From Haloglomus litoreum (GTDB taxonomy: Archaea > Halobacteriota > Halobacteria > Halobacteriales > Haloarculaceae), in assembly GCF_029338515.1 (NCBI RefSeq), contig NZ_CP119988.1:4340001-4404000 (forward strand): a stretch of 64,000 nt of DNA. Direction: 5' to 3'. Below are positions 1 through 64,000 of the stretch, piece by piece. The first letter of the stretch is position 1, and each line of letters begins with the position of its first letter. The notes beneath the pieces were generated by a model. It had not been told where the DNA came from and ran no database searches. It saw nothing but the letters and a program-made list of their open reading frames with translations. The position numbers and the translations under genes are program-made.

Positions 1-286
1 GGCGGGCGTGCGTATGCGTGATGGAGTGTGTCGTCGCGGTGAACGCCACGTCGGCGGTCTTGAGCGCCTCGGCGGCGACCGCGGGCGGCTCGTTCCCGTG
101 CGCCTCGGTCTCGGGCATGACGAGCAGGTTCGCCGACGCGCCGACGCCGCGGACGGCGGTCGCCAGCGACATCGCCACCGGCCCCTTCCGGCCGTCGGTC
201 AGGACGAGGACCTCCTCGTCGGGCTCGACGGCGGCGAGTTGCGAGACGATGCGCTGTGCGACGCTGCTCAGCTCCAGTTCGATCAT
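1..286 (-). CDS. M29-aminopeptidase-like / NicX-like hydrolase, N-terminal part, cut by window edge
   Basis: About 95 N-terminal residues are visible, starting with MIELELSSVAQRIVSQL; the gene continues beyond base 1. The segment has an N-terminal Rossmann-like half (EEVLVLTDGRKGPVAMSLA) followed by a P-E-T-E-A-H-G-N-E-P-P stretch and ADVAFTATTHSITHTHAR. This pattern matches the start of M29-type metallopeptidase-like proteins, a family that also contains 2,5-dihydroxypyridine dioxygenase. The metal ligands lie in the missing part, so activity cannot be judged. The start at 286 is preceded on the coding strand by an A/T-rich ACTATTTGA about 30 bp upstream. It lies on the same strand as the amidase behind it, which suggests a shared catabolic role (inference). 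Confidence 0.6.
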   Translation of the reverse strand, partial: MIELELSSVAQRIVSQLAAVEPDEEVLVLTDGRKGPVAMSLATAVRGVGASANLLVMPETEAHGNEPPAVAAEALKTADVAFTATTHSITHTHAR

Positions 287-387
287 CGAGCGTCGATGGG
301 GCGGGGGGCGTCAAATAGTTTCGTCCCGCCGGGAGCCGGGGGGCGGGGCAGCGACTCGCAGCGACAGCGAGGCGAGAGCCCACCCGC

Positions 388-1890
388 TCACAGCACCGGT
401 TCGAGTCCCGCCGCGACCCGGAACAGCCGTCGCTCGTCGAACCGCCGCCCGAGCAGGTGGAGGCCGACGGGGAGCTCGTCGACGGTGCCGCAGGGGACCG
501 TGAGCCCGGGCTGCTCGGTGACGTTCGCGATACGGGTGTTTCCGGTGATGCCGTAGTCGAGGTCGCCGGCGTCCTCGTGGCGCGGGGCGACGATGGGCAC
601 GGTCGGCGCGACGACGGCGGCGGCTTCGGCCCCGTCGAGCGCGTCGGCCACCCGCTCGCGGAGTTCCCGGCGGGCCGCCAGGGCCCGGGAGTAGTGCCGG
701 CCGCCGTGGGCGGTGAGCAGCCGCGCACCGGCGAGGATCCGCCCGCGGTAGAACGAGTTGAGTTCGCCGCTAGCTGCCTCGGCGCGCCGGGCGAACCCGA
801 CCTGGTCGCGCGACTCGCCGCCACCGCCGCGCCGGAGCGGTACCCCCCCGTCCCGCCAGTACTGCGCGAGTTCGGGGTAGGTGACACAGCCCTTGATGGT
901 GTCCACCCGGTCGAACGCGGGCAGCGACACCTCGGTCACGGTCGCGCCCGCGTCCGCAAGCGAATCGAGGGCGTCGTCGACGTGGGCGGCGACCGACGGA
1001 GCGCTCCCCTCGAACGCCTCCGTCAGGCGGACGACGGTCAGCTCCTCGAGCGGAACGGGGTCCTCGGCCGCCGCGGCGTACCCGCCGACCGTGTAGTCGT
1101 CGTGTCCGGCCGCGGCCATGCTGGCCGGGTCGCGTTCGGTCTTCCCGGCCAGCGCGTCCAGCGTCGCCGCCGCCGTCTCGACCGTCCGCGAGATGACGCC
1201 GACGTGGTCCAGCGAGTACGTGTTCTCCATCACCCCGTCGATGGGGACGACGCCGTAGGTCGGTTTCACGCCGACGAGGCCACAGAGCGCGGCGGGGACG
1301 CGGACGGAGCCCCCGGTGTCCGTCCCGAGGGCCACGTCGACCTGCTCCGCGAGGACGGCTGCCGCCGAGCCGCCGGAGGAGCCGCCGGGGAACCGGTCCG
1401 TGTCGTCGGGGTGGCTGATGCGCCCGTCGACCGCGACGCCGCGGCCGCCGCCGGCGAACTCGTCGAGGTTGCATTTGGCGGCGATGGTGGCGCCGCCGGC
1501 CCGGAGGCGGTCGACGACCGTCGCGTCCTCGTTCGGGACGAACCCCTCCATCACGGCGGACCCGCACTGCATCGGCACGCCCGCCACGGCGATGTTGTCC
1601 TTCAGCCCGACCGCCAGGTCCGACAGCGGCCCGTCGTCGGTGGGCGGGACCGAGCAGACGGTGACCAGCGCGTTGTACGGGTCCTCCTCGGCCGTGGGCT
1701 CGCGCCAGGACCGGTCACCGGTCGTCCCGGGCGGGTCGAGTCGGACGTCGTACACCTCGTCGAGCGGGCGCAACCGACGGTTCACCCGCTCGACGAGGTC
1801 GGCCGCCTCGCGTTCGTCCACGTCGATCCCCCACTCCTCGGCGAGCGACAGCAGGTCGTCCTCGGAGAGCAGCCTCGTGGTTCGTCGCAT
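388..1890 (-). CDS. amidase-signature family amidase
   Basis: A 500-residue amidase-signature enzyme that should hydrolyse a carboxamide to acid and ammonia in the cytoplasm. The Ser-cisSer-Lys triad is visible: Lys97 in GLKDNIA, Ser171 in PGGSSGGSAAA, and the nucleophile Ser195 in GTDTGGSVRVPAA. Spacing between these residues agrees with GatA-type enzymes. The length is normal for the family. It is unlikely to be GatA itself, because it lies among catabolic genes, has no GatB/GatC partner, and has an N-terminal extension of about 80 residues typical of stand-alone amidases. The start at 1890 is supported by a TATA element ending 24 bp upstream. The substrate is unknown. Confidence 0.9.
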   Translation of the reverse strand: MRRTTRLLSEDDLLSLAEEWGIDVDEREAADLVERVNRRLRPLDEVYDVRLDPPGTTGDRSWREPTAEEDPYNALVTVCSVPPTDDGPLSDLAVGLKDNIAVAGVPMQCGSAVMEGFVPNEDATVVDRLRAGGATIAAKCNLDEFAGGGRGVAVDGRISHPDDTDRFPGGSSGGSAAAVLAEQVDVALGTDTGGSVRVPAALCGLVGVKPTYGVVPIDGVMENTYSLDHVGVISRTVETAAATLDALAGKTERDPASMAAAGHDDYTVGGYAAAAEDPVPLEELTVVRLTEAFEGSAPSVAAHVDDALDSLADAGATVTEVSLPAFDRVDTIKGCVTYPELAQYWRDGGVPLRRGGGGESRDQVGFARRAEAASGELNSFYRGRILAGARLLTAHGGRHYSRALAARRELRERVADALDGAEAAAVVAPTVPIVAPRHEDAGDLDYGITGNTRIANVTEQPGLTVPCGTVDELPVGLHLLGRRFDERRLFRVAAGLEPVL

Positions 1891-1911
1891 GCGCCGGGAT
1901 GGGACTGGTTG

Positions 1912-1921
1912 CCATATAAAG
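1912..1921 (-). promoter_or_regulatory. TATA-box promoter of the amidase gene
   Basis: On the minus strand the sequence CTTTATATGG lies here, with the TTTATAT core 24-30 bp before the ATG at 1890. That is the distance expected for a leaderless haloarchaeal transcript. Confidence 0.6.
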
Positions 1922-2001
1922 CTGACCGAGCCCCCACTGGGTTCGTGGGCGCCGCTACCCCCGGGAGATAGCTATTTGTCGCCGCGGCCGGTCGTTCGGG
2001 T

Positions 2002-3348
2002 ATGCCGTCGGAAACCACGCCGTCCGCAGCCCTGGCGTCGTTCCTCACCGAACTGCAGTACGCCGCCCTGCCCGACCGGGCGGTGCGACTGGCCGAGCGC
2101 TGTTTCGTCGACACCGTGGGCGTGACGCTCGCCGGCGCCCAGGAGGGCGCCGGTGCCGCCGCCCACGCCCTCGCACGGGCCGACGGCTCGGGGCCGGCGA
2201 CGCTCCTCGGCCGCGAGGGGACGGCCCCGCGGTCGGCGGCCCTCCTCGCCAACGGGACCGCCGGCCACGGACTCGACTTCGACGACGTCTCCTGGGGGAT
2301 GGACGGCCACCCGAGCGTGACGCTGGTGGCGCCGGCGCTCGCCGTCGGGGAGACGGTCGACGCCACCGGCCGGGAGCTGCTGACGGCGTTCGTCGCGGGG
2401 TTCGAGACGGAGTGCCACCTCGCCTCGGCCATCAGCCCCGGCCACTACGAGCGCGGCTGGCACGCGACCTCGACGTTCGGCGTGTTCGGCGCCGCCGCCG
2501 TCGCGGCGCGGCTCCTCGGCGCGACCGAACCGGAGACGCGCCACGCCCTGAACACCGCCGCCTCGTTCGCCGCCGGCCTCAAGCGGAACTTCGGGTCGAT
2601 GACCAAGCCCCTCCACGTCGGCGGCGCCGTCCGGGCGGGCGTCACCGCCGCGACCCTCGCCGCCGAGGGGTTCACCGCCGACGCCACGACCATCGGCGGC
2701 GACCGCGGGTTCTGGGACCTCTACGCCGGTTCCGACGGGGTCGGGGACCCGGCGCCGCTCCCGCCGGACCGCTGGGCGCTGCTCGAGGACGGCGTCCACG
2801 TGAAGAAGTACCCCTCCTGCTACTTCACCCACACCAGCATCGCCAACGCCGTCGACCTGGCGGCCACCCACGACCTGGCGCCAGGAGATATCGAGCGCGT
2901 CCACGTCCGGGCCTCGCAGGGTGCCCTCGACGCGCTCGCCCACGACGACCCCACGACCGGGCTGGAGGCGAAGTTCTCGCTCTCGTACACGGTCGCGGCC
3001 GGGCTGGTCCGGGGCGAGGCCGGGCTCGCGGCCTTCGAGGACGACGCGTGGACGGACCCGGCGGTCGATGCCGTCCGGAAGCGGGTCACCTACGAGGCCG
3101 ACCCGGACCTCCACTACGACGCCCACGAGTCCCACATGCGCATCGAGACGGCCGGCGCGGTCCACGAGCGGACCCGGACCGACCCGCCGGGGACCCACGA
3201 GGACCCGCTCGACCGTGCGGAACTCCGCGAGAAGTACGAGACCTGCGCCCGCCGCGCGCTCCCCGAGCCGGCCGTCGAGCGGACGTGGGCGGCCCTGGAC
3301 GACCTCAGGTCGGTCGGGTCGACGGCGACACTCCTCGACGAGTTCTGA
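2002..3348 (+). CDS. MmgE/PrpD family protein (first of three paralogs)
   Basis: A 448-residue member of the MmgE/PrpD family, which includes 2-methylcitrate dehydratase, cis-aconitate decarboxylase and iminodisuccinate epimerase. Family features are the N-terminal helical domain with RCFVDTVGVTLAGAQ, the NGTAGHGLDFDD motif near residue 85, the GWHATSTFGVFGAAA stretch near residue 152, the KRNFGSMTKPLHVGGAVRAG motif near residue 195, and a C-terminal lid domain with KKYPSCYFTH. Length is typical. The substrate cannot be read from sequence and need not be methylcitrate. It starts just after an AGCTATTTG TATA-like element about 30 bp upstream and is divergent from the amidase. Confidence 0.85.
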   Translation: MPSETTPSAALASFLTELQYAALPDRAVRLAERCFVDTVGVTLAGAQEGAGAAAHALARADGSGPATLLGREGTAPRSAALLANGTAGHGLDFDDVSWGMDGHPSVTLVAPALAVGETVDATGRELLTAFVAGFETECHLASAISPGHYERGWHATSTFGVFGAAAVAARLLGATEPETRHALNTAASFAAGLKRNFGSMTKPLHVGGAVRAGVTAATLAAEGFTADATTIGGDRGFWDLYAGSDGVGDPAPLPPDRWALLEDGVHVKKYPSCYFTHTSIANAVDLAATHDLAPGDIERVHVRASQGALDALAHDDPTTGLEAKFSLSYTVAAGLVRGEAGLAAFEDDAWTDPAVDAVRKRVTYEADPDLHYDAHESHMRIETAGAVHERTRTDPPGTHEDPLDRAELREKYETCARRALPEPAVERTWAALDDLRSVGSTATLLDEF

Positions 3349-3465
3349 GCCGCCCGGCGACCTCGGCGAGTGCCGACACGCCCGTTCCCGCGGCGAGTCC
3401 TGATTCGCCCATGTGCCGTGTTCTCGCACCACAACACTTAGCACGACCCCGCGCCCGCGGGGCGT

Positions 3466-3807
3466 ATGGAGATCCGTCGCGGTACAGAGGCACGTGCGGA
3501 GGAGGTCGTCCCGGACGTCCACAACACGAAGCTGGCCGAGGGCGAGCGGATGAACGTCCTGCAGTTCGAGATCGGGCCCGGTGGCTCGGTCCCGCGCCAC
3601 GACCACCCTCACGAGCAGGTCGGGTACATCGTGCAGGGCCGCCCGACGTTCGTGACCGACGACGGCGAGGTGACGCTGGAACCCGGCGACAGCTACGCGA
3701 TCCCGGGTGACGAGCCCCACGCCCTAGAGAACCGGACGGACGAGCGGGTCCTCGGGGTCGACGTGTTCAGCCCGCCACGCGAGTTCGCACCGTTCGCCGA
3801 GGACTGA
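3466..3807 (+). CDS. single-domain cupin protein
   Basis: A 113-residue cupin. Motif 1 is visible as GGSVPRHDHPHEQVGYIVQG (two histidines and a glutamate able to bind a metal), and motif 2 as PGDSYAIPGDEPHALEN with the fourth ligand histidine. Small cupins of this type act as isomerases, dioxygenases or sugar/acid-binding accessory proteins. Its stop overlaps the ATG of the following zinc dehydrogenase (ATGA), so the two are probably co-translated and work on the same compound. Confidence 0.85.
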   Translation: MEIRRGTEARAEEVVPDVHNTKLAEGERMNVLQFEIGPGGSVPRHDHPHEQVGYIVQGRPTFVTDDGEVTLEPGDSYAIPGDEPHALENRTDERVLGVDVFSPPREFAPFAED

Positions 3808-4904
3808 TGGAGGCCATCGTCTGTACCGACTTCGGCGAGTCGACGGTCCGCGAGGTCGAGCGGCCCGACCCCGGCCCAGACGAGGTGCTCGTCGCCGTCG
3901 ACCGGGTCCAGTTGAGCGTCACCGAGTGTCGACTCTACCAGGGAGACCCCATCGCCCACCACGAGACCGTCCGAGCGCGCCTCGAGGCCGGCGACGGGCG
4001 GCTGTTCGGCCACGAGTTCTGTGCCACGGTCGTCGAGACCGGAGCCGAGGTCGGCGACCTGGCCGCCGGCGACCGGGTGTACGCCCCCGGGAAGCTGCCC
4101 TGTGGGTCCTGCCGGTACTGCGAGACGGGCCACGAGGAGTACTGCCCGGACAAGCGCGGTATCGGCTACGACCTCCCGGGGGCACTGGCCGAGTTCGCCG
4201 CCCTCCCGGCGGCACCGCTCCGGGCGGTGCCCGACGGCGTCTCGGACGCCGCGTGCGCGGCCCTCCAGCCGTTCGCGAGCGCGCTGCTCTGCGCACTCGA
4301 GGCGGATATCTCCCCGGGAGACACCGTCTGTACGGTCGGTACGGGCGTGATGGGGTACGCTTGCGGACAGCTCGCGCTGTCGCTCGGCGCGGGCACCGTC
4401 GTCGCCGTCGATGTCGTGCCGGCGAAGCTGGATCGGGCCGCGGACCGGGGGCTGGTTCCCGTCGACGCCCGCGAGTCCGACCCGGTCGCGGCCGTCCGCG
4501 AACTGACCGACGGGGTCGGCGCGGACGTGGTCTTCGAGGCCGTCGGCGGCGACCAGTCCCACGGGACCGACGGCGACGGACCGCTCGCCGGGGCGTTCCG
4601 GACGGCCCGCAACGGCGGGACCGTCGTCCAGGTCGGCCACGTGGTCGGCGACCTGACGCTCACGCCGCGGCACCTCCGGCTGCGGAACGTCGACTGGGTC
4701 AATCCCGCCCGCGGCGTCCGGCAGGTCGGACCGAACGCCGACACGGGCACGCTCGCGGCGGCACTCGTCGCCGACGACCGGGCCGACATCGAGTCGTACG
4801 TGACCCACGAACTCGACGGGCTCGCGGCGTTCGAGACCGCCGTCGACATCGGCCTCCACCCGGAGAACTACGACGCACTCGGCCCGGCACAGCTCCGTCT
4901 CTAG
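3807..4904 (+). CDS. zinc-dependent alcohol dehydrogenase (MDR superfamily)
   Basis: A 365-residue medium-chain dehydrogenase. The catalytic-zinc region is seen in the N-terminal GroES-like domain (a cysteine in SVTECRLYQG and the GHEF motif). The structural-zinc lobe is complete with four cysteines (PCGSCRYCETGHEEYCPDK). The Rossmann domain follows (GTGVMGYACGQLALSLGAG). It should oxidise a polyol or secondary alcohol with NAD(P). It overlaps the upstream cupin by the ATGA junction. The downstream neighbour is convergent, so the cupin-dehydrogenase pair forms its own two-gene operon. The substrate is not recognisable. Confidence 0.88.
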   Translation: MEAIVCTDFGESTVREVERPDPGPDEVLVAVDRVQLSVTECRLYQGDPIAHHETVRARLEAGDGRLFGHEFCATVVETGAEVGDLAAGDRVYAPGKLPCGSCRYCETGHEEYCPDKRGIGYDLPGALAEFAALPAAPLRAVPDGVSDAACAALQPFASALLCALEADISPGDTVCTVGTGVMGYACGQLALSLGAGTVVAVDVVPAKLDRAADRGLVPVDARESDPVAAVRELTDGVGADVVFEAVGGDQSHGTDGDGPLAGAFRTARNGGTVVQVGHVVGDLTLTPRHLRLRNVDWVNPARGVRQVGPNADTGTLAAALVADDRADIESYVTHELDGLAAFETAVDIGLHPENYDALGPAQLRL

Positions 4905-4968
4905 CGGCGTTCGTGGAGGCACTATACGGACGAACGAGAGGAACCGGCTGCGCAAATTCCTGGCGCGG

Positions 4969-5757
4969 TCAGTTCCGAATGATGACCAGCACCAGGATGA
5001 CGGAGATGATGACCAGCGCGAACGCGACCATGAACACGTTCAGCGCGTACAGCGTCGGGTCGAGCCCGACGGCCCCGTAGATGGAGAGGATGACGCCGGA
5101 GATGGTCTCGAACTGTCCCCCGAGGACGCTCGCGCGGGGGGCCTCGTTGAGCGAGAGCAGGAACGAGACGAGGAACCCGGAGATGACGCCGTCCATCACC
5201 ATCGGGAGTTCGACGTCCCAGAACGCCCGGAACTCGTTCGCGCCGAGGTCCTCGGCCGCGGCGACGATGTTCTGTGGCAGGCCGGCCATCGTGGCCAGCA
5301 CCATCAGGAACGCGAACGGGAAGACGTAGAAGACGTGCGCTGCCGCGACCGTCCAGAACGACAGGGTGATGCCGACCTCGCGGGCGAACACCGCCACGGA
5401 GATGGCGTGCGTGTCCCCGGGGACGAACAGCGGGAGCGTCATGAACAGGATGTACGCGTTCTTGTACCTGACGTACCGGTAGAACCGGGCCGCGACGGTG
5501 GTCAGGACCGTCGCGATGACCGCCACGGTCAGCCCGAGCTGGAAGGAGTTCACGATGGAGTGGACGTACAGCTCCTGCGTGAGCGCACCCAGGTTGGCCC
5601 CGGCGGCCGCCGGGATCGTGTAGACGACCGGCGCCAGGACCGCCGCGAAGACGACCGCGAGGTAGGCGTACAGCAGCCGGGTCCGCCAGACCCCCGGGAT
5701 GTCGAACGAGAGCAGCCCGCCGCCGGTCTCGGCGTCGGCCTCGGATTTCGTCGCCAT
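4969..5757 (-). CDS. ABC transporter permease, PotC-like
   Basis: A 262-residue inner-membrane permease of the spermidine/putrescine/iron-type ABC family, with about six hydrophobic segments. The EAA loop that contacts the ATPase is visible as EDLGANEFRAFWDVELPMVMDG around residues 165-190. It is the last gene of a three-gene unit (ATPase, permease, permease); only one base separates its start at 5757 from the preceding permease stop at 5759. The binding protein is encoded just upstream. Confidence 0.88.
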   Translation of the reverse strand: MATKSEADAETGGGLLSFDIPGVWRTRLLYAYLAVVFAAVLAPVVYTIPAAAGANLGALTQELYVHSIVNSFQLGLTVAVIATVLTTVAARFYRYVRYKNAYILFMTLPLFVPGDTHAISVAVFAREVGITLSFWTVAAAHVFYVFPFAFLMVLATMAGLPQNIVAAAEDLGANEFRAFWDVELPMVMDGVISGFLVSFLLSLNEAPRASVLGGQFETISGVILSIYGAVGLDPTLYALNVFMVAFALVIISVILVLVIIRN

Positions 5758-5758
5758 G

Positions 5759-6637
5759 TCAGTCCTCCTCCTCCTGGAAGGCGGTGAACAGTTCGTCCAG
5801 GCTCACGTACCGCGTGATGACCACGAGCCCGACGACGTACAGCGACAGCGCGACGACGGTCGTCGCGGCCGCGAAGGGGACGTTCAGCTGCGAGAACGCC
5901 CGCTGTGTCATGAGCCCGATGGAGACCGCGTCGGTCCCGCCCAGAACGCGTGGGAAGATGGCCTCACCCATCGACGCCGCGATGACGAACAGCACGCCGA
6001 CCAGGATGCCCGGGAGCGCCAGCGGGCCGATGACCGTCCGGATGGTCGTCAGCGGCCGGGCGCCGAGGTCCTCGGCGGCCTGCTTCATCTCGTCGTCGAT
6101 CATCTCCATCGAGAGCCAGCCCGTGAAGATGACGAACGGCATGAACGAGACGAGGGTCCCGATCAGGACGGAGAAGTTGGTGAACAGCAGGAAGCCCAGC
6201 GGCTCGTCGATGAGGCCGACCGTGAGCAGCGCCGTGTTGACCACGCCGTCGGCGCCGAGAATCGGCACCAGCAGCAGGATGCGGACGAACGGACTGACGA
6301 AGAACGGGACCGCGAAGATGGAGAGGAACACCATCCGCTGGAAGTCCGTGGAGATGAAGCTCACGAGGTAGGCGACCGGGAACGCGAGCACCAGCGCGAC
6401 GAGCCCGGTCGTGAGTCCCATCGTGAGCGACTGGCCCAGCTGGCCGATGTTCGTGCTGAACAGCGTCTCGTAGGCCGCGAGCGTGAACGCCGGCTCCATC
6501 CACAGCCCGGAGCGCTCCCAGAAACTGAAGACGACCAGCGAGAGCAGCGGGACGTAGAACCCCAGGAACATGACTGCCAGTGGGGTCCGGTAGATGGCGT
6601 ACTTCAGCCCGCCGCGCACCGCGTTCTGGTCGACCAT
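5759..6637 (-). CDS. ABC transporter permease, PotB-like
   Basis: A 292-residue membrane permease with the characteristic long first periplasmic loop of PotB-type subunits (FWERSGLWMEPAFTLAAYETLFS). The EAA motif is AAEDLGARPLTTIRTVIGPLALPGILVG. Its start codon overlaps the stop of the ATPase gene at 6637, indicating translational coupling. With the second permease it forms the heterodimeric channel for a small cation, carboxylate or similar solute; the solute is not determined. Confidence 0.88.
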   Translation of the reverse strand: MVDQNAVRGGLKYAIYRTPLAVMFLGFYVPLLSLVVFSFWERSGLWMEPAFTLAAYETLFSTNIGQLGQSLTMGLTTGLVALVLAFPVAYLVSFISTDFQRMVFLSIFAVPFFVSPFVRILLLVPILGADGVVNTALLTVGLIDEPLGFLLFTNFSVLIGTLVSFMPFVIFTGWLSMEMIDDEMKQAAEDLGARPLTTIRTVIGPLALPGILVGVLFVIAASMGEAIFPRVLGGTDAVSIGLMTQRAFSQLNVPFAAATTVVALSLYVVGLVVITRYVSLDELFTAFQEEED

Positions 6638-7701
6638 CAGGCTTCGACCTCGAACGTGGAACAGGCCTCCGGCGGCCAGCCGACCGTGATGGTCTCGCCG
6701 ACCGTGTAGGTGTGCAGGTCGGAGGTGATGACCTCGACCAGCCCACCGCCCTCGACATCGAGCAGCAACTTGGTGGTCTGGCCGCGGTACGCGACCCGGT
6801 CGACCGTGCCGCGGAGCTGGTTGGGGTGGGATTCCGGGTGCTCCAGGTCGAAGTCCTCGAGCTTGACGACGCCGCGGACCCGGGCGCCCTCGGAGATGGA
6901 ATCCATCGACCGCCCGGTGACCACGTCGCCGCTCTCCGGGAGCTCGAACGAGACGTGGCCGTTCTCGACGCTATTGACCGTTCCCTCGAAGTGCGAGGAG
7001 TCGCCGATGAAGCGGGCCACGAACTCGGTCGCCGGGTTCTCGTACAGCTCGTACGGCTCGCCGACCTGTTCGAGGTTCCCCTCGTTCATCACCGCGACCC
7101 GGTCGGAGATCGAGAGCGCGACGTTCTGGTCGTGCGTGACGTAGACCGCCGTCTGGTCGAGCTCGCGCTGGACCTCGTACAGCTCGTTCTGGAGCTGGAC
7201 GCGGAGCTGCTGGTCCAGGGAGGCGAGCGGCTCGTCCAGCAACAGCAGCTTGGGCCGGACCGCAAGCGAGCGGGCTAGCGCCACGCGCTGTTGCTCGCCG
7301 CCGGAGAGCTGGTCCGTGTCGCGGTCACCGTAGCCCGACAGGTCGACCAGGTCGAGGTACTCCTCGGTGCGGCTGGCGCGCTCGGCCTTCTCGACGCCCT
7401 GGCGCTTCATCCCGTACGAGATGTTCTCCGCCACGGTCATGTGGGGGAACAGCGCGAGGTTCTGGAAGACGGTCGAGGTGTCGCGCTCGTACGCCCTCTG
7501 GTCGGTCACGTTCACGTCGTCGAGTGCGATGCTCCCCTCCTGGGGCCGCTCGAGGCCGCCGATGCAGCGGAGAAGCGTCGACTTCCCGGAGCCGCTCGGC
7601 CCGACGATGGAGAAGAACTCGCCCTCCTCGACGGTGAGCGTGACGTCGTCCACCGCGAGGACATCGCCGTAGCGTTTCGTGAGGTCTGTTACGTCCAGCA
7701 T
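6637..7701 (-). CDS. ABC transporter ATP-binding protein, PotA-like
   Basis: A 354-residue ATPase with all canonical motifs: Walker A GPSGSGKST near residue 35, Q-loop VFQNLALFPH, signature LSGGEQQRVALARSLA, Walker B KLLLLDEPLASLD and the switch histidine VTHDQ. A C-terminal TOBE-like beta domain (residues about 235-350) is typical of the MalK/PotA group. It is the first gene of the permease operon and has its own A/T-rich promoter, so the operon may be expressed independently of the binding-protein gene upstream. Confidence 0.92.
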   Translation of the reverse strand: MLDVTDLTKRYGDVLAVDDVTLTVEEGEFFSIVGPSGSGKSTLLRCIGGLERPQEGSIALDDVNVTDQRAYERDTSTVFQNLALFPHMTVAENISYGMKRQGVEKAERASRTEEYLDLVDLSGYGDRDTDQLSGGEQQRVALARSLAVRPKLLLLDEPLASLDQQLRVQLQNELYEVQRELDQTAVYVTHDQNVALSISDRVAVMNEGNLEQVGEPYELYENPATEFVARFIGDSSHFEGTVNSVENGHVSFELPESGDVVTGRSMDSISEGARVRGVVKLEDFDLEHPESHPNQLRGTVDRVAYRGQTTKLLLDVEGGGLVEVITSDLHTYTVGETITVGWPPEACSTFEVEA

Positions 7702-7723
7702 GTGCGTTGAGGGGACATGGTTT

Positions 7724-7736
7724 CTATATGTATATT
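7724..7736 (-). promoter_or_regulatory. TATA region of the ABC transporter operon
   Basis: The minus strand reads TATACATATAG inside a strongly A/T-rich patch, 23-35 bp before the ATG at 7701. It separates the binding-protein gene from the ATPase-permease operon. Confidence 0.5.
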
Positions 7737-7768
7737 TATTGATGGTTGCAACGGGAATCGGACCCGGA

Positions 7769-9103
7769 TCAGGCGTTCAGGAACCGGTTCCACTCCTCGA
7801 GGTACGTGTCGAGGAGGTCCGGGTTCGGGTTGTTCCAGGCGTGGACCTCGCCGTTGGCGTCGAACCGGGCCTGGCGCTTGTCGAACAGGTCGCGGTTCGC
7901 CTGGACCCGCTCCTCCGACCAGTTCTCCTCGGCGTACGCCATACAGTCCTCGACCGGGACACCGGTCGAGAACCCGCGGGTGTCGTTCATCGTCGCCCCG
8001 TACTCCGCCGTGAGACTGTACTCTGCGATGCGGTAGAACCCCTCGTCCCGGCCGCGTCCGGGCGCACCCGAGGTCATGTACCAGTGGTCGTCCCACTCGA
8101 AGTTGCCCTCGCGCATCGCGGGGTAGCCGATCTCGACACCCTGTGACTGGAGTGCCACGACGGACGGCTCGTAGGCGTACGAGGCGACGACCTCGCCGTT
8201 CTGGAGCAGGTTCGAGACGTTGCCGAACGACTGCCAGATGGTCCGGAACTGCCCCATGTCCTTCTGCCCGATGAGGTAGTCGACGACGGCCTTCAGCTGG
8301 GCCTCGTTCAGGTTGTTGATCTGGTTGCCCTCGATGTTGTTGATGGCGCTCCACTGGCTGTTCGAGAGCAGGTCCGCGTTGTGGACGTCCGACCGGTCGT
8401 TCTCGCGGAGGTAGAGGGCCGTCCAGTGCGGGACGTTCGCGTAGTCGTCGATGATGGCGGTCTGGCCCTGGTACTGGTCGTCGAAGACCACGCCCCAGGA
8501 GTCGGGCTCGTCCATCTCGTTCTTGAGGTAGGCGATGCTGTCGGCGTTCCTGGCACTGGGGGCGCCGAGCAGTTTCCCGTCGTAGGTCATCGTGTCGTAC
8601 AGGTAGCCGTCGTCCTGGAACGGCGCGTCCCGGTTGTCCCAGTTGGGGATGTTCGACGGATCGAACTCGGCGAGTGCACCGCGGCTCCCGAGCAGGTCCT
8701 CCATCCCGCCACCGTTGTCCCAGACGACGTCGAACTGCTCCTCGCCGTCACCGGCCACGAACAGCTGGATCAGCTCCGCCGGCGTCGCCGGGATGGACTT
8801 CAGGTTCATCTCGACGTCGTACTTCTCCATGAACGTCTTCCCGATGGGGTCCTCCGCCGGGAACCCGATCGTCGGCGCCGCGACGTTGAGGGTGACGGTC
8901 CCGCTACCCCCGCCGCCACCGCCGTCACCGCCACCGCCACCGTCGCCACCATCGCCGCCGTCGCCACCGTCGCCGCCGCCGCCGTCACCGCCATCGCCGG
9001 TACAGCCCGCAAGCGCGGCTGCACCGGCTACGGTACCGTACCGCAGGAACTTCCGCCGCCCCATCGACCGCCAGTACATCTGTTGCTTCTCTGATTCTTT
9101 CAT
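7769..9103 (-). CDS. extracellular solute-binding lipoprotein, PotD-like
   Basis: A 444-residue binding protein exported by the Tat route. A twin-arginine motif (GRRKFLRYG) and a lipobox (ALAGC) lie within the first 35 residues. A low-complexity Gly/Asp linker of about 35 residues follows and is typical of haloarchaeal surface lipoproteins. The mature part resembles family 1/PotD solute receptors. Its position next to the PotABC-like operon indicates that it delivers the substrate. A TTTATG element lies about 65 bp upstream of the start, implying a short leader. The ligand is not deducible. Confidence 0.88.
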   Translation of the reverse strand: MKESEKQQMYWRSMGRRKFLRYGTVAGAAALAGCTGDGGDGGGGDGGDGGDGGDGGGGGDGGGGGGSGTVTLNVAAPTIGFPAEDPIGKTFMEKYDVEMNLKSIPATPAELIQLFVAGDGEEQFDVVWDNGGGMEDLLGSRGALAEFDPSNIPNWDNRDAPFQDDGYLYDTMTYDGKLLGAPSARNADSIAYLKNEMDEPDSWGVVFDDQYQGQTAIIDDYANVPHWTALYLRENDRSDVHNADLLSNSQWSAINNIEGNQINNLNEAQLKAVVDYLIGQKDMGQFRTIWQSFGNVSNLLQNGEVVASYAYEPSVVALQSQGVEIGYPAMREGNFEWDDHWYMTSGAPGRGRDEGFYRIAEYSLTAEYGATMNDTRGFSTGVPVEDCMAYAEENWSEERVQANRDLFDKRQARFDANGEVHAWNNPNPDLLDTYLEEWNRFLNA

Positions 9104-9266
9104 GGGTTTCTGCCCGCGATAAGCTAACGCTTACCGCGCTCGGGTAACCCGTGCGTATCGCCGACACATAAAGATTCGTGTTCACCCCTCCGCCCGGTTC
9201 CGTTCGTAGTACTTCGAGACGAATCACATCCATATCCGACCATACAGAGAAGTTATTGATGGTCGT

Positions 9267-10046
9267 ATGTATGGGAACACCGTGAATGCTCTGCTCGATG
9301 GCGACACTGCAGTCGTCACGGGAGCGGCGAGTGGTATCGGCCGAGCGACCGCACTCCGGTTCGCAGAACACGGCGCAGCGGTGGTGGTCGCGGACGTTCG
9401 AGAGCGCCCGCGGGAGGGCGGCACCACGACCGTCGATCGCATCCGGGCGGCGACCGACGCCGAGGCGGCGTTCGTCGAGTGCGACGTGACCGACCGGTCG
9501 GCGGTGGAGCGGGCCGTCGAGGCGGCCGAGGCGTTCGGCGGCGTCGACATCATGGTCAACAACGCCGGCGTGCTCGTCCAGCAACCGTTCCTCGAGACGG
9601 ACGAGGCGACCTTCGACCGGATGATGGGCGTCAACGTCAAGGGGACCTTCTTCGGTGCCCAGGTCGCCGCCGCCCGGATGGTCGAGCGGGACGGCGGTAC
9701 GATCATCAACCTCTCCAGCGTCTCCGGGCTGGAGGGTTCGGGCGGTCGCGTGGTCTACTGTGCCTCCAAGGGCGCCGTCCGCCTCCTGACGTACGCGCTG
9801 GCCGACGCCCTCGGCCCACAGGGAGTGCGGGTGAACGCCATCCACCCGGGCGCCATCGAGACCGCGCAGGCCCGGGACGACTCGGGTGTACTCGGACAGG
9901 ACGACTACCTCGAGCGCGTCCCGCTGGGGCGGTTCGGGACGCCCGGCGACGTGGCCGATGCGGCGCTCTACCTCGCGAGCGACCTCTCCAGCTACGTCAA
10001 CGGCGAGTCGCTGGTCGTCGACGGCGGTCGGTTCACGTCGGGCTAG
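9267..10046 (+). CDS. short-chain dehydrogenase/reductase (SDR)
   Basis: A 259-residue classical SDR. The nucleotide-binding GAASGIGRATAL motif is at residues about 18-29, NNAG is at about residue 98, the catalytic Ser is in NLSSVSGLEG, and YCASKGA gives Tyr-x3-Lys. The C-terminal YVNGESLVVDGGRF is typical of FabG-like enzymes. It should interconvert a hydroxyl and a keto group with NAD(P). It is divergent from the binding-protein gene and overlaps the convergent cytidine deaminase by four bases. Confidence 0.9.
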   Translation: MYGNTVNALLDGDTAVVTGAASGIGRATALRFAEHGAAVVVADVRERPREGGTTTVDRIRAATDAEAAFVECDVTDRSAVERAVEAAEAFGGVDIMVNNAGVLVQQPFLETDEATFDRMMGVNVKGTFFGAQVAAARMVERDGGTIINLSSVSGLEGSGGRVVYCASKGAVRLLTYALADALGPQGVRVNAIHPGAIETAQARDDSGVLGQDDYLERVPLGRFGTPGDVADAALYLASDLSSYVNGESLVVDGGRFTSG

Positions 10047-10453
10047 TACGGGCTCGCGGGGAGCAACTCCGACAGCGGCGCCCGGACCGGCCCGTCCTCG
10101 CCCGGAACGATGATCGCCACCTCGGGGACGAACGCGTGGAGTAGCTCCCGGCAGACCCCACACGCTGCGACCACCTCCGCGGGATTGCTCGCGTCGTCGT
10201 CCTCGTAGATGACGGCGACGCTCGTCTCGATGTCGGGGTCGCCGGCCTCGACGGCCTTCGCCAGCGCGATGGGCTCGGCGTGGACGTCGGTGACCCCGCC
10301 GGTCATGAGGTTGATGCTGGTGTACACCTCGCCGGTCGTGCTCCGCATCGCCGCGGCGCAGCGGTGGCGGCCGGCGACGTGACAGTCGGCGAGTGTGGCC
10401 TTCGCGGCGGCGATCAGTTCCTCGTCCTCGTCGGTGAGCGGGTCGGTCCGCAT
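10043..10453 (-). CDS. cdd: cytidine deaminase
   Basis: A 136-residue homotetrameric-type cytidine deaminase. The zinc site is complete: His58-Ala-Glu60 in DVHAEPIAL supplies one ligand and the catalytic glutamate, and Cys98/Cys101 in ACGVCREL supply the other two. It converts cytidine/deoxycytidine to uridine/deoxyuridine for pyrimidine salvage. The start at 10453 (MRTDPLTDEDEEL) is preferred over an upstream methionine because the extra ten residues are not family-like. It overlaps the end of the convergent SDR gene by four bases. Confidence 0.88.
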   Translation of the reverse strand: MRTDPLTDEDEELIAAAKATLADCHVAGRHRCAAAMRSTTGEVYTSINLMTGGVTDVHAEPIALAKAVEAGDPDIETSVAVIYEDDDASNPAEVVAACGVCRELLHAFVPEVAIIVPGEDGPVRAPLSELLPASPY

Positions 10454-10581
10454 GGGACACGGTTCGCTCCGCGCCGGTATCAAGCTACCCCGGCGACCCG
10501 GTTCGGCCCGGTTCCCGTCGAGGCGGGGCGAGACGGGCCCACACGTAGATTTATTAGCGGCGGGCGCTCCGGTAGGCGCGT

Positions 10582-11232
10582 ATGCAGATCAGAGACCTGA
10601 GTATCCCCGTCGACGAGGACACCATCGTCCCGCCGGGGTTACCGAGCTTCCGCCAGGGCGGCGTCGTCCGGAACGACGAGTCCGAGGGCTACGAGAGCGA
10701 CTACATCACCTCGACCATCCACGTCGGGACCCACATGGACGCGCCGCTCCACTTCGACCCCGACGGCATCCCCGCCGGTGACATCGAACTCGAGGAGCTC
10801 ATCCGGCCGACCAAGCGCGCGGACGTCCGGGACGTGACCGAACCGGAACGGGAGATCACACTGGACGAGGTGCGCGACGCGCTCCCGGCGCCCATCGAGG
10901 AGGGGGACTACCTCTTCATCCACACCGGCTGGGCGGACGAGCACATCTACGACAAGTCCTACTATCTAGAGAGTCCCTACTACGCGCCGGAGATCTCCGA
11001 GTTCGTCGTCGAGTCAGGCGCCCGTGGACTCATCACCGACACCGCCATCGACTCCGGCGAGCGGGGGTACCCCAACCACTTCACGCTCTGCGAGAACGGG
11101 TGCGTCATCGTCGAGAACGTGGCCGACCTGGAGGGGCTCCCCGAGGAGTTCACCACCTGGGTCGTCCCGATCAAACTCGCTCGCGGCGAGGGCGCGCCGG
11201 CCCGCGTCTTCCTCGTCGAGGAGGGGCCGTAG
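10582..11232 (+). CDS. cyclase family protein (kynurenine formamidase-like metal hydrolase)
   Basis: A 216-residue member of the cyclase/KynB family of metal-dependent hydrolases. The diagnostic metal motif HVGTHMDAPLHF is at residues about 50-61, with TDTAIDSGE further on. Members hydrolyse N-formylkynurenine, isatin or related amides. The start has an upstream GATTTATTAG TATA element about 30 bp away. It leads a run of same-strand genes (VOC, quinone oxidoreductase, MFS), which suggests a role in one catabolic route. Confidence 0.85.
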   Translation: MQIRDLSIPVDEDTIVPPGLPSFRQGGVVRNDESEGYESDYITSTIHVGTHMDAPLHFDPDGIPAGDIELEELIRPTKRADVRDVTEPEREITLDEVRDALPAPIEEGDYLFIHTGWADEHIYDKSYYLESPYYAPEISEFVVESGARGLITDTAIDSGERGYPNHFTLCENGCVIVENVADLEGLPEEFTTWVVPIKLARGEGAPARVFLVEEGP

Positions 11233-11298
11233 CCCCCGACGGGACGGCCACCCCCACCCGACCCGGAGATACAAGTCGGTACTGCGCCTCCGGCCGGT

Positions 11299-11724
11299 AT
11301 GGACCTCGAACTGTCCACCATCGACCACATCGGCGCTCCCACCTGGGACGCCGCCACCGCGGCAACGTTCTTCGAGCGGCTCGGCGTCCCAATCGTCCAC
11401 GAGGAGACGGTGACCGAGTTCAACATCCACGCCGTCTTCCTCGACTTCGACGGCGTCTTCCTGGAGTTCCTGGAGCCGACGGGCGAGGGGCCGGCGAAGA
11501 CGTTCCTCGAGCGGCACGGCCCCGGGTTCCAGCATCTCGCCTACCGCGTCCCCGATATCGACGCTGCCATGGCCGCCCTCGGGGGCGAGGGCGTCCGGTT
11601 CCAGACCGAGGACCCCGTGACCGGTGTCGGTGACTCCCGGGTCGTCTTCGTCGAGGAGGCCGATACGGCGGGGTTCCAGACGGAACTCGTCGAGCGGACG
11701 GCACCGGTCGGCGGGAAAGAGTGA
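11299..11724 (+). CDS. VOC-fold protein, methylmalonyl-CoA epimerase-like
   Basis: A 141-residue single vicinal-oxygen-chelate protein. The beginning ELSTIDHIGAPTWD carries the first metal histidine, GFQHLAYRVPDID the second, and the C-terminal FVEEADTAGFQTELVE an acidic position. The pattern matches methylmalonyl-CoA epimerase/glyoxalase-like proteins, although several catabolic dioxygenases and isomerases share it. It lies 66 bp behind the cyclase gene on the same strand. The exact reaction is uncertain. Confidence 0.75.
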   Translation: MDLELSTIDHIGAPTWDAATAATFFERLGVPIVHEETVTEFNIHAVFLDFDGVFLEFLEPTGEGPAKTFLERHGPGFQHLAYRVPDIDAAMAALGGEGVRFQTEDPVTGVGDSRVVFVEEADTAGFQTELVERTAPVGGKE

Positions 11725-11753
11725 AGTCGGGAGGGAGTGAGTCACCAGTCGCC

Positions 11754-12692
11754 ATGCGAGCCTACGTTCTCCCAGCGTTCGGTGCGGCGGACGCCTTCGA
11801 AGCGCGCGACATCCCGATGCCGGAACCGGGGCCGAACGAGGTCCGGGTCCGGGTCCACGCGACGAGCGTGAACCCTCTCGACGCCCGCGTCAGGGCCGAG
11901 GGCGAGGGACTCGTCGAACTCCCGGCGGTCCTCGGCTACGACGTCTCCGGCGTCGTGGACGCCGTCGGCGCGGGGGTCGAGCGGTTCGACCCCGGTGACG
12001 AGGTGTTCTACACGCCCGAGCTGTTCGAGCAGGGGAGCTACGCGGAGTACCACGTCGAGCGGGCCGACATCGTGGCCCACAAACCGCCGAGCCTCTCGCA
12101 CGAGGAGGCGGCGAGCCTCCCGGTCGTCGCGTGTACGGCCTGGGAGGCGCTGGTCGACCGGGCGGGCGTGCGGCTGGGCGAGACGGTGCTGGTCCACGGC
12201 GGCGGTGGCGTCGGGTCACAGGCCGTCCAGATCGCCGCCGCCGCCGGCGCGCGCGTCGTCTGCACCACCGGCCCGGCGTCGGTCGACCTCGTCGCGGACC
12301 TCGGCGCCGACCGGGCCATCGACTACCGGGAGACCGACTTCGTCGAGGCACTGGCCGACGACCCCGACGGGATGGACGTCGTGTTCTCGACCGTCGGCGG
12401 CGACGCCCTCGAGCGGTCGGTCGAGGTGATGAACGAGACGGGTCGCATCGTCGACGTCGTCGGCGAGGCGGGCGACGTGGGCGGGCCCGCGAAGCTGAAG
12501 AACGTCGCCGTCGACTTCATGGCGCTCACGCGGCGTGCCGAGACGCTCGAGTCGGTCGCGCGGCTGGTCGCGCGGGGGCAGCTGGAACCGGTCATCGACA
12601 GCGTCCACCCCCTCTCCGAGGTCGGGGCGGCCCACCGGAAACTGGAGGCGGGGGGCCTCCAGGGGAAACTCGTCCTCACTGTGGACGAGTGA
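11754..12692 (+). CDS. NADPH:quinone oxidoreductase-like zinc-independent dehydrogenase
   Basis: A 312-residue MDR protein of the quinone-oxidoreductase/crotonyl-reductase-like branch. It has the GroES-like domain (NPLDARVRAEG, LGYDVSGVVDAVGAGVERF) and a Rossmann domain with HGGGGVGSQAVQIA, and lacks the cysteine-rich structural-zinc lobe. The chosen start, MRAYVLPAFGAAD, avoids an unlikely 11-residue extension. Its stop overlaps the GTG of the MFS gene (GTGA), so transport and reduction are probably coupled. Confidence 0.87.
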   Translation: MRAYVLPAFGAADAFEARDIPMPEPGPNEVRVRVHATSVNPLDARVRAEGEGLVELPAVLGYDVSGVVDAVGAGVERFDPGDEVFYTPELFEQGSYAEYHVERADIVAHKPPSLSHEEAASLPVVACTAWEALVDRAGVRLGETVLVHGGGGVGSQAVQIAAAAGARVVCTTGPASVDLVADLGADRAIDYRETDFVEALADDPDGMDVVFSTVGGDALERSVEVMNETGRIVDVVGEAGDVGGPAKLKNVAVDFMALTRRAETLESVARLVARGQLEPVIDSVHPLSEVGAAHRKLEAGGLQGKLVLTVDE

Positions 12693-13990
12693 CGACCGAC
12701 CGTCACGCCGCCGACCGCGGAGCGCGGGACTGGTGGCCCGAGCGGAACACCGTCCTCGCGCTCTGTGTCCTCGCGTTCTTCAGCACGATGGTCGCGCGGC
12801 TGGTCGTCAGCCCGGTCGTCCCCGCGGTCAGGGGCGAGTTCGGCGTCACCGACGGCGCCGTCGGTCTCGCGCTGACGGGGATGTGGATCGCCTACGCGCT
12901 CACCCACTACCCCAGCGGCATCCTCGGCGACCGGTTCGGCGAGCGCCGGGTCGTTCTCGGAGCGGTCGGGCTCACCGCCGTCGGCGGGGTCGTCCTCGCG
13001 GCCGCACCCACGTTCCCGGTCTTCGGCCTGGTCGCCGTGGTGCTGGGGGCCGCCGCCGGCCTCTACTACCCGTCGGGCGCGAGCCTCCTCTCGAAGCGGT
13101 TCACCAACGTCGGCCAGGCCATGGGATTCCACATCGCCGGGGCCTCGCTGGCCGGACTGGTCACGCCGGTCGCCGTCAGCCTCGTCGCGGCCAGGTCCGG
13201 CTGGCGGGTCGCCATGTTGCTCGCCCCGGCCATCGCGGTCCCCGTCTGGCTCCTCTTCGCGTGGCGGGTCCGCCCGGCGCCGAGCGGGGATGGCAACGAC
13301 GCGGACGGGGAGCCCGACGGAACCGCGGACGCAGACGCCGACGGAACCGCGAACGAGGCCGAGCAGCGAGCGGACGGGGAATCCGACACGGGAAGTGCCA
13401 GCTCGCGGGGGAGCCTCCGTGGGGTCGTCGGGACGCTCACCCGCCCCGTGATGGCGTACACGGTCGTACTCGCGTCCATCCAGACGTTCGTCTTCTCGTC
13501 GACGCTGTCGTTCCTCCCCACGTTCTTCAGGAGCTACCACGAGACCGGGACCGTCCGGGCCAGCCTGCTGTTCTCCCTGTTCTTCGTCACGATGGGGGTC
13601 GCCCAGCCGACCGTCGGGCGGGTCTCGGACCGGATCGGCCGGGACGTGACCGCCGCGCTGGCGTTCGGGGTGGCGGCCGTCGGCTACGGGGTCCTCGTGG
13701 CGGGCGGCCCGACGGGGCTCCTGGCGGGCGGGGTCGTGCTCGCCGGGCTCGGGCTGAGCAGCGTCGTCCCGCTCGAGTCGAAGTTCATGGACAACATCGC
13801 CCGCGGTGACCGCGGGACGGACTTCGGGACCGTCCGGATGACGTACGTCCTGCTGGGTGCGAGCGGCAGTGCCGTGACGGGGAACGTCGCGGACGCGTTC
13901 GGGTGGGGGGCGGCGGCCGGCCTGTTCGTCGTTGTGCTCGGTGCCGCCGCGGTGGCCATCGCGCTCAACCGGCTCGGCCCGGGGCTCTGA
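12689..13990 (+). CDS. MFS transporter
   Basis: A 433-residue major facilitator with about 12 hydrophobic segments. The motif-A-like loop GDRFGERRVV follows the second helix and a second copy (GRVSDRIGRDV) lies in the C-terminal half. Between the halves (residues about 205-245) is a long, very acidic low-complexity loop rich in Asp, Glu and Gly, a haloarchaeal trait. The start is GTG at 12689, overlapping the stop of the upstream oxidoreductase; this choice gives a normal MFS N-terminus. The substrate is unknown, probably the organic acid used by this island. Confidence 0.87.
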   Translation: MTTDRHAADRGARDWWPERNTVLALCVLAFFSTMVARLVVSPVVPAVRGEFGVTDGAVGLALTGMWIAYALTHYPSGILGDRFGERRVVLGAVGLTAVGGVVLAAAPTFPVFGLVAVVLGAAAGLYYPSGASLLSKRFTNVGQAMGFHIAGASLAGLVTPVAVSLVAARSGWRVAMLLAPAIAVPVWLLFAWRVRPAPSGDGNDADGEPDGTADADADGTANEAEQRADGESDTGSASSRGSLRGVVGTLTRPVMAYTVVLASIQTFVFSSTLSFLPTFFRSYHETGTVRASLLFSLFFVTMGVAQPTVGRVSDRIGRDVTAALAFGVAAVGYGVLVAGGPTGLLAGGVVLAGLGLSSVVPLESKFMDNIARGDRGTDFGTVRMTYVLLGASGSAVTGNVADAFGWGAAAGLFVVVLGAAAVAIALNRLGPGL

Positions 13991-14016
13991 GTAGCCGGCT
14001 CGCTCCAGGACTCCGA

Positions 14017-15366
14017 CTAGTCGGGCCGACTCGCCGCGACCAGTCGGTCGAGCGAGCCCTCCTCCTCCAGGCCGTCGATGGCGTCGAGCAGCGTCGCCCG
14101 CGCGTCCTCGTCGAGGACCGGCGCGACGCAGTCGTCGAACTTCGCCTCCCAGCGTGCCTCCGGGAGCGGGTTCGTCGGGCTCCCGGGGGCGCGGCGCTCC
14201 TCGGTCGTGTGTGTCTCGCCGTCGGTCGTCTCGACGACGACGCGGGCGCCGTAGCCGGCGAACTCGTCGCCGAACAGGTCGGGCTCGAAGTCCCGGTCGA
14301 CCAGGTCGATGACCGCCCGCGTTGCCGGGGCGGTGACGTACTCGTCGGTGAACTCCTGGACGCCGGCGTCACCCTCGCGGATGACGGCGGCGAGGCAGAA
14401 CTCGATGGAGAACTTCGCCTGCAGTTCGTTCTCCGGCTGGGCGTGGATGAGCATCTCCGAGGCCGCCTCGTCCAGCGTGACGGTGACCCGCTCGACGGTC
14501 TCCGGGGTGAGGTCGTGCTCGGCCACGAGTCGACGCATCGCCTCCATCGCCGCGTGCGAGATGACGCCCGACGGGTACGGCTTGAACCCGTTGTCGAGGA
14601 CGCCCCAGGAGTCCCGCCCCTCCTCGATCACCGTCGGATCGTACGACCCGTCCGGCGACATCACCATCCCGTAGCCCATCTCCCCGTCGAGGATGGCCTC
14701 GTCGGCGGTGAACCCCTCGTCGGCGAGCATCGCGGCCCGGAGCCCGGTCTGGGCCGCGTGACCCGGGTGGAGCGGTTTCGTCATCGACCCGAAGTTCTTC
14801 TTGAGCGCGGACGACCCCGAGGCGACGATGCCGAACGCGTGCGTGGTCGCCTCGGGTGAGAGGTCGAGGACGCTCGCGGCCGCCGCCGCCGCGCCGAACG
14901 ACCCGATGGTGCCGGTGTGGTGCCAGCCGTGGTCGTAGTGGCTGGGGTAGACGCTGTGGCCGACTCGGAACTCCGCCTCGACACCGAGGACGTACCCCGT
15001 CAGCAGGTCACGGCCGGTCGCGTCCGCGGCCTCGGCCGCCGCCAGCGCGGCCGGGAAGACCGGCGCGCTGGGGTGGAGCACCATCGACTCGAACGTGTCG
15101 TCGTAGTCGATGGCGTGGGCGAAGGTGCCGTTCGCCAGCGCCGCCCCCGGAGGGCTCGCCGTCCCCCGACCGAGGACCGTCGCCGCCTCGCCGGGACTCG
15201 TCCGGTCGACGTACCGGCCGATGCGGTCGCCGACCTCGTGCTGGGACCCGTAGATCGCCACCCCGAGGACGTCACGGATGCTCGCCTTGGCCCGGTCGAG
15301 AACCTCGTCGGGGATCTCGTCGTAGCCGGTTCTGCTCAACGCTACCAACGACTCGGTCGCTGACAT
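14017..15366 (-). CDS. MmgE/PrpD family protein (second paralog)
   Basis: A 449-residue MmgE/PrpD protein. Family landmarks are the helix RAKASIRDVLGVAIYG, ALANGTFAHAIDYDDTFE near residue 80, HHTGTIGSFGAAAAAA, KKNFGSMTKPLHPGHAAQTG and PYPSGVISHAAMEA. The start at 15366 (MSATESLVALSRTGYDEI) is chosen because residues further upstream are not family-like. It is convergent with the MFS gene and divergent from the TIM-barrel gene. It is clearly divergent from the paralogs at 2.0 and 16.4 kb, so a different substrate is likely. Confidence 0.85.
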   Translation of the reverse strand: MSATESLVALSRTGYDEIPDEVLDRAKASIRDVLGVAIYGSQHEVGDRIGRYVDRTSPGEAATVLGRGTASPPGAALANGTFAHAIDYDDTFESMVLHPSAPVFPAALAAAEAADATGRDLLTGYVLGVEAEFRVGHSVYPSHYDHGWHHTGTIGSFGAAAAAASVLDLSPEATTHAFGIVASGSSALKKNFGSMTKPLHPGHAAQTGLRAAMLADEGFTADEAILDGEMGYGMVMSPDGSYDPTVIEEGRDSWGVLDNGFKPYPSGVISHAAMEAMRRLVAEHDLTPETVERVTVTLDEAASEMLIHAQPENELQAKFSIEFCLAAVIREGDAGVQEFTDEYVTAPATRAVIDLVDRDFEPDLFGDEFAGYGARVVVETTDGETHTTEERRAPGSPTNPLPEARWEAKFDDCVAPVLDEDARATLLDAIDGLEEEGSLDRLVAASRPD

Positions 15367-15526
15367 ACTCGGACCTACCGAAGGGGAGGTTACATAGCTT
15401 TCGACGGCAGGGATTCCGGGGGCGCCGGGCGCAGTATCCGGGGACACCAGGGCGCGTCGGGGAGCAGTGTCGCCGACCGCCAGCCGCGTCGGGAGAGCTA
15501 TGGCCTCGCTCGTGGAACCCCGGTCC

Positions 15527-16387
15527 ATGCAGTTCGCGATGTGCAACGAGCACTACGACCGGCCGCTATCGGAGACGTTCGACCGCCTCGCCGCGCTGGG
15601 CTACGACGGGGTCGAGGTCACGCCGTGGACGTTCACCGACTCGGTCCGCACCGTCGACGACGGGGAGACGGCGGCCGTCCGGAAGGCGGCGGCGAGCGCC
15701 GGACTCGACGTCGTTGGCATCCCACGGGTGTTCCGGGCGGGCGACGACGAGCACATCGGGAGCCCGGACCCGGCCGTCCGCGACCGGACCGTCGACGCCC
15801 TCCGGGCGACGGTCGAGTGCTGCGCGGCCATCGGGGGCGATATCGTGGTGTTCGGCTCCCCGAACCAGCGGTCCGTCCCCGAGGGAGTTGACGAAGCGGT
15901 CGCCTGGGAGCACGCGGTCGCCTCGTTCTCCGACCCCGACCTCCTCGAGACCCTGCGCGAGACCGGCGTCACGCTCTGCATGGAACCGCTCTCGCCGCCA
16001 CACACCGACTTCGTCACCACCGCCGACGAGGCGATCGCGTTCGCCGAGGCGGTCGACCACCCGAACGTCGGGGTCTGCCTCGACGGCTACCACCTCGCCG
16101 CCGAGGCTGACCCGATTCCCGACGTCCTCCGCCGGGCGGCCCCGCATCTCGCACACTTCCACGCGGACAACACCGAGGGCCGCGGGCCCCGCCACGGCAC
16201 CGTCGACTACGGCCCCATCGTCGAGACGCTCCGCGCCGTCGACTACGAGGGGTACGTCTCCCTGGAGGTCCACGCGGACATCCTCGGGGACGAGCCGTTC
16301 ACCCTCGACACCGACGAGATCGCCCGCGACAGCATCGCCTTCCTCCGGGAGACGTTCGGAGCCGACGGCTCCCGGCCGAAAGTATAA
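15527..16387 (+). CDS. sugar-phosphate isomerase/epimerase-like TIM-barrel protein
   Basis: A 286-residue AP-endonuclease-2/xylose-isomerase-like TIM barrel. It shows RLAALGYDGVEVTPW at strand 1-2, ETGVTLCMEPLSP with a metal glutamate, VGVCLDGYHLAAE with Asp and His, HFHADNTEGRGPRHGTVDY and YVSLEVHAD. These are the metal-binding acidic and histidine positions of hydroxypyruvate isomerase/IolE-like enzymes. The start MQFAMCNEHYDRP is preferred; a methionine 12 residues upstream is possible. Its final codons contain the TATA box of the next gene. Confidence 0.82.
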   Translation: MQFAMCNEHYDRPLSETFDRLAALGYDGVEVTPWTFTDSVRTVDDGETAAVRKAAASAGLDVVGIPRVFRAGDDEHIGSPDPAVRDRTVDALRATVECCAAIGGDIVVFGSPNQRSVPEGVDEAVAWEHAVASFSDPDLLETLRETGVTLCMEPLSPPHTDFVTTADEAIAFAEAVDHPNVGVCLDGYHLAAEADPIPDVLRRAAPHLAHFHADNTEGRGPRHGTVDYGPIVETLRAVDYEGYVSLEVHADILGDEPFTLDTDEIARDSIAFLRETFGADGSRPKV

Positions 16388-16389
16388 GT
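16381..16389 (+). promoter_or_regulatory. TATA promoter of the third PrpD gene
   Basis: AGTATAAGT lies 25 bp before the ATG at 16412 and overlaps the stop codon of the upstream TIM-barrel gene. This implies a separate, leaderless transcript for the third PrpD gene even though the two genes are adjacent and on the same strand. Confidence 0.55.
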
Positions 16390-16411
16390 CCCGGTCGCGG
16401 GTCGTGGAGGT

Positions 16412-17788
16412 ATGCAGTTGTCGAGCAACCTGCTGGCCGAGTACGCAATGGAGGTCTCCTTCGAGTCGCTGCCCGAGGAGGTCGTGGAACAGACCGAGCG
16501 GCTCGTCCTCGACTCGCTGGGGTGCTGTGTCGGGGCGTACACGAGCGAACCGAGCAAGGCACTCCGCGAGACGTTCGCGGACCGGACGGCCCCGGACAGC
16601 GCGACCGTCCTGGGGACCGACCGGGAGATCCCCGTCGAGTACGCCGCCCTCGTCAACGGCGCGATGGTCCGCTACCTCGACTACAACGACTGCTACATCA
16701 GCGGGTCGTCCGTCTGCCACCCGAGCGACCACATCCCGGCACTGCTCGCCGTCGCGGAGGCCGAGGGCCGAACCGGGCGCGAACTGATCGAGGCCATCGT
16801 CGTCGCCTACGAGATCCAGTCCGCGGGCATCGACACCGGCGCCATCTGGGACAACGGGTTCGACTACGTGACCTGGGGGACCTACTCCTCTGCGGCGGCC
16901 GTGGGGAAGCTGATGGGGCTCTCGAAGGACCAGCTGGTCGACGCCATCGGCATCGCCGGCACCTCCAGCAACGGGCTGCTCGTCTCGCGACTCGGCGACG
17001 TCTCGATGTGGAAGGGCGTCGCCATGCCGTACGTGGCTCACAACGCCGTCCAGGCCTGCGGGATGGCCCGGAACGGGCTGACCGGGCCGACCGCGGTGTT
17101 CGAGGGCGAGGGCGGCTTCTTCGAGACGGTCGCACAGGACGAGGTCGCGGTCGAGGAATGGGGTGGGCGCGACGGGGCGTCCTACCGCATCACGCGGACG
17201 AACTTCAAGCCGTACGCCTGCGGGTACTTCATGCAGGCGCCCATCACGGCCGTCCTCGACCTGGTCGAGACACACGAGATCGCCCCCGACGAGATCGAGG
17301 CCATCGAGATCGAGGAGTTCGAGCAGGCGGTGCAGGTGCTGGCGAGCCCGGAGAAGTGGTCGTCGGACCTGAACCGCGAGACCGCGGACCACAGCATCCC
17401 CTACTCGGTCGCGGTCGGCATCCTCGACGGCGAGGTCACCCCCCGGCAGTACGCACCCGACCGCCTCTCGGACCCGCAGGTCCACGACCTGATGGCGACG
17501 GTCAGCGTCAGCGAGGCCCCCGACATCACCCGGCGGCGGGCCGAGAACCCGGGGCTCATCCCCGCACGGGCCCGCGTCACGACCGCCGAGGGGACCTACG
17601 AGACCGAGATCGACTACCCGAACGGCCACTGGCAGCAGCCGATGAGCGACGAGGAGCTGGGGGCGAAGTTCGACGCACTCGTCGAGGGGCTGCTGACCGA
17701 GTCACAGGCCGCAGGCGTCCGCGAGTGGTGTCTCTCGCTCGACACCGTCGACGAGGTCGGCTCGGTGTTCGCGGACCTCCGGGTGTAG
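16412..17788 (+). CDS. MmgE/PrpD family protein (third paralog)
   Basis: A 458-residue MmgE/PrpD protein, the closest of the three to true 2-methylcitrate dehydratases. It has VLDSLGCCVGAYTSEPSK, ALVNGAMVRYLDYNDCY near residue 80, a WGTYSSAAAVGKLMGL stretch, and the lid-domain pattern FKPYACGYFMQAPI. The LDYNDCY motif lies at the position where PrpD enzymes carry active-site residues. It could dehydrate a methylcitrate- or citramalate-like acid, but no PrpB/PrpC partner is visible here. It is convergent with the CoA-transferase gene. Confidence 0.87.
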   Translation: MQLSSNLLAEYAMEVSFESLPEEVVEQTERLVLDSLGCCVGAYTSEPSKALRETFADRTAPDSATVLGTDREIPVEYAALVNGAMVRYLDYNDCYISGSSVCHPSDHIPALLAVAEAEGRTGRELIEAIVVAYEIQSAGIDTGAIWDNGFDYVTWGTYSSAAAVGKLMGLSKDQLVDAIGIAGTSSNGLLVSRLGDVSMWKGVAMPYVAHNAVQACGMARNGLTGPTAVFEGEGGFFETVAQDEVAVEEWGGRDGASYRITRTNFKPYACGYFMQAPITAVLDLVETHEIAPDEIEAIEIEEFEQAVQVLASPEKWSSDLNRETADHSIPYSVAVGILDGEVTPRQYAPDRLSDPQVHDLMATVSVSEAPDITRRRAENPGLIPARARVTTAEGTYETEIDYPNGHWQQPMSDEELGAKFDALVEGLLTESQAAGVREWCLSLDTVDEVGSVFADLRV

Positions 17789-17832
17789 GGGACGAAGGGT
17801 CGAGAAACAGCTTTTCGCGTAGAGTCGAGGAT

Positions 17833-19293
17833 TCAGCGGTCGGCGTGCCAGGAGAGCGCCGTCTCGAGGTCGTGGGGGATGTGACCGCCGGTCGCCGCCG
17901 CGCGGTCGAGGTACGCGCGGAGGTCGGGACGGTACTCCGGATGGGCACAGTGTTCGACCAGCGTCTCGGCCCGTTCCCGGGGGTCCAGTCCCCGGAGGTC
18001 GGCGACGCCCTGTTCGGTCACGACGATGGAGACGTCGTGCTCCGTGTGGTCGACGTGCGGGACCATCGGGACGATGCGGGAGATGTCGCCACCGGCGGCG
18101 GTCGACTGCAGCGTGACGACCGAGAGGTGCGCGTTGCGGATGAAGTCGCCGCTCCCGCCGATGCCGTTGACGACGTGCGAGCCGTTCAGGTGGGTGGAGT
18201 TGACGTGGCCGTAGACGTCCACCTCGAGGCCGGAGTTGACCGCCACGACACCGAACCGGCGTATCAGCTCCGGGCTGTTGGAGATATCCGACGGGCGAAG
18301 CACCACGGACTCCTTGTACCGGTCGATGTCGTCGAACAGTCGCTCCTGCCCCTCGGTCGAGAGGGCCAGCGAGGCGGCACTGGCCGCCTCGAGGTTGCCC
18401 GCGTCGAGCATGTCCAGCAGCCCGTCCTGCATGACCTCGCCGAAGTAGACGACGTCCCGGTCGCCGAAGTCGACGGACTCGAACGCCCCCATCAGCGCGT
18501 TGCCGAGCGACCCGACGCCGAACTGGAGCGCGACCGACTCCGCCAGCACGGGATTGCGCTCCAGCTCCGCGTAGAGGAACTCGACGAGGTTGTCGGCGAT
18601 AGAAAGGTCGGGCCCGGTCGGGTCGCGGAACTCGTACGGGCTGTCGGGGGCCTCGGTCCGGACGACCGCCGCGAGTTTCTCGGGCTCGAACCGGATCTTC
18701 GCGCCCCCGATCCGCCCGCCCGGGTCGGTCAGTGGGATGGGGTCACGGTGGGGCGGGGAGGACGGCCGGTAGACGTCGTGGAGCGCCTGGAGCCCGAGGG
18801 GCTGTGCCTCGTTGACCTCGACGATCAACCGCTCGGCGGCCGCCACGTACGCGGGCGTCGGGCCGAGCGCGGTGCTCGGGACGAGCCAGTCGGGGCCGAC
18901 CGCGACCGCCTCGACGACCGCGACGTCGACGGTGCCGTACTGCCCGAAGGCGACCTCGTCGGCGAGCGGGGAGACGTGCCGGTCGTGGAAGTGGATCCGC
19001 CCGTCGTTGATGGCGTTGCGCGAGGCCGCCTGCGCCTGGTAGGGGAACCGGCGGTCGATGGCGCCGGCCTCGACGAGGTCCGTGTCGATCTCGGCGCCGA
19101 GGCTGCCGCCACTGATGACTGTCAGTCCGTAGTCCTCGGCGGCGTCCCGGATCTCTCGGGGGACCGCCTTCGGGTAGCCGACACTGCCGAAGCCGCTGAC
19201 GGCCATCGTCGCGTTCGTTCCGACGAACGAAGCCGCCTCCACCGCGTCGACGACCGGAACGTCACCGCTGAACCGCGCGTTCACAGGCTCCAT
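17833..19293 (-). CDS. acetyl-CoA hydrolase/transferase family CoA-transferase (Cat1/AarC-like)
   Basis: A 486-residue class I CoA-transferase. The catalytic glutamate lies in the conserved context SGLEVDVYGHVNSTH, and the oxyanion/CoA loop is GIGGSGDFIRNA. The length and the C-terminal ITEQGVADLRGL-like motif (VTEQGVADLRGLDPRERA) fit succinyl-CoA:acetate or 4-hydroxybutyrate CoA-transferases. It would move CoA onto a dicarboxylic or short-chain acid. It is followed seven bases upstream by the MaoC gene and then the acyl-CoA dehydrogenase, a set expected for CoA-activation and oxidation of one acid. Confidence 0.88.
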   Translation of the reverse strand: MEPVNARFSGDVPVVDAVEAASFVGTNATMAVSGFGSVGYPKAVPREIRDAAEDYGLTVISGGSLGAEIDTDLVEAGAIDRRFPYQAQAASRNAINDGRIHFHDRHVSPLADEVAFGQYGTVDVAVVEAVAVGPDWLVPSTALGPTPAYVAAAERLIVEVNEAQPLGLQALHDVYRPSSPPHRDPIPLTDPGGRIGGAKIRFEPEKLAAVVRTEAPDSPYEFRDPTGPDLSIADNLVEFLYAELERNPVLAESVALQFGVGSLGNALMGAFESVDFGDRDVVYFGEVMQDGLLDMLDAGNLEAASAASLALSTEGQERLFDDIDRYKESVVLRPSDISNSPELIRRFGVVAVNSGLEVDVYGHVNSTHLNGSHVVNGIGGSGDFIRNAHLSVVTLQSTAAGGDISRIVPMVPHVDHTEHDVSIVVTEQGVADLRGLDPRERAETLVEHCAHPEYRPDLRAYLDRAAATGGHIPHDLETALSWHADR

Positions 19294-19299
19294 CAGGAA

Positions 19300-19863
19300 T
19301 CACGCGATGTCCGTCCGCGTGGTCCCGACACCGGCCGGCCACCCGGGCGGCTGCTCCGGAGTCGGGTCGGCGTACTCGCGCTTGAGCACCATCGGGGTCC
19401 GTTTCAACGAGAGGACGAGTTCGTCGTCCTGGTTGTAGCCGCGAAGTGCGGTCCGGACGATTCCGACGTGGTCCCGGGAGTCGGACTCGCGCTTCTCGAT
19501 GACCTCGCTCTCCGCGAACAGCGTATCCCCGTGGAACATGGGCCCGTGGTGACGGACCTCGTCGTAGCCGAGGTTGGCCGTCGCGTTCTGCGAGATGTCG
19601 ATGACGCTCATCCCGACCGCGGTCGCGATGACGACGAGCCCGTTGACCAGCCGCTCGCCGAACTCCGTCTCGGCGGCGTACGCCTCGTTGAAGTGCATCG
19701 GGTTGAGGTTCATCGTCACGTTCGTCAACCAGACGTCGTCCGTCTCGGTGATCGTCCGACCGTACGGGTGCTTGTAGATGTCGCCGACCTCGAAGTCCTC
19801 GTAGTACCGGCCCTGCCAGCCGGACACCAGTCGCTTCTCGGGGGGGCTGTCGGAATCGTCCAT
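19300..19863 (-). CDS. MaoC-like hot-dog hydratase/dehydratase
   Basis: A 187-residue hot-dog fold protein related to enoyl-CoA or mesaconyl/methylmalyl-CoA hydratases. The usual hydratase-2 signature D-x-N-P-x-H appears here as N-L-N-P-M-H in NVTMNLNPMHFNEAYA: the histidine and asparagine are kept but the first, catalytic aspartate is Asn. ERLVNGLVVIATAVG follows, as in the family. It lies six bases from the CoA-transferase gene. The substitution could shift substrate or lower activity; the function remains inferred from fold and context. Confidence 0.82.
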   Translation of the reverse strand: MDDSDSPPEKRLVSGWQGRYYEDFEVGDIYKHPYGRTITETDDVWLTNVTMNLNPMHFNEAYAAETEFGERLVNGLVVIATAVGMSVIDISQNATANLGYDEVRHHGPMFHGDTLFAESEVIEKRESDSRDHVGIVRTALRGYNQDDELVLSLKRTPMVLKREYADPTPEQPPGWPAGVGTTRTDIA

Positions 19864-19967
19864 ATGCGTTCACCTCTACTGGCCCTGTCTCGACCATAAG
19901 TGTGTGGGTGCAGCACACGGACGCGGCACCGTCGGGTGAACGGGCGGGACGGTCGGCGGAGTCGGTG

Positions 19968-21158
19968 TCAGTACGACCGGGGGAGCCCCAGCGCGTTCGT
20001 CCCGAGGTAGTTGAGGGCGAGCTCCTGCGTGATGGGCACGAGGCGGGTCAGGCGCGCCTCGCGCATGTAGCGTTCGACGTCGTACTCGCGGGCCACGCCG
20101 AAGCCGCCGTGGGCCTGGACGGCGATGTCCGCGGCCTCGAACGCCGACTCCGCGGCGAGGTACTTCGCCATGTTGGCCTGCACGCCCGCCATGCTGCGGT
20201 CGGCGTCGTGGATGCGCTCGGTCGCCCCGTAGACGACCTGCTTCGCCGCCATCAGGTGCGCGAACGCCTCCGCCAGCGGGTGCTGGATGGCCTGGTTCTT
20301 CCCGATGGGGCGGTCGAACACCTCGCGGTCGTTGGCGTAGTCGACCCCGGCCATGATGGCCGCCTCACCGAGCCCGATGCACTCGGCGGCGATCACGAGC
20401 CGCTCCTCGTTCAGCCCGTCGAGGACCTGGTAGAAGCCACGACCCTCCTCGCCGATGAGGTTCTCGGCGGGGACGCGGGCGCCCTCGAACCAGAGCTCGT
20501 AGGAGTGGACGGCACCGGTGGCCGTCTTCGGGATGGACCGCATCTCGAAGCTGCCCTGGGACTGGATGTCGTCGACGTCGACCAGGAACATCGAGATGCC
20601 CTGGGTCCGCTTCTCGACCTCCGACTTCGGGGTCGTCCGGGCCATCAGGACGATGTAGTCCGTGGCGTCGACCCGGGAGATCCAGATCTTCTGGCCGTCG
20701 ATCACGTACTCGTCCCCGTCCCGGGTGGCCGAGGTCTCGATGGAGGTCGAGTCCGACCCGGCGTTGGGCTCGGTCAGCCCGAGCGACTGGATGCTGGCCT
20801 CGCCGCGGGCGAGCCGCGGGAGCAGGTCCTCCTTCATCGCCTCGCTCCCGTAGTTGACGATCGGCGGGACGTTGTAGATGCCGCCGTGGATCGCCTGTGC
20901 CGCCGCGAACCCGCCGCCGCTCGCGGCGATCTCCTCCATCATGACGACGACCTCGCTCGTCGTCATCCCCGGCCCACCGTACTCCTCGGGGACCAGCGCG
21001 CCCAGCCAGCCCTCCTCCGCAAGCGTGTCGACGAACTCGGTCGGATACTCCTCGCGGCGGTCGCGCTCGCGCCAGTACTCGTCGCCGAAGTCCTCGCAGA
21101 TCTCCCTGATGCTCTTCTGGACGAGCCGCTGACCCTCGGATAGTTCTACGGTCTGCAT
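19968..21158 (-). CDS. acyl-CoA dehydrogenase
   Basis: A 396-residue FAD-dependent acyl-CoA dehydrogenase. Seen are the N-terminal helical domain, SLGLTEPNAGSDSTSI with the FAD-binding beta region, YVIDGQKIWISRV, and the C-terminal QAHGGFGVAREYDVERYMREAR that carries FAD-contacting Gly and Arg residues. The start MQTVELSEGQRLVQKSIREI is preferred over a methionine seven residues upstream. It is transcribed in the same direction as the MaoC and CoA-transferase genes, about 100 bp upstream, and would perform the alpha-beta oxidation step. Confidence 0.9.
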   Translation of the reverse strand: MQTVELSEGQRLVQKSIREICEDFGDEYWRERDRREEYPTEFVDTLAEEGWLGALVPEEYGGPGMTTSEVVVMMEEIAASGGGFAAAQAIHGGIYNVPPIVNYGSEAMKEDLLPRLARGEASIQSLGLTEPNAGSDSTSIETSATRDGDEYVIDGQKIWISRVDATDYIVLMARTTPKSEVEKRTQGISMFLVDVDDIQSQGSFEMRSIPKTATGAVHSYELWFEGARVPAENLIGEEGRGFYQVLDGLNEERLVIAAECIGLGEAAIMAGVDYANDREVFDRPIGKNQAIQHPLAEAFAHLMAAKQVVYGATERIHDADRSMAGVQANMAKYLAAESAFEAADIAVQAHGGFGVAREYDVERYMREARLTRLVPITQELALNYLGTNALGLPRSY

Positions 21159-21221
21159 AGCCGACAGTAGCTGTCCCATGGATACCGACGGCGAGGGACG
21201 GGGCAGAGATAAATCTATTCG

Positions 21222-21389
21222 TCAGGGCCGGTACCCCGTCTCGCGGCCACCGGGCGTGCCGGTGTCGCACCCCGGACAGGGGACGACCTGTTCAGCGATG
21301 ACGAACGGTCCGCCACCGCCCGCCAGGCCCGGTCGAGAGACCACCGCCCAGAGCGCCCACGACGGCCGTTGAAATGGCTGATCCGACAC
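21222..21389 (-). CDS. possible small protein with CxxC, unassigned
   Basis: A 55-residue frame starting at GTG 21389. The last 35 residues have haloarchaeal-like codon use and end in VVPCPGCDTGTPGGRETGYRP, with a single C-P-G-C pair. The first part has ordinary third-position use, so coding is only suggestive. There is no recognisable family. It lies between the acyl-CoA dehydrogenase and the IclR gene. Confidence 0.25.
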   Translation of the reverse strand: MSDQPFQRPSWALWAVVSRPGLAGGGGPFVIAEQVVPCPGCDTGTPGGRETGYRP

Positions 21390-21847
21390 CGCCCATGTCA
21401 CCAGTTCACGCACACCGTTCGGGATGGCTGAACGCCCCTTCGACGAGCCGATCGAGAGTATTGAGAGGTATTGAGCGAAAACGTGGGACAATCGGGCATA
21501 ACCCCGGGTATAGATCCCAGTATAGCACGGAATCTCGATCAGATCGGGGAGTGTTGCCGACTTACGGGGAGATCCGTGCCGCGACCGCCGCCACACGGTC
21601 GGTTCAGCGATGCGGCACGGGCACCAGCGAGTCGGCATCTCGGCGCCTGCTGGGCCATGACACACGTTGCTCGGCCCTGCTCGTGGGCATCCGGTCCGCC
21701 GTTCGTCTGGTCGGGGAGATACGGCGCGGCAGCCCTGAGGCAGCGTTCGCAGGTGTTTCGGCGGCGATACCGATTGATTCGGTGATTGCGGACGAGCGTT
21801 CACCGATGCCGAACGAATTATGTGGGTCGGTCACGTGAGCCACACGC
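21390..21847. other. intergenic region before the IclR gene
   Basis: No convincing gene is seen. The stretch has lower GC than its neighbours. Two short direct repeats are visible: TATTGAG twice at about 21458-21477, and GTATAG twice around 21510-21525. These could be regulator sites or TATA-like elements, but nothing ties them to a specific protein. Confidence 0.4.
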
Positions 21848-22618
21848 ATGGAGCACCACGGGACACAGGGCGGGCAGGTGAAATCGGTCGAGCGGGCGAT
21901 GGAGATCGTGGAGACGGTCATGGAGATGGAGGGAGCGGGTGTCTCGGAACTCGCAGCCGAACTCGACATGGCCAAGAGCACCGTCCACGGGTACCTCACG
22001 ACACTCCACCGGCTGGGCTACCTGGTCAAGGAGGGCGAGAGCTACCAGATCGGAACCCGATTCCTCCGGTTCGGCGAGTACTCGCGCACCCGCAAGCCCG
22101 AGTACGGGATGGCAGCCAAGAAGGTCACCGAGCTGGCCGAGGAGACCGAGGAGCGGTCGCAGTTCGTCATCGAGGAGCTGGGCCGTGGCGTGTTCCTCTA
22201 CCGGGAGTCGGGTGCGCACGCGGTCGAGACGGGGTCGGGAACCGGCAAGCGGATGCACCTCCACTCCACCTCCGCCGGGAAGGCCATCCTCGCCCACCTG
22301 CCCGACGAGACCGTCGACGAGATACTCGACCGCTGGGGTCTGCCCGCGGTGACGCCGGCGACGATTACCGACGAGGGGGCGCTGCGCGACGAACTCGCCG
22401 ACATCCGCGACCGCGGGTTCGCCCTCAACCGCGAGGAGAACATCGAGGGGCTCCACGCTGTCGGGGTTCCGGTCCAGCTGCAGGACGGGACGGTGATCGG
22501 CGCCCTCTCCATCTCCGGTCCCACGCACCGGCTGAAGGGGGAGTACCTCCTCGACGACCTCCCGGACCTCCTCCTCGGGACCGCGAACGAACTCGAACTG
22601 AACATCACCTACTCGTAG
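21848..22618 (+). CDS. IclR family transcriptional regulator (first copy)
   Basis: A 256-residue IclR regulator. The N-terminal winged helix covers residues about 10-70 (VSELAAELDMAKSTVHGYLTTLHRLGYLV), and the effector domain covers about 85-250 with LHSTSAGKAILAHLP and GLHAVGVPVQLQDGTVIGALSISGP. IclR proteins bind small organic acids and control catabolic genes, so it probably governs part of the island to its left. It is divergent from the acyl-CoA dehydrogenase unit and convergent with the SMC-like gene 100 bp away. A second IclR gene lies near the second SMC-RdfA module. Confidence 0.9.
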   Translation: MEHHGTQGGQVKSVERAMEIVETVMEMEGAGVSELAAELDMAKSTVHGYLTTLHRLGYLVKEGESYQIGTRFLRFGEYSRTRKPEYGMAAKKVTELAEETEERSQFVIEELGRGVFLYRESGAHAVETGSGTGKRMHLHSTSAGKAILAHLPDETVDEILDRWGLPAVTPATITDEGALRDELADIRDRGFALNREENIEGLHAVGVPVQLQDGTVIGALSISGPTHRLKGEYLLDDLPDLLLGTANELELNITYS

Positions 22619-22718
22619 GCCGGCGGTCGGGACAGCGGGGCGGCGCCGGGGAGTGGGGAACAGCCCGTCGGTCGGGGCGCCGAGGAGGAGTCGGGGAGGA
22701 CGAACAGCCCGCCGGGCT

Positions 22719-24662
22719 TCAGATGTCGGTCACACGCTCGTACCGCTCGTCGAGGGCGGCGGCGTCCTCGGGGAGGAGCGCGATGACGATGGTGTCGACG
22801 AACCGCTCGAAGTACTCGACCAGTGCGGCGATGCGGGCGCTGTCGAGCGCCTCCATCGAGTCCAGCAGCATGAACGGGACCTCGTCGTTCAGGTCGTGGA
22901 CGAGGTAGCCCGCGAGCGCGAAGATGAGACCGACCACCTCCCGTTCGCTCTCCGAGAGGTGGTCGATGGTGTCCTCGTACACGGTACCGCTGTCGGAGCT
23001 CCGGACGATGTGGAGGTCGAACGTGCTCTTCCGGGTCTTCGAGCGCCCCTCACGGACCGTCCGTTCCCGGCGCTCGATCCAGACCCGCTCGATGTTCCGG
23101 TACTCGAGGATGCCGAGTATCGCATCCATGTGCCCGTTGAACTGCTCGACGGCGTCGGCCTCGATGCGGTCGACCTGGGTCCGGCGGTCCGCGAGCTCGG
23201 ACGCGAGTTCCTCGCGCCGCTCCGCCAGGTCGTCCCGGTTGTCCTCGATGGCCTCGATGGCCTCGATCTCGGACCGGGTCTCCGAGAGCTCCGACTCGAC
23301 CCGTGACAGCTCGAACTCGAGCTGGTTGACCGCCCGGTGTCGGTCCAGGATTTCGCTGTAGTCCTCCTCCTGCAGGGATTCGACCGCCGCCTCGAGGGAC
23401 TCGACCTCGTCGAGCAGCTCCGCCTTCCGCCCCTGCAGCTCCGTGACGGTCCCCTCCCGGGTCTCGACCTCCGCCTCCGCCTCCGCGATCCGTGACTCCA
23501 GCCGCTCGCGCTCCTGTTGCTGTCGCTCCAGTTCCTTCCGCCGGGATTCCAGCTCCTCGATGCGGTCCCTGATCTCCGTCCGCTCGCTGTACTTCTCCTC
23601 GTTCACGTCCCGGAGGACCTGGAGGGTCCGCTCGATCTCCCCCTCCTCGACCTCGGAGCCGCACGTCCAGCAGGTCACCGTACCGGGCGCGACGAGCTGG
23701 TCGGTCACGGCGTCCGCCCCCTCGGGCCCGTCCCCGAACTCCGACAGGACCTCGGGCGCGTCCCCCTCGAGCATATCACGGTTGAACTGGATGACGCTCT
23801 GCAGGTCGTTGATCTGCGAGTCGATGTCCGAGGCCTCCGTTCGGAGCCTGCCGATCTCCGCCTCCAGCTCCGCGTGCTCGCCCATCGGCGCGTCGGGCAT
23901 CGCCGCCAGCTCCTCGCGGTGCTCCGCGAGGTCCGCCTCGAGCATCTCGAGTGCCTCCCGTTCGACCCCGATGCTCCGGCGGGTCTCCGAAAGCTCCGAG
24001 CGGGCGTCGTTGAGCGCCTCCAGCGTCTCCTCCAGCTCCGCTTTCACCTCCCGTTGCTCCTCGACATCCGCCTCGGCCGCCGCCAGCTCCGCCCGCTCGG
24101 ACTCGAGCTCCGCCCGCTTCGACTCGACCGCCTCCTCGAGGTCGGCGAGCTGTGTCTCCAGCTCCGGCAGGCGCTCGAACTCCGCCTCCAGCTCCTCGAT
24201 CTCCTCGTCGATGCGCTGTTTCTCCCGGGTCAGCGACCGTATCTCGGCCTCGATGGCGTCGGTATCGACCGGCCGCATGATGAGCTCCCGCAGGTCGTCG
24301 TTGCGGACGACCGCACGCCGTGCGGGGTTGGCCTCCAGGAGGAACGCGAAGGTGTCCGCGACCTCCGGGTCGTCGAGGTAGGGGTCCCCCCGGAACGTGA
24401 CCCCATCCCCGCTCCCGACCAGCGTCCGCGAGTACGCAGCGTCGTCGGTCCGCAACGTCACCTCGCCCCGGTCGGCATCCCCCTTGAGCGTCGCGTTGTC
24501 GCTCCCCAGCACCGCCATGAGGGCCTGCAGGAACGACGTCCGGTTCGTGGCGTTGCGGCCGGTGAGGACGGTGACCCCCGGGGAGAGCGCGACGGTCGTC
24601 TCGTCGATGCCGCCGATGTTCTCGACGGACACCTCCATGTCCTGCTGCAGTAGTTCACTCAT
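22719..24662 (-). CDS. archaea-specific SMC-related protein (first copy)
   Basis: A 647-residue SMC/Rad50-like protein: globular N-terminus, long coiled coil, central CWTCGS zinc hook near residue 328, returning coiled coil, and C-terminal ATPase lobe. The P-loop is atypical, G35-R-N-A-T-N-R-T-S, lacking the usual Gly-Lys. The signature-like LSESEREVVGL is near residue 570. The Walker B region reads FMLLDSMEALD, with Ser where the catalytic Glu normally stands. The family is known in haloarchaea next to rdfA and has been linked to cell shape in Haloferax volcanii (from memory). The start at 24662 matches the length of the paralog at 40 kb. The intergenic region ahead of it carries two dyads. 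Confidence 0.85.
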   Translation of the reverse strand: MSELLQQDMEVSVENIGGIDETTVALSPGVTVLTGRNATNRTSFLQALMAVLGSDNATLKGDADRGEVTLRTDDAAYSRTLVGSGDGVTFRGDPYLDDPEVADTFAFLLEANPARRAVVRNDDLRELIMRPVDTDAIEAEIRSLTREKQRIDEEIEELEAEFERLPELETQLADLEEAVESKRAELESERAELAAAEADVEEQREVKAELEETLEALNDARSELSETRRSIGVEREALEMLEADLAEHREELAAMPDAPMGEHAELEAEIGRLRTEASDIDSQINDLQSVIQFNRDMLEGDAPEVLSEFGDGPEGADAVTDQLVAPGTVTCWTCGSEVEEGEIERTLQVLRDVNEEKYSERTEIRDRIEELESRRKELERQQQERERLESRIAEAEAEVETREGTVTELQGRKAELLDEVESLEAAVESLQEEDYSEILDRHRAVNQLEFELSRVESELSETRSEIEAIEAIEDNRDDLAERREELASELADRRTQVDRIEADAVEQFNGHMDAILGILEYRNIERVWIERRERTVREGRSKTRKSTFDLHIVRSSDSGTVYEDTIDHLSESEREVVGLIFALAGYLVHDLNDEVPFMLLDSMEALDSARIAALVEYFERFVDTIVIALLPEDAAALDERYERVTDI

Positions 24663-24741
24663 CCTTCCTGGACGCTCACGAGCCGGGACTATAGACCTTG
24701 ACATCCACCCCCCGGCTCGCCCGGTCGACGACCAGAGAGCG

Positions 24742-24761
24742 TTACATCAATACAGCTGTAA
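24742..24761 (+). promoter_or_regulatory. TTACA-N10-TGTAA dyad, module 1, site a
   Basis: TTACATCAATACAGCTGTAA, a 20-bp imperfect palindrome about 80 bp before the SMC-like start. It is one of four sites in the window sharing TTACA, an inner AC and CTGTAA in the same orientation. It is a candidate operator for a dimeric regulator. Confidence 0.55.
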
Positions 24762-24823
24762 AGGCCGTCCAGCAGCGTCGACGCCCGTGTCCGCGAGCCT
24801 CCCGGGCGGCGGCGGCACACCCC

Positions 24824-24843
24824 TTACACGCATACAACTGTAA
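24824..24843 (+). promoter_or_regulatory. TTACA-N10-TGTAA dyad, module 1, site b
   Basis: TTACACGCATACAACTGTAA, two bases from the rdfA-like stop codon and 82 bp (centre to centre) from site a. It has the same orientation and arm spacing as the other three sites. Confidence 0.55.
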
Positions 24844-24845
24844 AG

Positions 24846-25469
24846 TCAGGCCGGCCCACAGTGACATCCGCCCCGCTCGAGGAGTTCGCCGACCCGGTAT
24901 CGGCGACCACAGCCCCGACAGTGCGCCCGGGTCTCGACGATGACGTCCATGTCGCCGACCCTCACCTCGCCCGCGTTCTCGAGCGAGTCGATACCCTGCT
25001 CGGCGACGGCCGTGAGTCGCGTCTCCAGCCGGTTGATCCGATCCCGAACGGTAGGGCCCCGGTCGGCGTCATCGGTCGGCGGTGAGGCGTCACGCCACTT
25101 CGTGAGGTAGGTGTGGATGGACGTATGCGAGACGAACTCCTCGCGGACCGTCGCGGGGTCGAGCCCGTGCTGTTCGAGGCGGGCCTCCGTCTGCCGGCGG
25201 ACACCACTGCTCACGTCGTCCTCGGTGAGGAGCCGGTACATGTTCGTCGCCTCGCCCTCCAGGGGTTCGGCGCCCGCATCCACGAGCTTCGTGGCCAGGA
25301 TACGGACGTTGAACTCGTCGGCGAGCTGCCTGAGGCTCCGCCGGTCCTCCCCGGCCGTCCACGCGCGTTCGAGCTGGGCGCCGTAGTCGCCTAGCTCGTA
25401 CTGGTCGATGAGACGCTGGACCTTGCTCCGCCTCGAAGTCCCGGCAGCGTCGTTCCCCGAATCGCTCAT
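24846..25469 (-). CDS. rdfA: RdfA-like rod-determining factor (first copy)
   Basis: A 207-residue cytoplasmic protein of the haloarchaeal RdfA family. It begins SKVQRLIDQYELGDYGAQLE, has the conserved NMYRLLTEDDVSSGVRRQ segment near residue 80 and FVSHTSIHTYLTKWR near residue 120. It ends in a small zinc-ribbon-like unit with four cysteines (CRGCGRRYRV and CHC). In Haloferax volcanii, RdfA promotes rod shape and is encoded beside an SMC-like gene (from memory of published work). The same arrangement is seen here, with rdfA upstream of the SMC-like gene on one strand. The start at 25469 is set by homology with the copy at 42.8 kb. Confidence 0.82.
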   Translation of the reverse strand: MSDSGNDAAGTSRRSKVQRLIDQYELGDYGAQLERAWTAGEDRRSLRQLADEFNVRILATKLVDAGAEPLEGEATNMYRLLTEDDVSSGVRRQTEARLEQHGLDPATVREEFVSHTSIHTYLTKWRDASPPTDDADRGPTVRDRINRLETRLTAVAEQGIDSLENAGEVRVGDMDVIVETRAHCRGCGRRYRVGELLERGGCHCGPA

Positions 25470-25780
25470 GCGACGGCTACCGACCCGGGACACATAACCC
25501 CTGGTCCTCGCTGCGGCCACCGGTCGGCGTTCGACACGGGGCCATGGGCTGAGACAGGACGGTGTTTGCATAATTCCCTGTAACACATTCCCGGGAGCAC
25601 AAGAGGGATCCGAGGCGAGAGACACCCCATGAGCGAACCCTGGAGCACCGCCGACGCAGTCCCTCCGGAACGCCCACAAGACCCAGATACGGAGCAGATG
25701 CGAGCCTTCCGAGGTTGCGCAGACCTACGGTGACGGTGTCGGTGTGGACCATTCCCCCCCAGAAACCCCGGCCTTTCACC
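25470..25780. other. intergenic region upstream of the first rdfA-like gene
   Basis: No credible gene is seen. It should contain the promoter of the SMC-RdfA module. A half-site CTGTAAC at 25578-25584 resembles one arm of the dyads further downstream, but the matching left arm is absent. Confidence 0.4.
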
Positions 25781-25951
25781 TAAAATCCATAGAAAGTACT
25801 AGAAGTATATTTCTAGAATTTATAAATCATATTAGATACGAACCTGGCCCAGAGTTCAAATTCGAACCCATTCAGTAGAGATTCAACCGTACATAGCATC
25901 CCCCGAGTCTACGACCCACTTTCTCTAAATAATAATATCAAAATCGTGTGC
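25781..25951. other. A/T-rich tract, module 1
   Basis: About 170 bp dominated by A and T (for example AGTATATTTCTAGAATTTATAAATCATATTAG) in otherwise very GC-rich DNA. No ORF, tRNA or origin-type repeat is recognised in it. A comparable tract precedes the second rdfA-like gene. Confidence 0.6.
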
Positions 25952-26002
25952 ACCTGCCTCTCGACTGCGGAGCCGTCCCAGGTCGTGCCGGCGTCCCGGG
26001 GA

Positions 26003-26123
26003 GAAAGCTCCCGTGGCCCCTTTCACTCCCGCCCCGCGTGGCTTTCCAGGGCCGCTTCACACCGTGCTGGCTCGGTACGTGCGCTCCATGCGCCCGGCGG
26101 CCTCGGCCGGGAGTGGAAGGGGC
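26003..26123. repeat. dispersed structured repeat, copy A
   Basis: It begins GAAAGCTCCCGTGGCCCCTTTCA and ends CGGGAGTGGAAGGGGC, whose halves pair as a long imperfect stem. The middle contains CACCGTGCTGGCTCGGT, which forms a second hairpin. Another copy lies at 60337-60466 with near-identical left arm and central hairpin. It may be a miniature inverted-repeat element or a structured RNA. Confidence 0.6.
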
Positions 26124-26223
26124 TGACCGTCGTCGGCGCGGACCCGCCTCTCCCGTGCGAGCGTCCCAGCGGCATCCCCCTGGAGCCCGAACTGTTTTGT
26201 CGGCGTCCGGAGAACCGGCTGTC

Positions 26224-26562
26224 GTGATCGACGCACTGCCAGACCGGGCCCTGACGAACGACGAGGCGGAGCAGCTCAAACAGCAGGACGCTCGCATCGT
26301 GCCTCTGTCGGTGCTCAAGGGTGGCGACGACCCGTTCGTCATCTACACGATGGCGTTCTACAGCAGCGAGGCCGGCGAGGTCCACCTCCTGGGCTACGCC
26401 GATGAGGAGGGTGGCTGGGTCCAGTTCGAGTCGTTCCCGGACGACGAGTGGACCGTCGAGCGACAGGAGGCCCGGGTCCGGGAGTGGGTCGACGAGCAGT
26501 ACGGGGACGAGTTCGAGCAGGGGATGCTCGACGAGGAGTCCGGCACGGTCGACATGGGCTGA
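26224..26562 (+). CDS. hypothetical acidic protein
   Basis: A 112-residue cytoplasmic protein starting at GTG 26224 (IDALPDRALTNDEAEQL). It is strongly acidic, has no cysteines and no membrane segment. Residues about 38-60 (DPFVIYTMAFYSSEAGEVHLLGYADE) look like antiparallel beta strands, and the C-terminus is helical and acidic. No family is recognised. Codon use is normal for the genome, supporting a real gene. The open frame extends further upstream, but those residues are shadow coding from the repeat and are excluded. Confidence 0.6.
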   Translation: MIDALPDRALTNDEAEQLKQQDARIVPLSVLKGGDDPFVIYTMAFYSSEAGEVHLLGYADEEGGWVQFESFPDDEWTVERQEARVREWVDEQYGDEFEQGMLDEESGTVDMG

Positions 26563-26574
26563 CTCCCAGGCGGA

Positions 26575-26945
26575 CTCCTGAAAGGGTGAAGCGGCGGTCA
26601 GCGGGGAGCGTGGCCGACACGTCGATTGGGAGCCGCTCGTCCTCGATGTCGGGTAGGTCGTAGCTGGGTGGGTTGGTGATGACGTTGACCACCGTCTCCG
26701 GTGTGACGACCTCCGGGACCGGCTGGTCGACCTGGCAGGTCGCGGTCGGGTTCCCGACCGGGTCGACCGATGGGTCGTCGGGGTCGTAGTCTCACACTGG
26801 TCCGGCGGGAAGCTGAACGCGAGCCTCGCGAGGTTCTCCGGCGAGGTCACCGCCGGCGGGACGAGCGGTACCTTCGGGGGCTGGACCGGCAGGCCGCCGA
26901 TGTAGGGGGCGGCACCGGCGGGACGTCGGTGGCCTCCGGAGCTGA
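26575..26945 (-). pseudogene. frameshifted coding remnant, unassigned
   Basis: On the minus strand a coding-like frame reads PYIGGLPVQPPKVPLVPPA and SPENLARLAFSFPPDQCE. About base 26790 it needs a one-base shift to continue as DYDPDDPSVDPVGNPTATC, then VVTPETVVNVITNPPSYDLP and ERLPIDVSATLPADRRFTLS. The continuous low-bias protein sense across the shift suggests a decayed gene. The family is not recognised, and no start or full domain is visible. Confidence 0.35.
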
Positions 26946-26998
26946 CGCCGGAGGGTGACCCCCAGCTATAACTCATTCCACGCCCTCGTACCGATGTC

Positions 26999-27382
26999 AT
27001 GCCAGAGATTGCCACAGCCGTGCGCGACCTGAGCCGGGGGGACACCGTTCGCGTGACCGATCCCGACATCGGCGAGGTCGAGGTCCTCATCCAGCGGCCA
27101 CAGGAGACGGCGGAGGTGGCCCCGGGCATCCAGCAGTTCGTGTTCACCCACCAGTCCGGGCGGATCATCGGGATGAACCGGAGCCTCGGCGTCGACGAGG
27201 ACGACGACTGGGACGTCTGCCGCCTCGTCGCCGACCCGGACGGGTTCCAGCACGCCCTGCTGCTGCGCTCGAACGGCGACGTCCACCTCCACACCCGCCG
27301 GGAGCCGGGGCAGCCCGAGGACTGGGAGCACCGTGGCGTGGTCGAGGGACTCGAACGGGCCGAACCCCCCGAACAGGACTGA
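26999..27382 (+). CDS. hypothetical haloarchaeal protein
   Basis: A 127-residue soluble acidic protein (MPEIATAVRDLSRGDTVRVT) with alternating beta-strand-like segments: RVTDPDIGEVEVLIQRP, IQQFVFTHQSGRIIGMNRS, and HALLLRSNGDVHLHTRR. It may form a small beta-barrel, but no family is recognised. It stands alone between the remnant and the SCP2 gene; a TATAACTC element lies about 30 bp upstream. Confidence 0.65.
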   Translation: MPEIATAVRDLSRGDTVRVTDPDIGEVEVLIQRPQETAEVAPGIQQFVFTHQSGRIIGMNRSLGVDEDDDWDVCRLVADPDGFQHALLLRSNGDVHLHTRREPGQPEDWEHRGVVEGLERAEPPEQD

Positions 27383-27673
27383 ATCCGGGCGGCCACGAGA
27401 CCGGACGCCCGACCGCTGACACTCGTTCTTCACAGACACGTCGGCAGCGGAGCCGAACGGCGACCGGCCCTGGTCGCTGCCGGCCCCGGCGGCGCTCTCG
27501 GTGCAGTGGCCGGCCATCCCGGAACGGGCGGAGAACGGAGAGAGGTACCGAACGGCGTCAGATGCCACCGATGCGGCCGCCGTCGACCGGGGTGTCCGTG
27601 GGTATCGGCGTCGGCGAGGCTGTCGGCGTCGGGCTGGGGGTCAGCGAGGGCCCGCCACGTGCGCCGCCGCCGA
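27383..27673. other. intergenic region with a Pro/Thr-rich minus-strand remnant
   Basis: No intact gene. On the minus strand, bases about 27560-27655 read PSLTPSPTPTASPTPIPTD followed by VDGGRIGGI and a stop, like the end of a lost Pro/Thr-rich protein. It may belong with the remnant at 26.6-26.9 kb, but the link is not proven. Confidence 0.3.
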
Positions 27674-28093
27674 TCACACGAACTCAGTCTCGATCTCGGA
27701 GCAGGTCTCGACGAACGTCGTCGCCGCGTCCTGGTACTTGAGGAGGGTGTTCATGCTCCCGTCGAGTTCGAAGTCACCCCCCATGATTCCCTCGATGGCA
27801 CCCATCTCGCCGCGGACGAGCGCCTTCCAGTTCGCGTACGGGCCCGAGAGCTCGAAGCCGTTGTCGACCTCGGCCGGGTTGTCCACCCGGCGGGTCCCGG
27901 TGCAGTCACCGTCCTCCAGGCCGATGAAGTAGTGGTAGGTCTCGGCGAGCCCATCACCGGCCTCGACGGTGAAGATGTAGTCGCCGTTGAAGTCGACCCC
28001 GTACCCCTCGGCCTGCTCGCCGTAGGTCTCGTTCGCATTCAGTCGGTCCTCCAGTTCATCGAACCACTCGTCGCTTGGAAATTGCTTTGCCAT
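27674..28093 (-). CDS. SCP2 sterol-binding domain protein
   Basis: A 139-residue single SCP2-like domain (hydrophobic ligand-binding fold). Typical features are the central YIFTVEAGDGLAETYHYFIG strands, FELSGPYANWKALVRGEM, and GIMGGDFELDGSMNTLLKY near the C-terminus. Such proteins bind lipids or acyl-CoA-like ligands. It is the last gene of a run on this strand with two acyl-CoA ligases and the acetone-carboxylase genes, so it may carry a hydrophobic intermediate. The start MAKQFPSDEWFDELED is preferred over longer, arginine-rich extensions. Confidence 0.78.
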   Translation of the reverse strand: MAKQFPSDEWFDELEDRLNANETYGEQAEGYGVDFNGDYIFTVEAGDGLAETYHYFIGLEDGDCTGTRRVDNPAEVDNGFELSGPYANWKALVRGEMGAIEGIMGGDFELDGSMNTLLKYQDAATTFVETCSEIETEFV

Positions 28094-28202
28094 GTGGCAT
28101 TCACCGCCATGCCAGAGATTGACGGCACCCGACAAAAACCTTGGTGTGTGGACACGTGGCTCGGAGCGACGCGGGGGACGGTGTACGGTCGACGGCGGCG
28201 CC

Positions 28203-29792
28203 TCACCGCTTGAGCTCGTAGCCACGCTCGCGGTCCCACACGTCCTCGTTGCGCTCGCCCATCAGCTCGTACTTCTTGACGCGCTCGGTCGTCGTCTTCG
28301 GGAGTTCGTCGCGGATGTCGATGAACCGCGGGACCTTGAAGTAGGCCAGCTTGCCGTCGCAGTAGTCCACGATGTCGACCGGGTTCGGGGTCCGGCCCGG
28401 CTTCGCGACGACCACCGCCTTCACCGCCTCGGACCCCCCGTCGACGGGGACGCCGAACACCGCCGCCTCCTTCAGGTCGGGATGGTCGCTGAGGACGCTC
28501 TCGACCTCGTAGGAGGAGATGTTCCCGCCCGGCTGGCGGATGGCGTACGCCTTCCGGTCGACGAAGTAGAAGTAGCCGTCCTCGTCCTTGTAGCCGATGT
28601 CACCGGTGTGGAACCAGAGGTTCTGCCAGGCGTCGACGGTCCCCTCGGGCTGGTTGTGGTAGCCCAGCATGAACGCGTTCGGTTCGAGCGGGCGAACGAC
28701 GATCTCGCCCTCCTCGCCGGGCGGGAGCGGCCGGTCCTCCTCGTCGACGATCTCGATCTCCGTCCAGGGGAGCGGCTTGCCGATGCTACCCCGCCGCGGG
28801 GCATCGATGGGGTTGAGCGCGGCCACCGTCGCCGTCTCGGTGAGCCCGTAGCCCTCGACCAGCTGGACGTCGAAGCGAGGTTCGAACTCGTCGATCACCG
28901 CCGGCGGCGCGTCGGCGCCGATGCCGAACACCGCCGGATTGTCGGCGTCGTCCGGGCGCTCATCGGCGTTGTGGAGGTTGGTGATCATCGTCCCGATGTA
29001 GTTGAACACGGTCGCGTCGTGCCGTCGGATCTGGTCCCAGAACCGCTCGGGGTCGAACTCCGCGGCCAGCGCGAAGTCGCTCGCTGCCAGGATCGACCCC
29101 GTCACGGTCGTCTGCTGGGCGTTGCAGTGCGACAGCGGGAGCGTGGTGAACGCGCGGTGGTCCGACCCCGAGACCGAGGAGACCACCGTGTCGACGAACA
29201 CGCGACCGGTGTTGATGTACGAGTAGTGCGGGAGGATCACCCCCTTCGGCTTCCCGGTGGTCCCGCTCGTGTAGATGATCGACATCGGGTCCGAGCCCCG
29301 CCGAGTCCGGTCCGGCCCGACGGCCCGCTCGCCGTCGAGCAGCGCCGCGAACGGCTCGTACGGGGAGCCCATGGTCGACTCGCCGAGCAGGAACTCCGTC
29401 TCGACCCGCTCGTCGCTCCGGACGGTCTCGTAGTTCCCCCGGGTCGAGTTGTCCAGGATAATCGTCGTCGGCTCGGCGTCGCGGAGGACGTACGCCAGTC
29501 CGTCATCCCGCAGGTCGGTGTTCAGCGGGACCATGACCGCCCCGGCCTTGGCGATGCCGAACCAGGCCGCGAGGTACTCTGGCCGGTTCTCGAGGAAGGT
29601 GCAGACGTGCTCGCCCGGTTCGATCCCCCGGTCGACGAGCGTGTTCGCCACCGCGTTCGAGTCACGGTGGAGGTCCCGGTAGCTGTAGGTCCGGTCCGCG
29701 GTGTGGACCAGCGGTCCGTCACCGATGCTGGCTGCCCGGTCGGCGAGGAGAGAGATGACGGTCTCGTACTCCTCAGTCACGGCTCGACTCAT
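28203..29792 (-). CDS. AMP-dependent acyl-CoA ligase, CaiC-like
   Basis: A 529-residue member of the ANL superfamily. The phosphate loop IIYTSGTTGKPKGV is at about residue 172, EGYGLTET (A5) at about 322, YKDEDGYFYFVDRK (A7-A8) at about 410, and the C-terminal catalytic lysine region TTTERVKKYEL near the end. It activates a carboxylic acid to acyl-AMP and then acyl-CoA. Sequence style resembles carnitine/crotonobetaine-CoA ligases. The start at 29792 (MSRAVTEEYETVISLL) is set by family alignment. It lies between the SCP2 gene and another ligase, all on one strand. Confidence 0.88.
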   Translation of the reverse strand: MSRAVTEEYETVISLLADRAASIGDGPLVHTADRTYSYRDLHRDSNAVANTLVDRGIEPGEHVCTFLENRPEYLAAWFGIAKAGAVMVPLNTDLRDDGLAYVLRDAEPTTIILDNSTRGNYETVRSDERVETEFLLGESTMGSPYEPFAALLDGERAVGPDRTRRGSDPMSIIYTSGTTGKPKGVILPHYSYINTGRVFVDTVVSSVSGSDHRAFTTLPLSHCNAQQTTVTGSILAASDFALAAEFDPERFWDQIRRHDATVFNYIGTMITNLHNADERPDDADNPAVFGIGADAPPAVIDEFEPRFDVQLVEGYGLTETATVAALNPIDAPRRGSIGKPLPWTEIEIVDEEDRPLPPGEEGEIVVRPLEPNAFMLGYHNQPEGTVDAWQNLWFHTGDIGYKDEDGYFYFVDRKAYAIRQPGGNISSYEVESVLSDHPDLKEAAVFGVPVDGGSEAVKAVVVAKPGRTPNPVDIVDYCDGKLAYFKVPRFIDIRDELPKTTTERVKKYELMGERNEDVWDRERGYELKR

Positions 29793-29968
29793 CGGTCCTC
29801 CGGACCCCGGTCGGTCGGAGCGGGTGTCGTCCCCCGTCGGTTCCTGGCATATCCATGGTGCCACACCATACCACGAGTGAAGTTAACGGTTTTCCCCCAG
29901 CCGGCACCGTACGCCGGCGTATGGCCAGTCGACCCCGTTCGCCCGCTGTGAGAGAGGGCCGTCCCGGC

Positions 29969-31588
29969 TCAGTTGATCTCCCGATCCGAATCCTCCCAGA
30001 ACGGCTCCCGGAGCGCCTTCTTGTCGATCTTCCCGTACGGGGTCTGTGGCAGCTCGTCCTGGAACTCGACGTGTTTCGGGCGCTTGTAGTCGGCCAGCTC
30101 CTCGTCGGCGAACGCGTGGATGTCCTCGGCCGTGACGGACTCGTCGTCGGGGACGATGATGGCGGTCACCGCCTCGCCCCACTTCTCGTCGGGCACCCCG
30201 ATGACGGCAACCTGCGACACGCCCGGATGCGTGACCAGCACGTCCTCGACATCGGTGCTATAGACGTTCATCCCGCCGGAGATGATCATGTTGCTCTTCC
30301 GGTCGAGGAGGTAGACGTAGCCGTCCTCGTCGCGCTTGCCCACGTCGCCGGTGTGGACCCAGCCGTCCTCGACCGTCTCGGCGGTCTTCTCCGGTAGTTC
30401 CCAGTACTCGTCCATGACGTACGGCGCGGTCGCCAGGATCTCGCCCTCCGTGCCGGGGGGCTGGCGCTCGCCGGTCTCCGTATCGACGATCTTCACGTCC
30501 GCCATCAACGCCGGCTGACCGGCGGAGCCGAGCCGCTGTTCCTCGCCCTGCTCGATGGCGATGCGGTGCTCCTGTTTCCCGAGGACGGTGATGAGGTTCG
30601 GCACCTCGGTCTGCCCGTAGAACTGCGTGAACACGGTGCCGAACTCGTCGAGCCCCTCGCGGAGTCGGGCCGGCGTCATCGGCGCGGCGCCGTAGACCAG
30701 CGTCTCCAGCGACGACGTGTCCGTCGTCCCCAGGTCCGGGTGGTCCAGCACCGTGTAGATCATCGTCGGGACGAGGAACGTCCAGGTCACGTCGTACTCT
30801 TCGATATCGGCGAGCGCCTGCCCGGGGTCGAACCCGGGCCGGATGACCGACTTCGCCCCGACCAGCAGCGCCGCCCACAGGAACGCCCCCGCCGAGTGGG
30901 GCAGCGGCGTCATCAGGAGCAGCGTGTCGCTCCCCGTCAGGTCCAGCTCGGTGATGTGGGCGTACATGTTCTGCAGGAAGTTGTCGTGTGAGTGGACGAC
31001 GCCCTTCGGGTCACCGGTGGTGCCGCCGGTGTAGAAGTGACCGGACGGGTCCTCGGGGCGAACGGTCACGTCCGGGGCGGTCGTGGTGTCACCCTCGGCC
31101 TCTAGGTCGGCCAGCGACTCGAACCGGTCGTCCTCGGCCTCGATGACGAACCCGCGCTCGACGGTGTCGACGGCGTCGGCCAGCGACGCGAGCGTGTCGA
31201 CGAACTCCGGACCGGCGATGACGGTACCGGCCCCGGAGTCCCGGAGCATGTACTCGAACTCGTCCTCGGTCAGCATATCGTTGAGCGGAAGCTTCACCGC
31301 GCCCGCCTTCAGGAGGGCCAGGTCCGCAATCACGTAGCCGAGACAGTTCGACATCATCAGCGCGACCCGGTCACCGGGTTCGACCCCGCGTGCGACGAGC
31401 GCGTTCGCCACCGCGTTCGACCGCTTGTCGAGTTCGCGGTAGGTGTACTCCTGGCCGTCGACCCTGACGGCCACACGGTCGGCGAACCGGTCGAGGCTGT
31501 CGATCAGCGCGTCGGTGAGTGTCGTCGCCGTACCCGTCTGCTCGATGCTACCCTGACGACTGGTGGTACTGCCGCTTTCGGCCGGCAT
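29969..31588 (-). CDS. AMP-dependent acyl-CoA ligase
   Basis: A 539-residue ANL-superfamily ligase. The P-loop is FYTGGTTGDPKGVV, a Ser-to-Gly variant of the usual TSGTTG. QFYGQTEVPN (A5), DEDGYVYLLDRKSNMIISGG (A7-A8) and PYGKIDKKALRE with the catalytic lysine follow. It lies next to the acetone-carboxylase locus and could activate acetoacetate or a benzoylacetate-like product; that role is inferred from position only. The start MPAESGSTTSRQGSIEQ at 31588 is chosen; the acidic N-terminal tail is short. Confidence 0.87.
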   Translation of the reverse strand: MPAESGSTTSRQGSIEQTGTATTLTDALIDSLDRFADRVAVRVDGQEYTYRELDKRSNAVANALVARGVEPGDRVALMMSNCLGYVIADLALLKAGAVKLPLNDMLTEDEFEYMLRDSGAGTVIAGPEFVDTLASLADAVDTVERGFVIEAEDDRFESLADLEAEGDTTTAPDVTVRPEDPSGHFYTGGTTGDPKGVVHSHDNFLQNMYAHITELDLTGSDTLLLMTPLPHSAGAFLWAALLVGAKSVIRPGFDPGQALADIEEYDVTWTFLVPTMIYTVLDHPDLGTTDTSSLETLVYGAAPMTPARLREGLDEFGTVFTQFYGQTEVPNLITVLGKQEHRIAIEQGEEQRLGSAGQPALMADVKIVDTETGERQPPGTEGEILATAPYVMDEYWELPEKTAETVEDGWVHTGDVGKRDEDGYVYLLDRKSNMIISGGMNVYSTDVEDVLVTHPGVSQVAVIGVPDEKWGEAVTAIIVPDDESVTAEDIHAFADEELADYKRPKHVEFQDELPQTPYGKIDKKALREPFWEDSDREIN

Positions 31589-31675
31589 GCAACCTAATTG
31601 CAGAGCATCTTGTAAAAAGTTACTGTACCGCAAAGGATTCGCCGGAATGCGGGCGGCCGTCGGGCCGTGGTCGGC

Positions 31676-31929
31676 TCGGGAGCGTACCCATCACCGAGAT
31701 CCCAGAACTCGCGGAGCTCGTCGGCCCACTCCTCGCTCGTCTCGAAGACGCCCTCGTACGTTCCACTGGATGCCGTCGTTCCAGTCCCCCTGTACGACGC
31801 CCGCTCGCTCTCGTCGAACATCCCCCGGAGGATCGGCCGTTTCAGCCGATTGGCGGCTCCACATGGTCGAACTCACGTTCGCAGGTGGCCGTTCTCTGGG
31901 TCGTGGAGGTCTGGTCCTGGGTTGCTCAT
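31676..31929 (-). pseudogene. internally deleted remnant of a second acetone-carboxylase alpha gene
   Basis: It starts like the intact gene at 34829 (MSNPGPDLHDPEN against MSKPESELHDPGT) and keeps the PPIG segment. It then jumps, after loss of about 700 codons, to the C-terminal part: GDWNDGIQW, then in another frame YEGVFETSEEWADELREFW and DLGDGYAP. The intact C-terminus reads YEGVFETSEEWAQDFREFW. Stops and frameshifts make it non-functional. Just upstream, CTACCACC...CAATGAGCAA also copies the end of an acxA-like gene, so a whole second operon was probably lost. Confidence 0.82.
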
Positions 31930-32009
31930 TGGCTGATGGTGTGGGGTGGTAGCTGCTGGGGGGGACGCCGCCCGCCGTCAGGGCGCGACGAGGGCGGCAG
32001 AAGGAGGCG

Positions 32010-32531
32010 TCAGTCCGCGGCCTGGTCGCCCTCGCGGTCCGGGGCAGGCCGACCCTGCCACTCCTCGTAGAAGGTGTCGATGTCCGGTTCGAACGGCGTG
32101 AGCACCGGATAGCCGACCGGCACCGCGTCCACGTCGAGGAGCTGGTAGCACTCCGGGCAGTACCACTCCCGGAGCTCGAACGCCCAGTCCGGGTCGACGT
32201 GCATGTACTCCTCGTAGAGCTCCTCGAACTCGTCCTCGTCCTCCCGGACGAAGACCTGACAGGAGCGCTTCCAGTTCTCGCCGGCGTCACAGAGGTCCTC
32301 GCCGCAGTCGGTCCTGATGACGCGGCCCTCGTCGGTCCCGACCACGTACAGGTGGTCGTTCAGCGGGACGAGGATGGGGTCGTCCCAGTCGACCCGCTCC
32401 TGCAGCACCGCTCGGGTCTTCTCGAAGCGGTCGGGGTCCTTCGGGTCCGGGAGCACCTCGTTGCGCAGCTCGTTCCAGGACAGCTCGCCGTCGATGAGCG
32501 ATTCCACACGTGCTTGTTCCAGATCAGTCAT
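32010..32531 (-). CDS. acxC: acetone carboxylase gamma subunit
   Basis: A 173-residue protein matching the small gamma subunit of acetone carboxylase (about 165-180 residues). A cysteine-rich zinc-binding layout is visible: TDCGEDLCD near residue 85, KRSC, and WYCPECYQLLDVD near residue 130. The start at 32531 is supported by a GGTGAT Shine-Dalgarno-like sequence five bases upstream. The gene follows the alpha subunit by nine bases, giving the order beta-alpha-gamma as in Xanthobacter acxABC. The complex turns acetone plus bicarbonate into acetoacetate at the cost of ATP; another ketone substrate is possible. Confidence 0.85.
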   Translation of the reverse strand: MTDLEQARVESLIDGELSWNELRNEVLPDPKDPDRFEKTRAVLQERVDWDDPILVPLNDHLYVVGTDEGRVIRTDCGEDLCDAGENWKRSCQVFVREDEDEFEELYEEYMHVDPDWAFELREWYCPECYQLLDVDAVPVGYPVLTPFEPDIDTFYEEWQGRPAPDREGDQAAD

Positions 32532-32540
32532 TGGTATCAC

Positions 32541-34829
32541 CTAGGGGGAGTAGCCGTCGCTGAGGTCCCAGAACTCGCGGAAGTCCTGGGCCCACTCCTC
32601 GCTCGTCTCGAAGACGCCCTCGTACATGTACTGGACGCCGTCGTTCCAGTCGCCCTTCCGCACGCGGGCCCGCTCCTCATCGAAGAACTCCTCGAACGAC
32701 TGGGTCCGCTCGGCGCGCTCCTCGCGGATCTCCTCGCGCCGCTCGGCCGTGGCCGGGCGATCGACCGTGAACTCGCGGTTCTCCGCGTCGTACTCGCCGA
32801 CCACGCCGTACACCTCCTCGACCACGTCCGGCGTGAAGATGTCCTCCTCGATGTCCTCCTTCACCTTCTCGAGCGGCCGATCGAGCGGGTCACCCCAGCC
32901 CGGACCGCCGCTGGTCTGGTAGCGGAGCAGGTCGTAGTTCTCGAACTGCTCCGGGAAGAACATCCCGTCCTGATCGCGGATGATCTCCTCGGCCTCGATC
33001 TGCTCCTCGATCCGGCCGTGGTGGGGCATGTCGTCGAGCGGGTACGGCTCGTCCGTGACGGTCCGCCTGGCCAGGTCCGTGTCGTGTGCGCGCACGGAGT
33101 AGCTCGTCCCGCCGGGGTAGCCGCCGGACATGCCGGCGCCCGACCACGTCACCGTCGGGATGCTGAGCGCGTACAGCGAGACGTCCTCGCTGCCCATGAT
33201 CGTGTGGAGCCCCTCCCAGCCGGAGCCGCCACGGTACTTGCCGTGCCCCGCCGTGTTGGGCTTGACCCGCCGGGCCAGCTGGATGAGGCCCCACTGGGTC
33301 TGCTCCCACTCCTCGACGTCGCCCAGGTCGGCCTCCGGGTTGAACATCGCGTACCCGTAATCGAGGCCGTCCCGGACCGCCGAGGCGCCGAGCCCCTGAC
33401 ACGAGAAGTCGAACGGTCCCACCGGCCAGTAGTCACCCAGCGCGTCCGGGATGGCGTCGGCCAGCGAGTCCATCAGCTTCCCCCCGCCCTGCAGCGCGTC
33501 GCAGGGCTCCCCGTAGCCCGTGACGACCTCCTCGCGGAACCCCCGCGAGAAGAAGCCGCTGGAGAGTGCCCGCGACACGGCCAGGTAGGTGGGGAAGATC
33601 GTCAGCCACGGAGTGTGGTACGACAGCTCGGGGTCCTGCGGGTTCACCACCGTCCCCTCCGGGTAGTTGGTGTCCACCGCGTAGTGGGCCCCGTCGTTGA
33701 CCTTCCCGTCGTGGAGGATGGACTGGGTGAGATACACCCAGAGGGCGCCCTCCATCGAGCCCTTCGCGCAGTTGAACGGGTGCGGGCCGGGTGGGGTGGC
33801 ACCCTCCATGTCCAGCTCCATCCCGCCCTCCCCGTCGATGGTCATCTCGATGGGGAGGTGGTTCATCATGTTCTGCTGGGCCCCGGGCTGCCAGGCCTTG
33901 TCCTCCCACTGGATCGGGTGGAAGCCGGCCTCGCGGTACGTCCCGGGGAACATCCGCTCTTTGACCCGGGACTCCATGATCTGGCGGCCTTCCTCGACGG
34001 CCTCGTAGAGGAAGTCCTTGAACAGCTCGACGCCGACCTCGTCGATCATCTCGTGGATCGCCTCGCGGATCATGTGGCACCCCGCGAGCCGACACTTCTC
34101 GTCGAGGTCCCAGTACATCGGGGTGCGGACACCCCGCTGGCCGCGGTCACGCCAGTCCTGGTACAGCTTGTCGTCCTCACCGATCTTCTCACACGTCGCG
34201 TACAGCCCGTCCTCGTGACGGTTCGTGGACGCGACCTGGTCGTGGCCGCGGGTCATCCCACCGATGTCGATTTCGTGGGTGACACCGTCGGCCCACGCGA
34301 CGAGTTCGTCGTCGTAGAAGATGGGGACGAAGGTGTGGACGTCCGTGGTGTGGACGTTGCCGAGGTCGTTGTCGTTGTTGCAGAAGACGTCCCCCGGCTG
34401 GATGCCGCGGTTGTGCTCGTAGTCCTGCTCGATCATGTACTTGATCGCGAGCGAGCCGGTGTGGACGTGGACGATGATGCCCGTCGACACCGCAACGGAG
34501 TCGCCCTCGGGCGTGTAGATCTGGAAGCACAGCTCCCCGATCTCGCGGACGATGGGTGACGCCGAGACGTGCAGGGCGGTCTCGCGGGCCGAGACCAGCG
34601 CGCCCCGGAGCCGCGAGTACATCTGCTCGTACTTGAACGGGTCGTTCTCCTTGAGCTCGAGTTCGTCGAGGCCCTGGTAGCGCCCGGTCTCCTCGAGGCG
34701 CTGTTCGCCCTCGTCGAGCATCTCCTGGAGGGTCTGGCCGTCCCAGCCGATTGGCGGGTCGACCTTCTCCAGCTCGCGTTCGCGGGTGGTCGTTCCTGGG
34801 TCGTGGAGTTCTGATTCGGGTTTGCTCAT
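32541..34829 (-). CDS. acxB: acetone carboxylase alpha subunit (hydantoinase B family)
   Basis: A 762-residue HyuB-family protein, the length of acetone carboxylase alpha. Family landmarks include NNDNDLGNVHTTDVHTFVPI near residue 150, GVTHEIDIGGMTRGH, GPHPFNCAKGSMEGAL, KYRGGSGWEGLHTI and a C-terminal FETSEEWAQDFREFW. In the characterised enzyme this subunit carries the metal and the carboxylation site. The start overlaps the stop of the beta-subunit gene (ATGA, 34826-34829), and a gamma-subunit gene follows. The presence of gamma and the long alpha separate it from ordinary hydantoinases/oxoprolinases. Confidence 0.88.
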   Translation of the reverse strand: MSKPESELHDPGTTTRERELEKVDPPIGWDGQTLQEMLDEGEQRLEETGRYQGLDELELKENDPFKYEQMYSRLRGALVSARETALHVSASPIVREIGELCFQIYTPEGDSVAVSTGIIVHVHTGSLAIKYMIEQDYEHNRGIQPGDVFCNNDNDLGNVHTTDVHTFVPIFYDDELVAWADGVTHEIDIGGMTRGHDQVASTNRHEDGLYATCEKIGEDDKLYQDWRDRGQRGVRTPMYWDLDEKCRLAGCHMIREAIHEMIDEVGVELFKDFLYEAVEEGRQIMESRVKERMFPGTYREAGFHPIQWEDKAWQPGAQQNMMNHLPIEMTIDGEGGMELDMEGATPPGPHPFNCAKGSMEGALWVYLTQSILHDGKVNDGAHYAVDTNYPEGTVVNPQDPELSYHTPWLTIFPTYLAVSRALSSGFFSRGFREEVVTGYGEPCDALQGGGKLMDSLADAIPDALGDYWPVGPFDFSCQGLGASAVRDGLDYGYAMFNPEADLGDVEEWEQTQWGLIQLARRVKPNTAGHGKYRGGSGWEGLHTIMGSEDVSLYALSIPTVTWSGAGMSGGYPGGTSYSVRAHDTDLARRTVTDEPYPLDDMPHHGRIEEQIEAEEIIRDQDGMFFPEQFENYDLLRYQTSGGPGWGDPLDRPLEKVKEDIEEDIFTPDVVEEVYGVVGEYDAENREFTVDRPATAERREEIREERAERTQSFEEFFDEERARVRKGDWNDGVQYMYEGVFETSEEWAQDFREFWDLSDGYSP

Positions 34830-36991
34830 TGGTCTGGTGGTGACAGGTGGTAGATGCGGTTGTTGTCGAGCGATGCCTCCCAGCCTGGCGGGACCAGCAT
34901 CGTCGTCGCCGGGGCCTCCGTGACCGCCGGCCCCTCGATGACGTTACCGGCCTGGATGTGATTCATGTTCCAGATGTCCGCGTCGTGCCAGTCGCCCTCC
35001 CAGTAGATGGCCCGCTCGTTCTTGTGAGCCTGCTCCGGCGGCGTGTCGGCCGACACCGGCTCCTCGTCGGGGAGTTCGGGCTTGGTCGAGGGGGCGACCC
35101 CCGTACCGATGGCGACGGTGAACTGGTAGCCGTTCTCGGGCGAGCGAGCCGCACGCTGGAACACGCGACCGAACTCGTCCTCGAACCGCTCGATGACCTG
35201 TTCGATGTCCTCGCCGTCCAAGCCCCCGTCCCAGAAGTCCTCGATCTGGACCTCCAGGTCGTCGAGCATGCCGGTGTACTGGGCGCGGATGGCCGGCCGG
35301 AACTCCATGACGTCGGAGTCGATGCCGTCGCGCTCGAAGGCGTCGGCCGCCTTCTCCCGCACCTTGTGGAACACCCCGGTCAGCGTGTCGGCCACGTCGT
35401 CGGCGTTGCTGAAGTCGGGCTGGAGGATGACGTCGACGGACTGGTCGTACCGGTAGGCGGAGTCGGCGCAGGCGGTGCCGAACGCCGAGAACGCCGCCGC
35501 CCAGTCCGGGACGAGGATGTCCTTGAAGTTCAGCGGCTTGGTGTAGCCGGCCGCGTGGAGCGGGCCGCCGCCACCGTAGCTGATGAGGTTGTAGTTCTCC
35601 GGCGAGTAGCCCAGCCCGTGGACCATCGAGCGGAGCTCGTTGGCCATGTCGCGCTCGACGATGTTGAGCACACCACGGGCCGTCTCGACGGGGTCCTCGC
35701 CGAGGTTGCTGGCGAGCTGCTCGTCGATGGCCTCGCGGGCCGCGTCGACATCGATGGGGATGTCACCGCCGAGGAAGAAGTCGGGGTTGATGTACCCCAG
35801 CAGCGCCGTGCAGTCCGTCACGGTGGGGGTCTCGACGTCAGCGTCTTCGTTGGCGACGCCGACGAGGTAGCCCGCCGAGTCCGGCCCGACCTCGATCCGG
35901 TCGGAGGCGCGGTCGACACGGAGGTACGACCCGGTTCCCGAGCCGATGGAGTCCAGCGCCGTCATCGGGATGTTGGTCGGGATCTGCGCCAGGGTCTGGT
36001 CCCAGCGTGTCGGGTAGTGCCCCTCGGTGATGAGGGCCACGTCGAAGCTGGTGCCCCCGACGTCCGAGCAGACCAGGTTGTCGATGCCGAGCTTGTCGGT
36101 CATGAACTCGCCGCCGAACACCCCGCCGATGGGGCCCGACAGCATCGTCTCGGCCAGCCAGTCGTGGTCCGGCGCGATGGTCCCACCGGACGAGGTCAGG
36201 ACCCGGAACGGCGAGTCCAGCCCCTCCTCCTGCAGGGTGTCCTCGATGTTGTAGAGCTGCTCGCGCGACGGCTCCACGGCGTAGGCTTCGAGGATGAGCG
36301 TGTTCAGTCGCGGGGTCTCGCCCCGGACCGGGTTCTGCTCGCTCGAGAGCCAGACCGGCGTGTCGTCGTTGCGCTCGTCCTTGATCTCCTCGGCGATCTC
36401 CTTGATCTTCTGCTCGTGCTCCTGGTTCGCGTAGGAGAAGATCGTGCAGACGGCGATGACCCGGACATCCCGGTCGAGCAGGTCGTGGACGGCCTCGCGG
36501 ATCTCGTCCTCGTAGATGCTGATGATCGGGACGCCCAGCATGTTGACGCGCTCGCGGACCCCCTTGATGTTCTCCCGGGGGACGAGCGGTTCGGGGTGTT
36601 CGTGCTCCCGGGCGTGGAGCCGCCCCGCGTACGACAGGTCCGCCCAACTGGCGATGCCCCGACCCATCCGGTGGTGGTCCTCGAAGCCGGCGGTCGTGAT
36701 GACGCCGATATCCCCCTCACCCTCACGCTCGAGAAGCCGGTTGAGCATCGCCGTTCCGGCGTAGACGACGCCGTCGAGCGAGGCGGCACTCTCGCTGAAC
36801 GAGGTGCCCCAGTAACCCAACCCGTTGTCGAACGAGTTCTTGACGCCGACCGACTCGTCGTCCGGCGTCGTCTGTGCCTTTCCGACCGTGTAGTTCGCCT
36901 CCTCGTCGACGATGAACGAGTCCGTCATGGTACCGCCCGTGTCGAGGGCGAGGAGACGCGGTTCGTGTTCTGACTGGTCTTCGGTGCTCAT
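34826..36991 (-). CDS. acxA: acetone carboxylase beta subunit (hydantoinase A family)
   Basis: A 721-residue HyuA/oxoprolinase-family subunit. The N-terminal ATP/phosphate loop LALDTGGTMTDSFI is at residues 14-27, and further family motifs are LVCSDVGGTSFDVALI near residue 310 and NLISYGGGGPLHAAGY near residue 475. This subunit phosphorylates the ketone and bicarbonate in the acetone/acetophenone carboxylase mechanism. It is the first gene of the acxABC operon. A TTTAAAAT element about 90 bp upstream may be its promoter, giving a leader of about 60 nt. Confidence 0.88.
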   Translation of the reverse strand: MSTEDQSEHEPRLLALDTGGTMTDSFIVDEEANYTVGKAQTTPDDESVGVKNSFDNGLGYWGTSFSESAASLDGVVYAGTAMLNRLLEREGEGDIGVITTAGFEDHHRMGRGIASWADLSYAGRLHAREHEHPEPLVPRENIKGVRERVNMLGVPIISIYEDEIREAVHDLLDRDVRVIAVCTIFSYANQEHEQKIKEIAEEIKDERNDDTPVWLSSEQNPVRGETPRLNTLILEAYAVEPSREQLYNIEDTLQEEGLDSPFRVLTSSGGTIAPDHDWLAETMLSGPIGGVFGGEFMTDKLGIDNLVCSDVGGTSFDVALITEGHYPTRWDQTLAQIPTNIPMTALDSIGSGTGSYLRVDRASDRIEVGPDSAGYLVGVANEDADVETPTVTDCTALLGYINPDFFLGGDIPIDVDAAREAIDEQLASNLGEDPVETARGVLNIVERDMANELRSMVHGLGYSPENYNLISYGGGGPLHAAGYTKPLNFKDILVPDWAAAFSAFGTACADSAYRYDQSVDVILQPDFSNADDVADTLTGVFHKVREKAADAFERDGIDSDVMEFRPAIRAQYTGMLDDLEVQIEDFWDGGLDGEDIEQVIERFEDEFGRVFQRAARSPENGYQFTVAIGTGVAPSTKPELPDEEPVSADTPPEQAHKNERAIYWEGDWHDADIWNMNHIQAGNVIEGPAVTEAPATTMLVPPGWEASLDNNRIYHLSPPDQ

Positions 36992-37078
36992 CGATGGTCT
37001 GGCCTCCGTCCACGGGGAGTGTTCTCACACCTCCCGCGTCACGCCTACGCACGAAATCGGCTACCAAAAAGGTTGCCC

Positions 37079-37086
37079 ATTTTAAA
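37079..37086 (-). promoter_or_regulatory. putative TATA box of the acetone-carboxylase operon
   Basis: The minus strand reads TTTAAAAT, the most A/T-rich site between the operon and its upstream neighbour, 88-95 bp before the ATG at 36991. It is the best candidate, not certain. Confidence 0.4.
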
Positions 37087-37216
37087 CGGAGTTCGTTGAT
37101 GAATAGAGGGTCCTGTCGGGAGCCGAACACCACGACAGGTGGAGGGAGGGAGGGAGACGGATATCGGCGGCCGCACGACCGGCGCGATCACCGGCGAGGA
37201 CAGGCACCCGACGGGG

Positions 37217-37714
37217 CTATCCCATCACCAGCTCGCCGTACGATCCCCCGAGGATGAGCCCGAACAGGACGAACCCGACGAGGAGCGACCCGTCTAGGTA
37301 CGGGAAGACGACGACGGGAGCCAGCATCGGGACGAGGAGGACACCCACGCCGAAGCCGACGGCGAGGCCGTAGACGAGCCCCATCGCGGTGGTGACGACG
37401 AGCGCCATGCCGAACCGGGCGGTCAGCGGGAGGACGAGGTTCTTCGCTGCCTCGGACCGGGTCGTCAGCTGCAGGACGCTCGCGATGTACCCGTCGATGT
37501 ACCGCGTGACGATGCCGGCGAAGACGACGCCGAGGATCGCACTGAGGAACAGCAGCGCGACCCAGCCCCCCACGAGCGACGGCGTGTCGGCCAGGTACAT
37601 CCGCCCCATGGCGGGCATCATCGGCGTGGTCAGCTGGACGATGACTCCCAGCACGATGCCGCCGAACAGCGACCCCACGACTGCAGCTCGGAGTTCCTCG
37701 GCGTCAGGTGCCAT
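37217..37714 (-). CDS. small integral membrane protein
   Basis: A 165-residue protein with four strongly hydrophobic segments (about residues 10-30, 48-70, 98-122 and 128-155). Glycines and prolines inside the helices give a channel-like look (GSLFGGIVLGVIV, VVTTAMGLVYGLAVGFGVG). No family is recognised and there are no charged catalytic residues. It is transcribed towards the acetone-carboxylase operon, 225 bp upstream of acxA. A role in solute or gas passage is possible, but only position suggests it. Confidence 0.7.
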   Translation of the reverse strand: MAPDAEELRAAVVGSLFGGIVLGVIVQLTTPMMPAMGRMYLADTPSLVGGWVALLFLSAILGVVFAGIVTRYIDGYIASVLQLTTRSEAAKNLVLPLTARFGMALVVTTAMGLVYGLAVGFGVGVLLVPMLAPVVVFPYLDGSLLVGFVLFGLILGGSYGELVMG

Positions 37715-37750
37715 ACGGTATCACACCACGGAGTGTAGTACGGACCCCTT

Positions 37751-38122
37751 TTAATCTACCCCCTGCGGTCCGGGGGGAGCCGTCCGTCGGCTCCCCCAGC
37801 GAGTTCGCGGGCACTCACATCCCACCCTGAGGTAGGCCTCCCGAACGGCCGGGTCGTCGGTGATGTTCTCGGGGGCGCCCTCGGCGATCCTCGAGGCGAA
37901 CTGGATGACGATGGCCCGGGCCAGCTCCGGCCGGAGGAGGCCGGCGTGAGGGAGTTCCCCGGCCGAGGCCCGCAGTCGCCCCTCGAGGTTCTCGGGGAAC
38001 TGCAGTACGGCACGGAACGGCTCACCCGTTGTCGTCGACCGCGTCGTCGGGCCACTCGCCCCGGTACCCGTCGAGCCAGTCGCGCCGGTGACGCTCGCTG
38101 CAGAACGCGATCCGTCGGACAC
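37751..38122 (-). CDS. possible small protein, coding-like C-terminal part
   Basis: The frame reads AVLQFPENLEGRLRASAGEL, HAGLLRPELARAIVIQFASR and ENITDDPAVREAYLRVG, with protein-like helical character and good codon use. No good start exists near 38040; the earlier GTG at 38122 would overlap the zinc-finger gene by about 100 bases. It may be a gene fused or frameshifted from the zinc-finger frame. No family is recognised. Confidence 0.28.
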   Translation of the reverse strand: MSDGSRSAASVTGATGSTGTGASGPTTRSTTTGEPFRAVLQFPENLEGRLRASAGELPHAGLLRPELARAIVIQFASRIAEGAPENITDDPAVREAYLRVGCECPRTRWGSRRTAPPGPQGVD

Positions 38123-38243
38123 CCGAGCCAGCACTGGGCGTCACCGCCAGTGTGAACCCCTCGGGGAGCGTGACATCCGGCGGGTCCTCCGGGAGCGCCG
38201 CGCCACAGATCGCACACCCGTCCGGGTTCTCGAGCCGTGTCAT
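38022..38243 (-). CDS. small zinc-finger protein
   Basis: A 73-residue protein with a C-x2-C pair in GCAICGAALPED and a second site in IAFCSERHRRDWLDGY, giving Cys, Cys, Cys, His as candidate zinc ligands. Small single-finger proteins of this type are common in haloarchaea and usually act as regulators or adaptors. The acidic C-terminus (EWPDDAVDDNG) ends where the next frame begins. It lies in a cluster of small genes between two larger operons. Confidence 0.65.
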   Translation of the reverse strand: MTRLENPDGCAICGAALPEDPPDVTLPEGFTLAVTPSAGSGVRRIAFCSERHRRDWLDGYRGEWPDDAVDDNG

Positions 38244-38297
38244 GGTCGTGGAACGCAGGGGGCCGTGGAAAAGGTGATGCCGGACGGGACGGGTCAG

Positions 38298-38393
38298 TCA
38301 GGGGCGTCGCACGGCCCACAGCGTGACCCCGAGCAGGCCGCCCAGGGCGAGCACGGCGAGCGGCACCCAGACGGTGATCGTCCTCGGTTGCAC
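38298..38393 (-). CDS. 31-residue single-pass membrane miniprotein
   Basis: It starts at GTG 38393 with a short polar head (QPRTIT), followed by VWVPLAVLALGGLLGVTLW as one transmembrane helix and the positive tail AVRRP. Codon use is haloarchaeal, and the positive-inside tail places the C-terminus in the cytoplasm. It is too short for standard gene calling; no family is known. Confidence 0.42.
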   Translation of the reverse strand: MQPRTITVWVPLAVLALGGLLGVTLWAVRRP

Positions 38394-38535
38394 GTCTTGC
38401 TAACCCATCCGCTGCCGTTCGAGTTGACGTACCAGCGTGTGCCATACCGCCGTGTCAGGCGTGATGCCGAGATGGTCCGGGAGTCGAAGGGGAATCACCC
38501 GTCGCCTCGGCCGGGCCGAGCGGCGCCGCGAGCCG

Positions 38536-39306
38536 TCAGCCGTGCCGTTCGGCGTACTGGTCGGCCAGGTCGGCGGCGGCCAGCGTCACCACGTCCGGGA
38601 GCTCCGTCTCGAAGTACTCCTCGTCGACCTGGTTCGACGTGCCCGAGACGCTGATGGCGCCGAGCACCTCCCCCCGGTAGTGGACCGGCGCGGCCACCGA
38701 CTGGACACCGAGCGCGACCTCGTGTTCGCTGGTGGCGTACCCCCGCCGGCGGATCGCCGACAGCTCCTCGAACAGCGTCTCCTCGTCGGTGATGGTGTGT
38801 TCCGTGCGGGCGGGGAGCCCGTAGCTGTCCAGGATGTCCCGGATCCGGCTGTCCGGGAGGTGTGCGAGGATGGCCTTGCCGGAGGCCGGGCCGTGGAGGT
38901 CGGTCCGCTTGCTGACGCGCCCGTAGGTCCGGACGGCATCGTTGCTGACGACCCGGTCGAGGTAGACGGCCCGGCCGTGCTCCTCGACGACGAGCCAGGC
39001 GACGAGCGAGGTCTCCTCGGCCAGCGCGGTGAGCGTCCCGTCGGCGAGCCCCGAGAGCGGCACCGCGTTGCGCGCGGCCGTCCCGTGGTAGAGGAACTTC
39101 AGACTCAGGTGGTACCGTCCGCCCTCGTTGACGAGGTACTCGAGCGACTCCAGCGTGGCCAGGTAGCCGTGGATGGTGCTCTTCGCGAGGTCCAGCTGAT
39201 CGGCCAGCTCGCCCAGCTCGGCGCCGTCCTGCTCGTGGATGTACTCGATGATCTCGAACGCGGTTCGAGCCGACTTCACCATCCGGCCGGGCTCGGTTAG
39301 TGCCAT
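38536..39306 (-). CDS. IclR family transcriptional regulator (second copy)
   Basis: A 256-residue IclR protein. The winged helix is at residues about 10-70 (LGELADQLDLAKSTIHGYLATLESLEYLV), and the effector domain shows LHGPASGKAILAHLP and SVAAPVHYRGEVLGAISVSG. It is clearly related to the copy at 21.8 kb (both have the LAKSTIHGYL/MAKSTVHGYL recognition helix and the SGKAILAHLPD pattern). It probably senses an organic acid and controls acetone-carboxylase or ligase genes on its right or left. The start at 39306 is chosen because it matches the copy at 21.8 kb in length. Confidence 0.9.
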   Translation of the reverse strand: MALTEPGRMVKSARTAFEIIEYIHEQDGAELGELADQLDLAKSTIHGYLATLESLEYLVNEGGRYHLSLKFLYHGTAARNAVPLSGLADGTLTALAEETSLVAWLVVEEHGRAVYLDRVVSNDAVRTYGRVSKRTDLHGPASGKAILAHLPDSRIRDILDSYGLPARTEHTITDEETLFEELSAIRRRGYATSEHEVALGVQSVAAPVHYRGEVLGAISVSGTSNQVDEEYFETELPDVVTLAAADLADQYAERHG

Positions 39307-39976
39307 GGTAGCTCTCACGAGCGCCGCGTTATTATCGCTTCGGTCATTTAAATAGGGGCCGGCAAGGAACGGCTCCGTGGCTTCCGAGCATCGTGAACAT
39401 CACCATTTATACTCATGTTCGACGAATGCGAGTAATTGCCATCCATGACTCAAAGTATCAGACTGCACATACGTGCGCCCCGAGGAACGATTTGAGACTA
39501 CCGAACGGCTCCGAGCAGACCGAGGGGCGGGTAACTCCGGAACATTTCGTGTGATCGCTGACCGCGCGACTCCATCCCGGGCCGCGAGTCGACTGTGTAG
39601 AACGACGGAGAATCGATTATGGTCGAATACCACTCAATTATATTCACATACGCCGAAAGTTTCGAGCCCTGCTACAGTATGATATACCCAGCTGTTCTGC
39701 AGATATCGAAAACGGATATCCCGAATCGTGTCCGGAAACAGGTACTCGTTCGATAAAGTAGAATCCGAGCTCGTCGAGCCGGCGCAGATTCCTGGCCAGA
39801 TTCCAGTCTCTCGAATCGACTTTCTCACGCCCGTTCGCACCGGGAATCAAGCAGCTTACGTCGGGGAGCTATCCGCAACCCGGGACGGACCGGGCCGGTC
39901 GTGGGCACGGATCGCCGCCGTGGACGAGACCTACCGCCCACTTCGGGCACGCGTCCCCGGAACTCGACCACACCTC
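39307..39976. other. intergenic region between the second IclR and the SMC-like gene
   Basis: About 670 bp with clearly lower GC than the surroundings. The first 60 bp hold the A/T-rich promoter area of the IclR gene (TTATTATCGCTTCGGTCATTTAAATAG). No ORF with family or codon support is found; a minus-strand stretch reading NLARNLRRLDELGFYFIE is the only protein-like fragment and is not recognised. Confidence 0.4.
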
Positions 39977-39977
39977 T

Positions 39978-39997
39978 TTACACCAGTACTTCTGTAA
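39978..39997 (+). promoter_or_regulatory. TTACA-N10-TGTAA dyad, module 2, site a
   Basis: TTACACCAGTACTTCTGTAA, extendable by one pair to TTTACA...TGTAAA. It lies about 75 bp past the SMC-like stop, in the same orientation as the sites of module 1. Confidence 0.55.
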
Positions 39998-40006
39998 ACC
40001 GTTGCT

Positions 40007-40026
40007 TTACACAGAGACGCCTGTAA
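40007..40026 (+). promoter_or_regulatory. TTACA-N10-TGTAA dyad, module 2, site b
   Basis: TTACACAGAGACGCCTGTAA, 29 bp (centre to centre) from site a, about 45 bp from the SMC-like stop codon, same orientation. The pair could bind a dimer on nearly the same face of the helix. Confidence 0.55.
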
Positions 40027-40069
40027 ATCTCGGTCGTGGAGGAGGACAGTCGCCATCGCGGGGAGTCGG

Positions 40070-42016
40070 TCAGGGGGGGCTGTTGAACTCCGCGGGGGCG
40101 ACCCGTGCGTAGGAGTCCGACAGCGCGTCCGCGTCCTCCGGGAGGAGGGCGACGACGAGATACGCGGCGAACTCCGAGAAGTACGAGACCAGCTCCGCGA
40201 TGCGCTCGGCGTCGATGGCCTCGAGCGAATCGAGCACGATGAACGGAACCGTCTCGTGGACCTCGTGGGCGAGATAGCCCGACAGCGCGACGACGAGCCC
40301 GATGACCTCCCGTTCGCTCTCACTCAGGTTTCCGACAACGTCCTCGTACACCGTCCCGCCCTCGTCCTCACGGACGACGTGGAGCTCGAAGGTCGTCTCG
40401 GCCCCCCGGCCGGTGCCGCTTCGGCGCTCGATCCAGACGCGCGCGATGTTGCTGAACTGGAGGATGCCGAGGATGTCCGCCATCCGCTCGTTGAACTCCT
40501 CGACGACCGCTGCCTCCAGATCCGTGATGTGCGAGCGCTGAGCCTCGAGCTCCTCGGTCACCTCGTCGATGCGGGCCTCGAGCTCGGCCGGCTCGGGGAG
40601 GGACTCGACCTCGGCGATCTCGTCGCGGAGGTCGTCCCGTTCCTGTTCGAGCTGGCCGCGCTCGTACTGCAGGTCGCTCAGCTCCTCGTACGCCTCCAGC
40701 AGGTCGTTCTCCCGGAGCGCCTCGGTCTCGGCGGCCCGGACCTCCAGCTCCTGGATGGTCTCGCGGAGTTCCTCGGCCGTCGACTCCAGCTCCGCGAGCC
40801 GCTCGGTGCGTTGCTCGATCTTCTCCTCGGTGCGCTCGAGGTCGCGTTCGAGCGTCGAGCGGCGCCGTGCCTGCTCCTGCACCGACTCGATGCGTTCCTC
40901 GAACTCGTCGATGCGGCGCCGGACCGACTCGCGCTCCTCGCGTTTCGCCTCGACGACCGACTCCAGATCCGCCAGCCGCTCGTCGATGGCCCCCCGCTCG
41001 ACACGGCTCCCGCAGGTCCAGCAGACCACGTCCCGTTCGGCCTCCGGAGCCAGCGCCGCGGTCACGTCCCCCTCGTCCGCCTCGATGGAGCGGAGGTCGT
41101 GTTCCTCGCCGGAGAGGACATCGCGGTTGAACTCGACGATGGTCGTCAGGCTGGATATCTCGCCGTCGAGCTCCCGCTTTCGCTGTCGAGCCTCCGAGAG
41201 CTGCGCCTCCAGGTCCGACTCGTCCTCCTCGGCCTCGTCGGGCAGCGCCGCACGCTCCTCCCGGAGGTCCGCCAGCTCCGCCTCCAGTGCGGTTCGCTCG
41301 GACTCGACCAGCTCGATCTCGTCCTCGGTCTGGCTCAGCTGCTGGCGGCGGCGGTCCAGCTCGTCGACCAGCTCGTTGGCCTCCTCGGCCGCGTCGGCGT
41401 CCTCCTCGAACTCGGCGACCGTCTCCCGGAGCTCCTCGATGGCCTCGTCGATCTCCGCGATCCGCTCGTCGATCTCCGCCCGACGCTGCTCCAGTTCGGG
41501 CAGCTCGTTGCGGCGCTCGACCACACGGCTCCGCTCGGTCTTCAGCTCCTCACGCTCCGACTGGAGGTCGCGGATCCGCCGCTCGATGGCGGCGGTGTCG
41601 ACCGGCCCCATGACGAGGTCGTGCAGGTCCTCACCGCCCGTCACGGCCCGCCGGACCTCGTTGTCCCCGAACAGCGAGACGAAGAGATCGATCAGCTCGG
41701 GGGCGTCGCTGAACGGTTCCCCACCGGTGCTGACGCCCGAGGCCGTCCGGATGTACGTCCGGGTGTACTCCTCGTCGCCGATGGTCAGGGAGACCTGCCC
41801 CTCGTCGGCGTTGCTCCGGAGGGTCGCCTCGGACCCACCCAGTACCCCGTTGATGGCCTGCAGGAGCGAGGTCCGGTTGGTGGCGTTGTAGCCGGTGAGG
41901 ACCGTCACACCGGGCGAGAACGACACCTCCGCACGGTCGATGCCCCCGATGTTCGATGCGGTCAGGGCCGCGGGTCCGGTGGCCGACTCGCTGCTCACGT
42001 TCGCCCCGTCACTCAT
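40070..42016 (-). CDS. archaea-specific SMC-related protein (second copy)
   Basis: A 648-residue paralog of the protein at 22.7 kb with the same plan: N-terminal ATPase lobe, coiled coil, CWTCGS zinc hook near residue 330, coiled coil, C-terminal lobe. The P-loop is G42-Y-N-A-T-N-R-T-S, again without Gly-Lys. The signature-like LSESEREVIGL is present, and the Walker B region reads FIVLDSLEAID, again Ser for the catalytic Glu. The coiled-coil sequences differ strongly while the motifs agree, so this is an old duplication, not a recent copy. An RdfA-like gene lies upstream on the same strand. Confidence 0.85.
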   Translation of the reverse strand: MSDGANVSSESATGPAALTASNIGGIDRAEVSFSPGVTVLTGYNATNRTSLLQAINGVLGGSEATLRSNADEGQVSLTIGDEEYTRTYIRTASGVSTGGEPFSDAPELIDLFVSLFGDNEVRRAVTGGEDLHDLVMGPVDTAAIERRIRDLQSEREELKTERSRVVERRNELPELEQRRAEIDERIAEIDEAIEELRETVAEFEEDADAAEEANELVDELDRRRQQLSQTEDEIELVESERTALEAELADLREERAALPDEAEEDESDLEAQLSEARQRKRELDGEISSLTTIVEFNRDVLSGEEHDLRSIEADEGDVTAALAPEAERDVVCWTCGSRVERGAIDERLADLESVVEAKREERESVRRRIDEFEERIESVQEQARRRSTLERDLERTEEKIEQRTERLAELESTAEELRETIQELEVRAAETEALRENDLLEAYEELSDLQYERGQLEQERDDLRDEIAEVESLPEPAELEARIDEVTEELEAQRSHITDLEAAVVEEFNERMADILGILQFSNIARVWIERRSGTGRGAETTFELHVVREDEGGTVYEDVVGNLSESEREVIGLVVALSGYLAHEVHETVPFIVLDSLEAIDAERIAELVSYFSEFAAYLVVALLPEDADALSDSYARVAPAEFNSPP

Positions 42017-42140
42017 TGTTGCGGTGTGGCCGCCCGGCGTATTTATATTCGGTGGTTCCCGTCATCGACCGGTCGGAACGACCCCCATCGGGGCCATACA
42101 GGTGCGCCGCACCGCCGGTACCCGTCCCGAGTCGGAGGCG

Positions 42141-42782
42141 TCAGTCCGACTGCCCCGTCACCGGGCAGTCACACGCGCGTTCCGCGAGAAGCTCGTCGGG
42201 TCGGTAGCTCGACCCGCAGTCGGTGCAGGTGACCTGGATCGTCACGGAGAGTTCGAGCGGCCCGGTGGTCAGCAGTCCGGCGTTCCGCAACCGCTCCAGG
42301 GTCTGCTCGACGACGCTGGCACAGCGGTTCCGCGCCCACTCGATGGTGTCCCGGCCGTCGTCGAGGGTGATGGAGGCCTCGCGCGAGGTGTCCACCGCCA
42401 GGCACTCGTTCAGGTGGGTCCGCATCGTGGTGTGGGTGACCCAGTCGGACTGCACCTCGTCGATGTCGACGCCCTGCTGGGTCAGCCGCGTCCGGACACG
42501 AGCGACCCGTTCGGTGGGCGTGTCGTCGGCGGCGAGGACGTCGTACAGCACGCCGACGGCGTCGTCATCGTCCACGGCGCCGTAGAGCGCGTCGCTCAGG
42601 TCGACCGCGGCCGCGTCGAGTGCGGCCTCCAGGATCCGCCGGTTGGTGTAGTCGGCCAGGTCGCGCAGGCTCGCGTCCGACTCGTTGCGCCGGCCGACCA
42701 GTTCCGCGTCGAGCCCGCCCAGCCCGTAGCTCTCGATGCTCCGGCCGACCTTGCAGGAGCAGGAATCCGTCGGTTCGGACAT
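42141..42782 (-). CDS. rdfA: RdfA-like rod-determining factor (second copy)
   Basis: A 213-residue RdfA-family protein: CKVGRSIESYGLGGLDAELV at the start, YTNRRILEAALDAAAVDL, WVTHTTMRTHLNECL near residue 125, and a C-terminal cysteine unit CTDCGSSYRPDELL and CDC. It diverges from the copy at 24.8 kb (which has LTEDDVSSGVRR; here it reads LAADDTPTERVAR), so it may have a different partner or role. It lies 124 bp upstream of the second SMC-like gene on the same strand. Assignment rests on the shared domain pattern and gene order. Confidence 0.78.
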   Translation of the reverse strand: MSEPTDSCSCKVGRSIESYGLGGLDAELVGRRNESDASLRDLADYTNRRILEAALDAAAVDLSDALYGAVDDDDAVGVLYDVLAADDTPTERVARVRTRLTQQGVDIDEVQSDWVTHTTMRTHLNECLAVDTSREASITLDDGRDTIEWARNRCASVVEQTLERLRNAGLLTTGPLELSVTIQVTCTDCGSSYRPDELLAERACDCPVTGQSD

Positions 42783-42869
42783 CGGTGCTGCCCCAACCTA
42801 CCGCTGCCCCCACCCATACCTCTTCCGCCTACGACCGCAGCAGCGATGGCGAAGAGCTAGAGCTACAAA

Positions 42870-43240
42870 TTACTTACCGACTACAATAAGCCATGAATAT
42901 CGGCCATATGGCTCCATAACCCTTCATCCAAAGAAAATCAAAATATACAATATAAAACACTATAATCCCACAATTAAATCTTTATCCCCCCAAAATATTA
43001 GTAACAACCACTTAAGAAATCCTTTAGTAGTCTTTAGAACCTTTTTGCGTTTGCTATTTTCAGAGATATCTCGAGAATTTAGGAAGTAAAAATCTTATAG
43101 TGCCCTCTGGACCATTCTTCCGCAACAAACTTTCTCCAGACATCCTTATTCATATATTTCCAATTTACAAGTATAAACCGCAGCCTGGCCCGGATGTAAC
43201 CTCTGCATATATCTTGTAGGTTTTGTAAGTGAAATGAGCA
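42870..43240. other. A/T-rich tract, module 2
   Basis: About 370 bp of very A/T-rich DNA (for example AAAATCAAAATATACAATATAAAAC) within a GC-rich chromosome. No gene is seen. Several TATA-like sites are present. The position upstream of rdfA mirrors the tract of module 1. It could be a promoter/nucleoid region, an old integration scar, or foreign DNA. Confidence 0.6.
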
Positions 43241-43503
43241 TCGTTGGTGCCATCATGGCGGACCCCGGACGGTCTGTCGCCGGGGTGGCATCGGAACCGC
43301 GGTCGGGTGACACGGGTAGCGACGGTGCATCCCCAGCCCGGCCCCCAGGCAACGCCCGTGCGGCTCCGGCCCCCCAGCCGGAGCTTCGGGGCGCTCCACG
43401 CTGTCGGATGGGGAGTGTGGTCTTCGGTTCACCGTCCGGCGAATCTCCCCACCCGGTGAGGCCACCGGCGACGAGTGTATGGGGCGACGAGCGGGCGTCG
43501 CGG
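43241..43503. other. GC-rich intergenic stretch
   Basis: GC content returns to the chromosomal level. Open frames here are arginine/proline-rich shadows without family or codon support. No repeat or RNA gene is recognised. Confidence 0.35.
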
Positions 43504-44313
43504 TCAGCCGCCGATGGGCCAGTCCGGCCGCTCGGCGGCGAGCTCGGCCAGCGGCCTCGACTCGCGCCGGAACTCGCCGAAGAGCCCCTCCAACCACTCG
43601 ACCGCGTCGGGCCGGTCGTTCTCGACGTATCCGAGGAGGTTGCGGTGGGGACCATGGACGAGGAGCCGCGCCGTCGTCACACCGTCGGCCGTCATCAGGT
43701 AGAACGCGTAGGGGAGACGGTCGACGACGTGGAGCCCGAGCCACTCGCTCCGCAGGCTGCCCTCGAGCCGGTCGGGGTAGTTCTCGACGAGCGTGGGGAC
43801 GAGCGACGCGGGAACGAGGAGGTCCACACGCAGGTCCTCCTCGACCGCGCTGCGCCGGTAGAGGAGCTCGATGAACTGCTCGCTGTTGGCCGCGACGGCA
43901 CCGCCCCGGACCCGGTCGGCCGCGGCGAGCGACTCGGTGATGCGGTCGATCACCACCGCCGGTGGGAGCCGATCCGTGCTGACGACCTCGCCACCGGCGA
44001 AGAACCGGTGGTCCCGCGGTGCGTCGGCCGGGAGGTTCCGGGCGAGTTCGGCCGCCGCCCCGGCGGTCTCGGCGATGGCCGTCGCCTCCGTCACGGTGTC
44101 GAGGAGCACCCGACCCGCGTACGTGGTGACGAACCCCTCGTCGCGCTCCTCGACGAGCCCCACGTCGGTCAGGGCCGCGATGGCCCGGTCGACCGTGGAG
44201 CGGGAGTCACCGAGGTCGTCGATGAGGTCCCGCTTCCACGCTGGCTGCTCGGCCAGTCGCTCCAGGTACGCTCGTCGCGAGAGTGCGAGGTCGAGCATCG
44301 GCGTATCTACCAT
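43504..44313 (-). CDS. FilR1/DUF1724-type winged-helix transcriptional regulator
   Basis: A 269-residue archaeal regulator. An N-terminal winged helix (residues about 15-75: LAEQPAWKRDLIDDLGDSRS, TVDRAIAALTDVGLVEERD) is joined to a ligand-binding domain of the FilR1/DUF1724 type (AFYLMTADGVTTARLLVHGP near residue 210, VENDRPDAVEWLEGLFGEFR at the end). Many haloarchaeal members respond to small molecules and repress adjacent genes. It stands alone, between the A/T-rich tract and a small ORF on the other strand. The target is unknown. Confidence 0.82.
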   Translation of the reverse strand: MVDTPMLDLALSRRAYLERLAEQPAWKRDLIDDLGDSRSTVDRAIAALTDVGLVEERDEGFVTTYAGRVLLDTVTEATAIAETAGAAAELARNLPADAPRDHRFFAGGEVVSTDRLPPAVVIDRITESLAAADRVRGGAVAANSEQFIELLYRRSAVEEDLRVDLLVPASLVPTLVENYPDRLEGSLRSEWLGLHVVDRLPYAFYLMTADGVTTARLLVHGPHRNLLGYVENDRPDAVEWLEGLFGEFRRESRPLAELAAERPDWPIGG

Positions 44314-44458
44314 CCATCACCGACCGGCGTCAAAAACCCACGCATTCGACCAGGACACGCGCGGCCGGACGCCGTCGCGACGACCCGCGGCGACCGCGAG
44401 CGATAATGTATTATCAATCATTAACTTTATCCGGCGGGCGCCCATCGTCCGGGATACG

Positions 44459-44608
44459 ATGCGCCAGCAGGCCCCTGCCCCACTCGTCCCGGAGATGCCG
44501 ACACCGACCGAGGCCCCCGATGAGCCGCGACCGACCGCCGACGGTGGCGAGCGCCGCTCGCTCCCCGAGCGGACGTTCGGCGCGCCGCTCGTCCCGGACC
44601 ACCGCTGA
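44459..44608 (+). CDS. possible 49-residue protein
   Basis: The frame begins MRQQAPAPLVPEMPTPTEAP and ends ERTFGAPLVPDHR. It is proline-rich and disordered. An A/T-rich AATGTATTATCAATCATTAACTTTAT lies just upstream and could be its promoter. No family is recognised; this may be a chance frame. Confidence 0.22.
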   Translation: MRQQAPAPLVPEMPTPTEAPDEPRPTADGGERRSLPERTFGAPLVPDHR

Positions 44609-44658
44609 CGCGGCCCGCTTCTCCGCCGACCGCACGCGAATAGCGGCGGCGCCCCCGG

Positions 44659-45171
44659 TCACTCGAACAGTTCCTCGTGACGCTCCGCGAGGTTCGTGTA
44701 CTCGCCGGAGTGGTACTCCTCGAACACCTCGTCGGGATCGATGTTCGTCTCCTCGAGCGGCGTGACCGAGGCGGGCATCCCCCGGACGAACGACTCCGGC
44801 GGGACCTCGTAGTCCGCCGGGACCACCGTGCCCGAGGCGACGATGCTCCGCGTGCCGATGGTGGAGTCGGTGACGGTGGAGTTGAACCCGACCATCGCGC
44901 CCGCCGCGACGAACGTGTCGTTGAGGACGGCCCCGTGCCCGACCATCACCCCGCGGCTCACCTCCGAACCGTGGAGGGTGGCGTTGTCCCCGACGTGGGC
45001 GGCCCTGCCGATCCGGACGGGGGCCACGTCGCCCCGGAGTACGACGCCGGGCCAGACGCTCGCGTCCGCCTCGACGGTCACGTCGCCGACCAGCGTCGCC
45101 TCCCGGCTCACGTGAGCGTCCTCGTGGATCTCGGGCTCTGCTCCTTCGAACGCGTAGGTGCGGCTGTCCAT
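44659..45171 (-). CDS. gamma-carbonic-anhydrase-like left-handed beta-helix protein
   Basis: A 170-residue hexapeptide-repeat protein of the gamma-CA/PaaY family (ASVWPGVVLRGD, RIGRAAHVGDNATLHG). Two of the three zinc histidines are present, His67 in DNATLHG and His79 in VGHGAVL. The third, five residues later, is Asn84 (VLND) where the family has His. Full carbonic anhydrase activity is therefore doubtful; a thioesterase or scaffold role is possible. The start MDSRTYAFEGAEPEIHED fits family length. It is divergent from the LLM oxidoreductase gene. Confidence 0.85.
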   Translation of the reverse strand: MDSRTYAFEGAEPEIHEDAHVSREATLVGDVTVEADASVWPGVVLRGDVAPVRIGRAAHVGDNATLHGSEVSRGVMVGHGAVLNDTFVAAGAMVGFNSTVTDSTIGTRSIVASGTVVPADYEVPPESFVRGMPASVTPLEETNIDPDEVFEEYHSGEYTNLAERHEELFE

Positions 45172-45280
45172 GGTCGTACCGACGCGCCCCCGGACCAAAA
45201 CCGTGTGGACCGTCAGCAAGAACCATACCCCGGGCGATGCGACCGGAGGGCCCATACCCGCAGCGCCCCCACCGCCGTCC

Positions 45281-46219
45281 GTGACGGAGTGCGACGCCGA
45301 CCACCGCAACGCCGGCTTCGAGCGCCTGTTCGGCGACGACGGCCTCACCGTCGGGACGGGCTTCCCGCTCACCGACAGCCGGCAGTCGCGCCCGCCGGTC
45401 GAGCGCGAGCTGGAACTCGCCGCGCACGCCGAGGCGGTCGGGTTCGACGCGCTGTGGGCCCGCGACGTGCCCTTCCGCTGGCCGCGCTTCCGCGACACCG
45501 GCCAGACCTACGACACCTTCCCCTGGCTGAGCCACGTCGCCGCCCACACCGACGAGGTGGCCCTGGGCACGGCGAGCGTCGTCCTGCCCATCCGCCACCC
45601 GGCCCACGTCGCGAAGGCGGCCGCGTCGGTCGACCGCCTCTCGGACGGGCGACTCGTGCTGGGCGTCGCCACCGGTGACCGGGACCCGGAGTACGACGCG
45701 TTCGACGTCGACCCCGAGGAGCGCGGCGCGCGCTTCCGGGAGTCGGTCGCCACGATGCGGGCGCTCTGGCGTGGGGAGTTCCCCGAGCGCGAGGGCTGGT
45801 GGGGCGAACTCGACGGAGAACTGGACCTCGTCCCGAAGCCGACGACCGGGACGCTGCCGCTGCTTCCGACCGGCCACTGCCGCCAGACCGTCGAGTGGCT
45901 CGGCGCGAACGGCGACGGCTGGCTGTTCTACCACCTCCCCGAGGACACGCTGGCGTCGTACCTCGACGACTGGCACGCCGCCGCGGCTGAGAAACCGTTC
46001 GCGATGGCGCTGCAGGCGAAGCTGGCCGACGACCCGACGGCCGACCCCGAGCACGTCCACCAGGGCTTCCGGGCGGGTGCGGAGTGGTTCGTCGAGTACT
46101 TCGCTCGACTGGAAACGGTGGGCGTCGACCACGTCCTCGTCGGGGTCGGTGCGGACGGGGAGTCGGACCCCGAGCGGGCGCTGACGCGGTTCGCCGAGGC
46201 GGTCATCGAGCAGGTGTAG
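45281..46219 (+). CDS. LLM-class (luciferase-like) flavin oxidoreductase
   Basis: A 312-residue F420/FMN-dependent luciferase-like oxidoreductase. Family features are LAAHAEAVGFDALWARDVPF near residue 50, VALGTASVVLPIRHPAHVAKAAASVD, LVLGVATGDRDPEYDAFDV and the C-terminal FARLETVGVDHVLVGV. Start codon GTG at 45281 is preferred because residues upstream are disordered and lie in the promoter region of the divergent gamma-CA gene; a GTG/ATG further 5' is not excluded. The substrate is unknown. Confidence 0.82.
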   Translation: MTECDADHRNAGFERLFGDDGLTVGTGFPLTDSRQSRPPVERELELAAHAEAVGFDALWARDVPFRWPRFRDTGQTYDTFPWLSHVAAHTDEVALGTASVVLPIRHPAHVAKAAASVDRLSDGRLVLGVATGDRDPEYDAFDVDPEERGARFRESVATMRALWRGEFPEREGWWGELDGELDLVPKPTTGTLPLLPTGHCRQTVEWLGANGDGWLFYHLPEDTLASYLDDWHAAAAEKPFAMALQAKLADDPTADPEHVHQGFRAGAEWFVEYFARLETVGVDHVLVGVGADGESDPERALTRFAEAVIEQV

Positions 46220-46228
46220 CGACCGGGG

Positions 46229-46651
46229 TCATCGCGGCGTCTTCCCGGAGGCCTCGCCGGCGCCCCCCGCAGCGTCGGACTCGTCCTCGCCCCCCTCACC
46301 CACCAGGAGCGCCCCCGTGACGAGGAGGCCGATGGCCGCGCCGCCGCCGGTCCACACCGCCACGCCGACCACGAGGACGGCGTCCCCGGTCCAGGTCACG
46401 AGCGCCCCGAGGAGCGCACCGGCCACCGCCCCGGCCAGGAGGCCGGCGACGACGAAGGCGGCCCGCGAGGCGCCGCCGAGGCGAGAGGCGAGCATCTCGA
46501 CGAGCGCCGCGACGACGATGCCGACAGAGATGCCGTAGGCGGCGCCCATGGCGACTCCGGTGCCGCCGAGCGTGCCGGCGGTCGCACCGACACCAGCTCC
46601 GAAGACGATACCGAGACCGACCGCACGGTTCGTGTCGACAGTCGTGTTCAT
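46229..46651 (-). CDS. membrane protein, glycine-rich helices
   Basis: A 140-residue protein with four predicted membrane segments rich in Gly/Ala/Val (GIVFGAGVGATAGTLGGTGV, GISVGIVVAALVEML, VVAGLLAGAVAGALLGALV, VLVVGVAVWTGGGAAIGLLV) and an acidic tail. No motif identifies a substrate. It is convergent with the LLM gene. The start MNTTVDTNRAVGLG at 46651 lies within an A/T-poor region; longer versions are not family-like. Confidence 0.65.
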   Translation of the reverse strand: MNTTVDTNRAVGLGIVFGAGVGATAGTLGGTGVAMGAAYGISVGIVVAALVEMLASRLGGASRAAFVVAGLLAGAVAGALLGALVTWTGDAVLVVGVAVWTGGGAAIGLLVTGALLVGEGGEDESDAAGGAGEASGKTPR

Positions 46652-46906
46652 ACCCGAACGAACGTCACGTGACCCGATATAGCGCGAACCCGGTTCTCCC
46701 GGGCTGGGAACCGCTCCGGCGACCGCGGGAAGGTGTGTGTACGCTGACGCTCGGCTGCAGCCGACATACCCCACATGAGGCAGGAACAATTCGGTAAACG
46801 CGGTAGTTGTTCGCCAGAGGCGAACTCTGGAGACCTCTTCGGCATCCTGTGACGGTATCGAGCCGTGGCCGGCGAGTCGGCGGAGCGCTGGCCTCGGATG
46901 CGACCC

Positions 46907-48520
46907 CTAGTCCGGAATCGTCACGATGTACGTCGTCGTGTACCCCTCGCCCGCGGGGTCGACGTACCTGACACTGAGGAACATGAAGTCCCCCTTCAGG
47001 TTGTTCTTCAGGGAGTCGATGGTGACGGTGGCCGTCTCGCCGGTCCCGCCGTCGGCGGCCAGGTCCGGCCCCTGGACCGCGGCGAACTCGCCGGGGATCG
47101 TCAGCTGTCGCTGGTACCCCGCGTAGCTGAACGTCCCGGTGGGCGGCGGAGGGGTCGTGTCGTCGGAGAAGTAGTACGAGACACGGACGGCAGCCATCCG
47201 GAGGTCCGACGAGGCGTCGTTGTCGAACGTCAGGCTGGCGTTCGGCCCGTCGGAGGTGGCCGAGACGAGCCGGACCCGCTCGGCCCCCGGCGCCGGATTG
47301 ACCGCGGCGATGTCGTCCTCGCGGTCGTCGACGGTGAGGACGGTGACGGGGATGGTCAGCTGCTCGCCGTCGTCGGTGGTGTCACCGTCGCCGTCGCGGT
47401 CCATCGTGACCGTGACGGCGGTCGAGCCATTCGCCGCCGGCGCCGTGTACTGCACCGTCGCGCGACCCGACTCGTCGGTCACCACCCGCGACCGACCGAG
47501 CAGGCCGTCCTCGGCGGCGAACGTGACTGGCACGCCGCCGACCGGGTTGTTGAACCGGTCGTACACCCGGATGTCGAGGGTGGAGCCGCCGAGCGGCCGG
47601 AGGAGGAGCGACGGCGTGTCGGTCGAGAGGTACCGGGGGGCGAACGCCTCCGTCTCGGACCCCAGCCCGACCGCCCCCAGCCGCAGTTCGTAGGACACGC
47701 CGGGCTCGAGTTCGACCGTCAGGACCCCGTCGGCGACCGTCACGCCCGCGTCGTCACCGACGATGTGGCCGCCGTTGCTGGCGTACTCCGCGGAGAGGTA
47801 CTCCTCCCAGGTGGCCTCGGAGAGCCCCGTCGGCACGCGGACGACCAGCGGCCCGGCCGACGCGTTCGTGACCGTCACCGTCCGCATCGGCGCGCTCAGG
47901 GGCTCGACGGCGACCGACTCCGGCGCCACGCCCGTCCGGTTCAGGTCGCCACGGACCGCCGTCAGCGTGATGCGGTCGTCGGCGAGCAGGTCGTCGCCCA
48001 GCAGCCGGACGGAGCCGTCGTACTCCCTGACGAGGACGCCGTGTTCGTACCGGGTGACCGGCGCGCCGGTGTACTCGTTGTACCGCGGCTGGTAGGTGAG
48101 GAGCTGGGACTCGCCGGAGATGGTGTTCCCGGCGGGTGGCGGGTAGTCGGCCTCGCCGGACACGTCGACGTTGGCGACCGAGAGGGTGCCGGCGCCGCTC
48201 GTCGAGAGCCGGCCGCTCGCCGGGGCCGGGTTGTAGAGGAACGGCCGGATCGGGTAGTCCGTCCCGAGGGTGACGACCGCGGTGGCCGGACTGTCCTCCA
48301 CGACCGAGCGCCGGACGGCCGCGTCGAACTGCTGGAACTCCGCCTGGACCTGGCGGCTGTGTTCGACCTCGGTCCCCGCGTTCCAGACCGGAACCGACCC
48401 GAGCTGGATCACCGACAGCACCGCGACGAGGAACCCGAACACGAGGATCGCACCGAGCACCGCCGAGACCGCCCTGTCGCGGGACGGGGCGTGCCGGCCG
48501 AGGGGAGCGATTCGGGTCAT
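46907..48520 (-). CDS. type IV pilin-like surface protein with Ig-like domain
   Basis: A 537-residue secreted protein. The N-terminus resembles archaeal type III signal peptides: a charged stretch (RHAPSRDR) followed by AVSAVLGAILVFGFLVAVLSVI as the hydrophobic helix. An extracellular beta-rich part follows. Residues about 355-400 (RVYDRFNNPVGGVPVTFAAE, SRVVTDESGRATVQYTAP) match a bacterial Ig-like (Big_1, invasin type) domain. Its ATG overlaps the PilC stop at 48517-48520, so it is the third gene of a pilB-pilC-pilin operon. It is much larger than a normal pilin and could be a tip or adhesin. Confidence 0.82.
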   Translation of the reverse strand: MTRIAPLGRHAPSRDRAVSAVLGAILVFGFLVAVLSVIQLGSVPVWNAGTEVEHSRQVQAEFQQFDAAVRRSVVEDSPATAVVTLGTDYPIRPFLYNPAPASGRLSTSGAGTLSVANVDVSGEADYPPPAGNTISGESQLLTYQPRYNEYTGAPVTRYEHGVLVREYDGSVRLLGDDLLADDRITLTAVRGDLNRTGVAPESVAVEPLSAPMRTVTVTNASAGPLVVRVPTGLSEATWEEYLSAEYASNGGHIVGDDAGVTVADGVLTVELEPGVSYELRLGAVGLGSETEAFAPRYLSTDTPSLLLRPLGGSTLDIRVYDRFNNPVGGVPVTFAAEDGLLGRSRVVTDESGRATVQYTAPAANGSTAVTVTMDRDGDGDTTDDGEQLTIPVTVLTVDDREDDIAAVNPAPGAERVRLVSATSDGPNASLTFDNDASSDLRMAAVRVSYYFSDDTTPPPPTGTFSYAGYQRQLTIPGEFAAVQGPDLAADGGTGETATVTIDSLKNNLKGDFMFLSVRYVDPAGEGYTTTYIVTIPD

Positions 48521-50631
48521 AGTAGCAGGAAGGTCACCGTGCCGAGCGTGACCATCGCGATGGCGTACTTCAGGCCGCTGGCGACCCGGTTGTCGCGCAG
48601 GAGCCCGGCGATGACACCGGCACCGACCGCCTGGATGATGACCGCGTGGAAGAACAGGAGCCGGTACGTGTCGACCGGGATCGAACCGAACGCGAACGCC
48701 GGTTCGTCGGTGGCGGCCGGGGCCGCCGAGACGATGCGCTCGATGGGGTCGAGGAAGCTCGCCGTCAGGAGCCCGATGACCGCGAGGAACACGAGGTAGC
48801 CGATGACGATGACGATCAGGTACGAGCTCATCTCCCGGCGGCGCCGGGCCTCCAGTTCGGCGGCGATGTGCGTGTCCTCCGCGGCGATGGAGAGCACCGT
48901 CGCGAGGTCCTGTGAGACCCGCTGGGCCCGCGCGACGAGCGTCAGGGTCCGCGCCATGGAGGCGACGCCGAGCCGGTTGCCGAGCCGCCGGAGCGCACCA
49001 CTGACATCGTCGGACCAGCGGATGTCGTTGTGGACGATGCGGAGCTCGTCGGCGAGCGCGCCCGTCGACCACTCCGCGACGACCTCCAGCGAGTCCCGGA
49101 GGTTGATACCCATCTCGTTGGCGCTCGCGAGCAGGTTGAGTGTCTCGGGGAACCGCTGGAGGAACGCCTCCCGACGCCGTGACTCGAGCCCCTCGAACAC
49201 GGCGTAGGGGACCGTCACGAGGTAGAACGGGACCAGAACCACCAGCAGGGTGACGCCGACGGGGTCGGCGACCCAGCCCGCCACGGTCGTCGGGATGCGA
49301 TCCGTGGTCAGGAGCCAACCGAGCACACCCAGCGCGAGCGGGCCCGTCACCACCATCGACAGGGCGGGTCGCTCCCGGAGCGTCCGGACCGGGTTCGACA
49401 CCGACTCGAGGAGTGCCAGCGTCCGCTCGTTCCGACGGAACTGCCGGTAGACGGGGTCATCGGCGTCGATGTCGTCCGCCCCACCGTCGTCGGCGTGTAT
49501 CTCGGCGGGACCCGCCACGTCGAGTTCGACCTCGCCCGGCGCGAACTGCTCGGAGAAGACCGAGAGCACGACGGCGAACCCGACCATCCCGAGCGGCAAC
49601 ACGAGGTAGACGACCGCCGCCAGCTCCAGCAGCAGGGACGCACCGAGGAGGTTGATGACCACCATGATGACGATGAGGAAGAGCGGCGCAGCCACCAGGC
49701 CGACGACGAACACCTCCGAGAGGACCGCGAGGAACTCCAGGTACTCCTCCTGCTCGTTGCGAGCCCGCTGGAGGTAGACGCGGCTCTCGGTCTTCAGGAA
49801 CGAGTCCAGCTCCCCACCCGACTCCAGCAGACTCACCAGGTCGGTCAGGAACTGCTCGAGGCCGTGACTGGGGGTGAGCTTGCGGGCGCGCCGGATGCTC
49901 GCGTAGATGTCCGAGTCGAACAGGTCGATGTCGCGCTGGATGGCGCTGAACTCCTCGCTGATGTCGCCGTAGGCGTCGGACGCGGTCGCCAGCTCGTCGA
50001 TGACGTCCGGGAGCGACATCCCACCCTTCGCCAGGGCGTACATGAACACGATGGCGCTCGGGAGGGCGAAATCGATGGCGCGCTGGCGGCGGGAGGCGAC
50101 CTCCCGGGGGTAGTAGTATCGGACCGTCCAGACGAGCCCGCCGAGGCCCGCGCCGACCCCGACGACGATGAGTCCACGCAGCAGGCCCTCCTTGACCGGT
50201 GAGACGATGGCGACGAGTGGCGCCGGCGCGAGGCGGACGATCGTCGGCGGGAGCGTGACCCCGGTCAAGAGTCCCCCGGCCCCGAGGGCCAGCGTGACGA
50301 GGAACCCGAGGACGAGCCCGAGCAGTCCGGCCGCGACGGCGTAGTAGACACTCCACGTCAGGTACTCGTCGTAGAGGGTCTGCGAGCGCGCCTGGAGGAG
50401 CCAGCGCTGGAGGTCTCGGTGGTTGTGTGGACGCGTGAGGAAGTACGTCCGGACCCAGCCGTATCGCTCGCGGAGTTCGGCCGTGTCCGCGAGGTCGGGC
50501 GAGCGGTACTGCCCCGTGTACTCGAACAGTGACTGGGCCATCGCGGCCCCGTCCGTCGCGTCGGGATGGCCGTCGGAGCCGGGAGGCGCCGCCACGTCGT
50601 CGGACGCGTCCTCGTCCGGGCTCGACGCCAC
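48517..50631 (-). CDS. pilC: type IV pilus assembly membrane protein PilC/TadC-like
   Basis: A 704-residue double T2SSF-domain protein with about nine membrane segments. The first T2SSF domain contains FALPSAIVFMYALAKGGMSL near residue 190 and the second FPETLNLLASANEMGINLRD near residue 490, both typical of archaeal PilC. It forms the membrane platform driven by the PilB ATPase. Start is GTG at 50631, one base after the PilB stop codon; the acidic N-terminus (about 50 residues) is haloarchaeal. It overlaps the downstream pilin-like gene. Confidence 0.88.
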   Translation of the reverse strand: MASSPDEDASDDVAAPPGSDGHPDATDGAAMAQSLFEYTGQYRSPDLADTAELRERYGWVRTYFLTRPHNHRDLQRWLLQARSQTLYDEYLTWSVYYAVAAGLLGLVLGFLVTLALGAGGLLTGVTLPPTIVRLAPAPLVAIVSPVKEGLLRGLIVVGVGAGLGGLVWTVRYYYPREVASRRQRAIDFALPSAIVFMYALAKGGMSLPDVIDELATASDAYGDISEEFSAIQRDIDLFDSDIYASIRRARKLTPSHGLEQFLTDLVSLLESGGELDSFLKTESRVYLQRARNEQEEYLEFLAVLSEVFVVGLVAAPLFLIVIMVVINLLGASLLLELAAVVYLVLPLGMVGFAVVLSVFSEQFAPGEVELDVAGPAEIHADDGGADDIDADDPVYRQFRRNERTLALLESVSNPVRTLRERPALSMVVTGPLALGVLGWLLTTDRIPTTVAGWVADPVGVTLLVVLVPFYLVTVPYAVFEGLESRRREAFLQRFPETLNLLASANEMGINLRDSLEVVAEWSTGALADELRIVHNDIRWSDDVSGALRRLGNRLGVASMARTLTLVARAQRVSQDLATVLSIAAEDTHIAAELEARRRREMSSYLIVIVIGYLVFLAVIGLLTASFLDPIERIVSAAPAATDEPAFAFGSIPVDTYRLLFFHAVIIQAVGAGVIAGLLRDNRVASGLKYAIAMVTLGTVTFLLL

Positions 50632-50632
50632 G

Positions 50633-52465
50633 TCAGGTGACCTCCGGGAGATCGTAGGGGTCGAACGACCCGTCCTCGATGGCCGCGAGGATCTCCTCGG
50701 GCTCGAGGATGAACATGTGGATGGTCGAGGCGACCGGTCGGTACTCGGTGACGTCGTTCTCTATCAGATACCGGAGGACGAGTTCCCGCGCCTCGACCTC
50801 GGCGGTCAGCTCCTGCTCGCTCCAGCCCCGCTCGGCCGCGATGGTCGAGAGGACGTGGGACTCACCCTCACCGACGCGCTCGTGCGTGTCGGTCTCCGGG
50901 TCCCAGGAGAACACGTCACGGGTCTCGACGGTCCCGGGGTCCGTGGTCTCCGGGAGGATCTCGACCACCTCATCGGTCCGTCTGACCCGCTCACGGCCGA
51001 GGTACGCCTGGCGCTGGACCGAGACGATGTCGAGTTCGCGGATCATCTGTGCGGGGATCTCGAGGGGCTGGTTCTGGAGCCGCGAGAGCACCCCCTCGAT
51101 GGAGTCGGCGTGGAACGTCGTGTAGGCCGTGTGGCCGGTCCCGATGGCCTGGAAGAAGGTGAACGCCACCTGCGGGTCGGTCCGGATCTCGCCGACGAGG
51201 ATGTACTCCGGGCGCTGGCGCAGCGCGGCCTGTAACAGCTGGTAGGTCGTGACCTCGCCGCGCCCGCTGGCGCTGATGGAGGCGCGGGTGAGCGACTGCA
51301 CCCAGTTGTCGTGCGGCAGCGTGATCTCGCTGGTGTCCTCGATGGAGACGACCTTGCTCCCCGGCGGGATGAAAAAGGAGACGGCGTTCATCGAACTCGT
51401 CTTGCCGGACCCGGTGCCCCCGGCGAAGACGAGCGAGCGGTTGTTCTCGATGGCGAGCCAGTAGTAGGCCATCTCCTCGACCGAGAACGTGCCGAAGTTG
51501 ATCAGTTCGACCGGCGTCAGCGGTACCTCGGAGAACTTCCGGATGGTGAAGTTCGAGCCCCGTCGACTCACGTCCTCACCGAGCGTGAGCTGGATGCGCG
51601 ACCCGTCCGGCAGGCTGCCGTCGACGAGCGGCTCCGAGACCGAGATGTACTTGTCCGCGAGCTGGGCGAGGCGGATGACCACGGAGTTCAACTGCTCGGC
51701 CTCGAACGTGATGTTCGTCCCGAGGTCCCGGTACTGGTTGTGGAAGACGTACACGGGGACGTCGTTGCCGTCGCACGAGATGTCCTCTATCGCGGGGTCG
51801 TTCATCAACGGATCGAGCTGACCGTACCGGGCGAAGTCGCGCTCGATGTAGTAGGCGACCTTGTGGGCCGACCCGGGCGGGATCATCGAGGCGCGTCTGC
51901 CCATCGACTCCCGCAACTGGTCGATGACGGCGTCGGTCAGCGAACCCTCACCCTCCTCTCGCTCCTGGAAGATGAGGTCGCGTCTGATGTGGTCCATCAG
52001 CGTGTACCGGACCCGGCGCTCGACGCCACTGAGCGTCGGCTCGGAGACGTGATACGACCGTTCCCTCCGCTCCGGGTCGTAGACGACGGTGACGTGGGCG
52101 AACGGGCGGCGCACCCAGTACGTCTCGACGATCTCGTTCGCCTCGAGGAATCCGAAGTCGAACCAGTGGTCCCGGACGAACGACTCGTCGGGTGCGTCGT
52201 CCAGCGGGAGCGGCGTATCGCTCCGGAACGGGAGCCATCGACGGGTCCCCGTCGGCGCATCGTCGCCACCGAAGGGGAGCGGCTCGTCCTCGAAGTACGA
52301 GGCCACGTCGGCGAGCACCGACCCGGCGACCGCGTCGGCGTCAGGTGACGCCCCCGAACTGGCTGGGTCCCCGGTGTCGTCAGGCGACGTGGCGGGCCGC
52401 GAATCGTCGGGCTGGTCGGGTGGCGAAGCCAGCTCTTCCGTCACGTCGTTCACGTCGTCTGCCAT
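50633..52465 (-). CDS. pilB: type IV pilus assembly ATPase PilB/TadA-like
   Basis: A 610-residue type II/IV secretion ATPase. Walker A is VFAGGTGSGKTSSMNAV near residue 350, the Asp box VVSIEDTSEITL follows, and Walker B and the His box are seen in EYILVGEIRTDPQ and IGTGHTAYTTFHADSI. The long acidic N-terminus (about 100 residues) is typical of haloarchaeal PilB. It is the first gene of the operon. Start MADDVNDVTEELASP at 52465 is preferred over an arginine-rich extension. The complex assembles a pilus used for adhesion or similar surface roles. Confidence 0.92.
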   Translation of the reverse strand: MADDVNDVTEELASPPDQPDDSRPATSPDDTGDPASSGASPDADAVAGSVLADVASYFEDEPLPFGGDDAPTGTRRWLPFRSDTPLPLDDAPDESFVRDHWFDFGFLEANEIVETYWVRRPFAHVTVVYDPERRERSYHVSEPTLSGVERRVRYTLMDHIRRDLIFQEREEGEGSLTDAVIDQLRESMGRRASMIPPGSAHKVAYYIERDFARYGQLDPLMNDPAIEDISCDGNDVPVYVFHNQYRDLGTNITFEAEQLNSVVIRLAQLADKYISVSEPLVDGSLPDGSRIQLTLGEDVSRRGSNFTIRKFSEVPLTPVELINFGTFSVEEMAYYWLAIENNRSLVFAGGTGSGKTSSMNAVSFFIPPGSKVVSIEDTSEITLPHDNWVQSLTRASISASGRGEVTTYQLLQAALRQRPEYILVGEIRTDPQVAFTFFQAIGTGHTAYTTFHADSIEGVLSRLQNQPLEIPAQMIRELDIVSVQRQAYLGRERVRRTDEVVEILPETTDPGTVETRDVFSWDPETDTHERVGEGESHVLSTIAAERGWSEQELTAEVEARELVLRYLIENDVTEYRPVASTIHMFILEPEEILAAIEDGSFDPYDLPEVT

Positions 52466-52586
52466 CGTCCTGGAGGGGGTCCGGCGGCGGAACCGGACGC
52501 CGTCGAAGTGGTCTGTTGCCCGGCGTACAGGGCAGGGACGCAAAACGGTACCGGTGAGTCGACAGCACGGTGAGCTGAGACGACGG

Positions 52587-53045
52587 TCACCGGTAGGTGA
52601 GCGAGCCGCCGTGGCGACCGGAGAGTTCGGCCACGTCGAGTTCGTACCACCGTCGCTCGAACTGCTCGAAGTCCGACCAGCGGATCTCCTTGGCCACGTC
52701 CTCGGCCTGCGCGAAGAACAGGGCCGCGAGCCGGTCGGAGACCTCGTCTTCCGCGAGCGGCGTGAGCGTCCCGCGTGCGATGGCGCTCTGCCAGGTGTCC
52801 GGGTCGCCGTACTCGAGGACCGTGAGCGAAACCTCCGTCGACGCGTCGATGAACCGCTGCTTCTCGCTATCGGGCGTGTTGACGATCTCGAGGACGAACC
52901 GCCCCTCGTCCGCGTCGTAGCCGTACGAGACCGGTATCCCGTACGCCCGTCCCTCGTCCGCGAGCGAGAGCACCCCGTACCCCTGCCGTTCGAGGAACTC
53001 CGTCACGTCCTCGGTAACCATCCTGTAGCCGATCTGCCTCGCCAT
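52587..53045 (-). CDS. pyridoxamine 5'-phosphate oxidase-fold flavin protein
   Basis: A 152-residue PPOX-fold (split-barrel) protein: GYGVLSLADEGRAYGIPVSY, GYDADEGRFVLEIVN, SVTVLEYGDPDTWQSAIARG-like strands (SLTVLEYGDPDTW). Such proteins bind FMN, F420 or heme. A second, related PPOX gene lies 1 kb downstream (54021). It is divergent from the GNAT gene, and the short gap contains an ACATATGTGG TATA-like element about 20-30 bp before its start. The exact reaction is unknown. Confidence 0.82.
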   Translation of the reverse strand: MARQIGYRMVTEDVTEFLERQGYGVLSLADEGRAYGIPVSYGYDADEGRFVLEIVNTPDSEKQRFIDASTEVSLTVLEYGDPDTWQSAIARGTLTPLAEDEVSDRLAALFFAQAEDVAKEIRWSDFEQFERRWYELDVAELSGRHGGSLTYR

Positions 53046-53108
53046 GTTAGCAGTTACCTACCCACATATGTTCAGTGTTGCGTATCGGGCGGAGCGGACC
53101 GGAGATTC

Positions 53109-53714
53109 ATGAGCCAGCCGCAGGAAGGGCGGATGACCGTGTACCGGGGACACTTCCCGCCGCTGGACGAGCGCTACCGGGTCCGGGAGCCGCCGCAGAC
53201 CATCGAGGACGGCGAGGGCCGACAGATCGACATCCGGGCGTACGGCGACGGCCCGGTGGCCGACGAACGGGCGGCGCTCGTGGAGCTGTACCTCGACTAC
53301 GACCCCGACGACCGCACGCTGGGAATCCCGCCGGTCACACCCGAGCGTATCGGCAAGTGGCAGGACGCGATGCTCGCCGGCTACTGCGTGCTGGCGTGGC
53401 ACGGCGACCGACCGGTCGGACAGGCGGTCCTGGTTCCCGACGGCGACGAGGGATACGAGTTCGCCATCTTCCTCGACGGCGAGTACCAGGGCGCCGGCAT
53501 CGGGACCCGACTGACCGAGGCGGTGCTGAGTCACGGGCGCGCACACGGCGTCGAGGACGTCTGGCTGCTCGTCGAGCGCGACAACCGGCCCGCCGTCAGG
53601 CTCTACCGGACCGTCGGCTTCGTCGTCATCGAGGACACCGGCTACGACATCGAGATGGGCCTGTCGATGGGCGTCGAGCGGCCGCAAGCACTCCCTGGGG
53701 CGGCGGCCGACTGA
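53109..53714 (+). CDS. GNAT-family acetyltransferase
   Basis: A 201-residue protein with a C-terminal GNAT domain: YEFAIFLDGEYQGAGIGTRL gives the acetyl-CoA Q/R-x-x-G-x-G/A loop (QGAGIGT), followed by VWLLVERDNRPAVRLYRTVGF. The first 40 residues are an extra N-terminal part (RGHFPPLDERYRVREPPQ). The target (amino acid, antibiotic, protein) cannot be predicted. A second ATG eight codons downstream is a possible alternative start. Confidence 0.82.
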   Translation: MSQPQEGRMTVYRGHFPPLDERYRVREPPQTIEDGEGRQIDIRAYGDGPVADERAALVELYLDYDPDDRTLGIPPVTPERIGKWQDAMLAGYCVLAWHGDRPVGQAVLVPDGDEGYEFAIFLDGEYQGAGIGTRLTEAVLSHGRAHGVEDVWLLVERDNRPAVRLYRTVGFVVIEDTGYDIEMGLSMGVERPQALPGAAAD

Positions 53715-53811
53715 GCGACAGCGGCGACTCGGACGACCACCCGCGGCTAGTTCTCAGGGTGCCGGAACGAGAGTACCAGGTTTATGGTGAGAACGCCTTG
53801 TACCAGGTACC

Positions 53812-53961
53812 ATGAGTTGCGAGGAGGAACAGGAGTTCACCTTCCGGTGCCCGGAGTGTGGCGAGCGGCTGGAGGTGAACGGACCGATGCGGGAGACCCT
53901 CATCGAGCGCGGGTGTGTCATCTGCAGTGCGGCAGTGACGGCGGCGGCGTTCTCCGACTGA
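53812..53961 (+). CDS. DUF7560-like small zinc ribbon protein
   Basis: A 49-residue protein: FTFRCPECGERLEVN supplies one Cys-x2-Cys pair, and ERGCVICSAAVTAAAF the second. Conserved haloarchaeal miniproteins of this CPxCG type have the same layout (RCPECG ... MRETLIERGC) and usually act as regulatory adaptors. A TTTATGG element about 30 bp upstream supports transcription. It lies between the GNAT gene and the second PPOX gene. Confidence 0.75.
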   Translation: MSCEEEQEFTFRCPECGERLEVNGPMRETLIERGCVICSAAVTAAAFSD

Positions 53962-54020
53962 CGGCCCCGTCTCGCCGAGGGTTATTTATCTGCCCCCGTA
54001 CCCCGGACACGTAAGAGCGA

Positions 54021-54482
54021 ATGACGCTGGACGAACAGAGCACCATGGCTCCCGACGAGACCGACGCCCTCCTCGCCCGCCACGAGACCGGCGTTCTCAC
54101 CCTCGCGCACGACGACGAACCGTACGCGATCCCCATCTCCTACGGCTACGACGCCGACACACGCCGGTTCTACCTCCGCCTCGTCTCCGCGCCCGGGAGC
54201 GAGAAGAGCCGGTTCCTCGCGTCCGAGCCGGCGTCGCGGCTGGTCGTCTACGAGGAGGACGGCGACACCTACCGGAGTGTCGTCGCCACGGGTCGGCTCC
54301 GGGAGATTCCCCGCGAGGACCTCACCATCGAGCACGTCGAACAGTACAGCGAGGCCAAGCGCCCCCTGTTCGAGATCTGGGGGCGGGAGAAACCCGACCT
54401 CGACATCGCGCTCTACCGCCTCGACCCGGACGAGCTGAGCGGGCGGCGTATCGAGGTCGACCGCGACGGCGAGGCAGCGTAG
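54021..54482 (+). CDS. pyridoxamine 5'-phosphate oxidase-fold flavin protein (second)
   Basis: A 153-residue PPOX-fold protein related to that at 52.6 kb (both have HETGVLTLAHDDEPYAIPIS / GYGVLSLADEGRAYGIPVS patterns and the phrase ISYGYDAD or VSYGYDAD). It contains RFYLRLVSAPGSEKSRFL and RLVVYEEDGDTYRSVVATG. A TTATTTATCTG element is 30 bp upstream. The two copies and the interposed small zinc protein suggest a redox or stress module (inference). Confidence 0.82.
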   Translation: MTLDEQSTMAPDETDALLARHETGVLTLAHDDEPYAIPISYGYDADTRRFYLRLVSAPGSEKSRFLASEPASRLVVYEEDGDTYRSVVATGRLREIPREDLTIEHVEQYSEAKRPLFEIWGREKPDLDIALYRLDPDELSGRRIEVDRDGEAA

Positions 54483-54545
54483 CGACGACGAGCGGGCCCC
54501 GGCTGTCGCCGTACGGAGTCACCTTTGTATTGAAGTGTGAGGGCC

Positions 54546-55199
54546 ATGAATATCCGGACCCAGATGACCGGAGGGATCCGCGCCACCGTCGAGTTCACCG
54601 AGCCGGAGGGGTGTCCGGTCACCGATGTCGCGGCGGCAGCGGGCGTGACCGTCGACTCGGTGTCGCGAACCGCGTGTGCTAGCGACTGTGCGGCCTGCGT
54701 GACGGAGTTCGCGGTCGAGAGCGAGGACGCGCCCGAGACGGATCTGGAGCCGGTCTTCGCCCACGGCTCGATACGGTGGTACCGGTTCCGCCACGGTGAC
54801 GAGGTCCGCTGTCCGTGTGAGTGTCTCGGCCGGCTCGGGTGTCCGGTCGCGCGGTACGTCACGGACGGGACAACACTGACGCTCGTCTTCCACGCCGGCG
54901 ACTACGACGAACTCCAGACCGCCATCGGGGCGCTCCGCGAGGGGTTCCCGGGCGTCGACATCAAGCGGTTCGTCCGCGCGCCGACCGAGGACCGCCGGGG
55001 TGACAGCGTGCTGGTCGACCGGGGGAGGCTCACCGCCCGCCAGCTGGAGGTCCTGGAGACGGCCCACGAGATGGGCTACTTCGAGCGCCCCCGACGGGCC
55101 AACGGCCGGGAGGTCGCCGCGGCGATGGACATCGACCCCTCGACGTTCAGCGAACACCTCGCGGCGGCCGAGCGGAAGCTGCTCGCCGAGGTGCTCTGA
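54546..55199 (+). CDS. HTH_10 (bacterio-opsin-activator-like) transcriptional regulator with cysteine-rich sensor
   Basis: A 217-residue regulator. The C-terminal HTH_10 domain (residues about 160-215: LTARQLEVLETAHEMGYFER, EVAAAMDIDPSTFSEHLAAA) is the haloarchaeal Bat/DmsR type. The N-terminal half has a dense cysteine pattern: TACASDCAACVTEF near residue 45 and CPCECLGRLGCPV near residue 90, seven or more cysteines in all, suited to a metal or redox cofactor. ATG at 54546 or the GTG three codons upstream may start translation. A TTTGTATTG box lies about 20 bp before. Confidence 0.82.
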   Translation: MNIRTQMTGGIRATVEFTEPEGCPVTDVAAAAGVTVDSVSRTACASDCAACVTEFAVESEDAPETDLEPVFAHGSIRWYRFRHGDEVRCPCECLGRLGCPVARYVTDGTTLTLVFHAGDYDELQTAIGALREGFPGVDIKRFVRAPTEDRRGDSVLVDRGRLTARQLEVLETAHEMGYFERPRRANGREVAAAMDIDPSTFSEHLAAAERKLLAEVL

Positions 55200-55290
55200 A
55201 CCGGCCGCAGCCCCCACCGGGCGGACGAGTACATAAACCACCCCGATACTCGGGGGGCGGCTACCTCACGATTCCACGCCTCTCTGTGGT

Positions 55291-55695
55291 ATGAACGGTG
55301 CCTCGATGACCGTCCCGACGCCCCGCACACGGAACGACGACATGATCCTCCTCGAGGCCGACGAGCCGGTCGAGACCGTGCTCGGTGCCCTGGAGGACGC
55401 GGACTGCCGGGCCATCCTCGACGCGACGAGCGAGGACGCCCTGACCGCCAGCGAGGTCGCCGCGGCCTGTGACCTCCCGACCTCGACGACGTACCGGAAG
55501 CTCGACCGGCTCGCCGACGCCGCCCTCATCGAGGAGCGCGTCCGCATCCGGCGCTCGGGCAAGCACGCGAGCGAGTACGTCCGCGCGGTCGACGACGTCG
55601 TCGTCACCGTGGGTTCGGGCGGCGTCGCGGTTCGGCTCTCGCAGGCCGATCCGACACGCGACACCCCCGCCGCCTTCGGCGCCCTCGCCGACTGA
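55291..55695 (+). CDS. ArsR-like winged-helix regulator
   Basis: A 134-residue protein. Residues about 30-95 form a winged helix (VLGALEDADCRAILDATSED, LTASEVAAACDLPTSTTYRK and LDRLADAALIEERVRIRR). A short C-terminal beta tail (YVRAVDDVVVTVGSGGVAVR) follows. Such haloarchaeal proteins repress or activate adjacent genes; it may act on the neighbouring HTH_10 gene or ligase. A TACATAAACC element is about 65 bp upstream. Confidence 0.82.
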   Translation: MNGASMTVPTPRTRNDDMILLEADEPVETVLGALEDADCRAILDATSEDALTASEVAAACDLPTSTTYRKLDRLADAALIEERVRIRRSGKHASEYVRAVDDVVVTVGSGGVAVRLSQADPTRDTPAAFGALAD

Positions 55696-55885
55696 GCGAG
55701 CGACGCACGAGAACATATTGGTCCACCCCTTCGACATGGTTCGGAGAGTAGCGGCATGATATCTTAACCAGAGGGATTCATCACCAGATCGAGCGGTCGG
55801 TGGGACGACCACGACGCGCGGAACCGCCGCCCGGAGCGGCGGCGCCCCCCGTACCGTTTTGTGCCGGCTACCTCTTTACCAGCGT

Positions 55886-57466
55886 ATGGCATCACACGCC
55901 ACCATCGCCGACACCCTGGAGCGGACTGCAGAGCTCCATCCGGAGCGCGACGCCATCGTCTACCCGCGGAAGGACCAGCGCTGGACGTACGCGACCTTCG
56001 ACCGGAAGGCGAACCGGCTGGCGAACGCGCTGGCCGACCTCGGCGTCGAGCAGGGCGACCGCGTCTCGACGATGCTGTTCAACGGCTCCGAGATCGTCCT
56101 CACGGTGTACGCCTGCGCGAAGCTCGGGGCCGTGTTCAACCCGCTCAACTACCGGCTCCCCGCCGGCGAGGTGGAGTACATCGTCAACGACGCCGGGTCA
56201 CGGGTCCTGCTGTACGAGGAGGACACGAGGGACGCCATCGACGGGGCGCGCGACGACCTGGAGACCGTCGAGGAGTACGTCTACGTCGACGACGGCGTTC
56301 CCGACGGGGACCGCGACTTCTACGAGCTGCTCGACGGCGCGAGCGCCGAGCGGCCCGACGCCACCGTCGAGGAGACCGACCCGTACGCGTTCATCTACAC
56401 GTCGGGGACGACGGGCCGGCCGAAGGGGGTCGTCCACGAGCACCGGGACATGATGGAGCACAACCTGCTCTGCATCGCGGAGCTGAACCTCACGACCGAC
56501 GACGTGGGGCTGTCGGCGCTGCCGCTGTACCACTGCGCCGAACTCCACGCCAACCTGTTCCCGCGGGTCCAGCGCGGCGCGACCAACGTCATCCACCACG
56601 AGTTCGACCCGGTCCAGGTGCTGGACGCCATCGAGGAACACGGGGTGAGCGTGTTCTTCGCGGCGCCGACCGCCTGGAACGGTGTCGCCCGGACCGCCGC
56701 CGAGACCGACCACGACATCTCCTCGCTCCGGCTGGGGCTGTACGGGGCCGCGCCGATGCCCAAGGAGGTGCTGGACGCGTGCATGGAGCACCTCTGCGAG
56801 GACTACGTCCAGGCGTACGGGATGACCGAGATCGGCCCCTGCGGGACGTTCCAGGGCCCGGACGAACAGATATCGAAGCAGGGGTCGGCCGGCCTGCCGG
56901 CGCTCAACCACCGCGTCCGCATCGTCGAGCCGGACGCCGACCCCGGCGCGACCGTCGAGCAGGGCGAGATCGGCGAGATCCTGTTCGCCGGGCCGTGCAC
57001 GATGCGCGAGTACTGGAACCGGCCCGAGGCGACCCGCGAGTCCCTCCGCGAGCACGAGGGCCGCGAGTGGTACTACACAGGCGACCTGGGCTACCGTGAC
57101 GAGGACGGCTACCTCTACGTCGTCGACCGGAAGGACGACATGATCGTCTCCGGCGGCGAGAACGTCTACCCCGCCGAAGTGGAGGACGTGCTGTTCGGCC
57201 ACCCGGACGTGGTCGAGGCGGCCGTCGTCGGCGAGGACGACCCCGAGTGGGGCCAGCGCGTCGTCGCGTACGTCGTCGGCGACACGGACGCGGAGACGCT
57301 CGATCGGTTCTGTCTCGACAGCGACGACCTGGCGGACTTCAAGCGCCCGCGGGCGTACTACTTCGTCGACGAACTCCCGAAGAACCCCTCCGGGAAGGTC
57401 CAGAAGTTCCGGCTCCGCGACGACGAGGACGACGCCGGCGAGGTCGAGGGCGCGGAGGTGGCCTGA
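55886..57466 (+). CDS. AMP-dependent acyl-CoA ligase
   Basis: A 526-residue ANL-superfamily enzyme. The P-loop FIYTSGTTGRPKGVVHEH is at about residue 168, VQAYGMTEIGPCG (A5) at about 310, YTGDLGYRDEDGYLYVVDRK at about 397, and NPSGKVQKFRLRD carries the C-terminal catalytic lysine. It resembles medium/long-chain fatty-acid-CoA ligases. Start MASHATIADTLERT at 55886 follows a CTCTTTACC element about 20 bp upstream, a leaderless arrangement. It is a single gene with no close operon partner. Confidence 0.88.
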   Translation: MASHATIADTLERTAELHPERDAIVYPRKDQRWTYATFDRKANRLANALADLGVEQGDRVSTMLFNGSEIVLTVYACAKLGAVFNPLNYRLPAGEVEYIVNDAGSRVLLYEEDTRDAIDGARDDLETVEEYVYVDDGVPDGDRDFYELLDGASAERPDATVEETDPYAFIYTSGTTGRPKGVVHEHRDMMEHNLLCIAELNLTTDDVGLSALPLYHCAELHANLFPRVQRGATNVIHHEFDPVQVLDAIEEHGVSVFFAAPTAWNGVARTAAETDHDISSLRLGLYGAAPMPKEVLDACMEHLCEDYVQAYGMTEIGPCGTFQGPDEQISKQGSAGLPALNHRVRIVEPDADPGATVEQGEIGEILFAGPCTMREYWNRPEATRESLREHEGREWYYTGDLGYRDEDGYLYVVDRKDDMIVSGGENVYPAEVEDVLFGHPDVVEAAVVGEDDPEWGQRVVAYVVGDTDAETLDRFCLDSDDLADFKRPRAYYFVDELPKNPSGKVQKFRLRDDEDDAGEVEGAEVA

Positions 57467-57593
57467 CCCCCCGACGGTACGCCCGGATTACGCTGCCGAC
57501 CCGGTGGTAACGGTTCGCTACAGCGAGCCGATGCCCGTGGATACCGGTCGAAAGCGGAGCGTTACGAAGAACTCGAGCGGCCGACGGGACTCC

Positions 57594-59228
57594 ATGGCCG
57601 AACAGACCACCGGCATGGAGACGCTCGTCGTCGGCCTGGACGCTGCCTGCGAGTCCGTCCTCGAGTCGGTGTTCGAACGGGGCGCGGCGCCCACCCTGTC
57701 GGAACTGTTCGAGACGGGCGCCTCGGGACCGCTCGACTCGCACCTCCCGCCGTGGACGCCCAGCGCGTGGCCGACCCTGTTCACCGGGGTCAATCCGGGT
57801 GCGCACGGTGTCTTCGACTTCCTCTCGTTCGACGGCTACGACCACGACATCGTGGACCGGAGTCACGTCCGCGAGTACGCGCTCTGGGAGCTGCTCGACC
57901 GTCACGGCCGCACCAGTGTCGTGGTCAACGTGCCGGTGACGGGCCCACCACGGCCGATCGACGGCGCGGTCGTCCCCGGCTACGTCGCGCCGGCGGACCC
58001 GACCTGCCACCCGGCGGGTGTCCTCGCGGACATCCGGGCGGAGCTGGGCGACTACCGGGTCTACGGGCCGGACCTCGACGACCCGGGCCGCGAGGAGCGG
58101 CTCGAGACGTACCGCCGGCTCGCACGCTCCCGGGGGGCGGCCTTCCGATACCTCGCCGATCGGTTCGACCCGGCGTTCGGCTTCCTCCAGTTCCAGGTGA
58201 CCGACCACGTCTTCCACGAACTCCCGGGCGACGAGGCCGCCGCCGCGGCCGTCTACGCGGCCGTTGACGACGCGGTCGGCGCCGTCCTCGAGACGTGCGA
58301 CCCCGACGTGACGGTCGTCGTCAGCGACCACGGCATCGCCGAGTACGGCGGCTACGAATTCCGCGTCAACGAGTTCCTCCGCGAGCACGGCTACGTCGAG
58401 ACGACCCGCGAGGGAGGAATGCCCTCCTGGTCGGCGATGGCGGGCGAGCGACTGCGCGAGGACGGCTCTGACGGCCCGTCGCCGCTCGAACGGGTCGTCC
58501 GGGCGGGTGCGCGGGCCGGGCTGACGAGCCAGCGGCTCGGGCGCGTGCTCCGGCGGGTCGGCCTGGCGTCGGTCGTCCTCGACCACGTCCCGGCCGACGC
58601 GGTCCGGGCGGGCGCCGAGGCGGTCGACTTCGCCGCCTCGACGGCGTACATGCGCTCGCGCGTCGAACTCGGGGTGCGCATCAACCTCGCGGGCCGGGAG
58701 CCGGCGGGGGTCGTCCCGCCCGACGCGTACGAGGAGGTCCGGGCCGACCTCGTGGAGCTGTTCGCGGGCATCGAGACCCCCGACGGCGAGGCGCTGTTCG
58801 ACGCGGTCCTCCCCCGCGAGGCCGCGTTCGCGGGGCCCCACCTCGACGAGGGGCCCGACATCGTGCTCGTGCCCGCGGGCTACGACCACCACCTGACGGC
58901 GTCGCTGCGCGGCGAGCCGTTCGCCCCCCTGGAGTCGTTCTGGGACCACCGGTTCGAGGGCGTCCTGGCGGTCACCGGCGAGGGGGTCGACCCGACGGCG
59001 GACCTCGCGGGTGCGGACCTGCTCGACGTCGCCCCGACCGCGCTCGCCACCCTCGGCGTCCCGGCCTCCGACCGGATGGAGGGGGCCGTGCTCCCGGTCG
59101 TCGAGCCGGCCGGCGTCGAGTCGTATCCGGTGTTGGACCCCTCCGTCGGCGGCGACCCCGGGGCCGGTGAGGCCCGGGGTCGCGAACGGACCGAGCAGCA
59201 CCTGGCCGATCTGGGGTATCTCGAGTGA
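57594..59228 (+). CDS. alkaline-phosphatase-superfamily phosphodiesterase-like protein
   Basis: A 544-residue protein of the type I phosphodiesterase/nucleotide pyrophosphatase group. LVVGLDAACESVLESVFERG begins the metal domain, PPWTPSAWPTLFTGVNPGAHG carries the catalytic Thr/Ser position, and VTVVVSDHGIAEYGGYEFRV supplies the Asp-His metal pair. Haloarchaeal members of this type often lie in polysaccharide or glycolipid loci. The FemAB-like gene follows within two bases, so the pair likely acts together. Start at 57594 (MAEQTTGMETLVVG) is chosen over a basic extension. Confidence 0.82.
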   Translation: MAEQTTGMETLVVGLDAACESVLESVFERGAAPTLSELFETGASGPLDSHLPPWTPSAWPTLFTGVNPGAHGVFDFLSFDGYDHDIVDRSHVREYALWELLDRHGRTSVVVNVPVTGPPRPIDGAVVPGYVAPADPTCHPAGVLADIRAELGDYRVYGPDLDDPGREERLETYRRLARSRGAAFRYLADRFDPAFGFLQFQVTDHVFHELPGDEAAAAAVYAAVDDAVGAVLETCDPDVTVVVSDHGIAEYGGYEFRVNEFLREHGYVETTREGGMPSWSAMAGERLREDGSDGPSPLERVVRAGARAGLTSQRLGRVLRRVGLASVVLDHVPADAVRAGAEAVDFAASTAYMRSRVELGVRINLAGREPAGVVPPDAYEEVRADLVELFAGIETPDGEALFDAVLPREAAFAGPHLDEGPDIVLVPAGYDHHLTASLRGEPFAPLESFWDHRFEGVLAVTGEGVDPTADLAGADLLDVAPTALATLGVPASDRMEGAVLPVVEPAGVESYPVLDPSVGGDPGAGEARGRERTEQHLADLGYLE

Positions 59229-59230
59229 CC

Positions 59231-60226
59231 ATGGGGCTCGATATCGAGTGCGAGCGCGACCCGGCGGCGTGGAACGAACTGGTCGGCAGAGCGCCGCACG
59301 GCACCCCCTTCCACCGGTACGAGTGCCTGACGGCCGCGGCCCGACACACGAACACCGAACTGGCGCCCCTCGTCGGGTACAACGGGCAGGAGCCGGTCGG
59401 GGTGTTCCCGCTGTCCACCCGCTCGCTGGGGCCGGTCACCGTGGCCTTCTCGCCGCCGCCGCGGCTGAAGCTGACCTACGGCGGGCCGTTGCTGCTCGAC
59501 CAGGGCGGGCTCAAACAGCGCAAGGCCGAGCGCCGGAACCGCCAGCTCGTCGAGGGCTGCCTGACGTGGCTCGACGAGGCCTGCGGCCCGGTGTACACGC
59601 ACGTCCGCACGGGGACGCGCTACGACGACGCGCGGCCGTTCCTCTGGGCGTCGTTCGACGTGACCCCCGGGTACACCCACGTCGTCGACATCTCGCCGCC
59701 GGAAGACGACCTGCTCGCCCGGTTCAGCAGCGACGCCCGCAAGAACGTCACCGACCCCGAACCGGACGTACTCATCCGCGAGGAGGGGGTCGGCGGTATC
59801 GAGCGTATCATCGACCAGGTGCGCGCCCGGCACGCCGAACAGGGCCGGGCGTACGACCTGCCGGCCGCGTTCCCGGTCGACCTCTACCGCGACCTCCCCG
59901 ACGGCGTCGTCCGCCCGTACGTCTGCCGCGTCGACGGCTCGTTCGCCGGGGGCATCGTTGCCCTGGAGTCCGGTGACACCGTCTACCGGTGGCAGGGCGG
60001 CGCCACACCCACGGTGGACGTCCCGGTCAACGACCTCGTGGACTGGCGCATCATCCGCGACGCCCGGGACCGCGGCCTCGGCCGGTACGACCTCGTCGGC
60101 GCCGGGGACCCGGGCATCAGCCAGTACAAGGCCAAGTTCGCCCCCAGCGTGGAGCCGTACTTCCAGATGACCCGGAGCACGCTCGCCGCGGAGCTCGTCC
60201 GGGAGGTGTACGGACGGGTCCGCTGA
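59231..60226 (+). CDS. FemAB/GNAT-like aminoacyl- or acyltransferase
   Basis: A 331-residue protein of the FemAB/BioF2-like double GNAT type. It shows GTPFHRYECLTAAARHTNTE at the N-terminus, PPPRLKLTYGGPLLLDQGG, RFSSDARKNVTDPEPDVLIR, and a C-terminal GNAT-like IIRDARDRGLGRYDLVGAGD, GISQYKAKFAPSVEPYFQMT. Such proteins add amino acids or acyl groups to cell-surface polymers; in archaea they accompany glycosylation genes. ATG at 59231 is used; a GTG two codons before would overlap the preceding stop. The pairing with the phosphodiesterase-like gene is tight. Confidence 0.8.
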   Translation: MGLDIECERDPAAWNELVGRAPHGTPFHRYECLTAAARHTNTELAPLVGYNGQEPVGVFPLSTRSLGPVTVAFSPPPRLKLTYGGPLLLDQGGLKQRKAERRNRQLVEGCLTWLDEACGPVYTHVRTGTRYDDARPFLWASFDVTPGYTHVVDISPPEDDLLARFSSDARKNVTDPEPDVLIREEGVGGIERIIDQVRARHAEQGRAYDLPAAFPVDLYRDLPDGVVRPYVCRVDGSFAGGIVALESGDTVYRWQGGATPTVDVPVNDLVDWRIIRDARDRGLGRYDLVGAGDPGISQYKAKFAPSVEPYFQMTRSTLAAELVREVYGRVR

Positions 60227-60336
60227 CGGCGGCGAGGGTGCGTTCAGCCAGGGACCGATGGGAGGCGTGGTCGTGTGTCTGTAGCGATTGGTGTGATGGA
60301 AATATCAGGGACAGCAGCGACGGCGACAGGCTGTTG

Positions 60337-60466
60337 AAAGCCCCCGCGGCCCCTTTCAGTCCCGCCCTGTCGCGTTCCGGGGTCGCTTCGCACCGTGCTG
60401 GCTCGGTGCGGACGCTCCGGGGAACAGGCCATCTCGGGTGGGAATGGAAGGGGCCAGGGGCTTCCA
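60337..60466. repeat. dispersed structured repeat, copy B
   Basis: The left end GAAAGCCCCCGCGGCCCCTTT pairs with the right end GGAATGGAAGGGGCCAGGGG, forming terminal inverted repeats of about 30 bp. Inside, GCACCGTGCTGGCTCGGTGC makes a perfect 6-bp stem. The left arm and the central hairpin agree closely with copy A at 26 kb; the right arm extends further. It may be a MITE-like element or a structured RNA near the ribosomal operon. Confidence 0.65.
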
Positions 60467-60581
60467 ATCCGTTCGCCCCGGAGAAATAGCCACACAACCG
60501 ATCGTTACAACCAGCCCTGTCTCTACCGGCCGGCTCGGCATCTCTGGACACGGCGTCCGAGGGCGGCCAAAGGAACAAGAA

Positions 60582-60586
60582 TTTAA
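60582..60586 (+). promoter_or_regulatory. TATA box of the L39e-L31e-aIF6 operon
   Basis: AGAATTTAACCG lies 26-30 bp before the ATG at 60612, the standard distance for a leaderless haloarchaeal transcript. Confidence 0.55.
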
Positions 60587-60611
60587 CCGCCGCGTCGGAA
60601 GTGGGCGTACC

Positions 60612-60764
60612 ATGGGTAAGAAGTCGAAGGCCTCCAAGAAGCGGCTGGCCAAGCTCGAGAAGCAGAACAGCCGGGTCCCCGCGTGGGTCATCATGAAGAC
60701 GGACCGCGAGACCACCCGCAACCCCAAGCGCCGCAACTGGCGGCGGAACGACACGGACGAGTAG
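60612..60764 (+). CDS. rpl39e: 50S ribosomal protein L39e
   Basis: A 50-residue ribosomal protein with the full family pattern: [31 protein letters not shown] and [14 protein letters not shown]. It is strongly basic, unlike the rest of the proteome. It is the first gene of a conserved archaeal trio; its stop is immediately followed by the ATG of L31e. It binds 23S rRNA near the exit tunnel. Confidence 0.97.
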
Positions 60765-61040
60765 ATGAGCGCGAGTGACTTCGAGGAGCGTGTGGTGACG
60801 GTGCCGCTGCGCGACGTACAGGCCGCAGCCAAGCACAAGCGCGCGGACAAGGCGATGAGCATCATCCGCGGCCACCTCGCGAAGCACTTCAAGGTCGAGG
60901 AGGACGACGTCCGCCTCGACCCCTCCATCAACGAGGAGGTCTGGTCGCGCGGCCGCAAGAAGCCGCCGTCCAAGCTCCGCGTGCGTGCGGCCCGCTTCGA
61001 GGAGGACGGCGAGGCCGTCGTCGAAGCAGAGACCGCGTAA
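60765..61040 (+). CDS. rpl31e: 50S ribosomal protein L31e
   Basis: A 91-residue L31e ([56 protein letters not shown]). It lies directly between L39e and aIF6 with no spacer on the left and one base on the right, the usual archaeal order. It is a component of the large ribosomal subunit near the tunnel exit. The acidic tail ([12 protein letters not shown]) is a haloarchaeal adaptation. Confidence 0.97.
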
Positions 61041-61041
61041 C

Positions 61042-61707
61042 GTGCTCCGCGCGGCATTCGGGGGCTCGTCGTACATCGGCGTCTTCAGCCGCGCCACCGA
61101 CGACTGTCTCCTCATCCGGCGCGACGCCGAGGACGATGTCCGCGAGGCGTTCGCCGAGGAACTCGAGGTGCCGACCGTCCCCACGACGGTCGGCGGCTCG
61201 GCCACCGTCGGCGCGCTCGCGACCGGCAACACCAACGGCATCCTCGTCAGCAGCCGCGCCAACGAGCGCGAGATCGAGCGCATCGAGGACGCGACCGGAC
61301 TGCCGGTCGGCGAACTCCCCGGCCGGGTGAACGCCGCCGGCAACGTCGTCTGCTGTAACGACCACGGCGCCTACGTCCACCCGGACCTCTCCCGGAAGGC
61401 CGTCCAGGCCGTCGAGGAGACGCTCGACGTGCCCGTCGAGCGCGGCGACCTCGCGGGCGTTCGGACGGTCGGCACGGCGGCGGTCGCCACCAACCGGGGC
61501 GTCCTCTGCCACCCGAAGTCGACCGACGAGGAACTGGACTTCCTCGAGGACCTGCTGGACGTGCCCGCGGACCTCGGGACCATCAACTACGGCGGCCCGC
61601 TGGTCGGCTCCGGACTGGTTGCCAACGAGCACGGCTTCGTCGTCGGGCAGGACACCTCCGGTCCGGAGCTGGGCCGCATCGAGAACGCGCTCGGCTACAT
61701 CGACTGA
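61042..61707 (+). CDS. eif6: translation initiation factor aIF6
   Basis: A 221-residue aIF6: a ring of five repeats with phrases [53 protein letters not shown] and [20 protein letters not shown]. It binds the large subunit and prevents premature subunit joining. The start is GTG at 61042, one base past the L31e stop; it is needed for the canonical LRAAF N-terminus. In many archaea an L18a/LX gene and prefoldin follow; these are not found in the following 2.3 kb. Confidence 0.96.
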
Positions 61708-61761
61708 CCACGACATCGACCCCATCCGAATCCGCGATAGATTCATTCCGAGAGGTATTTT

Positions 61762-61800
61762 CGATATCTTCAGACACCTGTACAGATATCGAGCCCTTTT
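61762..61800 (+). terminator. putative terminator after aIF6
   Basis: CGATATC (61762-61768) and GATATCG (61785-61791) form an inverted repeat, followed by a T-run at 61797-61800. The downstream neighbour is on the other strand, so it could serve both transcripts. Confidence 0.4.
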
Positions 61801-61823
61801 GATAGCGTAGTTCCGCAACTGAA

Positions 61824-61967
61824 TCAGAATCTGCGTATGAGCTCCCGAAGCTCGTCGTGGTCGTCCTCGGAGCCGACCCCGACCAGCACGTCCGACAGCC
61901 ACTCCGACCGGGACGTTCCGGGCTCGTCTCGGGCGTCCACGTCCTCGAACATCGTCGCCCGGTTCAC
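61824..61967 (-). CDS. small acidic protein, unassigned
   Basis: A 47-residue frame from GTG 61967: NRATMFEDVDARDEPGTSRS and EWLSDVLVGVGSEDDHDELR, ending ELIRRF. Acidic, helical and with good codon use; the ATG at 61952 is an alternative start. No family is recognised. It lies between the ribosomal operon and the Usp gene. Confidence 0.42.
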   Translation of the reverse strand: MNRATMFEDVDARDEPGTSRSEWLSDVLVGVGSEDDHDELRELIRRF

Positions 61968-62003
61968 CGTAGAGCGGTCGTGAGGAGGAGAGTCGCCGGC
62001 GCC

Positions 62004-62870
62004 TCAGTCGTCCTGTCTGCGGAGCGTGAGGGTCGGACAGCTCGCGGTCCGGACGACACGTTCGGCGACGTTCGCCGTCAGGAAGCGGTCGAGCCGTCGC
62101 TTCCCGTGCGCGCCCATCGTGAGCAGGTCGATATCCCGGTCGGCCGCGTAGGTGGTGATGCAGTCGCTCGGCGTCCCGCGCCAGACGCTGGTCTTCACGT
62201 CGACGCCCACTCGCTCGCCGTGGTCGGTGACTGCATCCAGTGCCGCCTCGGAGCGCTGCTCGAGCGCTCCCAGCAGTCCCGGCGACGTGACGAGCCGGCT
62301 ATCGATGACCGAGAGCGCGTGGACCGTCGCGTCGTAGCGGGCGGCGATGTCGAAGGTGTGTTCGGCGACCCGTTCGGCCTGACGGCCGCCGTCGGTCGGA
62401 AGGAGGATGCGGTCGTAGTCGGCCTCGCGCTCTGCGACCGCCGACCGCGTCGTGAGCACCGGCTGGGTCGCCTTCTCGAGAACCGACGCGGCGACGCTCC
62501 CGAGCATCCGGCGGGCGAGGCCGCCTCGCCCGCGGGTCCCCATCGCGATGAGGTCGGCGTCGTGCTCGTCGGCGTACCGCCGGATGCCCCGGGCGGGCGT
62601 CCCCTGGACGACCGCGGTCTCGGTTTCGAGGCCGAGGTCGCGGGCCTGCTCGGCGACCACGGCCGTCGCCCGCTCCCCACGGTCGGTGAGCATACCGATG
62701 ATGGCCTCGTAGTCGGTGAACCCGTCCTCGTCGAAGCTGACCGCACGGGTGTCGACGACGTAGAGAGCGTGGACGGTCGCCCCGTAACGGGCGGCGAGTG
62801 CCAGCCCGTGGGTGACCGCCGGGCGGGTCCGGTCGCTGCCGTCGGTGGCGATGAGAACCGTGTCGTACAT
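62004..62870 (-). CDS. tandem universal stress protein (two UspA domains)
   Basis: A 288-residue protein of two UspA domains (residues about 1-140 and 148-285). Each begins with the UspA strand and Asp (YDTVLIATDGS; YDRILLPTDGG). The first domain has the ATP-binding glycine pattern MGTRGRGGLARRMLGSVAAS. The second has MGAHGKRRLDRFLTANVAER, where the terminal Gly-Ser is replaced, so it may not bind ATP. Such haloarchaeal proteins often lie beside transporters; here the next gene downstream of it is a fatty-acid transporter. The start MYDTVLIATDGS is used. Confidence 0.88.
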   Translation of the reverse strand: MYDTVLIATDGSDRTRPAVTHGLALAARYGATVHALYVVDTRAVSFDEDGFTDYEAIIGMLTDRGERATAVVAEQARDLGLETETAVVQGTPARGIRRYADEHDADLIAMGTRGRGGLARRMLGSVAASVLEKATQPVLTTRSAVAEREADYDRILLPTDGGRQAERVAEHTFDIAARYDATVHALSVIDSRLVTSPGLLGALEQRSEAALDAVTDHGERVGVDVKTSVWRGTPSDCITTYAADRDIDLLTMGAHGKRRLDRFLTANVAERVVRTASCPTLTLRRQDD

Positions 62871-62987
62871 ACGCCACCTGTGACGGGGCGGCACTTAACC
62901 GCTCGCCGGTGCCGGGGCGAATCGGGAGGACGCGACGGCGGCGGCGGGCGCTTCCGGATGCTCCCACCCCTGGCCCTGGCCCGGCCC

Positions 62988-64000
62988 TCAGAGCACGACC
63001 ATGAACAGGGTGAGCGAGGTGCAGACGATGAGGAGGCCGGCCACCATCGCGACGGCGGTGTAGCCGATGATGTCCCGGGCCCGGAGGTTCGCGATAGCCA
63101 GGAGCGGGATGGCCCAGAACGGCTGAATCATGTTCGTCAACTGGTCGCCCAGCATCTCGATGATGACCGCCTGTGCGGGGGTGTAGCCGAAGCCGGTCGT
63201 GACGTCGAGCATAATCGGTCCCATCGCGACCCACTGGCCACCGCCCGAGGGGATGAAGATGTTGACGACACCCGCGACGAGGACGCCGATGACCGGCCAC
63301 GTCGTCGGCGTCGCGAACCCGCCGAAGAACTCGACGATGACCGTCGCCAGCCCCGTCCCCGTCAGCAGGCCCGCGATGCCCGCGTAGAACGGGAACTGGA
63401 AGATGATACCGGAGATGTTCGTGACGCTGTCGCGCATCTGTTTCACGATGGCCGTCGGCCGGTTCCAGAGGAGGATGGCGAGCAGGAGGAACAGAGCGTT
63501 GATGCTGTTGAGCGTGAGGTTCGAGATGCCACCGCCGCGCAGGAACCACGCGTTCACGACGAAGAAGGCGGGGAACAGCCCGATAGCCAGCCCCAGCAGC
63601 CGGGAGTCGTTGAGCCGGTCGGCGACCGTCCGGTCGTCGGTGTCGCCGTCGCTGCCGCCGTCGGTCGCCACCGGCTCCTGGGCGTACGCCTCCGTGACCA
63701 CCCGGTCGACCTCCCGGTAGGTGCGGCGCGGGAGTTCCCGGACCCCCTCGGTCGGGTGGAGCAGTCCCATCACGACCGGGACCACCACCAGCAGTGCGCC
63801 GGTCGTGACGATGTTGGTGACGCTCCCGATGGTCTGTGCCAGCGGGATGCCGCCCCGGACGTAGTCGGGGAACGAGGCCGGGACGAGCGAGGGGTCGGCC
63901 ATCAGCAGGCCGACCGAGGAGGAGAAGCCGCCGTGGAACACCATAAGGCTGGTGTACCCGGCCGCAGCCAGCAGCGGGTAGTGGACCGAGATACCCTGCT
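62988..64000 (-). CDS. atoE: short-chain fatty acid transporter, AtoE-like, 5' end beyond the window
   Basis: At least 336 C-terminal residues of an AtoE-family membrane transporter; the reading frame continues upstream past base 64000 (SVHYPLLAAAGYTSLMVFHG precedes the first in-window methionine). Family motifs are GFSSSVGLLMAD, IIFQFPFYAGIAGLLTGTGL and NIFIPSGGGQWVAMGPIMLD, with about eight membrane segments visible. A cytoplasmic acidic loop (DGGSDGDTDDR) is a haloarchaeal insert. It would import short-chain fatty acids such as acetoacetate or butyrate. Confidence 0.85.
   Translation of the reverse strand, partial: QGISVHYPLLAAAGYTSLMVFHGGFSSSVGLLMADPSLVPASFPDYVRGGIPLAQTIGSVTNIVTTGALLVVVPVVMGLLHPTEGVRELPRRTYREVDRVVTEAYAQEPVATDGGSDGDTDDRTVADRLNDSRLLGLAIGLFPAFFVVNAWFLRGGGISNLTLNSINALFLLLAILLWNRPTAIVKQMRDSVTNISGIIFQFPFYAGIAGLLTGTGLATVIVEFFGGFATPTTWPVIGVLVAGVVNIFIPSGGGQWVAMGPIMLDVTTGFGYTPAQAVIIEMLGDQLTNMIQPFWAIPLLAIANLRARDIIGYTAVAMVAGLLIVCTSLTLFMVVL

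What the first reader, a model, noticed from the sequence alone, without database searches (positions are those of the whole stretch)
32010..36991. Complete acetone-carboxylase-type operon (acxABC order) in a haloarchaeon
Beta, alpha and gamma subunits have full length (721, 762, 173 residues), overlapping genes and the same order as bacterial acxABC. The gamma-type subunit with its cysteines is what separates it from hydantoinases. Nearby acyl-CoA ligases could convert the carboxylation product to its CoA ester, and a short-chain fatty-acid transporter lies elsewhere in the window. This indicates growth on acetone, isopropanol or a related ketone, or removal of ketones.
Basis: partly seen in the sequence, partly recalled or inferred. 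Interest (0 to 1): 0.62.

Follow-up and report, generated by a model that had tools for sequence, protein, structure and literature searches.

The report
Haloarchaeal acetone-carboxylase-type ketone carboxylase operon
A salt-loving archaeon carries an intact three-gene operon for an enzyme of the acetone carboxylase family, which would let it use small ketones by attaching CO2; it is a real but untested archaeal member of a known bacterial enzyme family, from a branch in which I found no biochemically studied member.

Summary
On the minus strand lie beta (34826-36991, 721 aa), alpha (32541-34829, 762 aa) and gamma (32010-32540, 176 aa, or 173 from an inner ATG), in acxABC order, with a 4-bp overlap and a 0-bp gap. 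All three match Xanthobacter acetone carboxylase far better than acetophenone carboxylase or hydantoinases. Mn ligands are conserved and dN/dS is 0.06-0.12. So the operon encodes an acetone-carboxylase-type ketone carboxylase.

(1) The genome has a second such operon, and haloarchaea hold two separate lineages: one groups with Xanthobacter-type enzymes, the window's with Dehalococcoidia/Desulfarculaceae/Archaeoglobus sequences (one haloarchaeal clade rejected, AU p=0.0004). (2) Three of four Trp near the Mn site and one gamma Zn-Cys are replaced, so substrate and metal cannot be transferred safely from Xanthobacter. (3) A decayed second alpha gene lies between gamma and the ligase; it is intact in Haloglomus halophilum. 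(4) The ligase next to gamma forms one clade shared by both haloarchaeal lineages and probably activates the 3-oxoacid product, as CoA-transferase presumably does beside a bacterial acx operon.

Acetone is plausible but unproven. New member of a known kind.

The parts
34826..36991 (-). acxA-type gene: beta subunit (HyuA-like), 721 aa; ATP-binding subunit
   Evidence: Pfam Hydant_A_N/Hydantoinase_A/Hydant_A_C; 646 bits to 5svb_B acetone carboxylase beta; GGTMTD motif and Phe405 kept; dN/dS 0.056 against Haloglomus halophilum
32541..34829 (-). acxB-type gene: alpha subunit (HyuB-like), 762 aa; metal-site subunit
   Evidence: Pfam Hydantoinase_B; 572 bits to 5m45_A; Mn ligands equivalent to Xanthobacter E89/H150/D153/H175 kept in all 99 sequences aligned; dN/dS 0.12
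32010..32540 (-). acxC-type gene: gamma subunit, 176 aa (173 aa from the ATG at 32531)
   Evidence: Pfam Acetone_carb_G 1e-33; 138 bits to 5svb_C; Zn-ligand Cys74 of Xanthobacter is Thr, the other three Cys and Cys81 kept
31640..32010 (-). pseudogene remnant of a second alpha subunit (acxB2): the first ~40 and last ~45 codons survive, with about 2.03 kb missing between, an in-frame stop and frameshifts
   Evidence: blastn 78% identity over both ends to the intact alpha2 of Haloglomus halophilum (L036 12433-14724), E 1e-31 and 3e-41; translations
29969..31633 (-). AMP-forming acyl-CoA ligase 1 (probable ATG start at 31588, ~540 aa); likely activates the 3-oxoacid product
   Evidence: Pfam AMP-binding and AMP-binding_C; the gamma-adjacent ligases of both haloarchaeal lineages form one clade, 51-93% identity to this one, while the next paralogue in the genome is ~40%
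28203..29864 (-). AMP-forming acyl-CoA ligase 2, a distant paralogue (33% to ligase 1), conserved in the closest relatives
   Evidence: Pfam; 75-81% identity to the same position in Haloglomus and Halorientalis
27674..28225 (-). SCP2-like small protein at the end of the conserved block; role unknown
   Evidence: Pfam SCP2 4.9e-5; same place in two Haloglomus genomes
37217..37714 (-). 165-aa hydrophobic protein directly upstream of beta, conserved in Haloglomus; role unknown
   Evidence: same position in L036 and L037; no Pfam or NCBIfam match; hydrophobic by inspection
38536..39318 (-). IclR-family regulator, candidate regulator of the operon
   Evidence: Pfam IclR_C and HTH_IclR; 76% identity to the IclR upstream of the acx operon in Halorientalis (L040 6092-6994)

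Best explanation
The operon encodes an (alpha beta gamma)2 ATP-dependent, metal-dependent, biotin-free ketone carboxylase of the acetone carboxylase family. Shown here: intact genes, order, family, metal ligands, nucleotide-site residue, purifying selection, conserved ligase partner. Inferred from Xanthobacter: ATP bound in the HyuA-like beta subunit phosphorylates the enolate of a small ketone and then bicarbonate; the two intermediates travel through an internal channel, opened by a Glu89-type carboxylate switch, to a divalent metal (Mn or Fe) held by His-Asp-His in the alpha subunit, where they join into a 3-oxoacid (acetoacetate from acetone). Gamma is a structural zinc-ribbon subunit. The adjacent AMP-forming ligase would make the 3-oxoacyl-CoA, which genome-encoded thiolases split to acetyl-CoA. 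The substrate is most likely acetone or another short aliphatic ketone such as butanone. An IclR regulator probably controls the operon.
For: Best structural relatives of all three subunits are acetone carboxylases by a wide margin. Published criteria for the Acx branch (gene order, lengths, phylogeny; PMC5214803) are met. Mn ligands are E/H/D/H in 99 of 99 sequences (ligands from PMC5543143). Nucleotide-site Phe405 and GGTMTD are kept. dN/dS is 0.06-0.12. The ligase next to gamma is one clade in both haloarchaeal lineages and lies within ~100 bp of gamma in most loci. A bacterial acx operon has CoA-transferase genes in that place, and the window genome has only one marginal CoA_trans hit but three thiolases over cut-off.
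Against: The lineage is outside the clade of Xanthobacter, Cereibacter and Cupriavidus sequences. The Mn-site aromatic patch is W-Y-A-F instead of four Trp, and gamma lost one Zn Cys. No isopropanol dehydrogenase or other ketone-forming gene is conserved beside it. Two genomes hold this lineage and the Xanthobacter-like one intact, so the substrates may differ. A ligase of the same clade (51%) occurs in one genome (G144) without acx nearby. The closest bacterial relatives were not checked for a ligase in the same place.
Confidence: 0.62

Rival explanations
1. It is a carboxylase of the same fold and chemistry, but its physiological substrate is another ketone (longer, branched or functionalised), with a wider pocket and possibly Fe(II) instead of Mn(II).
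For: Separate lineage. Trp408, Trp438 and Trp479 of the Mn-site patch become Tyr, Ala and Phe, and this patch has been proposed as a metal selectivity filter (PMC10865871). It coexists with the Xanthobacter-like lineage in two genomes. A second, different ligase follows in the operon.
Against: First-shell metal ligands and nucleotide-site Phe are unchanged. Patch residues are variable across the branches outside the Xanthobacter group, none of which has a substrate known to me. The proposal that the patch selects the metal is untested.
Confidence: 0.27
2. The genes encode an ATP-dependent hydrolase (hydantoinase, oxoprolinase or lactamase) that happens to carry a gamma subunit.
For: HyuA and HyuB domains are shared with these enzymes.
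Against: Oxoprolinase and hydantoinase score far lower with beta and alpha. The lengths and the gamma gene fit Acx, not Hyd. In the alpha tree the genome's own HyuB proteins and ApcD fall outside the Acx clade, though on very long branches.
Confidence: 0.04
3. The operon is decaying or non-functional; the alpha2 pseudogene is the first sign of loss.
For: The second alpha gene is reduced to its two ends with a stop and frameshifts.
Against: The three core genes are intact with dN/dS 0.06-0.12. Close Halorientalis operons have only one alpha gene, so alpha2 is dispensable.
Confidence: 0.05

Closest known systems
Acetone carboxylase AcxABC of Xanthobacter autotrophicus Py2 (PDB 5SVB, 5SVC, 5M45)
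   Same: Three subunits with similar sizes and the same gene order; same Mn ligands (E89, H150, D153, H175), nucleotide-site Phe405 and GGTMTD motif; about 43% identity in beta and 41% in gamma; alpha 39% identical to the Ancylobacter and Cereibacter counterparts.
   Different: Separate branch of the tree; three of four Trp of the Mn-site patch replaced; Zn Cys74 is Thr; AMP-forming ligase beside it, where a plasmid operon of the same bacterial family (Ancylobacter) has CoA-transferase genes; IclR regulator instead of sigma-54 regulator; remnant of a second alpha gene.
Haloarchaeal Xanthobacter-like acx operons (Natrinema, Natronorubrum, Halovenus, Halococcus and others)
   Same: Gene order beta-alpha-gamma, followed in most by a ligase of the same clade; a second alpha gene also occurs.
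   Different: Only ~43-45% identical in alpha; group with Xanthobacter, not with the window (AU p=0.0004 against one clade); keep all four Trp and all Zn Cys; different neighbours (HTH_10 regulator, VOC protein).
Acetophenone carboxylase ApcABCDE of Aromatoleum aromaticum (PDB 5L9W)
   Same: HyuA, HyuB and gamma-type subunits; the Apc operon also carries a CoA ligase for its product (benzoylacetate-CoA ligase, PMC5214803).
   Different: Apc has an additional alpha' subunit and an epsilon subunit, absent here; much lower scores (365/129/41 bits against 646/572/138).
5-oxoprolinase / N-methylhydantoinase / caprolactamase (HyuAB)
   Same: Shared HyuA and HyuB folds.
   Different: No gamma subunit, shorter HyuB, far lower scores.

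Membership tests
Acetone carboxylase (Acx) branch | Three contiguous genes in the order acxA-acxB-acxC (criterion 1 of PMC5214803) | tested here: met
Acetone carboxylase (Acx) branch | Phylogenetic placement with Acx, not Apc or Hyd (criterion 2) | tested here: met
   alpha tree with Apc and Hyu outgroups (outgroup branches very long); alpha and beta trees within the family; score margins
Acetone carboxylase (Acx) branch | Subunit lengths: HyuB-like and HyuA-like subunits of ~720 aa or more, gamma with ~50 extra N-terminal residues (criterion 3) | tested here: met
   762, 721 and 173-176 aa; the gamma Pfam domain starts at residue 50
Acetone carboxylase (Acx) branch | Mn/Fe ligands Glu89, His150, Asp153, His175 in alpha | tested here: met
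   conserved in the window and all 99 alpha sequences
Acetone carboxylase (Acx) branch | Four-Cys Zn site of gamma (Cys74, 76, 124, 127) | tested here: inconclusive
   Cys74 is Thr; Cys76, 124 and 127 kept, and Cys81 could serve as a fourth ligand. Some other branches of the family lack most of these Cys, so the site is not strictly defining
Acetone carboxylase (Acx) branch | ATP-dependent carboxylation of acetone by bicarbonate | not testable with these tools
   needs enzyme assay
Xanthobacter-type (biochemically studied) acetone carboxylase clade | Placement in the clade of Xanthobacter/Ancylobacter, Cereibacter and Cupriavidus sequences | tested here: not met
   groups with Dehalococcoidia, Desulfarculaceae, Archaeoglobus and Kyrpidia sequences, 100/99; beta tree also apart
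Xanthobacter-type (biochemically studied) acetone carboxylase clade | Aromatic patch Trp401, 408, 438, 479 near the Mn site | tested here: not met
   Trp, Tyr, Ala, Phe in the window and its closest relatives
Acetophenone carboxylase (Apc) | Additional alpha' subunit gene and epsilon gene, order apcABCD(E) | tested here: not met
   no second HyuA-like gene in or beside the operon and a different gene order
Hydantoinase/oxoprolinase (Hyd) | Two genes only, no gamma, short HyuB | tested here: not met
   gamma present, alpha 762 aa

The most novel reading that the evidence does not exclude
The window represents a second, haloarchaeal lineage of ketone carboxylases whose preferred ketone and/or catalytic metal differs from that of Xanthobacter acetone carboxylase, coupled to its own AMP-forming 3-oxoacid-CoA ligase, and in its closest relatives with two alternative catalytic alpha subunits sharing one beta and one gamma.
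Probability: 0.27. Interest if true: 0.55.

Novelty: new member of a known kind. Interest (0 to 1): 0.38.

Why it matters
I found no paper on an acetone carboxylase in haloarchaea in the held library, though gamma subunits are named so in public annotation. If active, it would add biotin-free ketone carboxylation to haloarchaeal carbon metabolism. The two haloarchaeal lineages, with and without the Trp patch, make a natural test of the proposal that this patch decides between Mn and Fe.

Tried and rejected
Hydantoinase/oxoprolinase and acetophenone carboxylase readings: rejected on scores, gene content and trees. A single haloarchaeal origin of acx: rejected. A succinyl-CoA:acetoacetate CoA-transferase as partner: only one marginal CoA_trans hit in the genome (28 bits). 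The branched-chain-type ABC transporter next to the operon in Haloglomus halophilum as a clue to the substrate: not found beside the window operon or in Halorientalis. Sigma-70 and terminator scans were no better than shuffles, as expected for an archaeon; a TTTAAA box about 90 nt upstream of beta was seen by eye only. The first dN/dS figure for ligase 1 used a wrong frame and is discarded. One Pfam call with a mis-framed locus failed. Structure prediction was not run, since identity to solved structures already fixes the fold.

Full report
Observation. Pfam gives HyuA domains, HyuB and Acetone_carb_G. phmmer against all PDB sequences gives Xanthobacter acetone carboxylase first for every subunit (646, 572, 138 bits), well ahead of acetophenone carboxylase (365, 129, 41) and 5-oxoprolinase (243 for beta, 41 for alpha). 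No acetone-carboxylase model of NCBIfam appears among the matches; its Apc and caprolactamase models match far below their cut-offs.

Family membership. The published criteria for telling Acx from Apc and Hyd are gene order, phylogeny and subunit length (PMC5214803); all are met. The Mn ligands of the Xanthobacter enzyme (E89, H150, D153, H175; PMC5543143) are present in the window and in all 99 alpha sequences collected. Beta keeps the GGTMTD motif and Phe405; Ser391 is Thr, as in many relatives. In gamma, Cys74 of the four Zn ligands is Thr; the other three and Cys81 remain. Loss of Cys74 recurs in the closest relatives (Ala or Thr), and a few bacterial members lack most of these Cys, so this does not exclude membership; a shifted Zn site using Cys81 is possible but untested.

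Phylogeny. Haloarchaea hold two separate acx lineages. One (Natrinema, Natronorubrum, Halovenus and others) groups with Xanthobacter, Cupriavidus, Cereibacter and two Bacillota MAGs (100/100). The window's lineage groups with Dehalococcoidia, Desulfarculaceae, Archaeoglobus and Kyrpidia sequences (100/99). Holding all haloarchaea as one clade is rejected, p-AU 0.0004. A beta tree also keeps the two lineages apart, though the window lineage's bacterial neighbours there are arranged differently. Long branches are present and the deeper order is unsure. The window genome itself has two operons of its lineage (alpha 64-66% identical to each other). Genomes G078 and G098 hold both lineages intact, and G101 has the Xanthobacter-like alpha only in broken pieces.

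Active-site differences. In Xanthobacter an aromatic patch near the metal (Trp401, 408, 438, 479) was proposed as a filter between Mn and Fe (PMC10865871). The Xanthobacter-like haloarchaeal lineage keeps all four. The window and its closest relatives have Trp, Tyr, Ala, Phe. Other bacterial branches vary too, so the change marks the lineage but does not by itself name a substrate.

Second alpha gene. In Haloglomus halophilum and one further genome of the same genus, gamma is followed by a second intact alpha gene, 763 aa, with all Mn ligands. In the window the same place holds only its first ~40 and last ~45 codons, 78% identical in DNA, with about 2.03 kb missing between them, a stop and frameshifts. 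The Halorientalis operons of this lineage have one alpha gene. The Xanthobacter-like haloarchaeal lineage often has a second alpha gene too, 1.4-4.3 kb downstream of gamma. Its role is unknown.

Partner enzymes. Ligase 1 belongs to a clade that contains the gamma-adjacent ligases of both haloarchaeal lineages (51-93% identity, mostly within ~100 bp of gamma, same strand), while its next paralogue in the genome is ~40% identical. In a sample of 39 relatives, members over 50% identity occurred in acx genomes and in one genome without acx nearby (G144). The subclade of the genome's second operon lacks the ligase. In an Ancylobacter plasmid the position after acxC holds CoA-transferase A and B. 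Ligase 1 is therefore the likely activator of the 3-oxoacid; its substrate is inferred. Ligase 2 is only 33% identical to ligase 1 and is conserved in the closest relatives. The IclR regulator at 38536-39318 is 76% identical to the one upstream of a Halorientalis operon.

Distribution and selection. Alpha homologues occur in 23 of 146 genomes of the family and beta homologues in 21 of 391 of the class sample. dN/dS against Haloglomus halophilum is 0.056 (beta), 0.12 (alpha), 0.12 (gamma), so the core genes are under purifying selection.

Verdict. A real, intact, acetone-carboxylase-type operon; the enzyme class is secure (about 0.95 by my judgement), the acetone substrate is not. Interest is moderate: a known kind of enzyme in a branch and a habitat where I found no studied member.

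Noticed in passing
L005 (genome 4290000-4303000), HyuB-gamma ORF within 6929-11281 minus, protein from MSSSEDIDL, ~722 aa: A HyuB-type subunit fused at its C-terminus to an Acetone_carb_G-like zinc-ribbon domain (1e-8), next to a HyuA-type gene, about 40 kb upstream of the window's start. A candidate third ketone carboxylase or Apc-like enzyme of this genome.
   Followed up: partly
window 21848-25679 and 38536-42782: Two modules of IclR regulator, archaea-specific SMC-related protein (ASRP) and rod-determining factor RdfA flank the operon on both sides; copies are 32-46% identical, so not a recent duplication. ASRP and RdfA also lie beside the acx operon in Halorientalis.
   Followed up: partly
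L049-L054, L104, L107, L118, L139, L140: haloarchaeal Xanthobacter-like acx loci: A second alpha gene lies 1.4-4.3 kb downstream of gamma in most loci of this lineage, with a Bat/HTH_10 regulator and a ~132-aa unknown protein between.
   Followed up: partly
L086, L089, L092, L099 and other Actinomycetota loci: Alpha ORFs of 930-1160 aa without a separate gamma ORF, suggesting alpha-gamma fusions in Solirubrobacterales and kin.
   Followed up: no
window 2002-3348, 14017-15546, 16412-17788: Three MmgE/PrpD-family genes within 16 kb, with an acetyl-CoA hydrolase/transferase-family gene (17833-19293) and an acyl-CoA dehydrogenase (19968-21179): a catabolic region.
   Followed up: no
L084, L085, L093, L094 gamma genes: Bacterial gamma subunits in which most of the Zn-site Cys are replaced (SW..DS pattern), so the zinc seems not to be needed throughout the family.
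   Followed up: no
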